DNA from: Polytrichum commune
Lineage: Eukaryota > Streptophyta > Polytrichopsida > Polytrichales > Polytrichaceae
NCBI GenBank assembly: GCA_950295325.1
Contig: OX485804.1
Span: 8,370,001 to 8,434,000 of the forward strand
Reading direction: 5' to 3'
Length of the DNA: 64,000 nucleotides
The translations under genes and the position numbers were made by a program. Below the pieces are notes generated by a model. The model saw only the letters and a list, made by a program, of their open reading frames with translations. It ran no database searches and was not told where the DNA came from. Below are positions 1-64,000 of this stretch, piece after piece. Each line of letters starts with the position of its first letter. The first letter of the stretch is position 1.

Positions 1-1109
1 ATGCTCTCAACAATTGAGATCGCACGGATTGACCTCAAGTGACTTGGGAACTGTGTGAATTGGCCTTAGCTTAAGTAGCAACAAGTCAAGTAAGGGCCAA
101 TTCATATGGGGTCCCAAGTCTCAACTTTTGAGCCACAAGAAAGCATTACAATATGGTTCATTATCAATAATTTTACCACTAGTCCCGAATATATTTTTGC
201 ATTAAATAATCAAGATCCGAGTTATTTGCAGGGTCAAACCCTCAACACAAGTCCCAAGTCTCATCTCCAAAAAATGTTGTCATGTAGGCATCCAAATCAC
301 ACTTGGGACTTAGGACTTGGGATCATGTGTGAAGTGGTAATTCCCAACTGCCATGCGCTCTCAACACCAGAGATCACACGGATTGACCTCAAGTGACTTG
401 GGATCCCGTGTGAACTGGCCCTAACTTAAGTAGGCAACATGTTAGGTAAGGGTTGGTTCACGTGGGGTCCCAAGTCCCACTCATGTTAGCAAGTCCCAAC
501 TTTTGAGCTCCAAGAAACCATTAAAACCGGATCTAAATTACTTTATGCAAACAAAAAAATGTGCAGACTAGTATTGAGAGTTGGTTCTAGCTTTTTGCTG
601 AACCCAATCCTCAACACAAGTCCCAAGTCCCACCTCCACTAAATGTTACCATGTAGGCATCCATATCATACTTGGGACTTAGGACATGGGATCCCGTGTG
701 AAGTGATAATTCCCAACTGCCATGCTCTCAATAGTCGAGGTTGCATGGATTGACCTCAAGTGACTTGGAACCCCGTGTGAAGCGGCCCTAACGTAAGTAT
801 CAACAGGTCATACAAGCGCTGGTTCACATGGGATCCCAAGTCCCAACTTTTGAGCCGCATTACAATATGGTTAATCATCATTGAAATCGGATGTGGTGTT
901 GAAAGTTGGGTCCAACTTTTTGCTGGACCCAACCATGAACACAAGTCCCAAGTCTCACCTCCACTAACTGTTGCCATGTAGGCGTCCATGTCATACTTGG
1001 GACTTAGGACATGGGATCCCGTGTGCAACTTCCATGCACTCTCGACGGCGGAGATTGCACGGATCGACCTCAAGTGACATGACATGGGAGCCCATGTGAA
1101 GTGGCCCTA
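1..1109. repeat. Tandem multimer of a Tourist/Harbinger-like MITE
   Basis: At least three related units of roughly 310-365 bp follow one another, plus a partial unit cut by the window edge. Each unit opens near a GGGCC...TTCACATGGGG-type end (about 91, 447 and 813) and closes with its inverted form GTGTGAA(C/G)TGGCCCTA (about 66, 422, 790 and 1109). Neighbouring units are separated by a similar ~25-bp linker beginning CTTAAGTAG or CGTAAGTAT. The ends and adjacent TTA/TAA trinucleotides fit PIF/Harbinger-derived Tourist MITEs. A reverse-orientation relative lies at 33166-33445. No coding capacity is visible. Confidence 0.6.
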
Positions 1110-1766
1110 CGTCATGTACCATGGGAAGCCTCACCTCACCTCACCTCACCTCACCACCAGCGTCGCGTGACGACTCTCAAGAACAACAAACAAAGGAGCC
1201 AGCCATTCCCTCTACTTACAGTGCCCTACTGTAACAAGAGTACCGGAGCACCCAAGGTTACGTATTCTGCACCGGTTTCCGTTTCCTCCCCGTTCCGCTC
1301 CGCTTTCATCCTCTGCTCCCTTCGCACTTCCTAGGGTTTTGCGGACTTACCTCCCTCAGTCGCTTTCTGTTTCCACCGGTGGGAACACGCACACTTTAAC
1401 AGTCTCCACTCTCTCTCCCGTGGCCGCGGAGGTGGGATCGGGTCCCGCTTGTTGGGTGCTGCTTTTGGTTGTTGGTTTTTGGTTCTGGAGCTCCGCAGCA
1501 AGTGTGGGAGGAGATCTAGAGGGAGGGTTTTGGAGGTTCGATTCTACTCGGGACCGGGAGAAGGTAATTTTGCAGAGCGGATCTGGTATGCTGGTTGTGG
1601 CAACAGGGGTTTTTGGTTTGAGTCGGGCAGCGGAGGAGGGTTTGGCTCTGGCAGGGCAGAGCAGGGCAGAGCAGGCGGTTCGTAGAGGATAGAGGTGTTG
1701 GAGCAGCATTTTGCGGTGCCTGTGGGAGGCAGCAGCAGCAGCTGAGAGGGAGAGAATAGAGAGAGG
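1110..1766 (+). promoter_or_regulatory. Promoter and 5' leader of PPI paralogue A
   Basis: This stretch becomes CT-rich, with four CTCACC repeats near 1131-1155, and then G-rich just before the start codon. The last ~110 bp, including the GAG-rich tract before the ATG at 1767, are almost the same as the segment before paralogue B at 23630-23735. The duplicated unit therefore includes proximal promoter or 5' UTR. No TATA box was convincingly placed. Open reading frames here on either strand are probably incidental. Confidence 0.5.
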
Positions 1767-4700
1767 ATGATGAACGGGGAGGTGGAATCGTCCAATGGCA
1801 CGGTGACGGATCTGCCCTCGGAAGTAGTGGAGAAGAGCAACAAGGAGGGTTTGGTGTCCGCCACCCAGGAAGAAGAGTCCTCGCATGAGGAGGCCTTGGC
1901 GACTCCGGATGATCAAATGCTGGTAAGTTGATGAGGCGCTGGTTCGGGTTCTTCTGGATGTCAGTGTAAATTGTTCGCCCTCGTGTGCTAATGTGTGTGT
2001 GTGAGAGAGAGAAAGAGAGAGAGAGAGAGGGGGCTCTTCGGTGTTATCATTCGCTTTGTCTGGGATGCAAATGTCCGATTTGTAGCCTCCGACAGTGTCG
2101 TCCTACCTCATTTGGATAATGCCTGCGAAGAGGATTTTGACCGTGACGCACCGGTCCACACTTGCGATTGAGAAGGTGAAGTGGTTGCGACGATTATGAC
2201 AATGCTCGCGTTTGATCTGTTTGTTCAGTTGCGCTCGCGCCCTCCTTGGTTAAAACAGGCCTGAATTCTGGATACGGGACTTGCTCCAAAGATAATACGC
2301 GGCGAGTCAACCTTTGGGTAAACTTGGCGTCAACTTCACCATTCTTGCATTGACCTGGGATTAACCACATTTATCCCAGTTTAATAAAAGGGTATCTTGC
2401 TTTATCCGCTCGTGTATAGTGGTGCATCTATAGATGCTTACCCTCGAAACATATTCCTCTGTAGCTTTTTGGATGGACGCATTTTCTGCAGCCGTGGGTA
2501 TCGATGTGAAGGAGCCACGGTTAGGCCGAATGTGTGGGTTTGAAAGTTTCTGTTGCCTCTGCATTCTACTGCTGTGGGGTGCGAAGGGTCCCAGGTTTGC
2601 GAAGAGAGGTGACTGGGGAACCTTAGTGTGAGATTGTGGATGCTCAAGATGCTATCATCATCCAGCGCTAAAGGAAAATGTTACATCATCTAGCCACAAT
2701 GTATGTTGCAGGAGGAAGTTGTGATCATTTGGGCAGAAGTTACTGGAGTTTTGAGGAATGTTGGGTTCTAGATTTGCGGGATAAACAACATTTGTGAATG
2801 TGATAATATCAGACTTGTATCAAAGTGTTCCTGGTAGTCGTTGGGGCTTGCTGTACATTTTTTGTTCTGATTTAAGCAACATCCGTAGTTGCCCCAGTTG
2901 CCTGAAAATACCGGAAATGTTGGGTTTTGGATTAAAACAGGCATATGGTGGTCTGAAGGAGCCAATTGGAGATGCCGACGCCATGTTTGGAAGTAAGTTT
3001 GTTGTGACTTTTACTAAAGTATTGAATTTTATTTCTGGTATATCCTTACCACATTCAGTTGCTTGTAGGGGTTAATGTGGATATTCACATATTGCACTTA
3101 TTTAGAAACTGAGGATGTGAGGTCTATTCATGTTTATTACCAGGGGTATCCTGAGCTCTATAGACTTGGATGAGTCATCCACCTTTTAACTATAGGTATG
3201 GTTCCTGCTGTTGTCATATAATGCGAGTTTCAAATAGAATTGGATATATTGTTGTTTGGGAGTCTTCCGCTTTCAAATACCACCCAGATAAAGTGGTCTT
3301 TTGGGAAACAGTTATTTATTCTAGCAGCCTTCATAAGCTCTTCACACGGGTGGCATTCATCTTAGAATTTTTCTTGTGTTGTCCAAGAAATTTGTTATAG
3401 TCTCCTGTAACGTCCGAAAAGTTTTTGAAGTTATTAAGGTTAATTGCCTACCTCTTTAAAAGGGCATAGGCTATTTCCCTCATGGCATAGGTTGCATCCT
3501 ACAATATCAAATTTTTGGAAGTTGAAAACCTTTTGAGTTTTTAAGTTACCCGCCAATTGCCTTCAAAACTAATTTTTAGTAGGTTAAAAATCCTTCATAT
3601 CTTTTAATGTTGTAGGCTTTAAATTCAAAATTTGAGTACTAAGTGGTATCCTTGGCAGGAATTGAACCTGGCTAAGCCCTCACCACGTTTGAAGGCCAAG
3701 GATTAGCCAACTCTTTTTTAAAGAGTTAATTATAAGTTATGAAAGGTTGCTAAAATTCAAATGAGTTTAAGGGTGAAAGTCCTCACCATCTTCTGATTCA
3801 ACCTCTACTCTTCCTGCAAGATATAGCCTAAAGATATGTACTTAGGCCAACTAATTTCCCAATTTGAAGAAGGATGAATGACTAAAATCCTCTCTTTTAA
3901 AAAATTTGTAGGCAAAATTTCCCACATGTTTTTAATCACATAGGTTGATATCCTATGTTTTTAAATTGTCCATAGGCTCTTTGTCCTACACTTTCAAAAT
4001 TTTATAGGCTAAGTCACAAATTTTGTAGGCTGCATTTGTATTAGCCTTAGGCTCTTGCCGGGGGCTGGTCTCCTGAGCTCCAGAAGAGCCTGAATATATC
4101 TCAAGCGACTGAGATCATATTTTCTTTATTTGTTTGTTGCTTTCTCTTTATTTTGTTCTCATGAATGACATTTATTCCTGCCTGCTCATGCTGGATTCTG
4201 ATCTTAAATTACAAAATTCTTCTATTGCAGCAGGTCCACCTCCTATTGAGGAGTCAACAGGAGGTTCAGAAGTCCTTGAAATTCCTGACAAGGATATGCT
4301 CCCAGAAGATATCTTCCCACAGCCGGTGGCACCAGAAGTGGATGAGGAACTGCCAAGTGACCTTGAAGAAGGTGAAATCAAGGAATCTGAGAGTGCTGAT
4401 ACTTCCAATAGTGGTCTGCAAAATGGACCTACATGTAGTTGGCCACATGAAGCAGAAAAGGATCAGATTGATGGTGTTGACTCTCCCTGCATTAGTAAGT
4501 TCTATGCAATTTTGTTATTTTTGAAACATTACTTGTCATCCGTATTACAGTTGATGTACATCATTCTGTAAAGTCTCTTCTTTGATCTCAATCCTCTCCA
4601 AGAAATTTTCCCAACCTAGCTACATACACTGTGTTAAGGCAATATAAGGTGGAAGGATTGTGGAAGGATTGACATTAAAATTAAATTCATATCTCAAGCA

Positions 4701-6862
4701 TCTGAGGATAATGTTTTTTATGTTTCTCTTACATACAAACACGACCTAGGATCTGTTAGAGTACAAATTGCACTAGGAAATACAGGCTATCCTTTGTTCC
4801 ATGTGGGGAGGTTGTTCTTTAAATTCTAGCTGACTTGGAAGGAGTGCAACTTTCTTTGTATATGATTTCTAACAAGGTTTGAACTTCTTCAGATGAGTCA
4901 GCAGCAGGTTTGGAACTCCCTCTTCGCCCTGAAGTTGAAAGTAGGAAACCAGATATTTCTGATGGGTGGAACAGGCCACATGGGAGCACATCTGGCTGGG
5001 CAAGTGCAGACCCTCCAGGTGAGGAAATTACCAGCGCTTCTGTGGCTCCAGAGGTTCCTGTGTCAGAATCTGGCGTTCTTGGGACAGCTCCCGCTCCAGT
5101 AGCTCCAGGGACGGAGCAGCCAACACTGCAGCGTTATACATATTACATGATAAAAATTCCGAGGCCTGTTGATGACAAAGGTAAAGCTGATATCAGCAAT
5201 GCAGAATCCAAGTTACAAGAGAAGGCAGATGAACGTGATCAGCACAATGTGCATGTTCAGGCAGCTAAGAAAAAGAGGAATGAAGCATTTGAGAAGCGGA
5301 AAGCTGCTGGAATGTTTGAGCGGGAGTGCTTGCAAAAGCTGCGTGCAAAGTATGATGAGGTGAAGCCCTTGAGGGATAGTATAAAGACGATAAAAGGAGA
5401 TGAGCGAAATATGAGAGAGAGGAACCAAGGTATGCCTCGGTCTGAAGAGGACCTAGACTACAGAATTGCAACCTTGGAAAGGAGAATCCAGCATGAGACC
5501 ATTCCCTTGAAGGAGGAGAAACAGTTGATGCGGGACATTAAGGCCCTTGAATCATGTCGGGAAAGTGTAAGGCAGAATGCGGCCCTGAGACAGCAAGTCC
5601 AGGAATCTATGGGCAATCGGGAAGAGATGGAGGAAGCCCTGAAGCCATTGAATGCAGAGTATAAACAACTGGAAGTGGAGTACAAAGCAGCAATATTGAA
5701 CCGAGAAGCTGCTGAGAGAGAATATGATATGCAGAATGAAGCCTTGAGCAGCGTGATGGGGCAATTGCACAAAGCAAATGACTCCAGGCAAGAGGCTTAT
5801 GAAGTTCGAAGGGCTCTGAAGCAACAAGAGTATGCACGACTGAAGGAATTCTATGACAACAAGAGGGAAATACAAACAGCAAAAGATATGGCCAGCCAAC
5901 CCAAGAGCAGGCAGGCAGTTGAGGAACTCTGTAATGCTCAGGTGGAGCGGATTATGGAGCTTTGGAACAGCAACGAGGAATTTAGGAAGAATTACGTGAA
6001 AGACAATGAAAGGAGTACAATCAGACGGTTGGAAACATTGGATGGGCGGGCTCTTGGGCCAGGTGAAAAAGCACCCACTATGTCCAGTTTTGTACCTCCA
6101 GTTGCTTCTCAAGTGGCAGAACAGAAGAGCAATCCATCAGCCACGGAGAGTGGGCGACAAGGTGGAAACACTGGTGGAGAAGCTACTGAAGAGGCAGGGG
6201 TAAAGAAGGTGAAAGCCCCAGTAAAGAAAGAGTCTGAGGCAGTTGCGGCAACAAAAGAGGCCGACAAAACAGTCTCAAAAGAGGAGAGAAGGAAACAGAG
6301 CTCTGTAGTTCCTGAGGTGGCAGAACCTATTGTGGTGGAGAAGTCACAAGAGGAGATTGAGCGAGAGGCAGCAGAGCTGAAGGAGAAGAGACGGGCTGCA
6401 GAGATGGCGAAAGCTAAAGAGGCAGAAGAACGAAAGAAGCGCACAGCAGAAAGGTCCCAGTTAAAGGCACAGGCATGGGCTCAGAAAGAGGCAGAGAGAA
6501 AGGAGAAGGAGAAGGAGAAGAAGAACCGCAAGAAGTCTGCAACAGTGAACTCTGTAGAAGCTGTCAATCTATCAGAGTCTGCCCCTGACGCAGAGGGCAA
6601 CAAAAGTGGTCCCGAAGTTGACGAACCTGTGGTAGAGCCAACAACAAAGGTAACTGCAAGGCGGAAACATGGGGTCACAAACACCCAGAAGGTGGTTGCT
6701 AGAGAAGGCCCTGCAGTTGTACGTGTGCGGAGGAAGAGTCAACAGCAGAAGATGTTAGGTCTGCCTCTGCAGGCTGTGGTGATCATTGCCTCTGTATCAG
6801 TTATTTTAGTTGCAATTGCAATTTTCATGTTCTTTAGGGGCAATTCTGGGCAAACAGCTTAG
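1767..6862 (+). CDS. PPI1-like: Proton pump interactor 1-like protein (paralogue A)
   Basis: Exons read as 1767-1922, 2941-2992, 4231-4494 and 4893-6862, giving 813 aa. Intron phases are 0, 1 and 1, and every junction has GT-AG. The start is the first of two adjacent ATGs, followed by MNGEVESS. An acidic low-complexity N-terminal third leads to the conserved PPI core from about residue 239 (YTYYMIKIPRP). Next come a long coiled coil, a GMPRSEEDLDYRI/IQHETIPLKEEKQ segment typical of the family, a Lys/Arg/Glu-rich region, and one C-terminal membrane helix in the last ~35 residues. In Arabidopsis, PPI1 binds the plasma-membrane H+-ATPase C-terminal domain and stimulates the pump; the same role here is inferred. 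It is longer than the ~610-aa Arabidopsis protein because of the acidic N-terminus. The 4231 acceptor is a NAGNAG site (4234 also keeps frame). Confidence 0.85.
3409..4040. repeat. Insertion-like block in intron 2 of PPI paralogue A
   Basis: The flanks match paralogue B. Sequence before 3400 resembles B's intron just upstream of its third exon, and sequence after about 4060 resembles B's intron upstream of its sixth exon. The block between has no counterpart in B and stands where B's exons 3-5 would be. It starts TGTAACGTCCGAAAAG, a common plant LTR-type start, and contains a truncated tRNA-like stretch near 3650-3715 on the minus strand. Repeated 'ATAGGTTG...ATCCTA' motifs occur near 3486 and 3941. 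I could not define both ends, so a retroelement remnant is only a suggestion. Confidence 0.4.
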
Positions 6863-8324
6863 AGTTGAGAACAGGATAGTAGAGATATAAGTAGTTATGA
6901 AGAAGAGTATGAAGGTTCACAAAGCAGTTTTATTTTTTCATCTCTCTGAGTACTGCAGGATTATTGAGCTCCAATGAGGACAGAACAGGATTGTAGGGTG
7001 GTTCGTATTCCTTATTTTAATTGCAAATAAGGCTTCAAGGCATTCCTTATTTGACTTGGCAATATGTGAGTAGGTAGTAGTGTGCTTTATTGGAAAATCT
7101 GTAAAGCTCTACACTAAGTGATTTAGATGTGGAAATTTTGCAAGGGGTTGTAAATGGTACATGTAGTCCAGTGGACCAAAGTATGTTGTAGAACACTATT
7201 ATCCTTGTCAATGAGAGTACCAAAATTGCATATTGTCAAGTCTCCACTGGCTACTTGATTTCGTTGAGATCCTTGCACACACTCCCAAAGTAATAAACCA
7301 TTATCCTGCTTTTTGTCCTCGTAAATGTTGATGTCCAAAATCAATTAGGTTATCAAAGAAACTCAACGTTAGACAACATTTTCATTCTGTACTGAAAACA
7401 ATCTTAGTTTCCTCACCATGTAGAAGCAAAGTTGGCTTGTGTAAGTTAGGTTTCATGGCCACGAATTAGCTGTCGCTTAGCTTTTGAAGAGTTTGACTTT
7501 GTTGATAAGCATACGTCGAGCAAGTCTTTGAGGTGGCCATGGTGTGCGAATTGTTTGAGAACGAGGTCTAACTTATTGATTACCCAGCAAGGAAGCTCTG
7601 AGGATGCCAGGATATTCTTTTGGTGACGGCTGTGGTTTTAGCTGGCAGATGCCCAACCTGATTCAAACAGCACAAGTTCCTCTCATCTTCCTCAACAACC
7701 CTGCATCTAAATTGGGATGCTATGCTTTGTTGACCATGTCATCGCTGCAAGTTGAGGGCAAGTCAACTATCTTAGTGTGGCACATCAATGAGTGCTGCCC
7801 ACATGATAATTTCACAAGCTTTCTGGAAACATTAACCTTCAAATTAGATTACCTCCTCTGCGTAGGAAGGAATCTCTGTTTTCAAACGATTTAATGCTTA
7901 AGAGTGGGAATTGTTAGAAGTTATGCGATCGTAGTGAGAATCAAGCTTGAGACATCCTCATCTTACTCGTCTTATATTATATGCGTCAAAGGAGGTAAGC
8001 GAGGCGGGGTAAAGCAGTTGCTGTCACATGTGGTGTCATCATCTTGACTCATGCACATGAACAATAAACTCCTAGACCGGGCTTATCTTAGCCATATCAT
8101 GGAGCTCAATTTGGACTTGGATCATTTTCACGTGTATGTAATCTGCTAGAGAAGAATGCAACTAATGACACGCATGTATCCAAACATGACCATCTTCAAT
8201 ACATCAAGGATGTAACATCTGAACATCAATACAATGGTCTTAGTTACATACATATTGATTAGGGTAGGAGCACTTTGTTATCCTATCAGTGACCCAATCC
8301 ACTGACTATTTTAAGATTTAAATA
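6863..8324. other. 3' flank of PPI paralogue A; no gene recognised
   Basis: The first ~270 bp are probably 3' UTR. The rest holds only short open frames, the longest near 7604-7894, with no recognisable protein family. No repeat boundaries were found. Confidence 0.5.
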
Positions 8325-9310
8325 ACACTACATTGTTTATGGTATTTAGTGTCACGTACAGTAATCTCCCGCTGAAGTGCGCACCCGTTTAAGTACGCAC
8401 TCTAGTTAAGTGCGCAAATTTCTTGACAAAAATCAAGGTTCATACTTTATTGTTTGAACATATCATGCAAAGTCATTTGCCGCGAATGCATGCAATTTTT
8501 TCACTGGACATTCAATGTCAGTTTGTTAACGTTTAACTAAAACGTCTCAAATGATCGTCACAATTCATCATACATCTGTCTAGCTTCCGTTTGAACATCG
8601 GAGCAAAGCAATTGGTCGTAGATGTCAAGGACAATGTTGTGTAGAGATTCACAGCCTTTGAAGTCGGTAGCACTTTCAAATTCAACCAAGGTCTTGATAG
8701 GTTGGATTTTGGTCAATGGTTTTCATGTTGCAATTCATCGAATCAGAGGGTCTAGAAGCAATATGAGTAAAGTATGCACCTACCAACTGAGTGCGCACCA
8801 ATGGTTCCAATTCAAAATGTGTACTTAAGCGGGAGATTACTATACACTATTTGCAAAGGACCTAAACTAGATGCCTAGAGGTCTCAAAGTGTCACACCCA
8901 TTGATTGTCAATATAATTCCATTCATTAACATAAATAACTTCTTTAAGTGAAAAAACATCTACATTATGACATTCTAGTATACAAGGGGAAGATATTTTA
9001 AAGTGCACTAATGGCAACTGTCATCTGTTTACATTTTAGTATGCAAGACGAAATTTTTTCTTGAGCATACTAATGACAAGCACTTTGGTGCATACTTTAT
9101 CACCTTGTAGATCATTGTGCAACAAACACATGCACCTCATAACATTATTGAACATACACGTGCCAAAGATATTAGTAAGTGCACTTGAACACCAAGTGTC
9201 ATGAGGCAACAATTATATTGAAGTTGTTAATCATCAGTGTAACCTAGCATATGCCTCAAACTAGGGTAAGTGACACTATTAAGAATGTGACGCTAAATAT
9301 CATAATCGGC
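8325..9310. mobile_element. Nested MITE composite (outer TTTAGTGTCAC element)
   Basis: The left end near 8325 contains ATTGTTTATGGTATTTAGTG. The far end near 9280-9305 carries an imperfect inverted form, GTGACGCTAAATATCATAAT. An internal segment around 9090-9220 matches, in reverse orientation, 13700-13815 of the element at 13596-14150, so these are two copies of one family. A pogo-like MITE (8362-8844) is inserted in this copy. There is no coding sequence of its own. Confidence 0.5.
8362..8844. mobile_element. pogo/Tigger-like (Tc1-mariner) MITE with TA target site
   Basis: Terminal inverted repeats are CAGTAATCTCCCGCTGAAGT on the left (from ~8359) and ACTTAAGCGGGAGATTACT on the right (to ~8842), flanked by TA. 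Both ends continue with further inverted GTGCGCAC-type motifs. The length of ~480 bp, the CAGT...CCCGCT-type end and the TA duplication suit pogo-class elements. The minus strand between ~8560 and 8760 stays open in places and may be a relic of transposase, which I could not confirm. Confidence 0.6.
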
Positions 9311-9680
9311 GTACATGTCTTGCAAAATTGTTTGTGTTTAAAGCATGCATGTCTATTCATTGTCAAGATCGACGGATTATGAACTCAACTATATATTGAG
9401 CATACCAGATTTTTGTTTCCCTGGTGAACTTTGAGTACTATGTACATTAGGATAAATTTATTTTTCTAATATTTTAGCTTCCTAGGAGACTCCCATAGTT
9501 GTAGAAAGGTTTGTTCACCACTTTCGGTGGTGAACACAAATGTCTTATGAAACCCTAATGTTAAAACGAATAAATTCGTCTCCAAATCCGGCAACAATGT
9601 TGAAAAGTGTCCTAGTTAGTGAAGGTTAAGTTTTTGCATCCAAGGTACATATTTGTCTATATATCATCCTTGTGCTAGGA
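9311..9680. other. Intergenic, nothing recognised
   Basis: AT-rich sequence without a convincing gene, repeat end or RNA. Confidence 0.4.
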
Positions 9681-10113
9681 CTTAGGGCCACTTCACACAA
9701 TGATGAGCCAAGAGCCATGACCATGGAATTGTGAGAGCCCAAAAGAAGTGTCCGAAGGCCATCCCAAGACACTTCCAAATTCATGTTGTAGTGTGGTCAC
9801 GGGCCCTCAAGTGTCGTGTGAAGGCATATGTGACCGGACCCTTAACCAAATGGTGTTTCAATGAATATCTATCTATGGGGGGTCCTCACACTTGATAAAT
9901 ATATAAAGGTCTCCCGGTTTTGTGTTAAGCTTTCCTCCAAGAGGTGGTTCTTGAATATAGCCCAAGAGACATGAAACATGATCCATCCGTGTAGACTTTA
10001 TACGTCCATCTTGCAATTCATTGGTCCCGTGAGCGTAGTGTGAAGCGAACTTGGAGCGGCTCTGCCTTTTCCATGGTCACGGGCCCTCAGTCTCATGTGT
10101 GAAGTGGCCCTTA
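9681..10113. mobile_element. Tourist-like MITE, copy 1
   Basis: Perfect 14-bp terminal inverted repeats, GGGCCACTTCACAC and GTGTGAAGTGGCCC, are flanked on both sides by TTA, the 3-bp duplication typical of PIF/Harbinger elements. A second, more diverged copy sits at 55107-55613 and aligns along most of its length. There is no transposase, so movement would need an autonomous relative elsewhere. Confidence 0.75.
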
Positions 10114-10504
10114 GATGTCCCAACCATGGTTTATGACCCATACACATTGATTGCGTGAGCATGGAAGGTGAAATCGTATCCAAGGAGCTTTTGTTGAGAA
10201 GCAACTTGAGTGGAGTGGAGAGTGACTTTTAAGTAAACCAAGCGGCGGCATGCAAAGAAGATTCATACATAACTTTATAAAAAGGAAAACATATGCTTCA
10301 CACAATTTTATGATTTCTTAGATGAAAAATAGATCATAGATTACCAAGAGTGTGGAGATAAGTGCCTTGAAGGCCTTGTATGAAGTTATACAAGAGATGT
10401 CGACATGAAGTTGACTATATAATTTATGATTCTTTGTGTCAAAAAACTTGATTTGTTAAAGGCAGTCACGGGCTCTCATCCTCATAACATTGTTAAGAGC
10501 CTCC
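10114..10504. other. Intergenic, nothing recognised
   Basis: Short AT-rich spacer between a Tourist-like MITE and a Mutator-like element. No gene was seen. Confidence 0.4.
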
Positions 10505-11594
10505 TTGATGCCCAGTGGTGATTTTTCACAAGGTCCCCAACATGTCTAGGGACATGTTCAAAAAACAAAAAAAAACATTTCTAGAGGACGGGTTCTTAGA
10601 AAATGATCCGGGTTTTGGACGTGTCAAATTCACTTTGGACGGGTTCTAATAATAATATTTTTTTGATATTTTTTTCCAAAAAAAATGAATGGTACAAATA
10701 ACATTTACATTATGTCATATATGACATGTGAATATGAGCATAATGCAATCAAACCACTAATAGCCAATCAAAATATCCATCTTGAAGTGCTTGATTCACT
10801 TGCATAGATTAATTCATCGACCACAAAATTTAGGGCCTTTTTAACATAATGTCAAAGATTGTAATTGAAGGTAAACTTAGCAATTGAATAAGAATTAGTA
10901 TATATAAACATGCTCAATTTTTTTAAAATAAAGAGTTATTTACCCTTCAAAGAAGTGGATGAATTCTCCTATCCTTCATGTTTCTCCAAACAAGCATCAC
11001 TGCATTCCAATTGATGTTTTCAACTGGAATATTTGCACATGAAATGCGCATCAAAGCATCTAAAGTCTCTAACTTCAAACTAGTATGTAGATGACTTTTT
11101 ATTAGGTTTTGTCTAGAAAAACCCCTCTTGTGGAGGGAATGCGGGTGGTGAGTACGGGTGATGGAAACACCTTGAGGATAGAGTGTGGGGAAAAAAATGG
11201 GAGATTGAAGGACAAGAAATGATGGTGGCAGAGGAAATTAGAATGGGGTGTACTAGAAAGATGAGAATCGACAACAAAAGACAGATAACTAACGAGCATT
11301 GGAGGCATAATTTGTCAAGATCCTATTGTTTCCAAGTGCAACCAGTCACATGTCAACATTTTTTTTTTAATTTGTTTTTTACCAACATTGTAAGAGACTT
11401 ATGTATACCTCTTGCGGGACGGGTAGTCAAACTGGTTTTGGGACGGGTTGTTTTTTGTTTGACCTTTCCATGGACATGTTGGTTTAGAAATAACTAGTTT
11501 TGGGACGGGTTGCAATTTTTTTTGCCTTTCAATTCAAGGTTTTTGGACGTGGACGGGCAAAAACTTTGTGGAAAAATCAGCCATGTTGATGCCC
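10505..11594. mobile_element. Non-autonomous Mutator-like element with 9-bp target duplication
   Basis: A perfect 9-bp direct repeat, TTGATGCCC, lies at 10505-10513 and 11586-11594. The enclosed ~1.07 kb starts AGTGGTGATTTTTCAC and ends GGAAAAATCAGCCATG, which are imperfect inverted copies. A 9-bp duplication with related ends is typical of MULEs. 'GACGGGTT' motifs recur inside near both ends. No transposase reading frame is visible, so the copy is non-autonomous. Confidence 0.65.
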
Positions 11595-13595
11595 CTCTAT
11601 ATGATTCAATCTAGGCATTTGGAGCATTGCATGCATCATGTTTATTGCAATAGATCTATAATAGGTACTACATTTTATGCTAAGTAGCCAGATTTTGAAT
11701 AGGACCAAACGATTATAGGTTATTTTGGGGCGATTTGGCTACGGCCATTGGAAATTAAGGAAGCCGCTTTTGGGAAGCTTTTCATATATGTTATGGCGGA
11801 CGTTGACCATGTGGAGAGTCTTGTATTGAACACTTAAGAATGACATGATGTGAGTGAATTTGTTCTAATGTTATTCTCTTTTTTCTTTGTGCATGTCCAA
11901 CTATTATTTGGAAGTTTGTGTCAATCATTGACGTGCCAATGCATTTTTTCCTCTCACATATGATTATCGTACGCTATGAGATGATGTTTTATAGTTTTTG
12001 CTTGCACATGTTTTTTTTTGTCAATGCTCAACTAAGACCCCCTTTGCACTAGAGCTCTGGACCCGAGGGGTGCACCCTTTGTATCATATGAAAACATACG
12101 TGAGTGCACAAAAAGGGGATTTAATGTGAAGTTAGCCGCACAGACTGTATATAAACTACACATATGAAAAAGCTTGGAGAAATAGATATGTTTGCATAAC
12201 TTTTTACAACCAAGTGTACTTGTTCGGTTGGGCCCCTGACATGAAGCATGTGATTCTTGAATCAATGAAGCCTTGTTCCTAACACCAAGCAGATTCGATT
12301 TGAATATGAAGTTTATGAACCAGGCCTTGGACAAGTGCTATGCTCTACGTGAATGAAGGCATGATCAATGACCATGATTCCACTGACATTGTTCATGTAC
12401 ACTATTTTGCACAGGTGTATGGTGTTAAGCACATGGGTGTTGGTGTTAATGGGTTAGGGTATGAGATGGATGAATTTTAAATGGAAAAGCATGGATGAGA
12501 GTTGGTGGGTGTTTGGTGTTGGGGGTGGACATGGGTTGAGGATTCCAAGGAGGGGGTGGGGGTCCTTCCCGAGTATCCAACAAGTTTTGAAGTTGGCTTA
12601 TGTTATTATCATACGGGTGTTGAACAAAAATGGACAACTTATGATGTAATTGATTACTTGATGATAGACGTAGACATTCTCATTGCAGCGATGTATAGCT
12701 TGGATAGAAATCCCTACAAACTTCAACTTTATAACCAAAAAGTCTCTAATTTTTTTAATAAGTGAAAATAAGATTTCATACATCATAGATATGCAAAGGG
12801 GCTAATTTTGCCTTAAACAAAATCACCAGTCTTTATCTTCCTTATCCTATGACCTTTATGTCTTTGACTCGGTTTTTGTGTGTACATATATTGGGCTTGT
12901 TTCTTCCATACTAAAATGCGGGTTTATATTTTTACCACCGTAAAAATTTGCATACGGGGAGCTTGTGATTCCCTAAATCAAAGAAAGGTGAATCCCCCAT
13001 GGAACTTGAATTAACAACTTGGAACGTGTGACAATTTTAATGTGAAGCTTGCAAAGTGTTGGCAAGGGTTTTGATCAATGTTGCATCCTTCCAAGGATCT
13101 TCCATCAAAGGAGACGTTGGAGCTTAAAGAAAGGAGCCTCCCCAATGCCCAGGCGAGCCCTTTATTCGTGTTTGATAACGCAAGTCTACATTACCTTTGA
13201 GCTTTCAATTTAAGAGCTTTGATGCTTTCTCGGGCTTACATAAGACTCTTTCTCACATTGATGTAATGGATGAATGTTCACAACACTTACCAAGAGGGGA
13301 TGAGAACGGTGGAAGGGAGGGCGAAGACATTAGTTGTTAGTGTCTAGTCTAAGTGATGCCATTTTAACCAAATTTGGCACCTAATTTCATGCTCAAAACC
13401 CCCAAATTAGTCATATGCGCTTAAATTGGATGAATCAACAACAAAACTTATAGGAGACGTGTTTTTATGATTCCCCCTCAATAGGTGTTATGAACCATTT
13501 TCCATATAATACACTCAAAAATTCACTTAAACGTTGAGAACGTTATTGTCTAAATATTTCGAACAAGTTTCAATACATGGTAAAACTCGCAGGGT
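11595..13595. other. Intergenic, no gene recognised
   Basis: AT-rich with only short open frames. The overlapping frames around 12446-12786 look compositional, and no family resemblance was found. Confidence 0.45.
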
Positions 13596-14150
13596 ACCAA
13601 TACTACATTGTTTATGGTATTTAGTGTCACTTAGCCTATTTTGAGATGTGTGCTAGGGTTGAACTAATGATCAATTTTTTATTTTATTTTTTTGCCATTA
13701 GTGTCACCTCGTGACACTTGGTGTTCAAATGTGCTTGCTTATATATTTGGCATGAGTGTGTTCAATAGTGTTATGAGGTGCATGCCTATGTTCTACAAAT
13801 GGTCTACAAGTTGATTAAACGTTTACATAAATGGCACTTAGCATTGTATGCTTAAGAATATCTTCCTCTTGCATTCGTAAACACATGACACTTGCCATTA
13901 GTATGCTCAATCATATCTTCCCGTTACATACTAAAACGGAAAACTATCATCTCAAGTATCCCAATGTGCTAGACTAAATTTTATGAGGTAAATAAGTTTT
14001 CACTTCAATAATTGACTTGTGTCGACGAATAGTATCATGTTGGCATTTAGTGGACATGGCACTTTGAGACCTCTAGGTATGTAGTTAAGATTGTTGTTGG
14101 ACGATAGTGTGCATGACACTTAATACCACAAACAGTGCACTAATGCCCAG
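13596..14150. mobile_element. MITE related to the 8325-9310 element
   Basis: It opens with the same ATTGTTTATGGTATTTAGTG end as 8325 and closes near 14115-14135 with an inverted version (GACACTTAATACCACAAAC). Its interior matches part of the 8325-9310 copy in the opposite orientation, which suggests either flipping or a largely palindromic element. No coding capacity. Confidence 0.5.
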
Positions 14151-17100
14151 AAGTCTCAAAGTATCATGTCCGCTAATTGCCAACATGATACTATTTGTCA
14201 ACACACATAACATTTTTTTTAATCACAAATTATTTGCATGAGGACTATAGTGCAACACATTAGAACACTTGAGGTGATACCTCAAACGGTGTAATACTTG
14301 ACGTGATGGAGAGACAAATGCAACAACATCTCATCCATAACTCAATACAAATCGAGGATGTAAGAATGAGCAGTGGCATGATTGCCAATCTAGAAAAAAG
14401 ACATAAGGAGGGTGACTTTATACACGGCATGGGGTTGACCCAAGCACCGCCCCGATTGTCAAGCATTAAGTCCTCAATCCATCCCAACTTTCCCAACTTT
14501 TTTTCAGCACCAACCTTGTCACATATAAAGTGACGAGACCCAATTTTAAGTTCCTCTGCTCTTGAGGGAAAAGTTTAGCGAAGATGATCAACCTTCCATG
14601 AATCAACGGTAGAGATGTTCATAATCCGACGGATGAGTCCAATCCAATCCATGTTGAGAGTTTGGACCGAGGAAAACCTCGTCCCAGTCCTTCAAACCGG
14701 ACTGGACCCAACCAGTGATCCCAAAATCTTGCCACCTAGACTGCCACATAGATGAGTGACTGTTCGAGACCAACCCTAATATAAAACCCTTGGGACCGGA
14801 TTTGATGAAACCGAACACAATCCTATTGGTTGACCTTCCTAGAACTCGGGCCCGGCCCTCACTCCGGCCCCGAGTATAAAGTAGGCCTTATTAAAATAAA
14901 GTTCCAAAATACGTGAGTGAATGAATGACTATGAGGGCACATTGGCACTCCCACATGAAGAGTATGCTTGTAAGCAAGTTAATGGTCCTGGCTGTCTCAG
15001 GTCCCGTCCTCTCATTCGGGACCTCCTTTCCGGTCCCAGTCCCTGTCCTGCCCATGACATGCCATGACATGTCAGGCCCTTCCTTTCCCATCCATCCATC
15101 CATCCATATATACACACAAACATTCATCCATCCTTCAACTTTACGTTTCCCCTTCAACTCGGCATCGAGCTTGCAGGCCTTGTCGTGTGTGGTTGCTTCT
15201 CCACTCATCTTCTCGGGATGTGCCATGGGACCTCCTTTTTTGCTATCACATACCATTCATCACCATCACCACTATGTAGTGTATTTGGCATCACACGGTG
15301 TTTTTAAGTCACCGTGGTAGCTTTTCTAATGACACCTCTCTTGGAGGTAGTTTACGAGTGAGTATTGTCATCCCAATTTACTTTTACTTTGAATGCATTT
15401 TGGTTCGTATATTTTATGCATCCAAACATTTATGATGTGATTAAGTGTCGTCATGGATGATCAAAATTTGGGATGAGAAAACACTTCGTAAGCGACTGTA
15501 ATTGTAACATTGCACATTCACTCTAATGTCCAAAAAAAGAAAAAGAAAAGTCCATAAGGAATGAAAAATAATGTTAGGTTTACAGTTAGTGTCAGTGAGA
15601 CTACACGGGCAACTTACAATAAGTATTGAGCAAGACAAATAGAACTAGTGACACTAAATACAATGTTTAGTGAAGTTATGTATCCCGAACTTGAAATTTA
15701 GAGATGAACCAAAATTTTGTGAACATGACTAGACGAGTTTTGGGCAGTCTATGCCAAGAAAAGTAGAACTTCATGACTAACTATGTGATATATAACTATA
15801 TAACTATATATAGTCATATATACATAGAGTTATATCAACAAAGAACTCTCAACAAAACAATACTCAATTTATTTCCTTTGTATTTTTTTTAAAGTGAGGG
15901 GAAGGTGAGAGAATGGAGTTATGTTGAATATGCACACTAATATACGTAGCTAGCATACTAGTGACTATACCTAGCTAGCAAGTTGGTGACTTATTTAGAC
16001 AAGTTTAATTATGATTGCAGCCAACCAGTTGTCGAGGAGGAGGCCTAGCGCCTCCTGCCGAAATGTTGCCCTATGAGGCAGCCACGTCGCCTCAGAGGGT
16101 AGGGTTAGGGTTAGGGTTGGTTGAGTGTGCTTGAGATTACGATGGCAAAGCATTCCGCATAAGTTTTCAAGGCATTTTCAACGGAGGGGCGGGAATATTG
16201 TGAGGCGTTTGATGCGGAGCTGGATGAGGTTTCGGGATGAGTTAGCGATTGCGGTGATTTAGTGTTGCATGCCTTGTTTCTCAAATTATCGCTACTATTT
16301 TCATCTTTAGATGTTAAATTATGAACACTACTCATGCTGAGCATTACTTAGTTTGTAAGGAAAACCCATAATAAATATACCCAACATATTGTTGTCCACA
16401 TGATGTATCGGCCTACAACTGAATAATGTTATGGATGGTTGTGGTTTTATACTGAAAGGAATTAGAATAACTTTCTCCTCACAAACAATCAAGAGCTCTT
16501 TGTTGGCTCTGTCTATAGGACAAAGACTATGCATCAACTTCTTCGTTTCAAGAGCAAATTTCCTAACCACTTTGTGTTCACACTTGGACGTTACTTGTTC
16601 TTGTTATTTTTGGTCCACTTTATGTAACGTGGATGTTAACTATAGTTTATATATATATATATAAGTGCTCCCTAAAATGCATTGAAAGAAATCTAGTTAA
16701 CTATAGTTATTTCGGTAGTTCTTGATTATTTATTTTTAAAAAATTTGGGTGATAAATGAGTAGCTTCGATCCTCGACCTGTATTTGAGAAGAAGGTGCAC
16801 AAAATCCAAGAAAGGTTTGGTATAGTGAATAGCTATGAATTGGCATGAGCAAAGTGGACAACTACAATTGTAGCCTTTCATAATAAAGGACAAAGACTCA
16901 CAATTCTACCGTTTTCTTGTTGACAAATCATTTAATCAACTCATCATAGAATTAGCTCAGTACTAAAAGGTATATATATGTATATATATGTTTGTTCCTT
17001 CAAGTAATCATGTTGCTATTGTGGTGAAGGGTTGTATACCTCATTGTAAGTGCCTTGGTCAACAATGTGATCCTTGCTAATTTGTAGGTCGTCTTGCCAT

Positions 17101-18384
17101 ATTTGACATATTCGGCTTCTTGGTGAATGCAAGTGTTGTTGTGGTAGGCATATAAATCAAATAATCAATGTTGGGCAATCCGACGTGAATCTGAGCTTGT
17201 TGGTCTTACCTTGTTCAAGAACCCTCTTGGTGTTGGGTGTGCTTTTTACACTTTGGGTTTAAAACCCGATTCTCAACCAATGGGAAAGTTCTTCAATCTT
17301 GGACCCTGGTGTAAATCCACCATAAAGTTAGCGATGCCAACTTTCATGTGAACAAAAGAGACGTCGTCTTTGCATTAGAACATGGCCCCATATGTTGTTT
17401 TGATCGAGGTTGAGGCATCCATAGTCGACTAGGTTCATTTCACCACTCACGAGGGTCATGTAATACTAACATGAATAAGGTCTATATTTTTCACGCGAAC
17501 AGAGATAAAGTTCATGTGGTGGCAGATTATGACCGATCACCCTCATAAGAGTTTTGACAACTCTCGTAGTCAAAAGAAACGTGTTTAGATGAGTGCTTAT
17601 GCGTTGACACATAAATCGATTGTGTGTTACCTTAAACTTTACTACTTCAAAATTTGTAACAATTTCCATATTCACGATTTATATTGTTATTCTTAATTTT
17701 GCAACCTCCTTAAGATATGTTTCTCTTCACACACACAAAAGAAATAAGCCCCCGTCATAACTCCTCCTAAATAGATGCAAACTCTCTTATTTTATCGATT
17801 ATAGATGCCTCACCATTACATGTCACCCTCATATCTCTTGCCTTGTGAGCCCGAACCCACTAGACATGCACTTGGGAGGCGATGGAAACCGTTGAGGGTA
17901 CTTGTTAGTGGGCGCACTAGTAGTTCTTGGACCCTTGAGTGTATTTCAAGCCCTAGAATATTGAGACTAAATAGAGAAATTGACTCATACATTGTTGGAA
18001 GGACCCGGATGATTCGATAGATATGTGGTCAATTATGGTGCCGTAGGTGCGCCAATGACACGTACACATTTAGTTTTATATTTGGGAAGGCTCAACACTT
18101 TGCATGCGGGGCCGTACTTTAAGTTTGCACCACATCAACCTTTATCATGCGTTTTCGTCGACCATTTTGTGATGCAATGTCCGGGGCATAATCGGTTTTT
18201 TTAAAAATAAAAATAAAAATAAAAATAGTGTATCCAAGTCCAACCTCTTAAATGTTGTGACCTTTTGGTTTCCTTTACTAATGTGGGGTGTATTTCATGG
18301 ATTTTTATAACATAATAGGTCAATTTCCTAAAGTTTTGAACTTCAACTGGTTATTTCTCAAACTCAACCAGTTCATGTGTAACT
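14151..18384. other. Gene-poor intergenic region
   Basis: No gene was recognised. Local features are a (CATC)n stretch near 15089-15106, an AT-rich palindromic patch near 15790-15835, and three copies of the plant telomere unit TTTAGGG-type (as TAGGGT) near 16100-16120. A (TA)n tract lies near 16650-16663. A fragment near 18330-18375 resembles the arms of the foldback element at 32085-32695. The open frames on both strands of 14890-15320 show no family resemblance. Confidence 0.5.
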
Positions 18385-18717
18385 ACATTAGAAATGATAT
18401 TTAGTGTTTGATACACTAGATACGAACGCATATACTAAATGTCAATAACCCTATGAATGTAAGTAACATTAATTGTAAACTTAAACACTGAGTATCAACT
18501 ATGGTAATACGTGGAAGTTACATGTTTGAATTTAGTTTTAGTAAGGATATGAAAAATAAATAACAATGATAAAAGGAGAAATCCAACATATCTTCTAGGA
18601 TATCTTCTGACACTAATTATCAAGGAATTGAAAATTAATGTTGAGTAGAGTAGGGTGGGTAACAACATTAAGTATAATCAAACACTAAATATCATGTCTA
18701 GTGTAGTGATCGGTTCC
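18385..18717. mobile_element. MITE with CTACA...ATTTAGTGTTTG inverted ends
   Basis: The left end (ATGATATTTAGTGTTTGAT near 18392-18410) pairs with the right end (ATCAAACACTAAATATCAT near 18677-18696) across ~330 bp. The ends resemble those of the 8325 and 13596 elements, so it may be a shorter member of that group. It contains no open frame. Confidence 0.55.
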
Positions 18718-18761
18718 CCATATTCATTGTTGTGATGCATTGCATATTCATGACATTGCAA

Positions 18762-18935
18762 ATTAGGGTTGTTTTACACACGTGACTGAGGGCCGTGAGA
18801 TGAAGAAAATTGATTGAGGATTTCTTGTGGTCATGGTGGGCGGTCCGAAGACCATGACCAAAAGAAACTCACGTCACTTTTGAAAAGCCTTGGCCATGGG
18901 ACATCGTGTACAACGGACTTGGACTGAATTTGTAG
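18762..18935 (+). repeat. Dispersed repeat R1, forward copy
   Basis: About 170 bp contain ACACACGTGACTGAGGG, GTGGTCATGGTGGGCGGTCC and GACCATGACCA. The same segment appears in reverse at 20800-20960. The internal GGTCATGG...CCATGACC motifs are themselves inverted, as in a MITE. Confidence 0.55.
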
Positions 18936-20799
18936 TGTTCTTAATGGAAATCATAATTTTATGAGTTTACAAGTTACAAAGAAGTATCTTCTCTTACATG
19001 GCCGCCCTCGTAGTCCGTTGAGACAACATGATTTGATTCTCTCACCACAAAACGCATGTGACACCAAACATTATCCATCTTTTGAACGGTTAGGATTCCG
19101 CATCACTTTCTCATTCATTCTTTCTGACATGCTCACCCATGATCACTTTTATTTTAGGTGGCCTTGTGTAAAAATGATGTGAGGCTACCATTCGTTTCTC
19201 AACCACTGAGAAAAATTAAAAAGCGTTGGTCATGGTCATTGATCACTAGTGTAATCGATGTGCCCTCAATTTTGAGCTGCTATGGTATCACGGTTTACCT
19301 AGTTAAGATATCAATGTGTTGGACTCGTATATCCCATTTTTTGATGATAAAAGCATTGGTATATATAACGAGCATACTAGTTTTGAGTGTAAATGATTTG
19401 TTCTCGATGTCACTTGGGTTTATATGCCATGCAAAAGCCTTCATACCTAAGAAAAGTATGGTCTCACAACTCGGTTATACAAAGAGTCCTTTCACCTTGG
19501 CATGCCCACCACATATTGATGTTACAATTGATGCCCACATGTAAGTTATGACTTTAATACCATTATTAATGTGGATAATTGATACCATGGATTCACATGT
19601 AAACCATGTTAGCATCACACTAAATACAATATTCAATGTCCCTTATTATTTGGAGTTACACAATGCTATATCTTTTGACTATCAATGTAATGTTTTTACC
19701 AAGTAAAGATGTTGTTGTTCTGTAATGTCCAAACAACCACCAATTTGAGCTTTGTTGGCAAAACACGAGATATGCAGTAAATAGTTATAGCATTGCATGA
19801 TTCCAGGTACTAATTGACACGAAATACAATATTCATTGTAGTTCACACAACCTGGTAATATACAATTTTCAATGTTATGTTACTAACATTATTGTCGATA
19901 ATTGCATTCGTTTATGGTAAGTTATCAAGTGGCCATCTACCCTAGAAAATGCTCTATTTCATCTTCAGGAATGCCAAAATGTAGTTTCCACATGGAATAC
20001 AATTGAGGGTAGCCAACGTGAGCATGACAAGTGGCAAAATTCAAAGGAATTATTATTGTTCCGGAGTAGAGAGCCCTCTACGGTGCTTCTCATCACCTAG
20101 TAAATAAAAAAACGTTACCGATTTCACTAAGCTTTATGATATATGTACTGGTAAGTGGCTTGCCCACATTTGCATTGATAACATTGTTAAAGTTGCACGC
20201 ATGGACACCTCACGCCACGTGTCGTAACATGAGTGGCCCCTTGCATCTTCCATGTTCTTTTATTGCGGTGTTGACACATCACACACACACACCCCCTCCA
20301 TGTCACGATGCCCTAACTTACCGGAGCGAAAGGCCGGATTTCAATTATAAAGACAAGCATATAAAAGAGATTGGACTACGTGTTCAAAAAAGAATAAGCG
20401 TTATAGCTTCAATGTGACGTATATGATCATGTATGTAATGAGCACAAAAGTCTTCACTTTAATTATGAATGAGATGTCATACAAGCTCCAAATATAGTGA
20501 GGAATGTGGCTATGGCCTCTCTTAGGATTTGCTACTCATCTCGTACTAAGGGCATGTTCACACTACAACAATGACCACATGTAGTGACCACTGCTTACTG
20601 AATTATGTTGTTGGTTGAGATATGAGTGGCAGTCCCGTTCATTTCACACAAAGGTCATCCAGAATATAAGCAACCGTGTCAGAGAGTGGATGAAAAAATG
20701 ACATGGAATCCTACATGTGTTGTAATGCATATTGCTTGGTGGTCACACGGGTTTTGCAGTAGAAAACCCAAATAGACTGTCCCAATAAAATAAATGAAG
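18936..20799. other. Intergenic between inverted R1 copies
   Basis: No gene was recognised. ACA(C/G)(G/T)AAATACAATATTCA-like motifs recur in the same orientation near 19618 and 19820, suggesting further degenerate copies of the TTTAGTGT element group. The frame at 19158-19544 has no recognisable domain. Confidence 0.4.
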
Positions 20800-20960
20800 G
20801 CGACTTGGTCTAAGTCCGCTTTACACTATGTCTTGTGACCAAGGCTTCTTAAACAAGACGTGGAATTGGTCATGGTCTTTGGACCGCCATCCATGACCAC
20901 GAGATATCCTTAAATCGTTTTTTTCTTATAGCCCTTAGGTGACGTGTGTAAAATAAGCCC
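20800..20960 (-). repeat. Dispersed repeat R1, reverse copy
   Basis: The reverse complement of this stretch aligns with 18762-18935 over almost its whole length, including the CGGTCC(A/G)AAGACCATGACCA block. Together they form an inverted pair about 2 kb apart. Confidence 0.55.
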
Positions 20961-22899
20961 TTAGTGTAAGATGATTAGCAAATGCAAATTACACATGCAA
21001 CCATTTTTCCTCGTGATTATCGAGGTGTATATGAATATCTGATTTATTGATAAAGTTAAGATGTTTCTTCTTCTCGTTAAATGATCATTCGGGCTTCTGC
21101 CCCCCCCCCCAGTCCCAATCATGTCATAACAATTAACAAGATGGTCATGATAGGTTTTTCCCAACTTATTTATTTAATTTAATAGATTTGGCATAATGGT
21201 GATACAATATGATGGCGGTATAAATTGGCAATTGTAGTATCAATGCAAAATTGATATCATATCATACTTTAAGAGTCAATTTAGCACCTTTCTACCAAGT
21301 AATTATAAAAAACAAATGAATCGATTTGAAATTTTAAATATATATGAAATTTCAACTCTAACAATATAAAAAGTGCCAGTTGTGATGCTATGAGGGCTTG
21401 AATCAAAATCACGCAGGTTCCAAACATGCAACTAGTAAAGTCTCTTTGGTCATATAACTATAGCTTAAACAAACCTCATCCTCACCATCTCAACATCCTA
21501 CATACTTCATACTAACTCTCCTTAGGTATTGAATAAAATTTCATATTTTTAGCAATTTTAACAAATTTCAAAAGAATTTGACATACTTTTTAATATTAAT
21601 GACTACTATAAACTAAAATACCATGATATCAACATACGAACCTAGAATGAACGTTTCATGAAATTATGATAAATGTTAAATGAAGTCTTGAAATTCTAAG
21701 GAATTTGGAGGAAATTCTGAGATATTGGGAAATTCCTAAGAGAATTTTGGGATTTTTTTAGAGGATTTTGGAAAAATGCCAAAATTTGAGATTTTTTTTA
21801 AAATTAAATTTTTTTTTTGAGAGAGATTGGGGATTGCAAACTTAGAATGAAAAAGATTGGAAATTAGATGATACTAGAAACTAGATGAAATTGGAGATAA
21901 ACCTAAAACTAAGGATGAAACTAGAAAGTAGGAATGAACTAGAAAATCAGATGAAATCAAATGTTGATTGAAAGTGGGTGAAAATGAAAGACATGGAAAA
22001 AGCTTATAGAGTTCTAAGAAATGTAAAAAAGAAGAAGCTTATATAGAGTTACAAGCAATCTCGAAGAGTTTCTACTCTCCAAGCCATGAGAATTTTCTAG
22101 AGTCTATATTTGATGTCGTTTCTAGAATCTACTCCATAAAAAGTTTCTCAAATTTATTTACATAGAGAAGAAGAGTATAGTGTCAACTTCTCCAAAGATT
22201 ATGAAATCTACATTTTACAAGATTCTAATATCTACTTTTCTGAAGATTTTGAAACTTGCATCACATCACTACATGATTTTGAAATAAAATTCTTAGAAGA
22301 CTTCAAAGTCTGCAATACGAAGATTATGAAATCTACTTGTTTCATAATATTTCAATATCTCTTTTTCCGGAACACTCTAGAATCTAAACTTTGTTAATGT
22401 TCTAGAATCTATTTGTCCACAATGTTCGAATATCTTCTCGCACACATAGTTTCTAGAATCTACGGTGGAAGAAGTCCTAAAATTGAAGTGCTTAAAAACT
22501 TCTAGAACATACATATTAAATGGGTTTTGAATTTATGTATCATGAAATTTCTAGAATTGATGAGTACCAAATACTTATATAATTGAGAGTTCAACCATAA
22601 ACACTTCATAAATTGCGAGTCCCCTCTTTACCTTGTTTACTTTCTACTAAGTATGTTTTAAAAACTTTTTTTTTTAATAGGCTCATGACTTCTTGTCATG
22701 TTAGAAAGCCTTCACATAGGCTTTGGACCCCAAGGGGACAAAAGCCAACAAACTTTGAACACATAGTCCAATCTCATGTAAACACACATTGTCTCTTTGG
22801 TGTCCATTCTTAGATCCACGCTAACCTACCCCCACACATACAGGTGTCCATTTAAGACGAGCGACTGAATTAGGCCCGCTAAATTTACGTTATATACCG
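20961..22899. other. AT-rich intergenic with degenerate short repeats
   Basis: No gene is visible. From about 22070 to 22560 a motif like TTCTAGAATCTAC or GATTATGAAATCTAC recurs many times at irregular spacing. From 21640 to 21990 there are A/G-rich repeats of the type ACTAGAAA. A run of C lies at about 21102-21111. Confidence 0.45.
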
Positions 22900-23735
22900 G
22901 GCCCTTGAAAATTGGGATCTCCCTTAGGACCTGGAAAGGGATGTGAACACGAACTCACCTACCTACCACCTCAGTCTTTCTGGACGAGAATTGGCCCGTT
23001 CACACCGCACTCCCCAAAACGAACTGACTCCCCCTTCGCTTTTCTCTCTTCTCTCCTCTCTGTCCCTTCTCGTCGCGTCTCGTGTCTCGTGTGTTTCGCT
23101 CTTGTCATCGCCAACACTTACACACAGACACAGACATTGCTTCTCCTCCGCATCTCGCATCCTTGACACTCTACCAAACACATTCAGATTGCTGCACTGC
23201 CAATCGCTAAGTTGGGTCAAGAAGATCATCATCATCATCGCCACCGGCCACGTTGTGTCCGCCCGGCGCACGCTTAGATCACATCGAACCACCTGCGAAC
23301 ACTCACTTAAGCGGCGACATCTTCCGCTCTCACGTTTCCATCCCGACTTTTTCCCCGCCCTGTAAGCTTAGGGTTTTGCGGAGGCAGCGCGGGGGTGGAG
23401 TGGAGTGTTCTTTTTTTTGATTTATTTTGTTTTATGTATTTGGGATTTGGTGTTTGGCAAGCGTGGGAGTGGAGGTGGTGGGATCATCGACGGTGGTGTG
23501 GTGGACGGAGCTGGGTTTGGTTTGGCGGAGAGAGAAGAGCAGATCCGGGGGGCTTTGGTGGTCGCCAGGGGTTTTGGGGATTTGGAGGGTGAGGGTGAGG
23601 GGAGGTTTGAGGTTTTGGAGCTGGCAATGCGGGCGGTTCATAGAGGAGAGAGGTTTTAGAGCAGCATTTTGCGGTGGCTGTGGGAGGCAGCAGTAGCTGT
23701 GAGAAGGTGAGAGATAGAGAGAGAGAAAAGTGAGG
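22900..23735 (+). promoter_or_regulatory. Promoter and 5' leader of PPI paralogue B
   Basis: CT-rich sequence (about 23040-23110) is followed by a G-rich leader. The final ~110 bp before the ATG closely match the leader of paralogue A (1660-1766), including GAGCAGCATTTTGCGGTG and the GAGAGA run. The shared block marks the upstream extent of recognisable duplication, although weaker similarity extends further. Reading frames in this stretch are probably incidental. Confidence 0.5.
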
Positions 23736-26700
23736 ATGATGAACGGGGAGGTGGAATCGTCCCATGGGACGGTGACGGATCTGCCCTCGGAAGTGGTGGA
23801 GAGCAGCAACAAGGAGGAGTTGGTGTCCGCCACGCATGAAGAAGAGGAAGAGTCCTCGCAAGAGGCTCCGGATGATCAAATGCTGGTAAGTTGATGAGGC
23901 ACTCTTTTGGGCTTCTTTTGGATGTGAGCGTAAATTGTTTTCCTTCATCTTGTAATAAGAGAGGGAGAAAGAGACAGGGGCCCTTTTGTATCATTGTCAT
24001 CCTCAGTCTGTCGCCCGCTGGGCTGAAAATATTCGATCTGTAGCCTCCAACAGTGTTGTCCTTCCTTATTTGGTAAGTGCCTGCGAAGAGGGCTTTGACC
24101 GCGACGTACCAGTTCCACACTTGCGATTGAGAAGGTGAAGGGGTTGCGATGACGATGGCAATGCTCTCTGCTGATCTGTTTGTTGAGTCGCGCTCGTGCC
24201 CTCCTTAGTAGGTAATCAGAGACCTGAACTCTGGATATGGGGCGCGGCGAGTCGAAAGTGACTCCGACCCCGGTTTAAGGAGCCCATGGGAACCTTGGAA
24301 TTTACGAAACGTAGCGTAGACCTCAACTACCTTAGATTGCCCTCATCGTGCTACCACAACGATTCCGGCTTCTTGGTTTCTCTTTTTCGTTACACAATGA
24401 AAGAGAACATCTGTAGATGCCCCGTTGGAGACATTTTTCTCTGTAACTTTTCTGCTTTACGCATGCTTTCATGAAGGCCGTAAGGCTATGCCGAATGTGT
24501 GGGTCTAGGAGTCAGTTGCCTTTGTATTCTGCAACCTACTGTTGTGGGTCGGGAAAGGTCCTAGATTTGCAGAGGGAGGAGACTGTGGAACCTTAGTGTC
24601 TGGTTATTGGTGCCTAGGATGCTCCCATCATGCAACTTCACTGGAATTGTGAGGAATCCTGGGTTCTAGATTTGCGAGATGGTTCAATATGTTGACTGAA
24701 TATGTGTGACTTGATAATGTGAGAAGTGCAGCAAAGTGTTTCTTGCAGTCGTTTGGACTTGCTGTACATGTTTTGTGCTAGGTTTTGTTTTCAATTTAAG
24801 CTACATCTGCAGTTGCTCCAATACCTGAAAGACTGGAAATGGTGGCTCTTGATCTGAACAGGAAAATGGAAGTGTAAAGGAGGAAATTGCAGATCTTGAC
24901 GCCATGAGTGCCGGTAAGTTTTCTGCTAGTACCATAAAGGTATTGAATTTTAATTCTGGTATACTCGCACCATACTCAGTTGCTTGTAGGTGTTGTTTTG
25001 GACTTTCATGTTTATTGCAGTAGCTTATCTAGAAACTGAGGGTTTGGGGTTTTATTCGTGGTGATTACTAGAGTTTTTCCCGAGTTGGATGGCTGTCAAA
25101 GGTGTGTTTCTTGCTGTTGTCATATAACGTTAGTTGTAAGCAGAATTGGGTTCATTGTTGTCATGTTCGGGATTTTGCACTCTAAAATACCACCTGGATA
25201 AAGGTAATACCCCCTGTTTCATCTTCGAGGCTGTTATTCATTGTGGGCAAGTTTTGTCAGCTCTTCATAATTTCTGGTCTTCCTTTTATGTAGGAGGTGG
25301 ACCTCAAGATGAGGCATCAGCACGAGGTTCAGAAATTCCATTGAATTCTGAAGAAGACAGGCTCCCTGAAGATGTTTTCCGGAAGTCTGTTGAATTGGAT
25401 GTACTTGAGGAGCTGAGGAATGGTCATCCTGAAGCCCGATGTGAGGAAGTGGAGATTCTTGATAGCTGCAGTAGTGTATTGCCAAATGGGACACATGAAG
25501 TGTTGGAGGAGGAGAGTGGAGATGTAGATCCTGTGCCTTTTAGTAAGTTTTGTGTATATTTTGGAGTGTTCTTGGAGTTAGTTCTGGCTGTTTCTTCCTT
25601 TCATTATATGTGAGACAGTTGATGTTTACACTAATGTAGTGCAGTCACACAGACCTTTAAACTAAAGGTATTGGGTTTTCCTGAGCTCTATTGTTTCTGA
25701 TATAGCAGGTACGTCTCAAACTGAGGAGGTAACAGGAGGTTCAGAAGTCCCACTCGAAATTGAAAATGACGGGCTCCAGGAAGATACCTCACTTCAATCA
25801 GTGGCTTCAGATGTGACTGAGAAATTGCCAAATGGACATCCTGAAGTTGAGATAGGGGACTCAGAGAGCCGTTCAACTGAAAGTGGCGATGGCAATGCTG
25901 TGGCTGCTAGTAAGTTTTTTGTGTTTTGGTTTTCTACAGAAGTTGATATTGACATCTTCTCATCACTTTTATGTTACCACGTTCTTGTCGTAGGTGTCAC
26001 GTTTGTTGCGTAGCTTGAGTGTTGTCTTGATTGGTATGCAAATTAATGAGAGGAAACCAGACAGGAGTTGTTCAAGGTACTCATTGGACCACGAGCATCT
26101 GAGTATAGAGTCCTTTGATGTCATGTTTGACATATTAAACACAGGACAGTTCCTAATATTTAACTGCTCTTTGCATTCAGAAAGTTTTCTAGAACATGTC
26201 TGCATTCAATGTGGAGGGCCTCTAATGTTTCTAAGTGGCTTCCACAAGCCTAATATAGGCTTGTCTGTTTCCTTATATTGTAGGTACATGTGCAGATGAG
26301 GAATCAGCAGGTGGTTCAGAAATTCCTTTAGATGCTGCAACAGAGGAAGTCTCTTTGCCATCAGCTCCATTGGACGTAGCTGAGGACCTGCCTAATGGAC
26401 ATTCTCAAGTTGAGGATGAGAAAGTGGACATTCATGATAGCCCAAAGACTGCAGTGCCCATCTTATCTGGTTGGGCTCAAGCAGTCATGAAGGGGCGTGT
26501 GCAAAATGTAGAAACTGTGCCAACTGGTAAGTTTTGTGTTTGTTCTTTTTTTGTGTCTCTATAATTTTTTCTTGCATTCTTTTTGTTCATTGCTCATCAC
26601 TATCATTGCATATACATTTTTGTGTTGTAGTTTCTGGTAATCCGAGTTAGGTTCCTGGATTTTCTAAGAAAATGGCCATAGGTCTCCTGAGCTCCACAAG

Positions 26701-29456
26701 ATCCTGAGGCCCTGAATATACACCTTCAGGAACTGGGCTTAGAATATGATTATTTATTTCCATTTTGTCCTGATTTTGTTTCATGTATGACATTTATTCC
26801 TTCATGGAGTGTATATCCTCATTCTGATTTAAAATTGTTTATTTCTTTCCATATTACAGCAGTTACTCCTCAAATTGAGGAGTCAGTACGGGGTCCAGAA
26901 GTCCTTGAAATCCCTGAAAAGGATTTGCTCCTGGAAGATGCCTGCCCACAGTCCGTGTCATCAGAAGTGACCGAGGAACGGCCGAGTGGAATTGAAGAAG
27001 TTGAAAACAAGGAAGTTGAGTGTCCTGAAGACACCTGCAATACTGAACCACAAAATGGACCTACATGTAGTTCATCACCTGAAACAGCAAAGGAGCAGAT
27101 TGACATTGGTGACTCTCCTTGCTCTAGTAAGTTGCATGGAATTCTGTTTTAGTTCATGCTGGCAACAACCGTTCAAATCCTTTGAATGGTATTAAAGTTG
27201 ATGCGAATCATCATATATCAAGTCTCCTCTTCGGTCCTCATCTTGTCCAAGAATTCATACGAGGATAGAATTAAACTGAGAATGGTATTTTTAGTTTCTT
27301 TTGTATGACATGCACATGTGATCTAGAGTTATAATATCAATTGCAAGTGGAATTATGAATTGTCCTTCGTTCCATGTGGGAGTAAGTATGGCTGACTTGG
27401 AGTCAAACTTCCCTCGTACATGTTTACTAACTTAGTTTGTAATTCTCTAGATGAATCAGCAGGAGGTTTGGAACACCCTCTTCATCCTGAAGATCAGAAG
27501 CTCCCTGAGGATGTCTCTCCGCAGTCAGTGGCAGCAGAGAAGACTGAAGAGCTACCAAATGGCCATATTGGAGCTGAAAGTAGAAAACCAGATATTTCTG
27601 ATGGGTGGAACAGTGGGAGCACATCTGGTTGGGCAAGTGCAGACCCTCCAGGTGAAGAAAGTAGCAGCATCCCTGCAGAGGTTGGTTTGTCAACCTCTGG
27701 TGTTCTTGGGTCAGCTCCTACTCCAGTAGATGCAGGGACAGAGCAGCCAACACTGCAGCGTTATACATATTACATGATAAAAATTCCCAGACCTGTTGAT
27801 GACAAAGGTAAAGCTGATATCAGCAATGCAGAGTCCAAATTACAAGAGAAGGCAGATGAACGGGATCAGCACAATGTGCATGTTCAAGCAGCTAAGAAAA
27901 AGAGGAATGAAGCCTTTGAAAAGATGAAAGCTGCTGGAGCATTTGAGCGGGAGTGCTTGCAAAAGCTGCGTGCAAAGTATGATGAGGTGAAGCCCTTGAG
28001 GGATAGTATAAAGACGATAAAAGGAGATGAGCGAAATATGAGAGAGAGGAACCAAGGTATGCCTCGGTCTGAAGAGGATCTCAACTACAGAATTGCAACC
28101 TTGGGAAAGCGAATTCAGCATGAGACCATTTCCTTGCAGGAGGAGAAACAGTTGATGCGGGACATTAAGGCCCTTGAATCATGTCGGGAAAGTGTAAGGC
28201 AGAATGCGGCCATGAAACAGCAAGTTCAGGAATCTATGGGCAACCTGGAGGAGATTGAGGAAGCCCTGAAGCCATTGAATGTACAGTATAGGCAACTGGA
28301 AGTGGAGTACAAAGCAGCAGTTGCGAACAAAGTAGCTGCCGAAAAGGAATATGATACGCTGAATGAAGCCTATAGCAGTGTGATGGGTCAAATGCACAAA
28401 GCAAATGACTCCAGGCAAGAGGCTTATGAAGCTCGAAGGGCTCTGAAGCAACAAGAGTATGCGCGACTGAAGGAATTCTATGACAACAAGAGGGAAATAC
28501 AAACAGCAAAAGATATGGCCAGCCAACCCAAGAGCAGGCAGGCAGTTGAGGAACTCTGTAATGCTCAGGTGGAGCGGATTATGGAGCTTTGGAACAGCAA
28601 CGAGGAATTTAGGAAGAATTATGTGAAGGACAATGAAAGGAGTACAATCAGACGGTTGGAAACATTGGACGGGCGGGCTCTAGGACCAGGTGAAAAAGCA
28701 CCCACACTATCTGTCCCTTCACGAGTGGCAGAACAGAAGAGCAATCCATCAGCCACGGAGAGTGGGCGACAAGGTGGAAACACTGGTGGAGAAGCTACTG
28801 AAGAGGCAGGGGTAAAGAAGGTAAAAGCTCCAGTGAAGAAGGGCTCTAAGGCAGTTGTGGCAACAAGCACTGAGAAAACAGTCTCAAAAGAGGAGAGAAG
28901 GAAACAGAGCTCTGCAGTTCCTGAGGTTGCAGAACCTATTGTGGTGGAGAAGTCACAAGAGGAGATTGAGCGAGAGGCAGCAGAGCTGAAAGAGAAGAGA
29001 CGGGCTGCAGAGATGGCGAAAGCCAAGGAGGCAGAAGAACGAAAGAAGCGCACAGCAGAAAGGTCCCAGTTAAAGGCACAGGCATGGGCTCAGAAAGAGG
29101 CAGAGAGGAAGGAGAAGGAGAAGGAGAAGAAGAACCGCAAGAAGTCTGCAACAGTGAACTCTGTAGAAGCTGTCAATCTATCAGAGTCTGCCCCTGATGC
29201 AGAGGGCAACAAAAGTGGTCCCGAAGTCAGAGAAGCTGTGGTTGAACAGACGAATGTAAATGTGAGGCGGAAACGTGGGGTAACAGTCTCCCAGAAAACG
29301 GTCACTAAAGCAGTTGTGGAAAGCCCTTCACTTGCACGTGTGCGGAGGAAGAGTCAACACCAGAAGGTGTTTGGCCTGCCTCTGCAGACTGTGGTGGTGA
29401 TGAGCTCTGCAGCAGTAGCTGTTTTAGTTCCAATTTCAATTTTTTTGTTGCGGTAA
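23736..29456 (+). CDS. PPI1-like: Proton pump interactor 1-like protein (paralogue B), expanded acidic N-terminus
   Basis: Exons read as 23736-23885, 24862-24913, 25294-25542, 25709-25909, 26284-26526, 26860-27126 and 27451-29456, giving 1055 aa. All introns are GT-AG and frame is kept throughout. Exons 3-6 are each a multiple of three and all phase 1-1. Each encodes an acidic module of the form EES-GGSEvPLe...LPED...SVa.evtEeLPNGH-E, and exon 7 opens with one more module. The conserved PPI core starts near residue 492. It is followed by coiled coil, a Lys/Arg/Glu-rich segment and one C-terminal helix (VFGLPLQTVVVMSS...). The presumed role is binding and stimulation of plasma-membrane H+-ATPase. 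Over 28490-28700 only about five third-position changes separate it from paralogue A. The acceptor of exon 6 is NAGNAG (26860 or 26863). Confidence 0.85.
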
Positions 29457-32084
29457 ATCTGGGTTGATTCTCCCAGAGGTGCACGTAATAGTAGAGACAA
29501 TAGTTTTGAAGGAATATGGGAGCAGTTTCTAGGTCTCTTGCTTTTTAGGTAAATGAGGCTAGTCACTTGAAATGATACACAACAGGAACACAAGCCTGCT
29601 CTAGATCCTGTGTTATTATCAATAAGGTTTGAAAGCATGCCTGCAATTTTTTGTCCTGAACAGGATTGTTGCCAAATAGAATACATATGTTAGTGAGATT
29701 TGTGTATTCCTGGAAATTTAGTTAAGGTATTCTTTGCATTTGGAATGTTGTAGATCAGAGTTTTTGATCCCAACTATGGAGAAACTTTTGGGTGTTGATG
29801 CACCCAGTTTTTAAAAGAGGGTGCTCCTGAGTACGATTATCTTTTGTGTGGAGAACAGTCATGGTGATTCTAAAAGTCTTGATTCTAAGACTTCATGTTT
29901 TGAGGAAGAGAATCTTCTTTCTGAAATAGACACGCTGAATGATAGATTACTCTGCTTCAACTCATCACCTAGGAAAAGACGAAGTCACATCTATTTCCGG
30001 TTCCACTTGTTTAAACTTTTAAATCTTGTTAAGGATGTGCTGAAGTCATTTGAACTGCCTTTGCAACAATTCTGCACAAAGGAATTAAAACTTTCTTTGT
30101 TGAATTTCAAGGTATGAAGGATAGCATTGCAATCAATGCATGGATTCTTAGTAGTTTCATTATAATTTGCTTGTCATAGGTGAGATTGTGGTTGATGTCC
30201 ATGATCTCCCAGTTGTCTTCCTCATTAAGCTGGACATGTCTCAGTCAAACACCAGCCTTATTCAAACATGTACTTTGGGTGCAACATGGTTCAGTATTCT
30301 CCTTAAACAACGGTTCATTGGTTGGGATAGGAAAAACATCAATGGCCCACACCCACTCAATGCGAACTGCTTTAGGCACACTTATACAACCATTTCAAAA
30401 GATCTCAAATTTGTTCTTTGAAAGATTGTTGCAAATTGAGGGGAAGTCACCTTAATCTCATTCTTATGGCATTGAATTCGTAAAAGATTTGCTAATTCAT
30501 TGGAATTTCTCTTGAATATATCAAAGGAGGCCAAATCTCTTGGGAGTAAGGCGCATCTACCTTAGTTGCATGGGATACTTTAGTTTGGTAATTTGCTGTT
30601 CCCCTAAGAGCATGCCCAACAACAATGCCAAGTTGATGGGTAATGATGTCCCGCAGATAAGGTTTCAACTCCATAGCCCAAGAGACCTTGCCATTGTCAC
30701 AAGGGTTGGGTGGGTGGGCATTTGGGAGGACTAAAGCTGCCATAATTGTCTTAGTTGGGGTGGAGGGATCTTCCAACAACACCAAAGTTTTATCCCATTC
30801 GGAAAGACTAGTTGAAGAAGGGAAATAGGCCCGAAAATGCCGTTGGGTGGGGGGGAGTATCGTTGCCTTTATTGGTAAATTTTGCAAAGTGCATGATGTT
30901 GTCCTTGCTCTTGATTAGTCCATGATTATGGAGGATGACAATTTTTATTTCTAATTAATTAATAAATTATTCTTATCAAATCTTGCAAGGTCTCCAATCC
31001 TTGTTGGCGCAATAACTTTGCATGCAACTACAAACTTGTTGACCACATTTGTTGGACTTTTTAAAATTAATGTCCAACACCCAAATACATGCCCAAGGGA
31101 AAAATTGGAGAATGCTAATATGGTATCCACAATTCTTGTGGTTGATCACCTTGTGGTAGCATGTCTTGAGAGACAAGGCTATCTTCGATATTAATAATGC
31201 ATTGAAATTGATGGGGTCATCTTGGTATGTGGGCTAAGGTTCCCTTGACATCATGAGGTTGTCTTGCACAATTTTTACATTGTTGTGGCATTTGAGATCG
31301 CAATTGGCAGCTCTTGGGTGGGGTTGCTTTAACAACAATATTGCGACCCCATGCATATGTCACAATGGTTGGCAACTGCCATGAGATTTGGCCCCTCTTT
31401 AGTTATGGCACTTGGGTGCTCATGACCCCTGCCCCCATGACGCTAAATAGGACACCCCATTGGTATGCTCCACATGCTATTGGGGCTGGTTGTGATAGTG
31501 TTTGGGCGTTGAGTGGGCATGGAAATGCACGGATGGCTACACAATTGTCTTAGAAACCCAGTGGATGAAGGTAGGGTCATACTTATTCCTTGGAGCTAAT
31601 TTTGTACTAATTTTTGTGCTAAGAATTGATACTATATATATATATGAAATTTGTGGATGTAATTAAGATGGGACGGGTGACAAGAGGAAGTAGTAGGAAC
31701 ATTGATAAATCTAAGTTATTGTTGGATTATGCCTAAAACAAGATGCATAACACATTTTGGATGCAATATCCTATTTGGTGGGTGAGAGATTGAGAAGTAA
31801 TAACAGCGTGCTCATGGAACTATCATGTTGGGTTTGATTTGCACCATGAGATGTTTGTGTAGGGTCAAGGTCTGATCTTAACTAGGTAAGTTGTCTTCTT
31901 GATTGTTATAATCTTATAGTCTTTTTTATGCATTTGTAAATGTTAGAAAATACCATTATGATTACCTGTGCCAGTCTCATAACCAAAAACATATATCTTT
32001 TTAACATTTCAATAGGATGCCCAAAAATAGAAGAAAATAAATACCTTGCTTACAGCAACCAACAAGCATCGTGAAAATTGAAGT
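29457..32084. other. 3' flank of PPI paralogue B and intergenic DNA
   Basis: The first ~250 bp are probably 3' UTR. Open frames at 29821-30117 and 30167-30455 have no recognised domain. A (TA)n tract lies near 31635. No repeat ends were defined. Confidence 0.45.
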
Positions 32085-32695
32085 TTTTCATAACACGGGC
32101 TATGTTCAGGGAGAACCGGCAGTGAGTTACAGATGAACCGGTTGAGTTTGAGAAATAACCGGTTGAAGTTCAAGACTGCAGGAAACTTACCGATCATTTT
32201 AGAGGAATTTATAGAATATACCCCAATTTAATAAAGGAAAACCGGAGGATGTCAACATGTAACCGGTTGGACTTGCAAACACTAGCTAGGATCTCAACCG
32301 ATTAGTATGCCCAAAATCCTCCCCGATCACTGCACAGGGGTGCCAAAGCATAAAACACAAACACTCATAGCGCACCTGCAAATATCCAGTTTTTGCATGT
32401 GATTTGATAATTTTAAAAGCATTGACCCCACCAGCACCCAGGAAGTTTTCGGGCATATATAGTCGGCCAAGATCCTAGTGATTGTAAATCCAGCCGGTTA
32501 CAGGTTGACATCTTCCAGTGTTGTTTTAATTCATTTGAGGTTTATTCTTCTATAGATTCCTCTAAAATGATCGGTAATTCTCCTCAAGTCTCCAACTTCA
32601 ACTGGTTGTTTCTCAAACTCAACCACTTATTTCTCAAACTCAACCGGATCATCTGTAACGAACTGCCGGTTATTCCCGGACATACAGTAGGACCC
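32085..32695. mobile_element. Foldback element with ~115-135-bp inverted arms
   Basis: The left arm (about 32107-32220) and right arm (about 32550-32695) are inverted copies. They share AACCGGCAGT, the GTTACAGATGA(A/T)CCGG block, GTTGAGTTTGAGAAATAA and CCGATCATTTTAGAGGAAT. The right arm has an internal duplication of the CTCAAACTCAACC unit. A fragment of the same arm occurs near 18330-18375. There is no open frame, and the long arms suggest a foldback or MULE-type MITE. Confidence 0.65.
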
Positions 32696-33165
32696 CACCC
32701 AAGCATTTTCCAGTGCATATAACGTAACTGTCTGACATGAATGCGAAGATTTTGCTATCTTGTGGCTCACTTCACAATGTTCACTCTTTAGTGGCATATA
32801 GAATATGACGTAATCTATTCAAGATAACATAAAGAAAATCTTCAAAAGCCCCCAAAGCTGAGTGTATCGAGGTTCCAGTTTTTAGCGTCGTGTTTTAAAT
32901 AGATGTTTACAGCCACACAGTTGTTTTCGTCATTTGTCTTGCATGTCCAGAGGTGGGAAGGAAGGTGGCCAAACAATTGGAGAGATTCAATATCCAACAG
33001 TGTCTTTGTGATTTGATGCTTTGAATCGGCAGTTTGGATCACACTATGAATCTTGATGAGCAGCCCAGAGGTACAAATAATTCCTGTCTATCCAACATGA
33101 GTTTCATAGGGTGTAGTATAGGTTGTCTAATCTAGTGTCTTTGTAAATTTATGCTTTTCGTCTTA
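32696..33165. other. Intergenic, nothing recognised
   Basis: No gene, RNA or clear repeat end. A short minus-strand frame at 32842-33042 has no family resemblance. Confidence 0.4.
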
Positions 33166-33450
33166 GGGCCGGTTCACAGGGGATCCCAAGTCCCAAGTCA
33201 CTTGAGGTCAATTCGTGCAACCTCAGTTGTTAAGAGCATGGAAGTTGGGATTTGTCACTTCATACGAGGTCCCAAGTCCCAAGTCCCAAGTCACTTGAGG
33301 TCAATTCGTGCAACCTCAGCTCTTAAGAGCATGGAAGTTGGGATTTGTCACTTCATACGAGGTCCCAAGTCCCAAGTATGACATGGATGCCTACATGGCA
33401 ACACTTTTTGGAGGTGAGGCTCGGGACTTGTGTTGAGAGTTGGGTCAAGC
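33166..33450 (-). mobile_element. Reverse-orientation relative of the 1-1109 Tourist-like repeat
   Basis: It begins TTAGGGCCGGTTCACAGG after a TTA. The reverse complement aligns with the units at 1-1109, including the TGACCTCAAGTGACTTGG block and the TGGCAACA...GTGTTGAGAGTTGGGTC tail. An internal ~110-bp direct duplication is present (about 33184-33265 and 33290-33370). No matching right terminus was seen, so it is probably truncated. Confidence 0.6.
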
Positions 33451-33844
33451 AAAAAGTCATTGGTGAAACTCATTATGTTGACAAAACAATCTACAGTACA
33501 TATCTAATGATGTTGGGAATTTTCTTTGGATGTGATGACCTACCATAAAAAATTCAACCACATGAACCTCCTCTCTGAGCTCTCAAACCCCGGGTATGCA
33601 ATTCCCATATTATACGCGGGGGGCATAGGCATTAAAAAGGCTTAGAGGATGGCTCTTGTAAAAATTATATCAAATTATACGAAAATTAAAGGACCAAAAA
33701 TTTGGGTGAAAGACCAAATTACATAAAAATGAGATGTAGAGAAAGTTGGGTTGCATATTTATTTAAACATAAACTCCACAACATATGTAAAGATTTTAAC
33801 CTTTTTAACCTTGTTGAGTGTCTAATTTAAAAAACATCCACACA
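33451..33844. other. Intergenic, nothing recognised
   Basis: AT-rich with a short G-run near 33617. No gene or defined repeat. Confidence 0.4.
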
Positions 33845-33888
33845 AGTCTATCTATATGTATCTATATGTATCTATCTATATGTATCTA

Positions 33889-33931
<43 letters not shown>

Positions 33932-33976
33932 CTATAGCTATATAGCTATATATCTATATCTATAGCTATATAGCTA

Positions 33977-34015
<39 letters not shown>

Positions 34016-34035
34016 ATCTATATATCTATCTATAC
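33845..34035. repeat. Compound microsatellite (CTAT)n/(TC)n/(TA)n
   Basis: It contains CTATATGTAT units, then a (TC)n run, a (TA)n run, TATAGCTATA palindromes and at least nine (TATC) units. Simple-sequence DNA of this kind is prone to length change. No function is implied. Confidence 0.9.
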
Positions 34036-34329
34036 CTTGTCTTTGCAAAATGGGAAGTAAGTAAAGATAATACAAAAAAATAATTATAAGACCAATAAAA
34101 AGAACTAAGGCTCCCTATAATAAGAAAATACCTCAAGTTAACTTAAGACACTTAATCGTATATTGAGAAATATAATATAGCCCAATCTATATCATGAAAG
34201 TGCTTGACATACTATATGTTTGTGTTTACATGTGTATAACATGTATTGTATGTTTTTATGTTGAATATTACTATTGTTTTGAATTGATGATCACATGTTC
34301 TTCTCTATATGAATTATGATGTGTTAGTT
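34036..34329. other. Intergenic, nothing recognised
   Basis: AT-rich, without a convincing open frame. Confidence 0.4.
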
Positions 34330-34985
34330 ATAGGTGAATCTTGAATTAGATTACATAAGTTGTAGGCATATTACATGCCTATATGAGTTATAGTTTACAT
34401 CACATTGACATATTGCATGTGCATGTCTATAAGGGGTATAATATGACGAATATAACATATGTGCATAATGCAAAGTTACATGTGTGTGGTTTAAAAAGGC
34501 AAGTGGATAGAACATGCAAGTTGTAGGCGTGGTACATGCTTGTATGAGATATAAAACTTATGAGCATTTTTTGTGTTGTTACATGTATGGGTTAAAAAGG
34601 ACATATACACTATTCCACATGTTCTTTTTAGACCGTGCATTTATGAATATGCTCGTGAGTTATATATTATAACTATTTCAGACACAAACATGCAATATGT
34701 TTGTGTGTGATGAAGTATAGGTCATGTAGGCATGTCATATGCCTACAACTTACATATTCTAAAGCGTACGCAAGTTTTCAAACATACACATACAATTATG
34801 CAATAAACAATAATTATATACACACATTATGTATTTATAGTTCCTACAAACACAAACATGCAACATGTCCATGTGGTACATTGTACAACTCATATATGCA
34901 TGTAATATGTCTACAACTTACGTACTCTAAGTCCACATGCCTTTTGTAAACCCTTACACATGAATATGCATTATACGGACAAGTT
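34330..34985. repeat. Degenerate palindromic repeat
   Basis: AAGTTGTAGGCATATTACATG at 34358 has inverted counterparts near 34728-34752 and 34894-34921 (CATGTAATATGTCTACAACTT). Inner motifs such as GTGCATAATGCA also have inverted partners near 34960. The element looks like an old foldback MITE with unclear ends. Confidence 0.4.
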
Positions 34986-35525
34986 ATCTCATGAGATGGT
35001 TGAACCTACTATCATAAAGATAGTTTTCATAAGGTTGAAGTATCATGTTATGTGAAAATGTTGCAATGTTGTCTGAGGGGAATCAATCTCTAACAATTTC
35101 ATTGCAAGGGCTAAGATGAATCCACCTATCATGAATGATGATCTATAATGGATCAACATGCAAGTACATATTTAAGCCTATGAGATGGAAATCCGAAAGA
35201 AGACCATCATAAGTCATCTACCAATTTCACTTAAAGAATTCATGAATTATCACCTTGACTCTAAAATTTTCTAACTCTCATATTCCTCATTTGGGTTTAC
35301 TTATATACACATATTAGTTCTATTTTATTATCAAATCTCTACATATATATGCTGAAATCCAAAAAGTGTCCATAATAGGTGCACCCATTTTCATAGTCTT
35401 TTGTTGGGTTAGTTTCAGGCTGCATGATTCCTATTCATATTCGAATGGTAGAATTTGGCTACAAGAGACAAGCAAATAATGATGGGCTAAGTTTTTCCAA
35501 CCATATTATGGGCTCTAGATCAACA
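34986..35525. other. Intergenic, nothing recognised
   Basis: No gene, RNA or repeat end was identified. Confidence 0.4.
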
Positions 35526-35938
35526 TCGTACTAAGGTAGGGGTGGCAATTTCTGTGCGGGTCCTAAAGTCGACCCCTATGTCGGAAGCACCTTTTTAGGT
35601 GCTTTTACCTGGGTTTACAAAAACACCTATCAAGGTGCTTTTACCGTTCACAGCGCTGCCAACATTTCATCGGTTTAATGCTGCTAGCGATCGGTTTTAG
35701 AAATCCACCCAGTGGATATACCACGTACCCTATGTGCGAGTGTTGGTCACTCTACAAGGTTTCCTTTAAAAATTTGTAGGAAATCATAAACATGCTGGAA
35801 ATTTTTGATTTTTTCATAGTTGCTCTTGCACCAGCTTTGCGGAGCGCTCAAAATTTATAAAAAAATTAGTTTCAACATCCCAACTAGGCACATCTAAAAT
35901 TTGGACGGAAATAGCCACCCCTACCTTAGGTAGCACAG
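35526..35938. mobile_element. hAT-like MITE (TAGGGGTGGC ends)
   Basis: The left end CTAAGGTAGGGGTGGCAATT is mirrored on the right by AATAGCCACCCCTACCTTAG, giving ~20-bp terminal inverted repeats around ~400 bp. TAGGGGTGGC is a common hAT terminus. An 8-bp target duplication could not be fixed because the inverted repeat runs into the flanks. An inner tandem AGGTGCTTTTACC motif also occurs. No transposase frame. Confidence 0.65.
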
Positions 35939-37579
35939 CAAGAGAAGCTTAAGATGGTATTGATGACCTGTGTGACCTAAACCGATTGTGCTTTCAAGCC
36001 CATTTCTAAGCCCACTATCACTGCTTGCAGAAAAATTAGAGAATGGAGTGCCCATGTTTGTTCACCTTCGCAAAGCACACAAGTTTGTGGTTTGAGTTTC
36101 ACATTTCCGACGACGCTTATTTATGGACTACATAACCAACGAGAGGAGAGTGGATGATGAGTTCTGGCAGTATCGAGACATCACATACTCAAGCTGTCCG
36201 TGGGGGATGACTGAACATTTCATAGACTTTGACTTCCTTCTAAAGGTGAGGTCCTATCTAGGCCACGCGCCCACCAAATTGTAGTGTGAATAAGGACAAA
36301 CCCGCCCAAATGTAGAGGGAGTTTGGTGGGGTAGGGTTTGTGTGTGTCAACTAGCTACTCCCATCTTCTCAAATCTAGGTTCACCTACTAACCTCCTCCT
36401 CTAGTTTATCAAGGATGGACTTCTAGACCAGCATTGGTTCCCTTCAGTTGGCAAGTAGTCTCAATCTTTCGGAGACTGATTTGTAGGTTAAAGATTCTTT
36501 ATTGGGCCCATGTGAATAGCAGCCTATGTCCATGGCCTTGCACATTATAGCGGACTGCTATAATGTGGTTGGATGGCGGCTTGTGCTTAACTACATGTGA
36601 ACACTTATGACCCAATATTATCTAGAATCTAGTGGGCAAGCAACCTACATGAAAACTCACCCTAAGTTTCCTCTAAACCATATTTGAAAGTCATACTTTA
36701 TCATATATCTTTAATTTGAGGTCAACCCCTTAAGTCTTTGGAGGGTTAAAAGCATGACCACACATTGTACACCAAAAACTACCATCAAGGGTGCTAAATC
36801 AAACTTTAGTTTAAAGAAGAGTACCTCGTCTATATGCTCCACACCTTCACTCTATATAAGCATTTCAAGTTGTGCTTCTTGTGATCAAAACTAAAGTCTT
36901 ACAATGCACAAGACCCTATATAGGAATTATTGAGCATGTAGAAATCTAGTAAAAGATTTCATGATAAATCAGATAAATTGTTGTCAGTGAATAGAAAAGC
37001 ACATGAGCGTTGCTGGAAGTGCGCCTTTCTCTCAACTTAGTCGAGTGACTGGTTATGGTTAAGATGAGTTTGGGACATGAAACTTTGAGCAAGCATCAAA
37101 GTATACATGAATAATGTGCGCCTCACTAAACTTGATGCTGAAATTGGTGTGGGCCAAGTGATCTAAACCTGCTCCAGTGAACACCACATCATTCGTCCAC
37201 AAATTCTGATACAAAGATTAAATTTACTGTGAAGTCTACTGAGTTTGTGAACTTCTCAGAAGCATAATCATGATAGTAGAATGCATTGGGGCAATGGCCT
37301 CTGGAAACCTGCTTGAGGGGACTTGAGTCTCAAATGCTTGTAAGCAGCTGATCACAGCAAGCCTCCAAACAATCCAAACTGCAATTGATTTCTGAAGAAA
37401 TGGAGTCACCTGAGACGAAAGTGTCAGCCTTTCTTTGTTCTGGCATCTCAAAAAGACATTCTGCCAAAAGTAGCAATGTGGGTGAGCAATCTGTGAGCCG
37501 ACAGAGGAATATGTGTGTGTGTGTGTGTGTGTGTGTGTAGTTTGTTGACCTTGGTGAGATTGTCAAAGATGACGCAAGT
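35939..37579. other. Intergenic; possible upstream exon of the ABCG gene
   Basis: Most of this region shows nothing. From an ATG at 37400 a frame reads MESPETKVSAFLCSGISKRH and continues Ser/Arg-rich to about 37515, where a (GT)n tract (about 37512-37540) starts. Ser/Arg-rich N-termini occur in ABCG half-transporters, so this could be a remote first exon, but no splice partner was established. Confidence 0.3.
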
Positions 37580-37852
37580 CTGTTAATTCAATCACAGTTT
37601 TGGTTGGGAGTTGGTTATTTTGCATTCGAAACTTTCTACGTGTTGTAAGTTTTCAGTGCATGCTTGGAGTTGGTGTGGAGGTTTAAAGCAAGAACATTTA
37701 TATCGGCTCATTGGGGCCATATGCATTTTAGCACCTCTTGGTATTATAGCACCCCAAGCATGCACTGAAACCTTGCCAAACATGGAAAGTTTTGTATGCA
37801 AAACAACCAACTCCCGACCAAATCTCGGTTGCATTAAAGGATAACTCTAATT
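37580..37852. mobile_element. Foldback MITE, copy A (upstream of the ABCG gene)
   Basis: This is the clearest member of the family. The left arm (about 37598-37685) and right arm (about 37745-37822) are near-perfect inverted copies sharing CCAACTCCC, ATGCAAAA and CCAAGCATGCACTGAAA. The right end runs TTAAAGGATAACTCT. Four relatives occupy introns of the neighbouring ABCG gene. A ~55-bp direct repeat (GTGTAGTTTGTT...GGTGAGATTGTCAAAG) flanks it at ~37535-37570 and ~37900-37937. Confidence 0.7.
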
Positions 37853-38260
37853 TGTGACCATGATTGCACAGAACAGTGGCACACAGATGTGTGCGTGTGT
37901 GTAGTTTGTTCAACGTGGTGAGATTGTCAAAGCAGATCAAAAGAGTCTGTTACCATGTTTGCGCAGAAGAAGAGATTTACTGACCTTTTGGTAGGTCAGG
38001 TAGACAGCACACGCATGATGAGCAGATCCTCCAGCAGGGTAGGTCGAAGGCACCAGAGGCGTTGTAAGGCAATTGGCACCCAATGTACACACAATGGTGG
38101 GCTGCCGTCTTTGTCAGATGTTGAAGTCTTCTATGAATGGTGCAGATCCATGCAGTCACTGTCTCGGACGTTGGGGCAACTGGTATGGGCACTGATCATG
38201 GTAAATTTGACCTGAAAGAGACACAAAACTTGCACTAGGTTTGTGTAACTGGTTACTGAG

Positions 38261-38765
38261 CCTGGAAGAAGAAGATGAGGTGCAAGCTTCTTCAAATGCC
38301 ACTTACAGAATGTTGCAGCTCCAAATGTTGAGCAGAATGTTACAAATTAGCCTATTGCAGGATTCTCTTAGTAAATTGTGACTCCAACTGAGCAATGGAT
38401 CAGTACCATGTGTTCCAAGATTTGAAAAGCCTAGTCGTCAAGATGATGAGCGCCTGGAAGAACAAAATAAGGTGCAAGCTTTCTTAGAATGTCTATTACA
38501 GAATATTTCAGTTCAAATGTTGCAGGATGTTACTCAAAAGCCCATTGCAGAAATCTCATAGTAAATTGTGACTACACTGGGCCAAGGATGAGCATCATGT
38601 GTTCGCCACTTTAAAATCCTGGCCGTCAAGATGATGGGCGATTTGAACAAGAAGATGAGGTGCAGGCTTCTTCTTTAGATGTCACACAGAATGTTGCAGT
38701 TCTAAATGTTGCAAATTGTTACAAAGCCAATGTATTACAAAATTCTCATTGTAAATTCCGTGTGT
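38261..38765. repeat. Tandem repeat of ~190-bp units, 2.6 copies
   Basis: Units begin CCTGGAAGAAGAAGATGAGG at 38261, CCTGGAAGAACAAAATAAGG at 38453 and a diverged start near 38641. Each carries GGTGCA(A/G)GCTT, CAGAATGTTGCAG-like and TAGTAAATTGTGACT motifs. The array ends ~165 bp before the ABCG start codon used here, so it may lie in promoter or 5' UTR. No unit has a continuous reading frame. Confidence 0.7.
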
Positions 38766-38930
38766 ATATCAACTCCTGGGCCTGTACTCTGGGATTTATG
38801 TATTTTTGCCTACTAGATTGCTGTCTTCTACTAGAAAACCTTCAATCTGCATACTAAGGACGTCTGAGACTGGTGGAGAATCGCCTCCTACTTCTGTCCT
38901 GCCTCAGAGAATCAGTTGTTGTCTTGTGCA

Positions 38931-41900
38931 ATGGGAAGCTCCATTTCGGAATCAAAAGACTGCTTTGCAAACGAAGTGCATCCACCATCTCCACCTGAAA
39001 TCATCAGCATTGAGGGAACTGGCCACGACGTAGACGATGAGAGAACCTTCTACTTTCTCTCCAATGCAGGTTCCAGTTTGCATATTCCAGAGTCTGCCAC
39101 ATTCCCCCAACTCAGATTCAACCCGGGTAAGAGGATCAAGAATATGATCATGTGACTTGTCACACATACCATACCTTCATCAAAGAACAATGTTGACTTC
39201 ATTTCTCAGACTTGGTCTAAAAACCTTAGTTTGGGAAGCAATGTCTTTGCGCTTGACATACATCTAATTATCTGTATTCGAATAGTGTTTTTGAGCATGA
39301 CTGGTTTTCATTGCTGTTTAGTGCAACATGAGGCTCCCGAACATAGGCAGTCGACGTATTTTGGGAGTGGGAACTCTACTGCCACCGATCTCACAGATAT
39401 TGAGCAGTTTCAAATCAATCCAATCGACATCCCTCCTGTCGGCTTGCAGGCAACCGCACCTTTTCCTATCATCTTGAAGGCGAGTTTACAAAGCCTTCAT
39501 CCCTGGCACTTGTTTGCGTGCACAAAAACTCTTAAATGTACTGGTTAAACTTATCTACTGTCTCTCAGGGAGAGACACAGAAATCTCATTTTAAAGTGGT
39601 TTGTGCTCTGTCTGTAAGCTTCAGGAAGCCATAGGAATAGCTCGCTCTCGAGCACCAGAGTTCAGAAATGAAGGAATCCTTTGATCTGGCTGCAACACCC
39701 AGTTTCATTAGAAACAAATCAGTTAGACATTAATTTTCTCTTTTCGTACAAGTTTACCAATGCAATTTAAGCTCCAAAGCAGAAGATGGCCGAATCCATC
39801 TCAAACCTGTTAAGGGTATGTCAGGACTTGAGGACGTGGAATCTAGAAGGTTGTATATTGGTTGGTCTGTTATGAGCTGAACACAAGTTTGTGCTTTGCA
39901 CAACATGCTTGGGTGTGTGTTATCTGCAGTTTGAGGATGTGAAATACAAAGTGGACATACCACCAGCCAGACAATCGTTGATTGCTCGATTCCGTTCAGT
40001 TGCCAAGGTACGCCATAGCCCAACTGAGAAATACATTCTCAACGGAGTGACAGCGTCGGTTGCACCAGGGGAGATTCTGGCCCTCATGGGTCCATCCGGC
40101 AGTGGGAAGACAACCCTGTTGAATATACTGGGTGGGCGTTTCCAAAAGAAAGTCACAGGCAACATCACTTACAATGGGGAACCATACAGTACTGTACTCA
40201 AGAGAAGGTCAGGTTATGTATATTTTCATCAATCACTACTATAGTAATTAGCTATACCTGGCAAACATTTCACCGATGTTGCCTTTTTTCAGAGGTTATT
40301 GATTTGAAGTAAAGTCAAGTGACCACTGTTTCTTCTCAAGATTGGAGCGTCATGATGCTTCGTACATGATAAATCCCACAGTAAGCTTCGAACTTATGGG
40401 TTTTCCTTACTTGCTACGATGTGTTATCCACAGGATAGGATTTGTGCCCCAAGATGATGTGCTGTATCCTATGCTGACGGTCAGGGAATCACTGGTTTTT
40501 GCTGCTCTTTTGAGACTGCCAAAAGACATGAGCCACCTTCAAAAGATTCAGCGAGCTGACACAGTGTTGACAGACCTTGGACTCGATAGGTCCGCTCAAT
40601 ACTTACTCTACACTCAAGATGGATGCAATTTGATAACAGAAAGATTAGGTACAAAAACTATGGGATGGTTGCAGTAGTAGACAAGGAGAGACTGGTTATC
40701 ACCACAGAAGTTAATGCCAATTTCACAAAAAATGCAGAGTTGGGTATACAGCCTTGCCTGTCTATCTTTCCTGTTCCTCAAGGTCTGTCAAAAAAGGAAT
40801 GAATAGAAAGCTAAGTATGAGTAGATGCGGCTCATCATACTTACAAATTTTGTAAAATTCGGTTTTGGTCTTTCCCTCTCCAATTTGCTCCTCAGATGTA
40901 GAAATACGAGGATTGGAGGGCCTTTCATACGGGGTGTGTCAGGGGGTGAGCGCAAACGTACCAGTATTGGATATGAGATACTGGTGGACCCTTCCATTCT
41001 CTTCCTGGATGAGCCTACCTCAGGCCTCGACTCCACTACGGCTCTCAAGATTCTCAAAGTTCTTCAAAAGAATTCTCAGGTACGATCGGTACATAGTCCA
41101 TCGACATCCCTTCTGTTCTGTCCAGTTCAGAACGAACCAACCAATACAGTAAACCCTCTGACTCAACATGACTTTTAGTCAGGAGTTCGTTATTTTGCAT
41201 ACAACACCTTCCATGTTGGGTAAGTTTTCCGGTACATGCTTGGAGGTAGTGCGTAGGTGTTATAATGAGTCTGGTCCTTAATGAACCGAGGTAAGTTGCC
41301 CTTTATCCAAATCCAATCACTACCTCCGAGGATGGGCCCGAAGTGGAAAAATATCATCAATATTGTAAACCTTATGTATTGCACATCTCACTGTTGTGTT
41401 TGTTTAGTTAATAACATAGCATGAACAAGGTTAAGAGGGAATTCTGCCATATTGGAATTGGTAAACTTGTTGTATGGAAGCTAACCTGTACGCTAATGTG
41501 GCCATTGGATTGTTATTGGAGTCCAGGTTGGCAGGGTGATTGTAACCACGATACACCAGCCATCGAGTCGGATGTTCCACATTTTTGACAAACTCATACT
41601 ACTCTCTGAAGGCAACGCCCTGTATTCTGGACACGCTAACGAGGCGATAGAGTACTTCCAATCGTTACACTTCACCCCACAGATTGCAATGAACCCTGCT
41701 GACTTTCTACTGGACTTGGCCACTGGGATGACAGAAGACATTACAGTGCCGGAAGAGCTTGAGAGATTGGTACATGGGATGATGAACATGTCTTCCACCA
41801 ATGTGGACAATGAACAACAACAACAACAACAACAACATAGCAGGATAGGTGGAAATCATAACGACATGATTTGGAGCTACAACAACAGCAATCTGGGACA

Positions 41901-44900
41901 AATTTCTGAAGAGTTTCAACGGGACTTGGTCGTCAAGGTATGATCACTAAACTGCCACAAGCAGTGTGATTTGATAGAATTTCACAATCATGTTTTTGGT
42001 TGTAAGGGTTTTCTAAAGAGGAGATGATTAATTAACACATGGATGACTGTGCTCTGCAACGGCTTATGAAGGCAGTAAGTAGCAAGGAACTGAAGAATGT
42101 GCTCCAGATTTATGGGTACTACATTAGAGTTATCCTATGACTCAAATGGAACTGTTCGTTGGTAGTTGGCCCCCTACAATTTTGCATTGATCGTTTTGCA
42201 TGCAATATTACTAATTTCTTTCCACTTACAGTGGTGTTTGCTTGGAGGAGATGTTTGGATTTGAATAAAGAGCAACCTACTTCGGTTCATTAAAGGCCAA
42301 ACTCATTTTAGCACCTCTTGGCATGCCAGACATGAGTTTAACCCTTAGTGGATCGATATAGAACGTTCTTCATTCAAACCTCCACACTGCCTCCAAGCAC
42401 ACACAAAAATCTTACGGAACATGGAAGGTGTTGTATGCAAAACCCGACCAAAAGCCATGTCGAGTTAGAGCATAACTCTTTTACTATGATTGCAACGAAT
42501 AGTATTTAACAAGGGATCAAAATCCATAGAAAAGATCCAGGCTAGAAGATAGTAAGCAAAAGCTTGCTGAAGAAAATACCAGAATGACAACGTCCTCATT
42601 AAGTTGACAAGGGGAAAGAAGTTTCCCAACTTCTCTTAGGCAGGACTAACAGTTGCTTGTTCTCCACAGTATTTGAGAAGAAAATACAAAAGCAAGGTCG
42701 AACCTGCTGAGAAGACATCCATTCATGACAGGCAGAAGGTGCCGCAGGAGTTGCAGAAAGCGGTACAGTCAAAAAAACAATGGACTTCATCGTGGGGCCA
42801 ACAGTTCATTATACTCTTAAAACGGACTACGAAGGAGCGCCGGAGAGGCTACTTTAGTAGCTTAAAACTTTTGCAGGTCAGATTTTCTTACGACCTGGAA
42901 TCAAAAATAGGTGGCTGGAGAAACTGAAATTCCTCCCTCTTTAATTTCATTTGCAGATCCTCGGGGTTACAGGGGTGAACAAATTTTCCCAATTCACAAT
43001 TTCAATTTGATATTCTTTGGGATTGCCTTTGTTCTTAGCACATATAATAATTTATATACCTAAGCGTGTACCCATGCAGCACCTTGTTCCCTTACTGTTT
43101 AATGAGAATGGTCAGTAGGTGAGCCGGGAAAAGCCCAAACTTGTGTGACTACTTGAAACACTTACCAAATTAAGATCGAAGGATTAATTTGCTTTACCAG
43201 TAACCTTGCATTAGTTTCACACCTTGAAAGGCAGTACCAAAATGTGCAGGCTGTAGGGGTGGCAATGCTTCTTGGTCTTCTCTGGTGGAAGCAAAAACTT
43301 GACACCAATGAAGACATCCAAGACCAGGTATCGATCCCCGTTATGCCAAAGAAAGGTTCTCAGAAAATTGATTTCAGGCTTACTTGACACCAACGTAAAA
43401 GTATAACAATTTCCAAGTCTTCAGAACTGAAAAATGTCTGATTCACCTACATTCAACTACTCTAGCAAAAAGCTGACAAGATAAGTGGTGCAAAAAGGCT
43501 TCAATAGGTACTATGCTTGAGAACTTAATGTAATATGAACGTCTCATCATATCCAGCCTTCTGTTTGGAAAATTTGAGAAATTGAGATCAAGAATTGAGT
43601 TCTGTTCTATTTCACTCTGACTTTTGGTCAGGAGTTGGTTGTTTTGCATACAACATATTCCAAAATTGCCAAGTTTTTGGTGGATGCTTGGAGGTTTGAG
43701 CAATGAACATTCTAGATCGGTTCATTTAGGGTCAAATTCTATTTGGCATACCAAGAGTTGGTCAAATGAGTTTGGCCCTCAATGAACCGAAATAGGTTGC
43801 TCTTCATTCAAATTCATGCATTACCTCCAAGCATGCACCACAAGTGGAAAGATATGATTGATATTGTCAGCAAAATAACCAATGGAAAATGACAAGGGAC
43901 TATCTCCCAACGAAAAGTCCCATTAAATTAAAGGATATCTATAATTTGTCATAGAAATATGACATTGCCATCTAAAGCAAATATGGTAAAGAACACTGAC
44001 CCTTTGTTCTTGCTTCCTTACAGCTTGGACTACTTTTCTACATTTGCATCTTTTGGGCAACTTCCGCAATGTGGACAACGCTCATGACATTCCCAATGGA
44101 AAAACAGAATTTAGCCAAGGAGAGAGCAGCTGATATGTATCGGTTGAGTGCATACTACTTGAGCAGCACAATATGTGACTGCCTGGCTGAGCTTATCTAT
44201 CCGACAATTTTCACAACCATACTTTATTTAATGGTTGGTCTAAGGAAGAGCATCACAGCGTTTCTATTCACGCTCCTTGCTACACTCCTAATCGGCATCA
44301 CTGGTCAGGCATGTAACAAAACTCATCCTTCTTTGATCAACGATCCTTGATCACCTATTCGAGCTACCCTTTAATTCAATGGGACTTTTCATCAGGAGTC
44401 ATCCCCCATGATTTTTCATGGATTGTTTTGCAAAATGAACGATTTCTTTCCACTTGGGATGGTGCATGCTCGGAGGTAGCGTTTACATGAATGAAGAGAA
44501 ACCCATTTTGCTTCATGGGAGGCCAAACTCATTTTAGCACCTCTTGGCATGCCAAAATGAGTTTGACCCTCAATGAACCAATATACAAAATGTTCTTTGT
44601 TCAAACCTCCACATGGCTCCAAGCATGCACCAAAACCTTCCCAAACATGGAAGGTGTTGTATGCAAAATAACCAATTCCCGACCAAAACTCGTGTTGAGT
44701 TAAAGGATAACTCTATTTGCTACCCAAATTGGGTCAAATCGACAGATACAAACGCGTAGTCCTTATAACACAAAATAACAGATACCCATGACCCATACAC
44801 AGGTCTCACATCAACAGGAAACTTGAATTCACTCTTCAGTGTTTTCTCAGTTAACCATTCTGTAAGAATCTGAATTACAAAATGCACTCAATCAGTTGTA

Positions 44901-45481
44901 CCTGACAGGGGTTTGGAGAGATGTTTGGGGCAGCAACACTGAGCCTGAAAAATGCTGGAGTGCTGGCATCACTCTTCCTTCTAATTTTCCTCCTCGCAGG
45001 CGGATACTATGTCCAGGTAACACAATTTCATGACGAAATAGAAAAATCCATCCCAAGAATGAATATTCAATGAGGATTTTATCCATGGCAGCCATAGAGT
45101 TAGTTACTCTTCACAAGATTCAAATCAGCATCTAAGTAGTTGTTGTTTCCAAAAATTGATGAAAATAACAGCACTGAAAAATTAATGAAATTGAAATGAT
45201 ATAGGTATACTAAGCTCAGCATTTTGTCAATGCAGAGAATGCCAAAATTCATGAGGTGGGTGAAGTACCTTTCGTTTGTTTTCCATGGATTTCGTCTTCT
45301 TCAGAAGACACAATATTCACCAGACCAAATCTATGGATGCTCAACAAAGTGTACAAGAATTGCAACAGCTCCAGCACTGCATGGGGTGGACCTCAACTCT
45401 GGAGTTAAAGAAGCTGGGGTGCTTCTTCTAATGGCCTTTGCATACCGTCTTGTGTCCTACATGTGCTTGCGTAGAATATAA
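38931..45481 (+). CDS. ABCG26-like: ABCG26-like half-size ABC transporter (WBC subfamily)
   Basis: Eleven exons: 38931-39126, 39322-39479, 39930-40207, 40434-40589, 40896-41079, 41527-41937, 42670-42876, 43250-43327, 44024-44308, 44909-45016 and 45236-45481, for 768 aa. Landmarks are [13 protein letters not shown], Walker A GPSGSGKT (about 172-179), VSGGERKR signature (about 277-284), Walker B ILFLDE (about 297-302) and [11 protein letters not shown] with the H-loop His at about 334. A poly-Gln insert precedes the linker, and six membrane helices follow the ERRRGYF segment. The C-terminus ([20 protein letters not shown]) matches Arabidopsis ABCG26, which exports sporopollenin precursors for pollen exine; a spore-wall role here is inferred. 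Introns 2 and 9 use GC donors. An acceptor-like site at 38909 (CTGCCTCAG) allows an upstream exon, so the N-terminus is uncertain. Confidence 0.88.
41150..41385. mobile_element. Foldback MITE, copy B (ABCG intron 5, truncated)
   Basis: The left arm (GACTTTTAGTCAGGAGTTCG, ATTTTGCATACAACACCTTC) and the middle (CTTAATGAACCGAGGTAAG) match the other copies. The right arm lacks the final CCAACTCCCGACC part, so this copy is degraded. Confidence 0.6.
42126..42480. mobile_element. Foldback MITE, copy C (ABCG intron 6)
   Basis: It starts AGAGTTATCC and ends GCATAACTCT, an inverted pair. The right arm has GCCTCCAAGCACACACAAAAAT, GGAACATGGAAGGTGTTGTA and GCAAAACCCGACCAAAA, as in copies A and E. Confidence 0.65.
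43600..43945. mobile_element. Foldback MITE, copy D (ABCG intron 8)
   Basis: The left arm (TTTGGTCAGGAGTTGGTTG, TTTTGCATACAACATATTCC) pairs with the right arm (CCTCCAAGCATGCACCACAA, ..AAAATAACCAAT). The core GGCCCTCAATGAACCGA is shared with copies B, C and E. The end near 43920-43940 carries TTAAAGGATATCT. Confidence 0.65.
44362..44714. mobile_element. Foldback MITE, copy E (ABCG intron 9)
   Basis: The right arm is almost the same as copy A (CCAAGCATGCACCAAAACCT, AAACATGGAAGGTGTTGTAT, ACCAATTCCCGACCAAAACT, TTAAAGGATAACTCT). The left arm near 44395-44480 is more diverged. The core holds CCAAACTCATTTTAGCACCT and its inverted partner. Confidence 0.65.
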
Positions 45482-45995
45482 CTCCATCAAATTCAATAAG
45501 ATTATAGGAACATACGTTAGTACTTTATTGAGTTCCATAACTCCTGTCTTTGTTTGCAAGTAGAAAACAGCTTATATTTCATCAACTTTCAAAAAGATGT
45601 TATTTGACCAGTGTTGTTGCCGTCCCAATTTCTTAGGGAAAAATAAAGAGATTCCAGTCCACTGGCAGCCGACAGTGTTTCCAGAATGAAATAAACAAAG
45701 AGCAGCGCTTTCCCTCCATGATAACCCTTTTCAATACAGAAAACCAAGATTTTGAGTTGATTCTGTGACTTTAATCCATCAAAGTCCCACGAAGGTTTTG
45801 ACCAATGTATTCCTGAGGACTGCTAGTTTGGCAAAAAATCACTCAGCAAGCATAATGACTTCACAAGAGAAATGTTTTTGATTCTGAGTCAATAAGACCC
45901 ATTTGACTATTCACTAAAATACAATCAAGACCTCGGCCATTTACCAAGTCTGAAAAATAGATTGTCCAATAATATTTCAACGTCATGAATAATCA
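45482..45995. other. Convergent 3' intergenic region
   Basis: This is the 514-bp stretch between the stop of the ABCG26-like gene and the stop of the minus-strand zinc-finger gene. It probably holds both 3' UTRs, which could overlap. AATAAA-like motifs occur near 45643-45653. No other feature was seen. Confidence 0.5.
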
Positions 45996-47858
45996 TCACA
46001 AACGTCGAGAGTAACCTGATCCTTTACAGGTCTTGCATAGGATTAGTCCTGCCACACCACACAACCAGACCCTCAAATCAGCCATTATCTGTGTTCTACA
46101 TAGTTTTCCAATCGTCAAATAAATTTATTGCAAGCTGATCAATCCATATGTAAACAAAATGTTGCTGAGAATGAAGTATACCTGCCCCTTTGCAGACACG
46201 ACAGTCTCCCATTCCAGTATCAGTCTTCATCTTCCCGTCTATGCAAAATACACACTTCACACCTCCTGTGCAAGGAAAATATTCCAATAGAAATCAGCTT
46301 ATTTCCCTTGAGTTGAAGGCCACAAAGGCCAGGTTCAAAAAAACAAGAAAGAAATCATTCTTAAACAATTACGCACCTCATATCTGACAAGTATGGTGCA
46401 CATCTGGTCGAGTGTTACAAATTCTTTGCCTAATACTGCTATACATCTTAGGTTTAAAAGAAGCTTGTCGGTGTAACATCGGTGTTTCCAAATCTTCGTC
46501 TAACACCGGTATACTGCTTATACTATCCGTATACATCTTGGGTTTAAAAGAAGCTTGTCAAAACACCGATGTACATGGGGTTTAAAATAGGCTTGTCGGT
46601 GTTACAATTAAAAGAAGCTACATAGGTGTTACAAATTCTATGTCTACCACGGGTTAACTATCCATACTATCAGTAGGTATACATCTTGCGTTAAAAAGGA
46701 GCTTGTAGCTTACCATTTCCTCCACACCTTGCACATGACACTGGGTCCCCCTGCATTAACAACCCATCACCTTCGCCCATGAGATCTTTGAATCTGGCTG
46801 ATAGAAAAAGCTCTCGGAGTTATTGCCTCAACTGTTTCCCTACCGGCATAAGACTTTAAAGACCTAAACCACGTGAATGGTATGCAATGAAAGTGCGATT
46901 GTCCCACTTCTCCCATCAATCATTCGAAACACCTAACGGTTCATTCATACTGTCATGTACCAAGTTCAACCACATCCAGGAGTGTTGTTGTTGTATTGTT
47001 GCTCTCTACTTTCCATCATTCTCCTTTGCCATGGCACAGAGCGAAGCTTGTGTGACATTCTATGTACCAGACGATGCTCTACAGTCCCGTATATTGTAAC
47101 TGCTATCAATCCTGTATGAATTTGGAAATGAAGACCAAAAAAGGAACAAAAACAAAGTAGCGAAACTCAGTCGCAAAAGTCACCATCACCAAGATTTTGA
47201 CACAAGGAGCTTGAAGATCACTGACCTCTCAACTCAACGGAGATAGAGGTTCTTGATAGACCACTAGAATTCCAAACTATTCGACTCAATTCTAACATAG
47301 TACATCGATAATACTGAAATTGCAAGGTAAGGCGGAGGCTTTATGGTGGATTATCATCTGACATTCTCATTTACTAGATTCAATAGAAAGGATTGATGCA
47401 TTTCTCGAAATTACCTTGAGACCATAGTAAAGAGAGGCCGAAGTCGCAACTAACACACTTGCGCCGATGATGAGAGTTTGTAGGTTTTCCGGATCCATTT
47501 CGGCCAGCACTAATCTCACCGCTGGCTCCAACATTGCCGCCCTACACTGCTGCAACTCCAACCCTCTCCCAATTCTTCGCCTCCGTAGTACCCCATGCCA
47601 ATTCAACCTGGCAACAGACACACATGACCTCCAATGAATGCACTCCACCCTTCCGACTATTGTGCTACCAATCCCAGACCTAACCTGCAAGAATTGACAC
47701 AGCAATGGTGCAATCTCGCTCCGCCTTCGAAGCTGTGCAGGTAAACTACTGAACCAAATTCGGTGTTCCGGATGTGATTGGGATGAGCAGGATGTGGCCG
47801 AAGTGGAGGGCATCGAAGGTAATGAAAATGAGATGGACTGCAATGTGAGGCATGCCAT
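45996..47858 (-). CDS. Plastid DnaJ-type zinc-finger membrane protein (LQY1/BSD2/FIP-like)
   Basis: Exons on the minus strand are 47858-47415, 46750-46714, 46265-46182 and 46048-45996, giving 205 aa. Phases join exactly and all sites are GT-AG. The N-terminus ([18 protein letters not shown]) is Ser-rich and fits a plastid transit peptide. A membrane helix follows ([20 protein letters not shown]). Four Cys pairs form the DnaJ-type zinc-binding region: [24 protein letters not shown] and CKTCKGSG, ending GYSRRL. There is no J domain. Relatives include LQY1 (photosystem II repair disulfide isomerase), BSD2 (Rubisco assembly) and FIP (FtsH5 interactor); which one it equals is not settled. Exon 1 could be trimmed by a cryptic GT at 47684, but no in-phase acceptor follows. 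It is divergent from ClpB. Confidence 0.8.
46430..46712. repeat. Degenerate minisatellite in intron 2 of the zinc-finger gene
   Basis: A module containing TATACATCTT(A/G)GGTTTAAAAG and AGCTTGTCGGTGT recurs at about 46444, 46540, 46572 and 46678, with CACCGG/CATCGGTGTT segments between. The last copy abuts the donor splice site of exon 2 (46714/46713), so the repeat has spread right up to the exon. Confidence 0.55.
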
Positions 47859-48264
47859 GGCTGATTCTTCTTCTTCTTCTTCTTTCTTCTTCCTTCCTCC
47901 CCCTTCAGGGATGGATTTCGCAAGCTCAGACGAGTGTTTGAACTTTACGAACAATATCCAAACGTCCCTGCAGACCAGGAGCGCAATTGGGGCCTCAATT
48001 CTGCTGATGTCATTATTTTCTTTAAATTATTTTATGGTTTTTAATTTTTTTTGGATTTTCGGAAGCCATGTCACAGTGCCACCATTTTTCACTGCCAAAA
48101 GAAAAAGTTAGCGGTTCGATGTTGTAAGCTTAGTCACGTTTACCTTTTCATTTTCTATTCTCAGAATAAATTGACTACGTGGATGTCGAATGGGATGTGC
48201 ACAGATGGACCCCGCAAGGCAGCCACAAGGGAGCATGAGCCGTGGACGGCGCTGGGTCACTCTA

Positions 48265-48292
48265 GAGAGTTCTCGGGTCTTCTACGAAGTTC
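48265..48292 (+). promoter_or_regulatory. Heat-shock element, step type
   Basis: TTC trinucleotides lie exactly 10 bp apart at 48270-48272, 48280-48282 and 48290-48292, which is the step-type nTTCn-N5-nTTCn-N5-nTTCn arrangement. In addition GAG at 48265-48267 faces the first TTC with a 2-bp gap, a near match to nGAAnnTTCn. The position, ~230 bp upstream of the first in-frame ClpB ATG, suits a heat-inducible Hsp100 gene. It was found by eye, and chance occurrence in CT-rich DNA is possible. Confidence 0.55.
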
Positions 48293-48443
48293 TCACACTC
48301 TTCTTCTCTTCTCTTCTCTTCTCTTCTCTTCAGTTCTCTTCCCCCTTCCTTTTCTTGAATCTTCTTGAATGTCCGACCTCGGTGGCCTAAAAGCATCATC
48401 AGGTCATCACCGCAGTTAAAATCAACTTCTCAGGTAGAGCGAT

Positions 48444-48500
48444 ATGATGATGATGAACATTACTTTTGAGTGTCTCGCTTCTCCCAGGAATTTCATGTGA
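48444..48500 (+). other. Upstream open reading frame in the ClpB leader
   Basis: Four consecutive ATG codons start an 18-codon frame that ends TGA at 48500, 20 nt before the first in-frame ClpB ATG (48520). If it lies in the mature leader it could reduce initiation at 48520 or favour the later ATG at 48685. Transcript ends are unknown. Confidence 0.45.
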
Positions 48501-48519
48501 AGGAACCTACCTTCAAGGA

Positions 48520-51500
48520 ATGTTGATGTTATGTTGTAAGGGACTCCTTCCCGTATCTTCCATATTCTCTTCTGCCGCTCCCACCTCCCTCATTCACAGG
48601 GTAGTATCCACAAGTCGTAGGCGCAAGCTTATCCGGTGCATCGTTTCCTCCTCTAATTCTCCTACTGGTTTCCAATCTTGCAAGATGGCAATTGCCAACC
48701 CTAACCTCCTCACAACGGCACCATCCCTTCCATCCTTCGCATCTCCACGATCATCATCATCTTCTTCTACTTCTTCTTCTTCTTCTGTCACAGTTAGGTC
48801 TGCTTTTGGGAAATCATCGCAGCCATGGCCTTCGATGTCATCCACCTCTTCTTCTTCACGCAGGAGCATTGTGCCTGCCTCACTTGCTTTGCTCAATCGG
48901 GGTCCTGGGGTTAGTTTTGTGGGTCTTCGAGCACAAAGGTCAGGGGGGAAGAAGGAAGGAGTTGTGAAATCGGAACGTAGCAAGAGAGCATATCGAACGG
49001 TACCATCTGCGGAAGCTCGAGATGGGAGGATCAACCAAGGGGAGTTTACAGAGATGGCATGGCAGGCCATAGTGGCATCCCCGGATGTGGCCAAGGAGAG
49101 CAAGCAACAGATAGTGGAAACCGAGCATTTGATGAAGGCGTTGTTGGAGCAGAGGAATGGGTTAGCTCGAAGGATTTTCGCAAAAGCGGGTGTGGACAAC
49201 ACATCTTTGTTGGAAGCCACCGAGAGGTTTATTCAGCGCCAACCGAAGGTAATGGGTGACACAAGTGGGTCTATGCTTGGCAGGGAATTGGAGGGGTTAA
49301 TAGAGAAGGCAAGAGGCAAAAAGAAGGAGCTCGGGGATTCTTTTGTCTCCGTGGAGCATTTGGTGCTTGCATACGCTACAGACAAGAGGTTTGGGCAACA
49401 ACTTTTCAAAGATTTTCAGTTGAGCCCCAAGAATTTGGAGGCTGCGGTTCAGTCCATCAGGGGTTCCCAGAAAGTCACCGACCAAGATCCGGAGGGGAGG
49501 TACGAGGCTTTGGAAAAGTATGGGAAGGACTTGACGGAGATGGCAAGGCAAGGGAAATTGGACCCTGTCATTGGACGTGACGATGAAATTCGGCGGTGCA
49601 TTCAAATTTTGTCACGAAGAACCAAGAACAATCCAGTGTTGATCGGTGAGCCTGGTGTGGGGAAGACAGCCATTTCGGAGGGTTTGGCACAACGGATTGT
49701 GCAGGGTGATGTTCCACAAGCACTTCTTAACCGTAAGTTGATTTCTTTGGACATGGGGTCTTTGATAGCAGGGGCTAAGTACCGAGGTGAGTTTGAGGAC
49801 CGTCTCAAAGCTGTACTTAAGGAAGTCACAGAGTCCGACGGCCAAATTATCCTTTTCATCGATGAGATACATACAGTTGTAGGTGCCGGTGCCACAAGTG
49901 GGGCCATGGATGCGGGTAACCTTCTGAAACCTATGTTAGGTCGTGGAGAGCTTCGTTGCATAGGGGCAACCACATTGGACGAGTATCGAAAATACATTGA
50001 GAAAGATCCGGCTCTGGAACGTCGGTTCCAGCAAGTTTATGTCGACCAACCATCCGTGGAAGACACCGTTTCCATTCTACGAGGTCTTCGAGAGCGGTAC
50101 GAATTGCATCATGGGGTAAGGATCTCAGATAGTGCTTTAGTGGAGGCGGCTATGTTGGCAGATCGATACATAGCAGACCGGTTTCTTCCAGACAAAGCTA
50201 TCGATCTTGTGGACGAAGCTGCTGCCAAACTGAAGATGGAGATCACTTCCAAGCCCACAGCTCTGGATGAAATCGATAGGTCTGTGTTGAAACTTGAAAT
50301 GGAGAGATTGTCTTTGAAAAGTGACACAGACAAGGCATCACGAGACCGTCTGGACCGGCTTGTCACTGAGCTGGAGTGGTTGAAGGGCAAGCAAAAGGAG
50401 TTGACAGATCAATGGGAACATGAGAAGTCGGTGATGACTCGCATCCAGTCCATCAAAGAAGAGGTGGACAGAGTTAACCTGGAAATTCAGCAAGCAGAAC
50501 GAGATTATGACCTAAACCGAGCTGCGGAGCTGAAGTATGGAAGCTTAATGACCTTGCAACGCCAATTGGAAGCTGCTGAGAAGGCTTTGGATGAGTATCA
50601 AAACAGCGGCAATTCCATGCTCCGGGAGGAGGTCACAGGAAATGACATTGCAGAGATTGTGAGCAAGTGGACTGGAATTCCTATCTCAAAGCTACAGCAA
50701 TCGGAGAGAGAGAAACTTCTTCATCTTGATGATGAGCTCCACAAGCGTGTTGTTGGCCAGGATCCAGCAGTGAAGTCTGTTGCAGAGGCTATCCAGCGCT
50801 CAAGAGCCGGCTTGTCTGACCCTAACAAACCTATTGCCAGCTTCATGTTCATGGGACCAACTGGTGTTGGTAAAACTGAGTTAGCCAAAGCGTTGGCGTC
50901 CTATCTGTTCAACACAGAGGAGGCTATGGTGAGGATTGACATGAGCGAGTACATGGAGAAGCATGCGGTGTCTCGGTTGCTTGGAGCACCTCCAGGTTAT
51001 GTTGGCTATGAAGAAGGTGGTCAGCTCACAGAGTCGGTTCGGCGGAGACCGTATGCTGTCATCTTGTTCGACGAGATCGAGAAAGCGCATTCAGATGTGT
51101 TCAACATCTTCCTCCAGATTTTGGATGACGGTCGTGTTACCGATTCTCAAGGCAGGACAGTGAGCTTCACCAACACAGTCATCATCATGACGTCAAATGT
51201 GGGGTCGCAGTATGTGCTTGGAAATGCTGACAACATGGCTGGGAGTAGTAAAGAAGTCATTTACGAGGCAATGAGGGCTCGTGTCATGGAAGCTGCAAGA
51301 ATGACATTCCGACCTGAATTCATGAACCGTATTGACGAGTACATCGTGTTCCAACAGCTTGACCGCGACCAGATCAGCCGAATCGTCAAAATCCAGCTTG
51401 AGCGTGTGCAGACGAGGTTGAAGGACCGCAAAATCAAGTTGCAGGTCACTGAAAGTGCTGTGCAACTGCTTGCAAGCATGGGTTACGACCCCAACTATGG

Positions 51501-51738
51501 AGCTCGGCCGGTGAAGAGAGTCATTCAACAAAGCATGGAGAATGAGCTTGCAAGGTCGATTTTGAAGGGAGAGATCAAAGAAGAGGACACTGTTATGGTT
51601 GACACAGAACTCACATCTGTTGCTGGTGGTGGCCTGCCGCAACAGAAACTCACCTTTAAGAAACTGGAGGTCACAGATGCATCAAATCCAAGCGTGGATG
51701 CCGATTCACCCGTTTTTGTACCAGGACTTCAGAATTGA
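48520..51738 (+). CDS. CLPB3-like: Chloroplast ClpB/Hsp100 disaggregase, intronless
   Basis: A single 1072-codon frame runs from the first in-frame ATG (48520). A second ATG at 48685 (1017 codons) has better context (AAGATGGC) and begins a classic Ser-rich transit peptide, so either may be used. Positions below count from 48685. The Clp N-domain starts near 117. AAA-1 Walker A GEPGVGKT is at 321-328 and its Walker B DE at 393-394. The ClpB-specific middle coiled coil is about 525-650. AAA-2 Walker A GPTGVGKT is at 724-731 and its DE at 796-797. The middle domain separates it from ClpC. ClpB3 resolves protein aggregates in the stroma and is needed for heat tolerance and chloroplast development in Arabidopsis. 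Arabidopsis CLPB3 (~968 aa) is split by introns, so an intronless copy is notable. A heat-shock element lies upstream. Confidence 0.93.
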
Positions 51739-51810
51739 GTTTGTTGTTCTGAGGATTTTTCCACACACATCGCAAGAGGGACGAGATTGCTTCTACATGA
51801 CTTGAACTGT

Positions 51811-52752
51811 GCAGATGATGTAACCCACTGAACACATTATGAGCAATCTTTTGAGTAGACTGACTTCAGTGGACTCAGTAGAGTTTCTGAGGATGAGCAG
51901 AGTAGATTGTAAAGGATCTTCTTACTTTAGGAGGGGATTTTGTGATATATTGTAATTCATCGCTAGTTTCATGTGGACTGTCTTGAAAGTTGGCCAGTAA
52001 ACACAGAATCGTACGGACATGGGTGGGTCGTCGATATGGAGATTTCCCCAATCACCTTTGACTCAAACTACTTGAGAGGAAGGCAGAATAGTTGAGAGCA
52101 AAAAATCTTTGTAATTCTACAGAAACCGCGAATCAATTTAACAACCGATTCTCCTTCCAAATCTTTGCCTACAACTCGAAATGCATGAGGTTATCTATTT
52201 TTGGTCAGAGCAAGGGATCTGCACTTCCACTCAGGACCAGTTGTGGGGCATCTCAAATTACTTGAGACTATATTCTAAAATTTGTTTTAAGAAATTTTCA
52301 TACATATTGTAGAGAATGTTTTGTATGCTCACAACATGATAAATCACTGAACATTTTGTGAGGAAACAAAGTAGATTAGTGGATTTAAAGAGTTTCTGGT
52401 GGTGAGCAAGCTGTATTGTGAAGGATCTTCTTAATTTAGGAGGGTTTTTGTGATATGATGTCGTTCATCTTCATATCCACATGGATTGTTTTGAAATTTT
52501 GGCCAGAACACCTAAAATTGTACAGGTCATTGTTATGGAGATTTCCCTAATCACCAGTAATTATGCTTGAGAAGAAGGCAGAATAGTTGAGAGCAGGAAA
52601 AATTGTAGTTTTATAGAAACTTTGATCAACAACTGTATCTTCTCTAGTTTCTACCTGTAACTCAAATTGCATGAGGTCACCAATTTTTCACCAGAGCAAG
52701 GAATCTGCATCCGGAATTAGGGTCATTGGTAGGGCATCTTCAAATCATCCAT
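51811..52752. repeat. Tandem duplication of the ClpB 3' flank
   Basis: Two diverged copies, about 51811-52262 and 52328-52752, have a period near 508 bp. Shared blocks include AAGGATCTTCTTA(C/A)TTTAGG, TATGGAGATTTCCC(C/T)AATCACC, GGCAGAATAGTTGAGAGCA and the CAGAGCAAGG(G/A)ATCTGCA block. The first copy begins inside the likely ClpB 3' UTR, so the duplication could supply two polyadenylation regions. Confidence 0.7.
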
Positions 52753-53029
52753 ACATCATGTATTGATGAAATATACAAATTTGATCCTCAGACCCTTTCT
52801 TGTGATTAGAAGTTAGAACCATAAAAAAAACATGCAACATATAGTTTAAGAAGCTTGTTTCTCTTATTTTCTTTGCTTCTTGCATGCCTTGGCTTTTTCC
52901 TTTGAGAACTTATTCATAATCTTGGAACTCACTGTATAGCGTACTTGAACACAATGTAATTGTGCATGGGAAGATAATGCATTAGATTTGAGGTTTAGGG
53001 TATAGTGTTTAGACTACTATATATATATG

Positions 53030-53216
53030 TACACTGATATGTGCAATTAGGTTGCCTCTTTGCCCAATGCAAAATACCTTGGTTCAAAATCAGATCACCA
53101 AAAGAAAAAAAAGAAATATCCTATATTTTGTTACTGATGTACAAATATTCAAAATAGTGTGAACTGTCGATAAAAAAAATTTAGCATGGGCCAACCTAAT
53201 CGCACATATCAGTGTA
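53030..53216. mobile_element. Mariner-type MITE with TA target site
   Basis: Inverted ends CACTGATATGTGCAATTAGG and CCTAATCGCACATATCAGTG differ at one base and are flanked by TA on both sides. The unit is ~183 bp with no coding capacity. Size and TA duplication suit a Stowaway-like/mariner MITE, although the terminus is not the usual CTCCCTCC. Confidence 0.7.
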
Positions 53217-55106
53217 ATCAACTTTCCATTGATGTGGCAACTCTACAGAATTCCCTTTCTGTAGAATTTTATAGGATATTGTAAAGTGGGGTCCAGTACT
53301 GAAGCAGAGAGAGGTGCCGAAAATATGCGTTGGCAATACCACAACCATCTGGGTGTCGAATTCTAAGCTTTCATTCAATACCCTTACCCATTGATACATA
53401 TGAGGTTCTTGTTTGTTTCGTGGAAAGTGGTTGGCCACTTCAAGCACTAAACTGATCTAACTTGTTGCCTGCACATCAACCTACAGCTGCGACCTTGCTA
53501 TGACCATGGGTATCAATTTTGTGAAGTTGGAAATGCACACATATCGCTAATTTCTGTCTATTCTCTATGAAATGATGTGATGAAATTTACGTGTGTAAGC
53601 TTAAGTTGCATTGACTAAATAAATTGTCATGGAAGAGCAAGTAGTATTTAATTCTTCTGTACAAGTCAGATTTGTCTATTCTGTGCGGATTTCAGTTCAA
53701 CACTTAAAGAGAGTAATGCTCAAAAACTAAACCATGATTTTTTGTTGTTCCTTTTCTATATAATATGGGTATTCAGATGTAGGTCCGATAGGAGCCAGTT
53801 ATGTACCAAAACAGTATTTGCATCACATAACTCAGAGAATTCTTTCAAAAAAATTCTGATAAATTTCTGTGAAGACACTTAAGTTGTGAGTGGAACTACA
53901 AACCTTGAAGATTTGAATCTTGAGTCTTTGGTTAAATCATTACATAGAATATTCCTCATGTGGATGATACAGCATCGAAATAGATGGAATAGTATATTTC
54001 TCTTGGGCAAAGTGTAGATACTTGCCTCAGTCAAATGACATTCGGAATGCAAGGGAATGTGAGCCTCACAGCAATGGAATGTGCCCCTGGTTCTAAGTTC
54101 CTTGCCTTGGATTGGTCACTATACTTTTTACATCTATTATTGTGGGATGAAAGTTAGTATGGGTTGAAATTATGATGGTTCATTGTATCTTATGTGTGGG
54201 TTGAATATGAAGGTGTTTATGAACTAAAAAACTACTAGTATTCAAATATAATTGATTGATTTTTTAGAATAATTTTTATTAATAATATTGATATTACATT
54301 GATATTGCATTTTCCAACCTACTGTTATCCGTGTTGGTGTAAAAAACATTGAATTTCATGTTTCTAGTTTTTAAACATATAGCATGGTGGGTTTGAAAAA
54401 TGGTGTGGATCAAGAAAAGTTACATGAACCAAAATCATCGCGTTATGACAAAATTATCAGGGACCATATGAATAGGTGTAGAAGATGTACCAATCTCAAA
54501 ACTTGAAATCATGGGGCTTGATCCTCTCACTTTAATGTAACCTAGCCTCTATACAAGTGCAATAGCCATGTTGTGCCACATGGATTCCTCATCTATCCAA
54601 AAACATGCCAAGGAGGTCATATGTAGAAATTGATATACACTCTAAGCTCCGTAATATCATACTTTTGGCAACAAAGGTGCACGTGATAGTGAGTTATGTA
54701 GTGTTGACATGGATGCGTGATAAAAAAGAGAATTAGTGTAGCATGTGACATTATGAAATAACACAAAGTCAACATTACAATAATGACAATAATTATAATG
54801 ATGACAATGTGATGTATGCAAGCATGTGGTTTGAATTCTTTGGTGGTTTATTTTAATGTCAAAACCCATAATGTATGAGAGGTAAATGTAACAACAAGGA
54901 GTAAACTAAGAACATTCGTTCCCTAGGGTTTCAACATATAAGAGAAGGAGTGAGAGTAAGGAGGTTGATATTACAAAGTTTAGAGTGTATTATTAAGTAG
55001 ATAGGCCTACTAACGTGAGGCCATGCCCTATTACCGAACACCTCACAGTTGGGGCATGATTGTTGAATGCTCTGAGTCCACAAATTGTTGGTGAAGCCCA
55101 CACTAC
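53217..55106. other. Intergenic, no gene recognised
   Basis: AT-rich. The minus-strand frame at 53196-53447 and the shorter frames near 54657 and 54931 show no recognisable domain. Confidence 0.45.
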
Positions 55107-55613
55107 TTAAGACCACTTCACATACAAGCCAAGAGTTGTGACCATGAAATTGTGAGAGCTCAAGATAAGTGACCAAAGGCCACCCAAGACACTTCCAAAT
55201 TCATGTAGTGTGGTCACAGGCCCTCAAGTGTAGTGTGAAGTCATATGTGACCGGGCCCTCAACCAAATGCTATTTCAATGATTTTTTTTATTCATGTGGA
55301 GTCCTTGCACATGATGAAATATAATAAATCAATGGTTGTGAGATTTCGGAGTGCCAATTTTGTGCTAGGCCTACCTCCAAGAGGTGGTTTTGGAAAATAG
55401 CCCAAGCGGCCATGAAACATACTCCATTTGATGCTATATGCAAATCCATGTAGAATTGACATCCATCTTGCATTCACTTACTCCATTGGTCCCTCAAGCA
55501 TAGCGTGGAGTGAACTTGGACCGGCTCCGCTTTTTCCATCAATGAGAGTGCTTGAAGTGCCGATGTGGAATGCGGTCGTGGGGCCTCAATCTTATGTGTG
55601 AACTAGCCCTTAG
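55107..55613. mobile_element. Tourist-like MITE, copy 2
   Basis: It aligns with the element at 9681-10113 (TGTGGTCAC(G/A)GGCCCTCAAG, CCAAGAGGTGGTT, CTTGGA(G/C)CGGCTC). The ends GACCACTTCACAT and ATGTGTGAACTAGCCC are eroded versions of the copy-1 termini, so this copy looks older. The right side is followed by TTAG. Confidence 0.65.
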
Positions 55614-56159
55614 ATGAGTTCTTAGTTGTTTGTATACGAGATTAGTGAAGGGTAAACCGTCAAGGAAAGGGCAATGGTTTTTACTTAGAGTAGCTACACA
55701 CCTACTACGTGATCGAAGTCGAGCCTATCATATTTTGAATGATCATAGTTTGAACATGCAATCTTTTTTGAACATATGTCTTTTTTTTGTATGCATTCTT
55801 GAAGTCACACCTGTTAACTTCCACATACCACTCAAATATAAGTGTCGCTTAAGATAAGTAGTTGAATCAGGCATGTCTACCTTAATACGATGTGTTTTAA
55901 TATTATGTCCGCACTAGGACCATCAACCGGCCTACAACAATGAGGGAGTGTTTCATTTTGATAGGATTTTTTTATGGTCTTGTATGTAGTGAAGTGAACG
56001 GGCAAAACTACACTACATTACATCCACCGAGGTCACTATGAGTAAGACGAACAATCCTTGTTGATAACACTAAATTTCGAAAAGAGTTCTAGAAAAAAAA
56101 AAAACTTAATCTTGCCTATAGACCACGCCTCTTTTTGAAATGCCACGCAATACATCTAT
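55614..56159. other. Intergenic; contains a dispersed ~70-bp repeat
   Basis: CATACCACTCA(A/T)ATATA(A/G)GTGTCG followed by AAGATAAGTA at about 55825-55860 recurs at about 61222-61261. A weaker relative lies near 22840-22880. No gene was recognised. Confidence 0.4.
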
Positions 56160-56755
56160 ATTGAACAACCATGCCCACACTACGGCCAAGTGTTGCCCCT
56201 TGGCAACAACAGGAGTCCTTGTTGATAGGGGAGGTTCGTCTCTTTCCAAAACTCATTGCTATCAATAAGGATTTTTTTTTGTCTTACTCATAATAACTTG
56301 ACTGGGTGTAATGATATACTGCAATTTCCAATTCCGCTCATTCACTTCACTGCACACAAGACAAAACTCCTATCAAGATGGAAACTCTCCCACTATTGTG
56401 CATCAACCGTTGGTCCTAGTGTGAGCATGTGGAAGCTTCCCTTGTCAAGAAGGACTCTTGTTGTTGCCAAGGAGCAGCGACTTGGCTCTAGTGCAGGCGT
56501 GACATTCATCTCTTTCCGAAATCTACTGCTATGAGTGAGGATTTTCCATCCTGCTGCTCACCACAACCACTGGACTTATTAGTTGTGATGATACACAGTA
56601 GATACATTCACTTCAACACATACAAGACAAGGACTCTCTATCAACATGGAAACCCTCCCACTGCTGTGGGCCAGCCAGTCGGCGGTGCTCCCTAGTGTGG
56701 CCATGTTCCCATAACCCAGCCTGGAGAAAGTGGGCGCGGTGATGCAGATGCAGAT
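56160..56755. repeat. Composite direct and inverted repeat block
   Basis: TTGTTGCCAAGGAGCAGCGACTTGG near 56460 is an inverted copy of the CCAAGTGTTGCCCCTTGGCAACA stretch near 56188. A ~280-bp segment (GAGGATTTT...ACAAGACAA...GGAAACTCTCCCAC...GTGTG) also occurs twice in direct orientation, at about 56260-56440 and 56540-56705. The block looks like rearranged transposon debris. Confidence 0.5.
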
Positions 56756-56762
56756 GCCTTTT

Positions 56763-56804
56763 AGCCACTTTTAGCGCACTCTCCAGAGTGCGCTAAAAGT
56801 GGCT
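56763..56804. repeat. Perfect palindrome with 20-bp arms
   Basis: AGCCACTTTTAGCGCACTCT is followed by CC and then by its exact reverse complement. A 2-nt loop is too tight for RNA but gives a stable cruciform or hairpin. It is GC-richer than its surroundings, and no transposon terminus was tied to it. Confidence 0.85.
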
Positions 56805-56810
56805 GTTTTA

Positions 56811-57620
56811 GGCGCCTCGCATCCTACCTTACCATATTTAGAGGTGTCGGAGGCGAATCTGTGGCCTGTCCACAACGTGCTTACATCTGGGAGCCGGTGA
56901 CTGGGAACTTTTCCAATGTCAAATGGACACCTGCCTGCATGCAATGGTTTCCCCCGCCATCCACCCTCATCACGGCCTCGTCGTGGAAGCTCGTCCTTTC
57001 CATGCCGACGATGCTTTCTCAATTTCCTCTACTCAGCTCATCAGTAGTTCTCGGGCCAATTCCGATGGATCACTCCTACAGTTGTAAGATCTTGAGTACT
57101 CATGAGGATTGACTCGTTTTGATGATCGAGACTAAGAGGAGGAAGGAGGAGGAGGAGGAGGAGGGATGGAGTGCGTGAGAGAGTGCATAAGCAACTTGTG
57201 GGCTCTTCAGGAGCGTCGCTACGCCATCGTGTATGTATCGGTCACCAGATTTGTGCGAACCATGCTGCGGGTACTGCTTCTCAGCCTTCCGAGATACTAT
57301 TCCTAGTCGAACGTCGTCGCTAATTCAGGTTCGTTCATCATCTCTACCCTCTCAATCTCAACATTCGTCACTTTTTTTATCGACTTCAGGGACCCTAAAG
57401 CCCTAATTCATTCACAATGTGTCCTGGATGAGTTGACAGTGATGTGTGTACCATGCCAGTTCTGGTCCACGGAATGTGTTGGCACCGGTGCGTTATGCAG
57501 CAAAATAAGGCCCCTCGGATTCCAACCCTAAGTGTAATCACTCAACTAATTAAGTGGTTCCCATGCCGGATTATGGTAAGTTAATTTGGCGGAGGCATCA
57601 CACTTCTTGGCATCAACTCA
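56811..57620 (+). other. Possible leader region of the dynein light-chain gene
   Basis: Base composition rises in G+C. A (GGA)n tract at about 57133-57165 is followed by an ATG at 57166 (MECVRECISNLWALQERRYA), which resembles the CT/GA-rich leaders of the other genes in this window. No splice link to the downstream exons was proven. Confidence 0.3.
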
Positions 57621-57623
57621 GCC

Positions 57624-57696
57624 AGCTGCAAGGTGGTTATCTTTCTCAGTCTAAAGAGCTGTTGCATGCTGGAGCTTTGGTTGATTCCTACATGAA

Positions 57697-57729
<33 letters not shown>

Positions 57730-58545
57730 CGGTCGTCAATTTTTTAGTTCATTGATCAGTTGTGAAGAACCCCGGTTCGAGAGACTTAGTGTAAAGAGGA
57801 TTTGTAAATTCCGATATTCCTGTAATGTATTTAAAGGTCAGTCTTGATGATCGATCTGGAAGCATCCATCCCCAGAGGGAGATTTAAGAATGCAGAATTC
57901 TGTTGGAAGGAATAGTTGTAAGTTAGTTCCCATGGCAGCTGCAAGGTGGTTATCTTCCTCATTCCAAAGAGCATGCTGGGGTGTTGGTCGATTCCTTTTT
58001 ATATATATATGTATATATATTGGTCGTCAGCATGTCATTAATCAGTTGTGAAGATAGACTTGTTTCATCATGATGCAATCCTGGTTCACGAGATTCAGTG
58101 CAAAGAGGTTTTGTGCATTTCAAAACCCCTTTGATATTAATATTGCATGGTCAGTCCTGATGATCGATCTGGAATCCATCTCCAAAGGGAATTTCAAGAA
58201 TTCAGGATTTTGTTGGAAGGAATAGGTGTAAGTTAGGTACTTCTAATTGCAGCTCCAGGGTGGTTACCTTTCTCAGTCTAATGAGCTATTGCATGCTGGG
58301 GTGTGGGTTTATTCCTTCATGTATATATTAGTCGTCAATTTCTCTCGCGGCATTTCATTGATCAGTTGTGAAGATAGGCTTGTTTCATGATGCAATCTTG
58401 GTTCAAGAGACCTAATGCAAACAGGTTTTGTGAATTCCAAAATCCCTGCAATGTATTGCAAGGTCAGTCCTGATGTTTAATTTGGAAGTGTCCATCCCCA
58501 TTAGTAGTGTTAAGTACCCAGGATTCTGTTGGAAGGATTAATTTC
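57624..58545. repeat. Triple tandem repeat of ~310-bp units
   Basis: Units start at 57624, 57937 and 58251 with AGCTGCAAGGTGGTTA or a variant. They share TTGATCAGTTGTGAAGA, TGCAA(A/G)GAGG/CAGGTTTTGTG-like motifs, GGTCAGT(C/)CTGATG, TCTGTTGGAAGGA and a (TATA)n patch with TCGTCA after it. The last unit is a little shorter. The array probably lies in the first intron or leader of the dynein light-chain gene. Confidence 0.8.
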
Positions 58546-58761
58546 TTAAGATTGGCATGTGGGAATGACACGGTAGCATAAAACAAGTAGCCATATTTGT
58601 CAGGTAATTACTGTGAATGTAAAGCTTTATTTAATTCATGGATGCAGGTGCCCAGAATTCTCATCAGCTGGACTGCAAGGACATGGTGAAATGTAGTGCA
58701 AAATGTAGTAAGGATAGTGCTGGACCAGCCCCTCATTGGTCTCTCTTCAGTTGCTGCTCAG

Positions 58762-61656
58762 AAATGCGGGTGCACTAATTCAAAAGATGAAGGTAAACAT
58801 CACACAAATCCACATCCACTACTTCTCAACAATTATCGGTTGAGTAGAGGGCAGGTGTGGTACTGTTCCAAGCTTCATTTTTCCAGAGTCAAAACAAACG
58901 ACAGAGAAAATATGCGAGGCAGATGGACATTGGCAACTCTGATAAAAAAATGAAAAGTGATACTTAAGAGTTCAAAGTCACTTCACAATTATTTTGCAAC
59001 TGCTCTGGCACTATCTTCATTTAGGAATGTGGATCGGCCACAATTGTGTTCGTTTTGGTCAAATTGGACAAACATTTCATCTTCTCCTGCTCTTTAAGTG
59101 AGGTATGATTGTGCTGATTGTTTGGACATCAAAAACAATCACAAGGATGCTGGAGTTCAGGTGCTGTCAAATGTATTGATTTGTGCATTCATGCAACAGC
59201 AGTACATCAGATCCCAGTGAGAAATCCAATTGTAGGCCAATGTACTCATAATCTCTTCAGTTTTGTGAATTTTTACATATTTGTAAAACCTGGGGCTTTG
59301 CACACATGACTGAGACTGACAGAGGCCAGCCATGACAAGCAATAAAACCTCCTTCATCCATCCTTCCCCCAAAAACCCACAGTGAATATCTGGAAGAAGG
59401 TGACTTCTCTATTTCCTTTACCCTAGTGAGGACCCTTCCACTAATTTTCTGACCTGACCTTCTTCCTACTAGGTCTCTACTGTAAGGAAGAAGGTTGCCA
59501 GGTTGATAGCGAAAGTAACTGGAGATAAGGAACAGGACATCAGGTATTACAATGAAAAGCATTCCAGTCGAATCCGGGGCAGTCGTGTTTCTGAGTACCA
59601 GAAAGCCTCAGGCAAGTGCACTTTAAGAGGTCCAACAGGTTCTTCTCTGTCACAAGTAGAATGAGGGAGCACAGTGTATGTTTGACAGAAACCTGGAAAG
59701 AGATGGTTTTTGAACTCCATATTCTGTTGCTATTTTTGTTAGTTTTAAAGGGAGGCCACCACATAGCTGCAAAATTATGCTGTTGGAAGGAATATTTTGG
59801 GCGCAGACATCTCTTATATGGGCGCTCACAAGAGCAGCTTTCAAAGGCATTCCACCCAAACATCAATGAAACAATATCACTTAATACACTTATATCACCT
59901 GAAGTAGGTATTTAAGTACCTCCAAAAATCCAACTCTTTAATGTGACTCTTGCCAGATGCACAGGAGGTTGTCATTTTGAATTGACTACCTGGTGAATTC
60001 TTCAACCAAACATTACTCAAGTACACGGAGGCTGTGCCATGTGAAGAATCTCAGGTTGTGGTTGATAGGATGTGTCTCATCCAAATCCACTCTGTGTAAT
60101 GCAGGTCAAAAAACGGAGTTGAGTCGCAGCAGCAACAGTTCACATAGTGCTGCATTAGGAAGAACTCAACTTGATCCAGACAAGTCTGAGAAGGTTCATA
60201 TTCTTGCTCAAATTTGTTGTTTGCACAATGTGGTCTTTTGTAAGCGTGCATATTGGGTGAATATTCTCGTTTTATGCTTCAAGCTAATGTACACTCTGCG
60301 CATATGTATCTGGAAGCCATTTGGATCCTTATTACTTAACCACATCTGCAACATGAATTTGCCTTGTTACCTATTCAAAGTGAAGAATCACTGGTTGAAT
60401 GTGCATCAAGCTGTGCACTTACCCAAGTCTGCGTACAACATAATGGTGCAGGTGGTGCTTCTGAGCGACATACAACATGCTCCCATTGCCAGATCACGTT
60501 TCTACTCGAGCAAAGCAAAAGAACTAATTCAACAAGTTTTGAAACAGAAGCTGACAGGTGTGGTGTATGATCCCGAACTGGCTCCCCTGTTGGTTAAGGA
60601 AATCACAGAGGAAGTCAAGATGGGCCTCAAAGGTGCGGTCTTCTGTACTGCTATCTTCTCTACTAACAACTGATGTTCCTGGGATTCACATTACAAAAAA
60701 AATCACATGGTAATATAAGAATATGACAAGCTTAATCACACATTTAATTTGCCTCTGATAGGAAACTGAAGAAGCTTGTCAGCACAGTGGATTGTAGGTG
60801 TGCAGTTGTGATGATGTAACTAATTGTTCCTTGTTATCAACCAACTGTAAGGCCAAAGGGAGTAAGGGAAGTCAAGGAAGCAGTAAAGACATGTTTTCTT
60901 TTATGAAGTAAGGTAGGCATAAGGTAGATGGGTCTTAAATGGTTACTTTCTCCAACTAGCCCACTTCTCTTAGGATATAAATCACACGATGAGTATGAGA
61001 TGGTTTTTTGTAGATGAGCTCATAATTTTTGGAGCTCATATGAATATCTAATTCATTATTACAGTGAAGATTCTTGTGTTTTTTTTTGGGGGGGGGGGGG
61101 GCGTTCATACAAGTCCCTCCCCTCAAAAAATTATGTTGACCATTGAGCTTAGGATAGTTATCAATTTTTGAGCACGCAGTCCAATCTTTTTTAAAGACCT
61201 GTCTTGGAGTCACACCAAACCACATACCACTCATATATAGGTGTCGTTCCAAGATAAGTAACCTAATTAGGCAAAACTGCCTTACCCAAAACCAACACTA
61301 TGCACCACTTTCTTACATTTGAAGCATCCATGTATAATTGTTGTACATAGTGTTGGTTTTCTGTATACATACCTTAGATTTTCTTGAAGGTTTGGGTGGG
61401 GTATGAGCTATTTTGAAGAGCAACATGGATAAACTGCTAATGTCTGTGTCTGTGTGTGTGTGTATTTGAAACAGAGATGGAGCTGGACAAATACAAAATT
61501 GTGGTGCAAGCCATAATTGGGGAGCAGCATGGCCAAGGCTTTCAGATGTCTTGCCGCTGCTTCTGGGACCCTGACACAGACGACTACGCCCACGATTCCT
61601 TTGTCAATGAGAGCATTTTTTGTGTCGCCGGTGCTTTTGCTTTGTGTTTGTATTAG
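58762..61656 (+). CDS. Tctex1-type dynein light chain (DYNLT2B/Tctex2b-like), 5' end unresolved
   Basis: Phase-consistent exons are 58762-58792 (tentative), 59099-59160, 59473-59611, 60105-60193, 60452-60632 and 61475-61656. The C-terminal ~120 residues form a Tctex1 domain: KAKELIQQVLKQKLTG...YDPELAPLLVKEI, then YKIVVQAIIGEQHGQGF and CRCFWDPDTDDYAHDSFVNE, ending in ALCLY as family members do. The N-terminal part is Lys/Arg/Ser-rich and unmatched. The start codon was not identified. Tctex1/Tctex2 light chains bind dynein intermediate chains in axonemal or intraflagellar-transport dynein. Flowering plants lack them, so the gene points to motile sperm. The exon ending 59611 uses a GC donor (CAG/GCAAGT). 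Confidence 0.7.
61085..61105. repeat. Homopolymer T/G run
   Basis: A run of T followed by about 13 G lies in the last intron of the dynein light-chain gene. Such runs are prone to sequencing error and to length change. Confidence 0.8.
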
Positions 61657-61822
61657 TGTTCCTGATTCATAGGCCAAGCAGTCCAGGCTTTTCCCAGCTT
61701 GATTTTTGCATCCCTGAACTGAAACCAAATGCCCAGAAGTGCAAGCATAATTTCAGATGTTCAAGCATTGAATTTACAACCATAATTGCACACATGTTGC
61801 ACATCCAGACACTTCAAAACTA

Positions 61823-62262
61823 GCAACATCAAACTCTGCAAGGTGTAGAACTTTCTTCAAGTTATTATGGCGGTAGGTGTAGGTCTCACTCATAAGTTAC
61901 CATTGGTGGGGGACAAGCAGCTTGTGGACCTTACGGATGATGACATTTTCAGTTTTGAGCTAGTGTCAATTGCCATCAAATTATCCAAAAGAAAGTCATC
62001 ATAGAATATAATATCTATTATAAGTCATGGCAGATGTTGTGCAGATGAATTTTTTTGGCATCACATGTATGGGTGCATAAGTGTGAGCATGACAAATGAT
62101 CAAGCTTTAATTTACGATAATTAATGTACATTTGTTGTAATTGAGAAGTTTCAAAGCTTGCAACGTCAAACTCTGCATGGGGTAGACCTTCCTTGACACT
62201 CTTCTGACAGTAGGTACAGGTCGCACTCGTAAGTACCATTGGGTGGGGGATAAAGAGCAACA
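61823..62262. repeat. Direct repeat downstream of the dynein light-chain gene
   Basis: Two ~100-bp copies, at about 61823-61922 and 62158-62262, share GCAAC(A/G)TCAAACTCTGCA, GTAGGTGTAGGTC/GTAGGTACAGGTC and TACCATTGG(G)TGGGGGA. They lie ~336 bp apart. Confidence 0.6.
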
Positions 62263-62283
62263 TACCAATGAAAGCAAAAATTA

Positions 62284-62815
62284 GGGCCTGTTTAGACTTG
62301 GGGCCAAGGCCATTGTGAACAAAGGCCAATATGTCCCATGTGGCATGCAAATCGGCCCCCAAGGCCATTAATAAGAAAGTAACCTAACTACATTTATTGC
62401 TTTCATGTGTAAACCTATTTAGGTGGTGTTGGGGCCATTTGGAGGTTGCAATTATGAGAGGGTTATGAGAGAGGTTCCAACGTACTCATGAACTATTCTA
62501 TGGATAATGATTAAAGTATAATAAATTTAGAATTTCTCCCCTCCTATTCAATGCTCAAAGAATAAACTACTACAAGCAAATAAAAGCTCTGACAATGGCC
62601 TCAACTAGAGGGAAAGAGTCCACAAGGTTGGGAGCTCTCCTTTCCGAGGCTTGACACCATTGTCATGATGAATAAAATAATTTATTTGTTAATTGGCCCC
62701 AACTCATGGTGTAAACTTGAAGAGGCGAGTCCCAGCCTCTCTACCAATGAGAGGAGTGGATTTCTTTCACCCCAACCCATTTTTGAGCCTTGACTCCAAG
62801 TCTAAACCCGCCCTT
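62284..62815. mobile_element. Tourist-like MITE with GGGCCTGTTTAGACTTGG ends
   Basis: The left terminus GGGCCTGTTTAGACTTGG is mirrored by CCAAGTCTAAACCCGCCC on the right, with one mismatch, and TTA stands on both outer sides. Length ~530 bp and no transposase. Termini and TTA duplication are those of PIF/Harbinger-derived Tourist MITEs. Confidence 0.8.
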
Positions 62816-64000
62816 AGTACATAGTGATACCCATGTCATAACATCTACTCTCCTTTCTGTAGGGCTCTTAATCACATACTTTCTAGGTTTGAACATGGCA
62901 ACCTAGATTATTGAAGCAGCGACCCTTGTTCGCCAAAACTTAACTATAAAATAAAATGAAAATGAAAACTTACAAAACCTTGGAGTCATGAGGATGAAAT
63001 CTTGGACCACTAAGATTTTGATGCAAGAACGCCAAATCAAATGCAATGTCGTGTTATTTCTCATTTATACGACAATGACTGTTTCAATTCACTTCTGAGC
63101 TTGTGATCAAAATTTGAAAATATTTTAATATGGTCTTATGAAATGTTTGTCATTCACACCAAGTTTATAGTTAGTTAATTCAAAAACAACAACAAATAAA
63201 GTTTTCTCTTCAATGGTTAACTAGCCTCACTCTATGATACGCCATCTAAGGATAAATAATTACAATCATTGATGTAAACTTTTGCAACTTTGGTTCATTG
63301 ATTTGGTGAAGTTGCAAAATAGGTGTGTTGGAGAATGTTCGAAAGGGAGTCCACCTTTTGAAGCTCAACCATGCAGTAAAGGTACAATTAAAGTTAAAAT
63401 GTCCAAGTCGTGGAATTGGTATTATGTAAGGAAAAGACTCAGCCCGAGGACTTTTCAACTTTCAGATTTTTCGATGAGGGTGGAAGTACTCATTCTTCAA
63501 GTGCACTTTTTGAAATGGGTGAGTTCCTCAATGTTACTAAAGGTTTGGATTTATAAACACAATCTGGGTGCCCTTTGGAGCAAATACATGTATAGTACTT
63601 TGATCATCAAAGTCACAAATATATAATGATCTTCTCCTTGACATAAGACAATGTACTAAATAAAAATTTCCAAACCATACACATCAAAAATAAATTATTT
63701 TAAGATTTGATGAGGTTCATAAAAATTGCGTACATAAGTCATCCTTGGCGTAGCTTTGAGGATTTATGGATATTCTGGACCTCAATTTTCTTGGACCTAA
63801 ACCATGATGTAAGGTACATGTGTGTTATTCAAGTTTTTTCCCCCTTTTGTGCATCCCCTTCATGTAGGATATGACATGCATACATTGTGAGATTAACAGA
63901 TCCAAGTTGTGCCCAATGCAATTTGCCTCGTAATTTTTGGAACTCACATGAATATCTTATACATCAACAAATCGAAGATTCCCATTCTCATTAAGTGGTC
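62816..64000. other. Intergenic, no gene recognised
   Basis: AT-rich. Near 63935-63995 a segment (GAATATCTTATACATCAACA, CATTAAGTGG) resembles stretches near 21025-21085 and 61040-61080, a dispersed repeat of unknown class. The short frames at 63246-63626 have no recognised domain. Confidence 0.45.

Follow-up and report, generated by a model that had tools for sequence, protein, structure and literature searches.

The PPI-B gene of Polytrichum commune, located in a 64-kb stretch of contig OX485804.1 (the window; positions are counted from its first letter), contains four consecutive symmetric exons encoding variants of one acidic module, and its last exon opens with a fifth copy. The homology of these cassettes, their phase, coding character and relative age, and their in-frame difference between PPI-B and its tandem paralogue PPI-A, are established from the DNA itself. 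They probably represent an old exon-duplication array, constitutively spliced, which determines how long an acidic arm is, the two genes differing by in-frame exon loss. No earlier description of the array was found in the one open-access library searched. The parts of PPI-B are the following:

23736-23885, + strand: exon 1, coding part, 150 nt, phase 0-0, acidic N-terminus (gene model)
24862-24913, + strand: exon 2, 52 nt, phase 0-1 (gene model)
25294-25542, + strand: cassette exon 3 (B3), 249 nt, phase 1-1 (gene model, module alignment, codon score)
25709-25909, + strand: cassette exon 4 (B4), 201 nt, phase 1-1 (gene model, module alignment, codon score)
26284-26526, + strand: cassette exon 5 (B5), 243 nt, phase 1-1 (gene model, module alignment, codon score)
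26860-27126, + strand: cassette exon 6 (B6), 267 nt, phase 1-1, orthologue of PPI-A exon 3 (support 99/97)
27451-29456, + strand: exon 7, 2006 nt, with the fifth module copy, the PPI core and a C-terminal hydrophobic stretch

According to the gene model, the seven exons of PPI-B on the + strand encode a 1055-aa product with a single stop at the end, and their phases run 0-0, 0-1, four times 1-1 (exons 3-6) and 1-end. The model confirms what an earlier note on this DNA had stated of exons 3-6, namely lengths of 249, 201, 243 and 267 nt, all multiples of three, and phase 1-1, while the module alignment confirms that exon 7 opens with a further copy (B7, spanning about 27451-27575). The span of 24862-27700 given in the same note is correct as to the exons, but its end is arbitrary, the exon-7 module stopping near 27575.

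The module comprises a motif of ~43 residues (ES-GGSE-PL ... LPED ... SV ... EELPNGH) and a free spacer. Among the ten pairs formed by the five B modules (B3-B7), the alignment score was reached by none of 1000 shuffles in nine and by two in the remaining one, B5-B6. As controls, the acidic N-terminal 67 aa of B compared with all seven modules, the two of A included, gave scores that 38 (A3) to 850 of 1000 shuffles equalled, and a C-terminal stretch of B gave scores equalled by 217-961. The similarity in this self-alignment of the exons thus exceeds that expected of acidic low-complexity sequence, which the two controls rule out as its source, and exons 3-6 do encode variants of one acidic module, as had been proposed. 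The truncated copy in the last exon of A (A4) matches weakly, its scores being reached by 0 (B7), 2 (B5), 7 (B3), 88 (B4), 99 (A3) and 530 (B6) of 1000 shuffles. Of the shared donor tails, B3-B4 (17/24) and B3-B5 (15/24) stand out, and B4-B5 (10/24) and B3-B6 (9/24) do not. The 3' end of exon 2 also resembles some cassette tails (B2-B3, 13/24, P 0.0135; A2-B4, 15/24, P 0.003), a likeness that is suggestive only, the P values being uncorrected for the 36 pairs examined.

Coding character was scored with a codon model for which the ClpB frame and the B core served as training set. In frame, the four cassettes score 0.18-0.28, whereas none of 2000 intergenic 240-mers exceeds 0.065; the B introns, which form the background of the model, score -0.24 to -0.72. 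The exons are known here from genomic sequence alone, but that they are gene-model artefacts, missing from transcripts, is scarcely credible in view of these scores, of splice sites lying in register in the four cassettes and the orthologue in A, and of the apparent weak purifying selection on the modules. Exon skipping in silico leaves the frame open in all 16 combinations of exons 3-6, and none of the 25 donor-acceptor junction codons is a stop. An open frame alone is weak evidence, since the core with 20% of its bases randomly changed stays stop-free in 31-39% of trials. The frame neutrality claimed for loss, skipping and duplication of these exons holds for the first two, loss having a probable natural example in A; duplication is seen only as an ancient event.

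The PPI core was compared with a sequence taken to be that of AtPPI1 (At4g27500, 612 aa). Over 452 aligned positions B is 30% identical to it (E 1.5e-37) and A 31% (E 1.6e-39), the E-values being those of a single-sequence comparison, and this identity of ~30% bears out the suggested membership in the PPI family. The shared core is preceded by about 73 residues in this AtPPI1 sequence vs. 234 in A and 487 in B. The length and the S540 peptide of the AtPPI1 sequence used agree with excerpts of PMC11394911 and PMC7696906. PPI1 has, according to the former excerpt, a C-terminal transmembrane segment and three predicted coiled coils. Both A and B resemble AtPPI1 in their long predicted helices and C-terminal hydrophobic stretch, and the transmembrane feature is matched by hydropathy maxima (19 residues) at residues 1035-1053 of B (2.52) and 786-804 of A (3.08). 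This stretch, at which a helix is predicted in B (645-665 of the exon-7 product), is a putative membrane anchor, and the topology that it would impose is equally putative. AtPPI1, in full length or as its N-terminal domain, is said in the excerpt of PMC11394911 to bind and stimulate the H+-ATPase; by homology, A and B would presumably contact the plasma-membrane H+-ATPase.

In the predicted structure of the exon-7 product the core forms mostly long helices (117-199, 207-356, 362-406, the last broken, and 502-573), and the module has a pLDDT of 33-40. The cassette model has no secondary structure, a mean pLDDT of 61.8 and a pTM of 0.14, low pLDDT being expected also from alignments of 2 and 6 rows. 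The charge-hydropathy rule calls even the helical exon 7 disordered (0.068). The acidic arm described in the earlier note is indeed present, with 487 aa and a net charge of -93 in B (234 aa and -42 in A), and both the modules and the arm as a whole are predicted to be disordered. No Pfam model matches the core of A or of B, the spliced arm gives only DUF3997 (E 0.093, below its cut-off), and a solved-structure search with the exon-7 product returned a single match at E 0.38. Neither Rfam families nor tRNAs were found in the window. Pattern searches matched 18 stretches in viral_contigs and 131 in genome_contigs, none confirmed as relatives, as expected for a plant gene.

The tandem paralogue PPI-A (1767-6862), which lies outside the coordinates of the earlier note, is composed as follows:

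1767-1922, + strand: exon 1 (gene model), 156 nt, counterpart of PPI-B exon 1 (dS 0.26)
2941-2992, + strand: exon 2 (gene model)
3294-4066, + strand: stretch of intron 2 in place of B exons 3-5, no clear cassette relic
4231-4494, + strand: exon 3, the sole cassette exon (A3), 264 nt, phase 1-1, orthologue of B exon 6
4893-6862, + strand: exon 4, with a module copy (A4), the core and a hydrophobic C-terminus

Intron 2 of A aligns with intron 2 of B up to A 3293/B 25203, 90 nt before exon 3, and the alignment resumes at A 4067/B 26681, inside B intron 5. The stretch between these points (A 3294-4066) shows no clear relic of B exons 3, 4 and 5, with 162, 144 and 50 of 200 shuffles scoring at least as high. 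The scores against the end of B intron 2 and intron 3 were reached by 56 and 64 of 200, and those against intron 4 and the intron 5 part by 9 and 19, borderline values with seven B pieces compared; therefore some decayed intron may remain there. When the cassettes with 40-nt flanks were compared with A 2993-4190 by blastn, the best match was one of 19 nt (E 0.003) in the intron-3 flank, containing CCTGAGCTC, and the second, on the opposite strand, one of 17 nt (E 0.004). Relics of exons 3-5 in A intron 2 were rejected, neither the shuffle test nor blastn giving a clear match. The A4 copy is devoid of 27 aa of its middle. Most likely, judging from this one 64-kb window, A lost exons 3-5 and these residues from A4, the frame being kept. 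Gene conversion was also considered for the last exon and rejected; the longest identical codon run has P 0.0002 over all codons and P 0.13 over same-residue codons, and, being ordinary among the latter, is read as constraint.

The pS of B module pairs involving B3, B4 or B5 is 0.39-0.65 vs. 0.19 for the whole-gene A/B comparison and 0.22 for A3-B6, and in 98.5% of 5000 bootstraps the lowest value of the nine such pairs is higher than the pS of A/B over the whole gene, with about 30 synonymous sites per module pair. The array therefore predates the gene duplication. In the module tree (six rows, A4 left out) B6 and A3 are grouped with support 99/97, and with the same rows the AU test rejects B3-B6 as a single clade (p 0.0004); the test covers this topology only, an origin from the exon-7 copy being answered by pS alone. 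Introns orthologous between A and B can be aligned (E 6e-92 to 1e-7), but B introns compared with one another give no match at E 0.05, and between cassette copies matches extend no further than about 13-17 nt from the splice sites into the introns. The synonymous divergence, the AU test and the introns all stand against a recent B-specific amplification, in which A would keep the ancestral single cassette and B would have gained three or taken them from another PPI gene. Such an event appears quite unlikely, even though A is the simpler gene, its intron 2 has no clear relic of exons 3-5, and acquisition from an unseen gene would look no different; a third, unsampled PPI gene could have been the source of exons 3-5 of B. 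We infer that A lost exons, not that B imported them, the order of events, like exon use, being deduced within one window of one species. A two-exon duplication unit (3,4 to 5,6), also considered, is suggestive only (B3-B5 82/82, B4 with B6-A3 65/69).

Constraint on the modules, as estimated from their alignment, appears weak. The pN/pS among six modules (A4 left out) is 0.71 (bootstrap 95% 0.54-0.93), and for A3-B6 dN is 0.25 and dS 0.30. These values, together with the lack of a match of the module profile to the AtPPI1 sequence used, would suit a module that is neutral filler, where any acidic disordered sequence serves and the array records unequal crossing-over with neither length nor motif selected. 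This reading is possible but doubtful: pN/pS lies below 1 in 99.3% of bootstraps (15 non-independent pairs), five alignment columns (G11, E13, E25, E38 and D56) are identical in 6/6 copies, and an ELPNGH-like end is common to most of them.

As for splicing, all nine donors of PPI-A and PPI-B read GTAAGT. Over 20 nt, pyrimidines make up 65-80% of the acceptors of the four B cassettes vs. 45-65% of the other five, the A cassette included, as counted by an eye rule without a scoring matrix. Weak or suboptimal splice sites, which are common in alternative cassettes but do not define them, were thus not found among these donors and B acceptors. RNA folding of 25502-25600 and 25650-25730 revealed no unusual structure (z -0.25 and -0.49). 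Regulated alternative splicing, by which tissues or stresses would skip one or more of exons 3-6 and so tune the acidic arm of one gene, is unlikely given these ordinary sites and folds, despite the 16 open skip forms, the cassette-flanking introns of only 166-380 nt and the NAGNAG acceptors of B4 (TAGCAG), B6 (CAGCAG) and A3. The acceptor of B3 is TAGGAG. The alternative lengths are always in frame: 201/204 nt for B4, the longer form using the upstream AG, 267/264 nt for B6, the shorter using the downstream AG, and 249/246 nt for B3, the shorter using the AG of GAG. For its lengths of 201 (B4) and 267 (B6) nt the earlier note uses AGs that do not correspond between the two homologous acceptors. 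Some variation in splicing is hinted at by the NAGNAG acceptors; skipping of exons 3-6 as a regulated process is unsupported, and the cassettes are probably spliced constitutively. The present-day length-varying system formerly proposed is not borne out, with uniform donors and cassettes that look old rather than actively turning over. The sequence CCTGAGCTC, selected post hoc once noticed, occurs four times in the 64 kb, counting both strands, always within PPI-A or PPI-B introns, twice in A intron 2 and twice in B:

25680-25688, + strand: CCTGAGCTC in B intron 3, upstream of cassette 4
26686-26694, + strand: CCTGAGCTC in B intron 5, upstream of cassette 6

Under the favoured explanation, that of an old constitutive array, an exon flanked by phase-1 introns and encoding the acidic motif with its free spacer would have been copied several times, and the ancestor of the tandem pair would have held five module copies. 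After the gene split, three cassette exons and the middle of another copy would have disappeared from A without disturbing the frame. The array would serve to adjust, at the gene level, the length of a strongly acidic, disordered arm. This arm would immediately precede the core, next to the region that corresponds by homology to the N-terminal part of AtPPI1, and the protein would be long-helical with a hydrophobic anchor at its C-terminus. All four cassettes would be included constitutively, with length differing between paralogues or species and not between transcripts; any effect of arm length on the proton pump is putative. The same putatively anchored, long-helical protein would thus exist in one genome with an arm of 234 or 487 residues, changed between the paralogues mostly by whole exons, and through such a long/short-arm pair naturally occurring variants could serve to test what the PPI N-terminus does, in Arabidopsis the part reported to act on the proton pump. 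Exon duplication in a plant would here also have built a repeat that is disordered, not folded. A far-reaching and very unlikely extension is that in non-flowering land plants paired long- and short-arm PPI genes provide gain control of the proton pump, the modules (GGSE-PL, EELPNGH) docking, exon number giving valency and splicing finer steps.

Symmetric-exon arrays encoding elastic or disordered segments are known from metazoan titin PEVK and tropoelastin, where alternative splicing is heavy. As in those proteins, frame-neutral repeated exons extend a segment predicted to be unfolded in PPI-B, although no sign of heavy alternative splicing was found in its sequence. The open-access library searched yielded nothing on PPI in bryophytes, nor on BIP131, and among general reports on exon duplication plant LRR-kinases were the sole precedent found. 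In At4g27500 there is a confirmed intron with non-canonical splice sites (excerpt of PMC5716242), whereas the cores of A and B are each contained in one exon (exon 7 in B). According to PMC3050792, the repeats of LRR-kinases are split by same-phase introns at conserved places and are attributed to exon duplication, mutation and shuffling. They are like PPI-B in that tandem repeats are divided by introns of one phase, but differ in having folded repeats, short exons and phase-2 introns, in contrast to the 201-267-nt phase-1 exons and predicted disordered module of PPI-B.

The gene under study, PPI-B, and its paralogue PPI-A code for proton-pump-interactor-like proteins and were modelled as follows.

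23736-29456, + strand: PPI-B, seven coding exons (gene model)
1767-6862, + strand, in tandem and in the same orientation as PPI-B: PPI-A, four coding exons (gene model)

Exons 3, 4, 5, and 6 of PPI-B, hereafter cassettes B3-B6, are 249, 201, 243, and 267 nt in size, each of phase 1-1, as the earlier note had stated, and the product of 1055 aa has no internal stop. PPI-A encodes 813 aa and has exon 3 (A3; 264 nt, phase 1-1) as its sole cassette. Four cassette lengths carry an uncertainty of one codon: B4, B6, and A3 have NAGNAG acceptors containing CAG, and B3 has TAGGAG; in an alignment of the flanks it is the downstream AG that lines up with exon 5's sole acceptor. The predicted frame-neutral loss of any cassette is borne out, as 16/16 combinations of skipped exons 3-6 remain open. 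Since the common phase is inherited from the first cassette, the four symmetric exons count as one fact, not four.

The cassettes encode an acidic module, further copies of which open the last exons of PPI-B (B7) and PPI-A (A4). Smith-Waterman scores were compared with those of 1000 shuffles, with B7 trimmed to 75 aa and A4 to 50. Among the five B modules, no shuffle reached the score in 9 of the 10 pairs, and that of B5-B6 was reached by 2; for A3 against the five B modules the counts were 0, 0, 1, 0, and 0, while the truncated A4 clearly matched solely B7. The repeated module proposed earlier thus holds, the exon alignments beating shuffles, and acidic low complexity, the explanation set against it, is ruled out by a control in which the acidic first 67 aa of PPI-B were compared with all seven modules (38-850 of 1000 shuffles reached the score). 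A profile built from the same six copies that it recovers gives them 54.8-80.0 bits and a damaged copy in PPI-A 8.7 bits; it detects no further copy in the six-frame window, where all else scores at most 0.9 bits. Annotated-frame coding scores of the four cassettes are 0.18-0.28, versus a maximum of 0.065 in 2000 intergenic 240-mers. The modules are under mild purifying selection, as follows from their differences at codon positions 1, 2, and 3 (0.344, 0.365, and 0.437) and a pN/pS of 0.71 (95% 0.54-0.93). Strong selection on the module motifs appears to be contradicted by dN 0.25 and dS 0.30 for A3-B6 versus 0.072 and 0.193 for the last exon.

We consider it rather probable that an old, probably constitutively spliced exon-duplication array sets the length of an acidic arm, the protein part N-terminal to the core shared with PPI1, and that PPI-A lost cassettes. 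In a tree of six rows, with truncated A4 left out, A3 groups with B6 (support 99/97), and a single clade of B3-B6 is rejected (p 0.0004). PPI-A and PPI-B differ by a pS of 0.19 (792 codons), and the nine B pairs with B3, B4, or B5 as a member by 0.39-0.65; in 1.5% of 5000 bootstraps the minimum of the nine did not exceed the A/B value. Orthologous introns of the two genes align with each other; within PPI-B no intron-intron alignment is found at E 0.05, except for ~13-17 nt adjoining splice sites in exon-anchored matches. Judged from these comparisons, the array existed before the two genes split, and PPI-A most likely lost exons 3-5. Intron 2 of PPI-A aligns with that of PPI-B up to A 3293/B 25203, and the alignment resumes at A 4067/B 26681, inside B intron 5.

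A 3294-4066, 773 nt: part of PPI-A intron 2, where cassettes 3-5 are missing

A weaker extension reaches A 3364/B 25288, immediately upstream of the exon-3 acceptor, and alone is no better than shuffles (56/200); on these alignments the gap is less sharply delimited on its left side. This takes some confidence from an old array with loss in PPI-A and lends slightly more to a recent gain of the cassettes by PPI-B, or their import into it, which is still improbable beside the tree, the pS values, and the introns. The 773 nt match nothing else in the window at an E-value below 0.5 and contain no clear cassette relic; they are possibly an insertion tied to cassette loss, or decayed intron. The A4 copy lacks 27 middle residues in the alignment, and their loss would be the simpler reading, as the other copies retain them. 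The arm preceding TLQRYTYY is 234 aa (net charge -42) in PPI-A and 487 aa (-93) in PPI-B.

The last exons share a 300-nt stretch (A 6263-6562, B 28872-29171) of 98% identity, with 80-89% in neighbouring stretches; its excess identity over chance vanishes when restricted to same-residue codons. A dispersed repeat at 220-1054 and 33184-33457 (three direct copies, with inverted copies ~32 kb off) flanks the gene pair beyond both ends and is perhaps connected with the tandem duplication.

One short motif bears on the origin of the array.

CCTGAGCTC: one copy each in B introns 3 and 5, two in A intron 2; spotted by eye

It occurs four times in 64 kb, always in PPI-A/PPI-B introns. Together with the tail similarity of B3-B4 (17/24) and B3-B5 (15/24), its placement suggests that an exon was copied along with a piece of the intron upstream of it; among the 36 pairs examined, several other cassette pairs have tails not above chance. 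A two-exon unit is possible, weakly supported. Skipping that leaves the frame open could also be regulated, which is disfavoured by uniform donors (9/9 GTAAGT) and a pyrimidine content of 65-80% in the B cassette acceptors.

The core matches Arabidopsis PPI1 with 30% identity over 452 positions; the length and S540 peptide of the PPI1 sequence used agree with PMC11394911 and PMC7696906. An AlphaFold2 model of exon 7 from a two-row alignment (mean pLDDT 57.7, pTM 0.23) has the core as long helices, a separate C-terminal helix spanning the hydrophobic stretch, and the module at pLDDT 33-40; a single cassette is modelled without secondary structure (mean pLDDT 61.8, pTM 0.14), and shallow alignments by themselves depress such confidence. 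The charge-hydropathy rule labels all four B cassettes disordered, exon 5 barely (0.018), and barely discriminates, since exon 7 is labelled so as well (0.068). According to PMC11394911, PPI1 or its N-terminal domain binds and stimulates the pump. The length-adjustable arm would adjoin this putative pump-binding region, its length being determined by the number of exons in the genome.

The window also contains an ABC transporter gene of half-transporter type (39876-45481, several exons, ABC_tran and ABC2_membrane matches), ABCG-like as inferred from the order of its parts, a ClpB-type chaperone (48457-51738) encoded by one long open frame and extended N-terminally by a serine-rich stretch, perhaps organelle-targeted, and a Tctex-1 dynein light chain gene (60515-61660) split between two or more exons, which match positions 2-41 and 42-94 of Pfam PF03645. 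Judged by its genes, the window resembles nuclear DNA of a plant, and the dynein light chain gene in company with the chaperone and the transporter suggests that this is a land plant whose sperm are motile.

The open-access literature searched yielded no description of the PPI exon array. Long acidic N-termini occur also in some flowering-plant PPI-like proteins. Repeats built through exon duplication have a known precedent in plant LRR-kinases, as described in PMC3050792.
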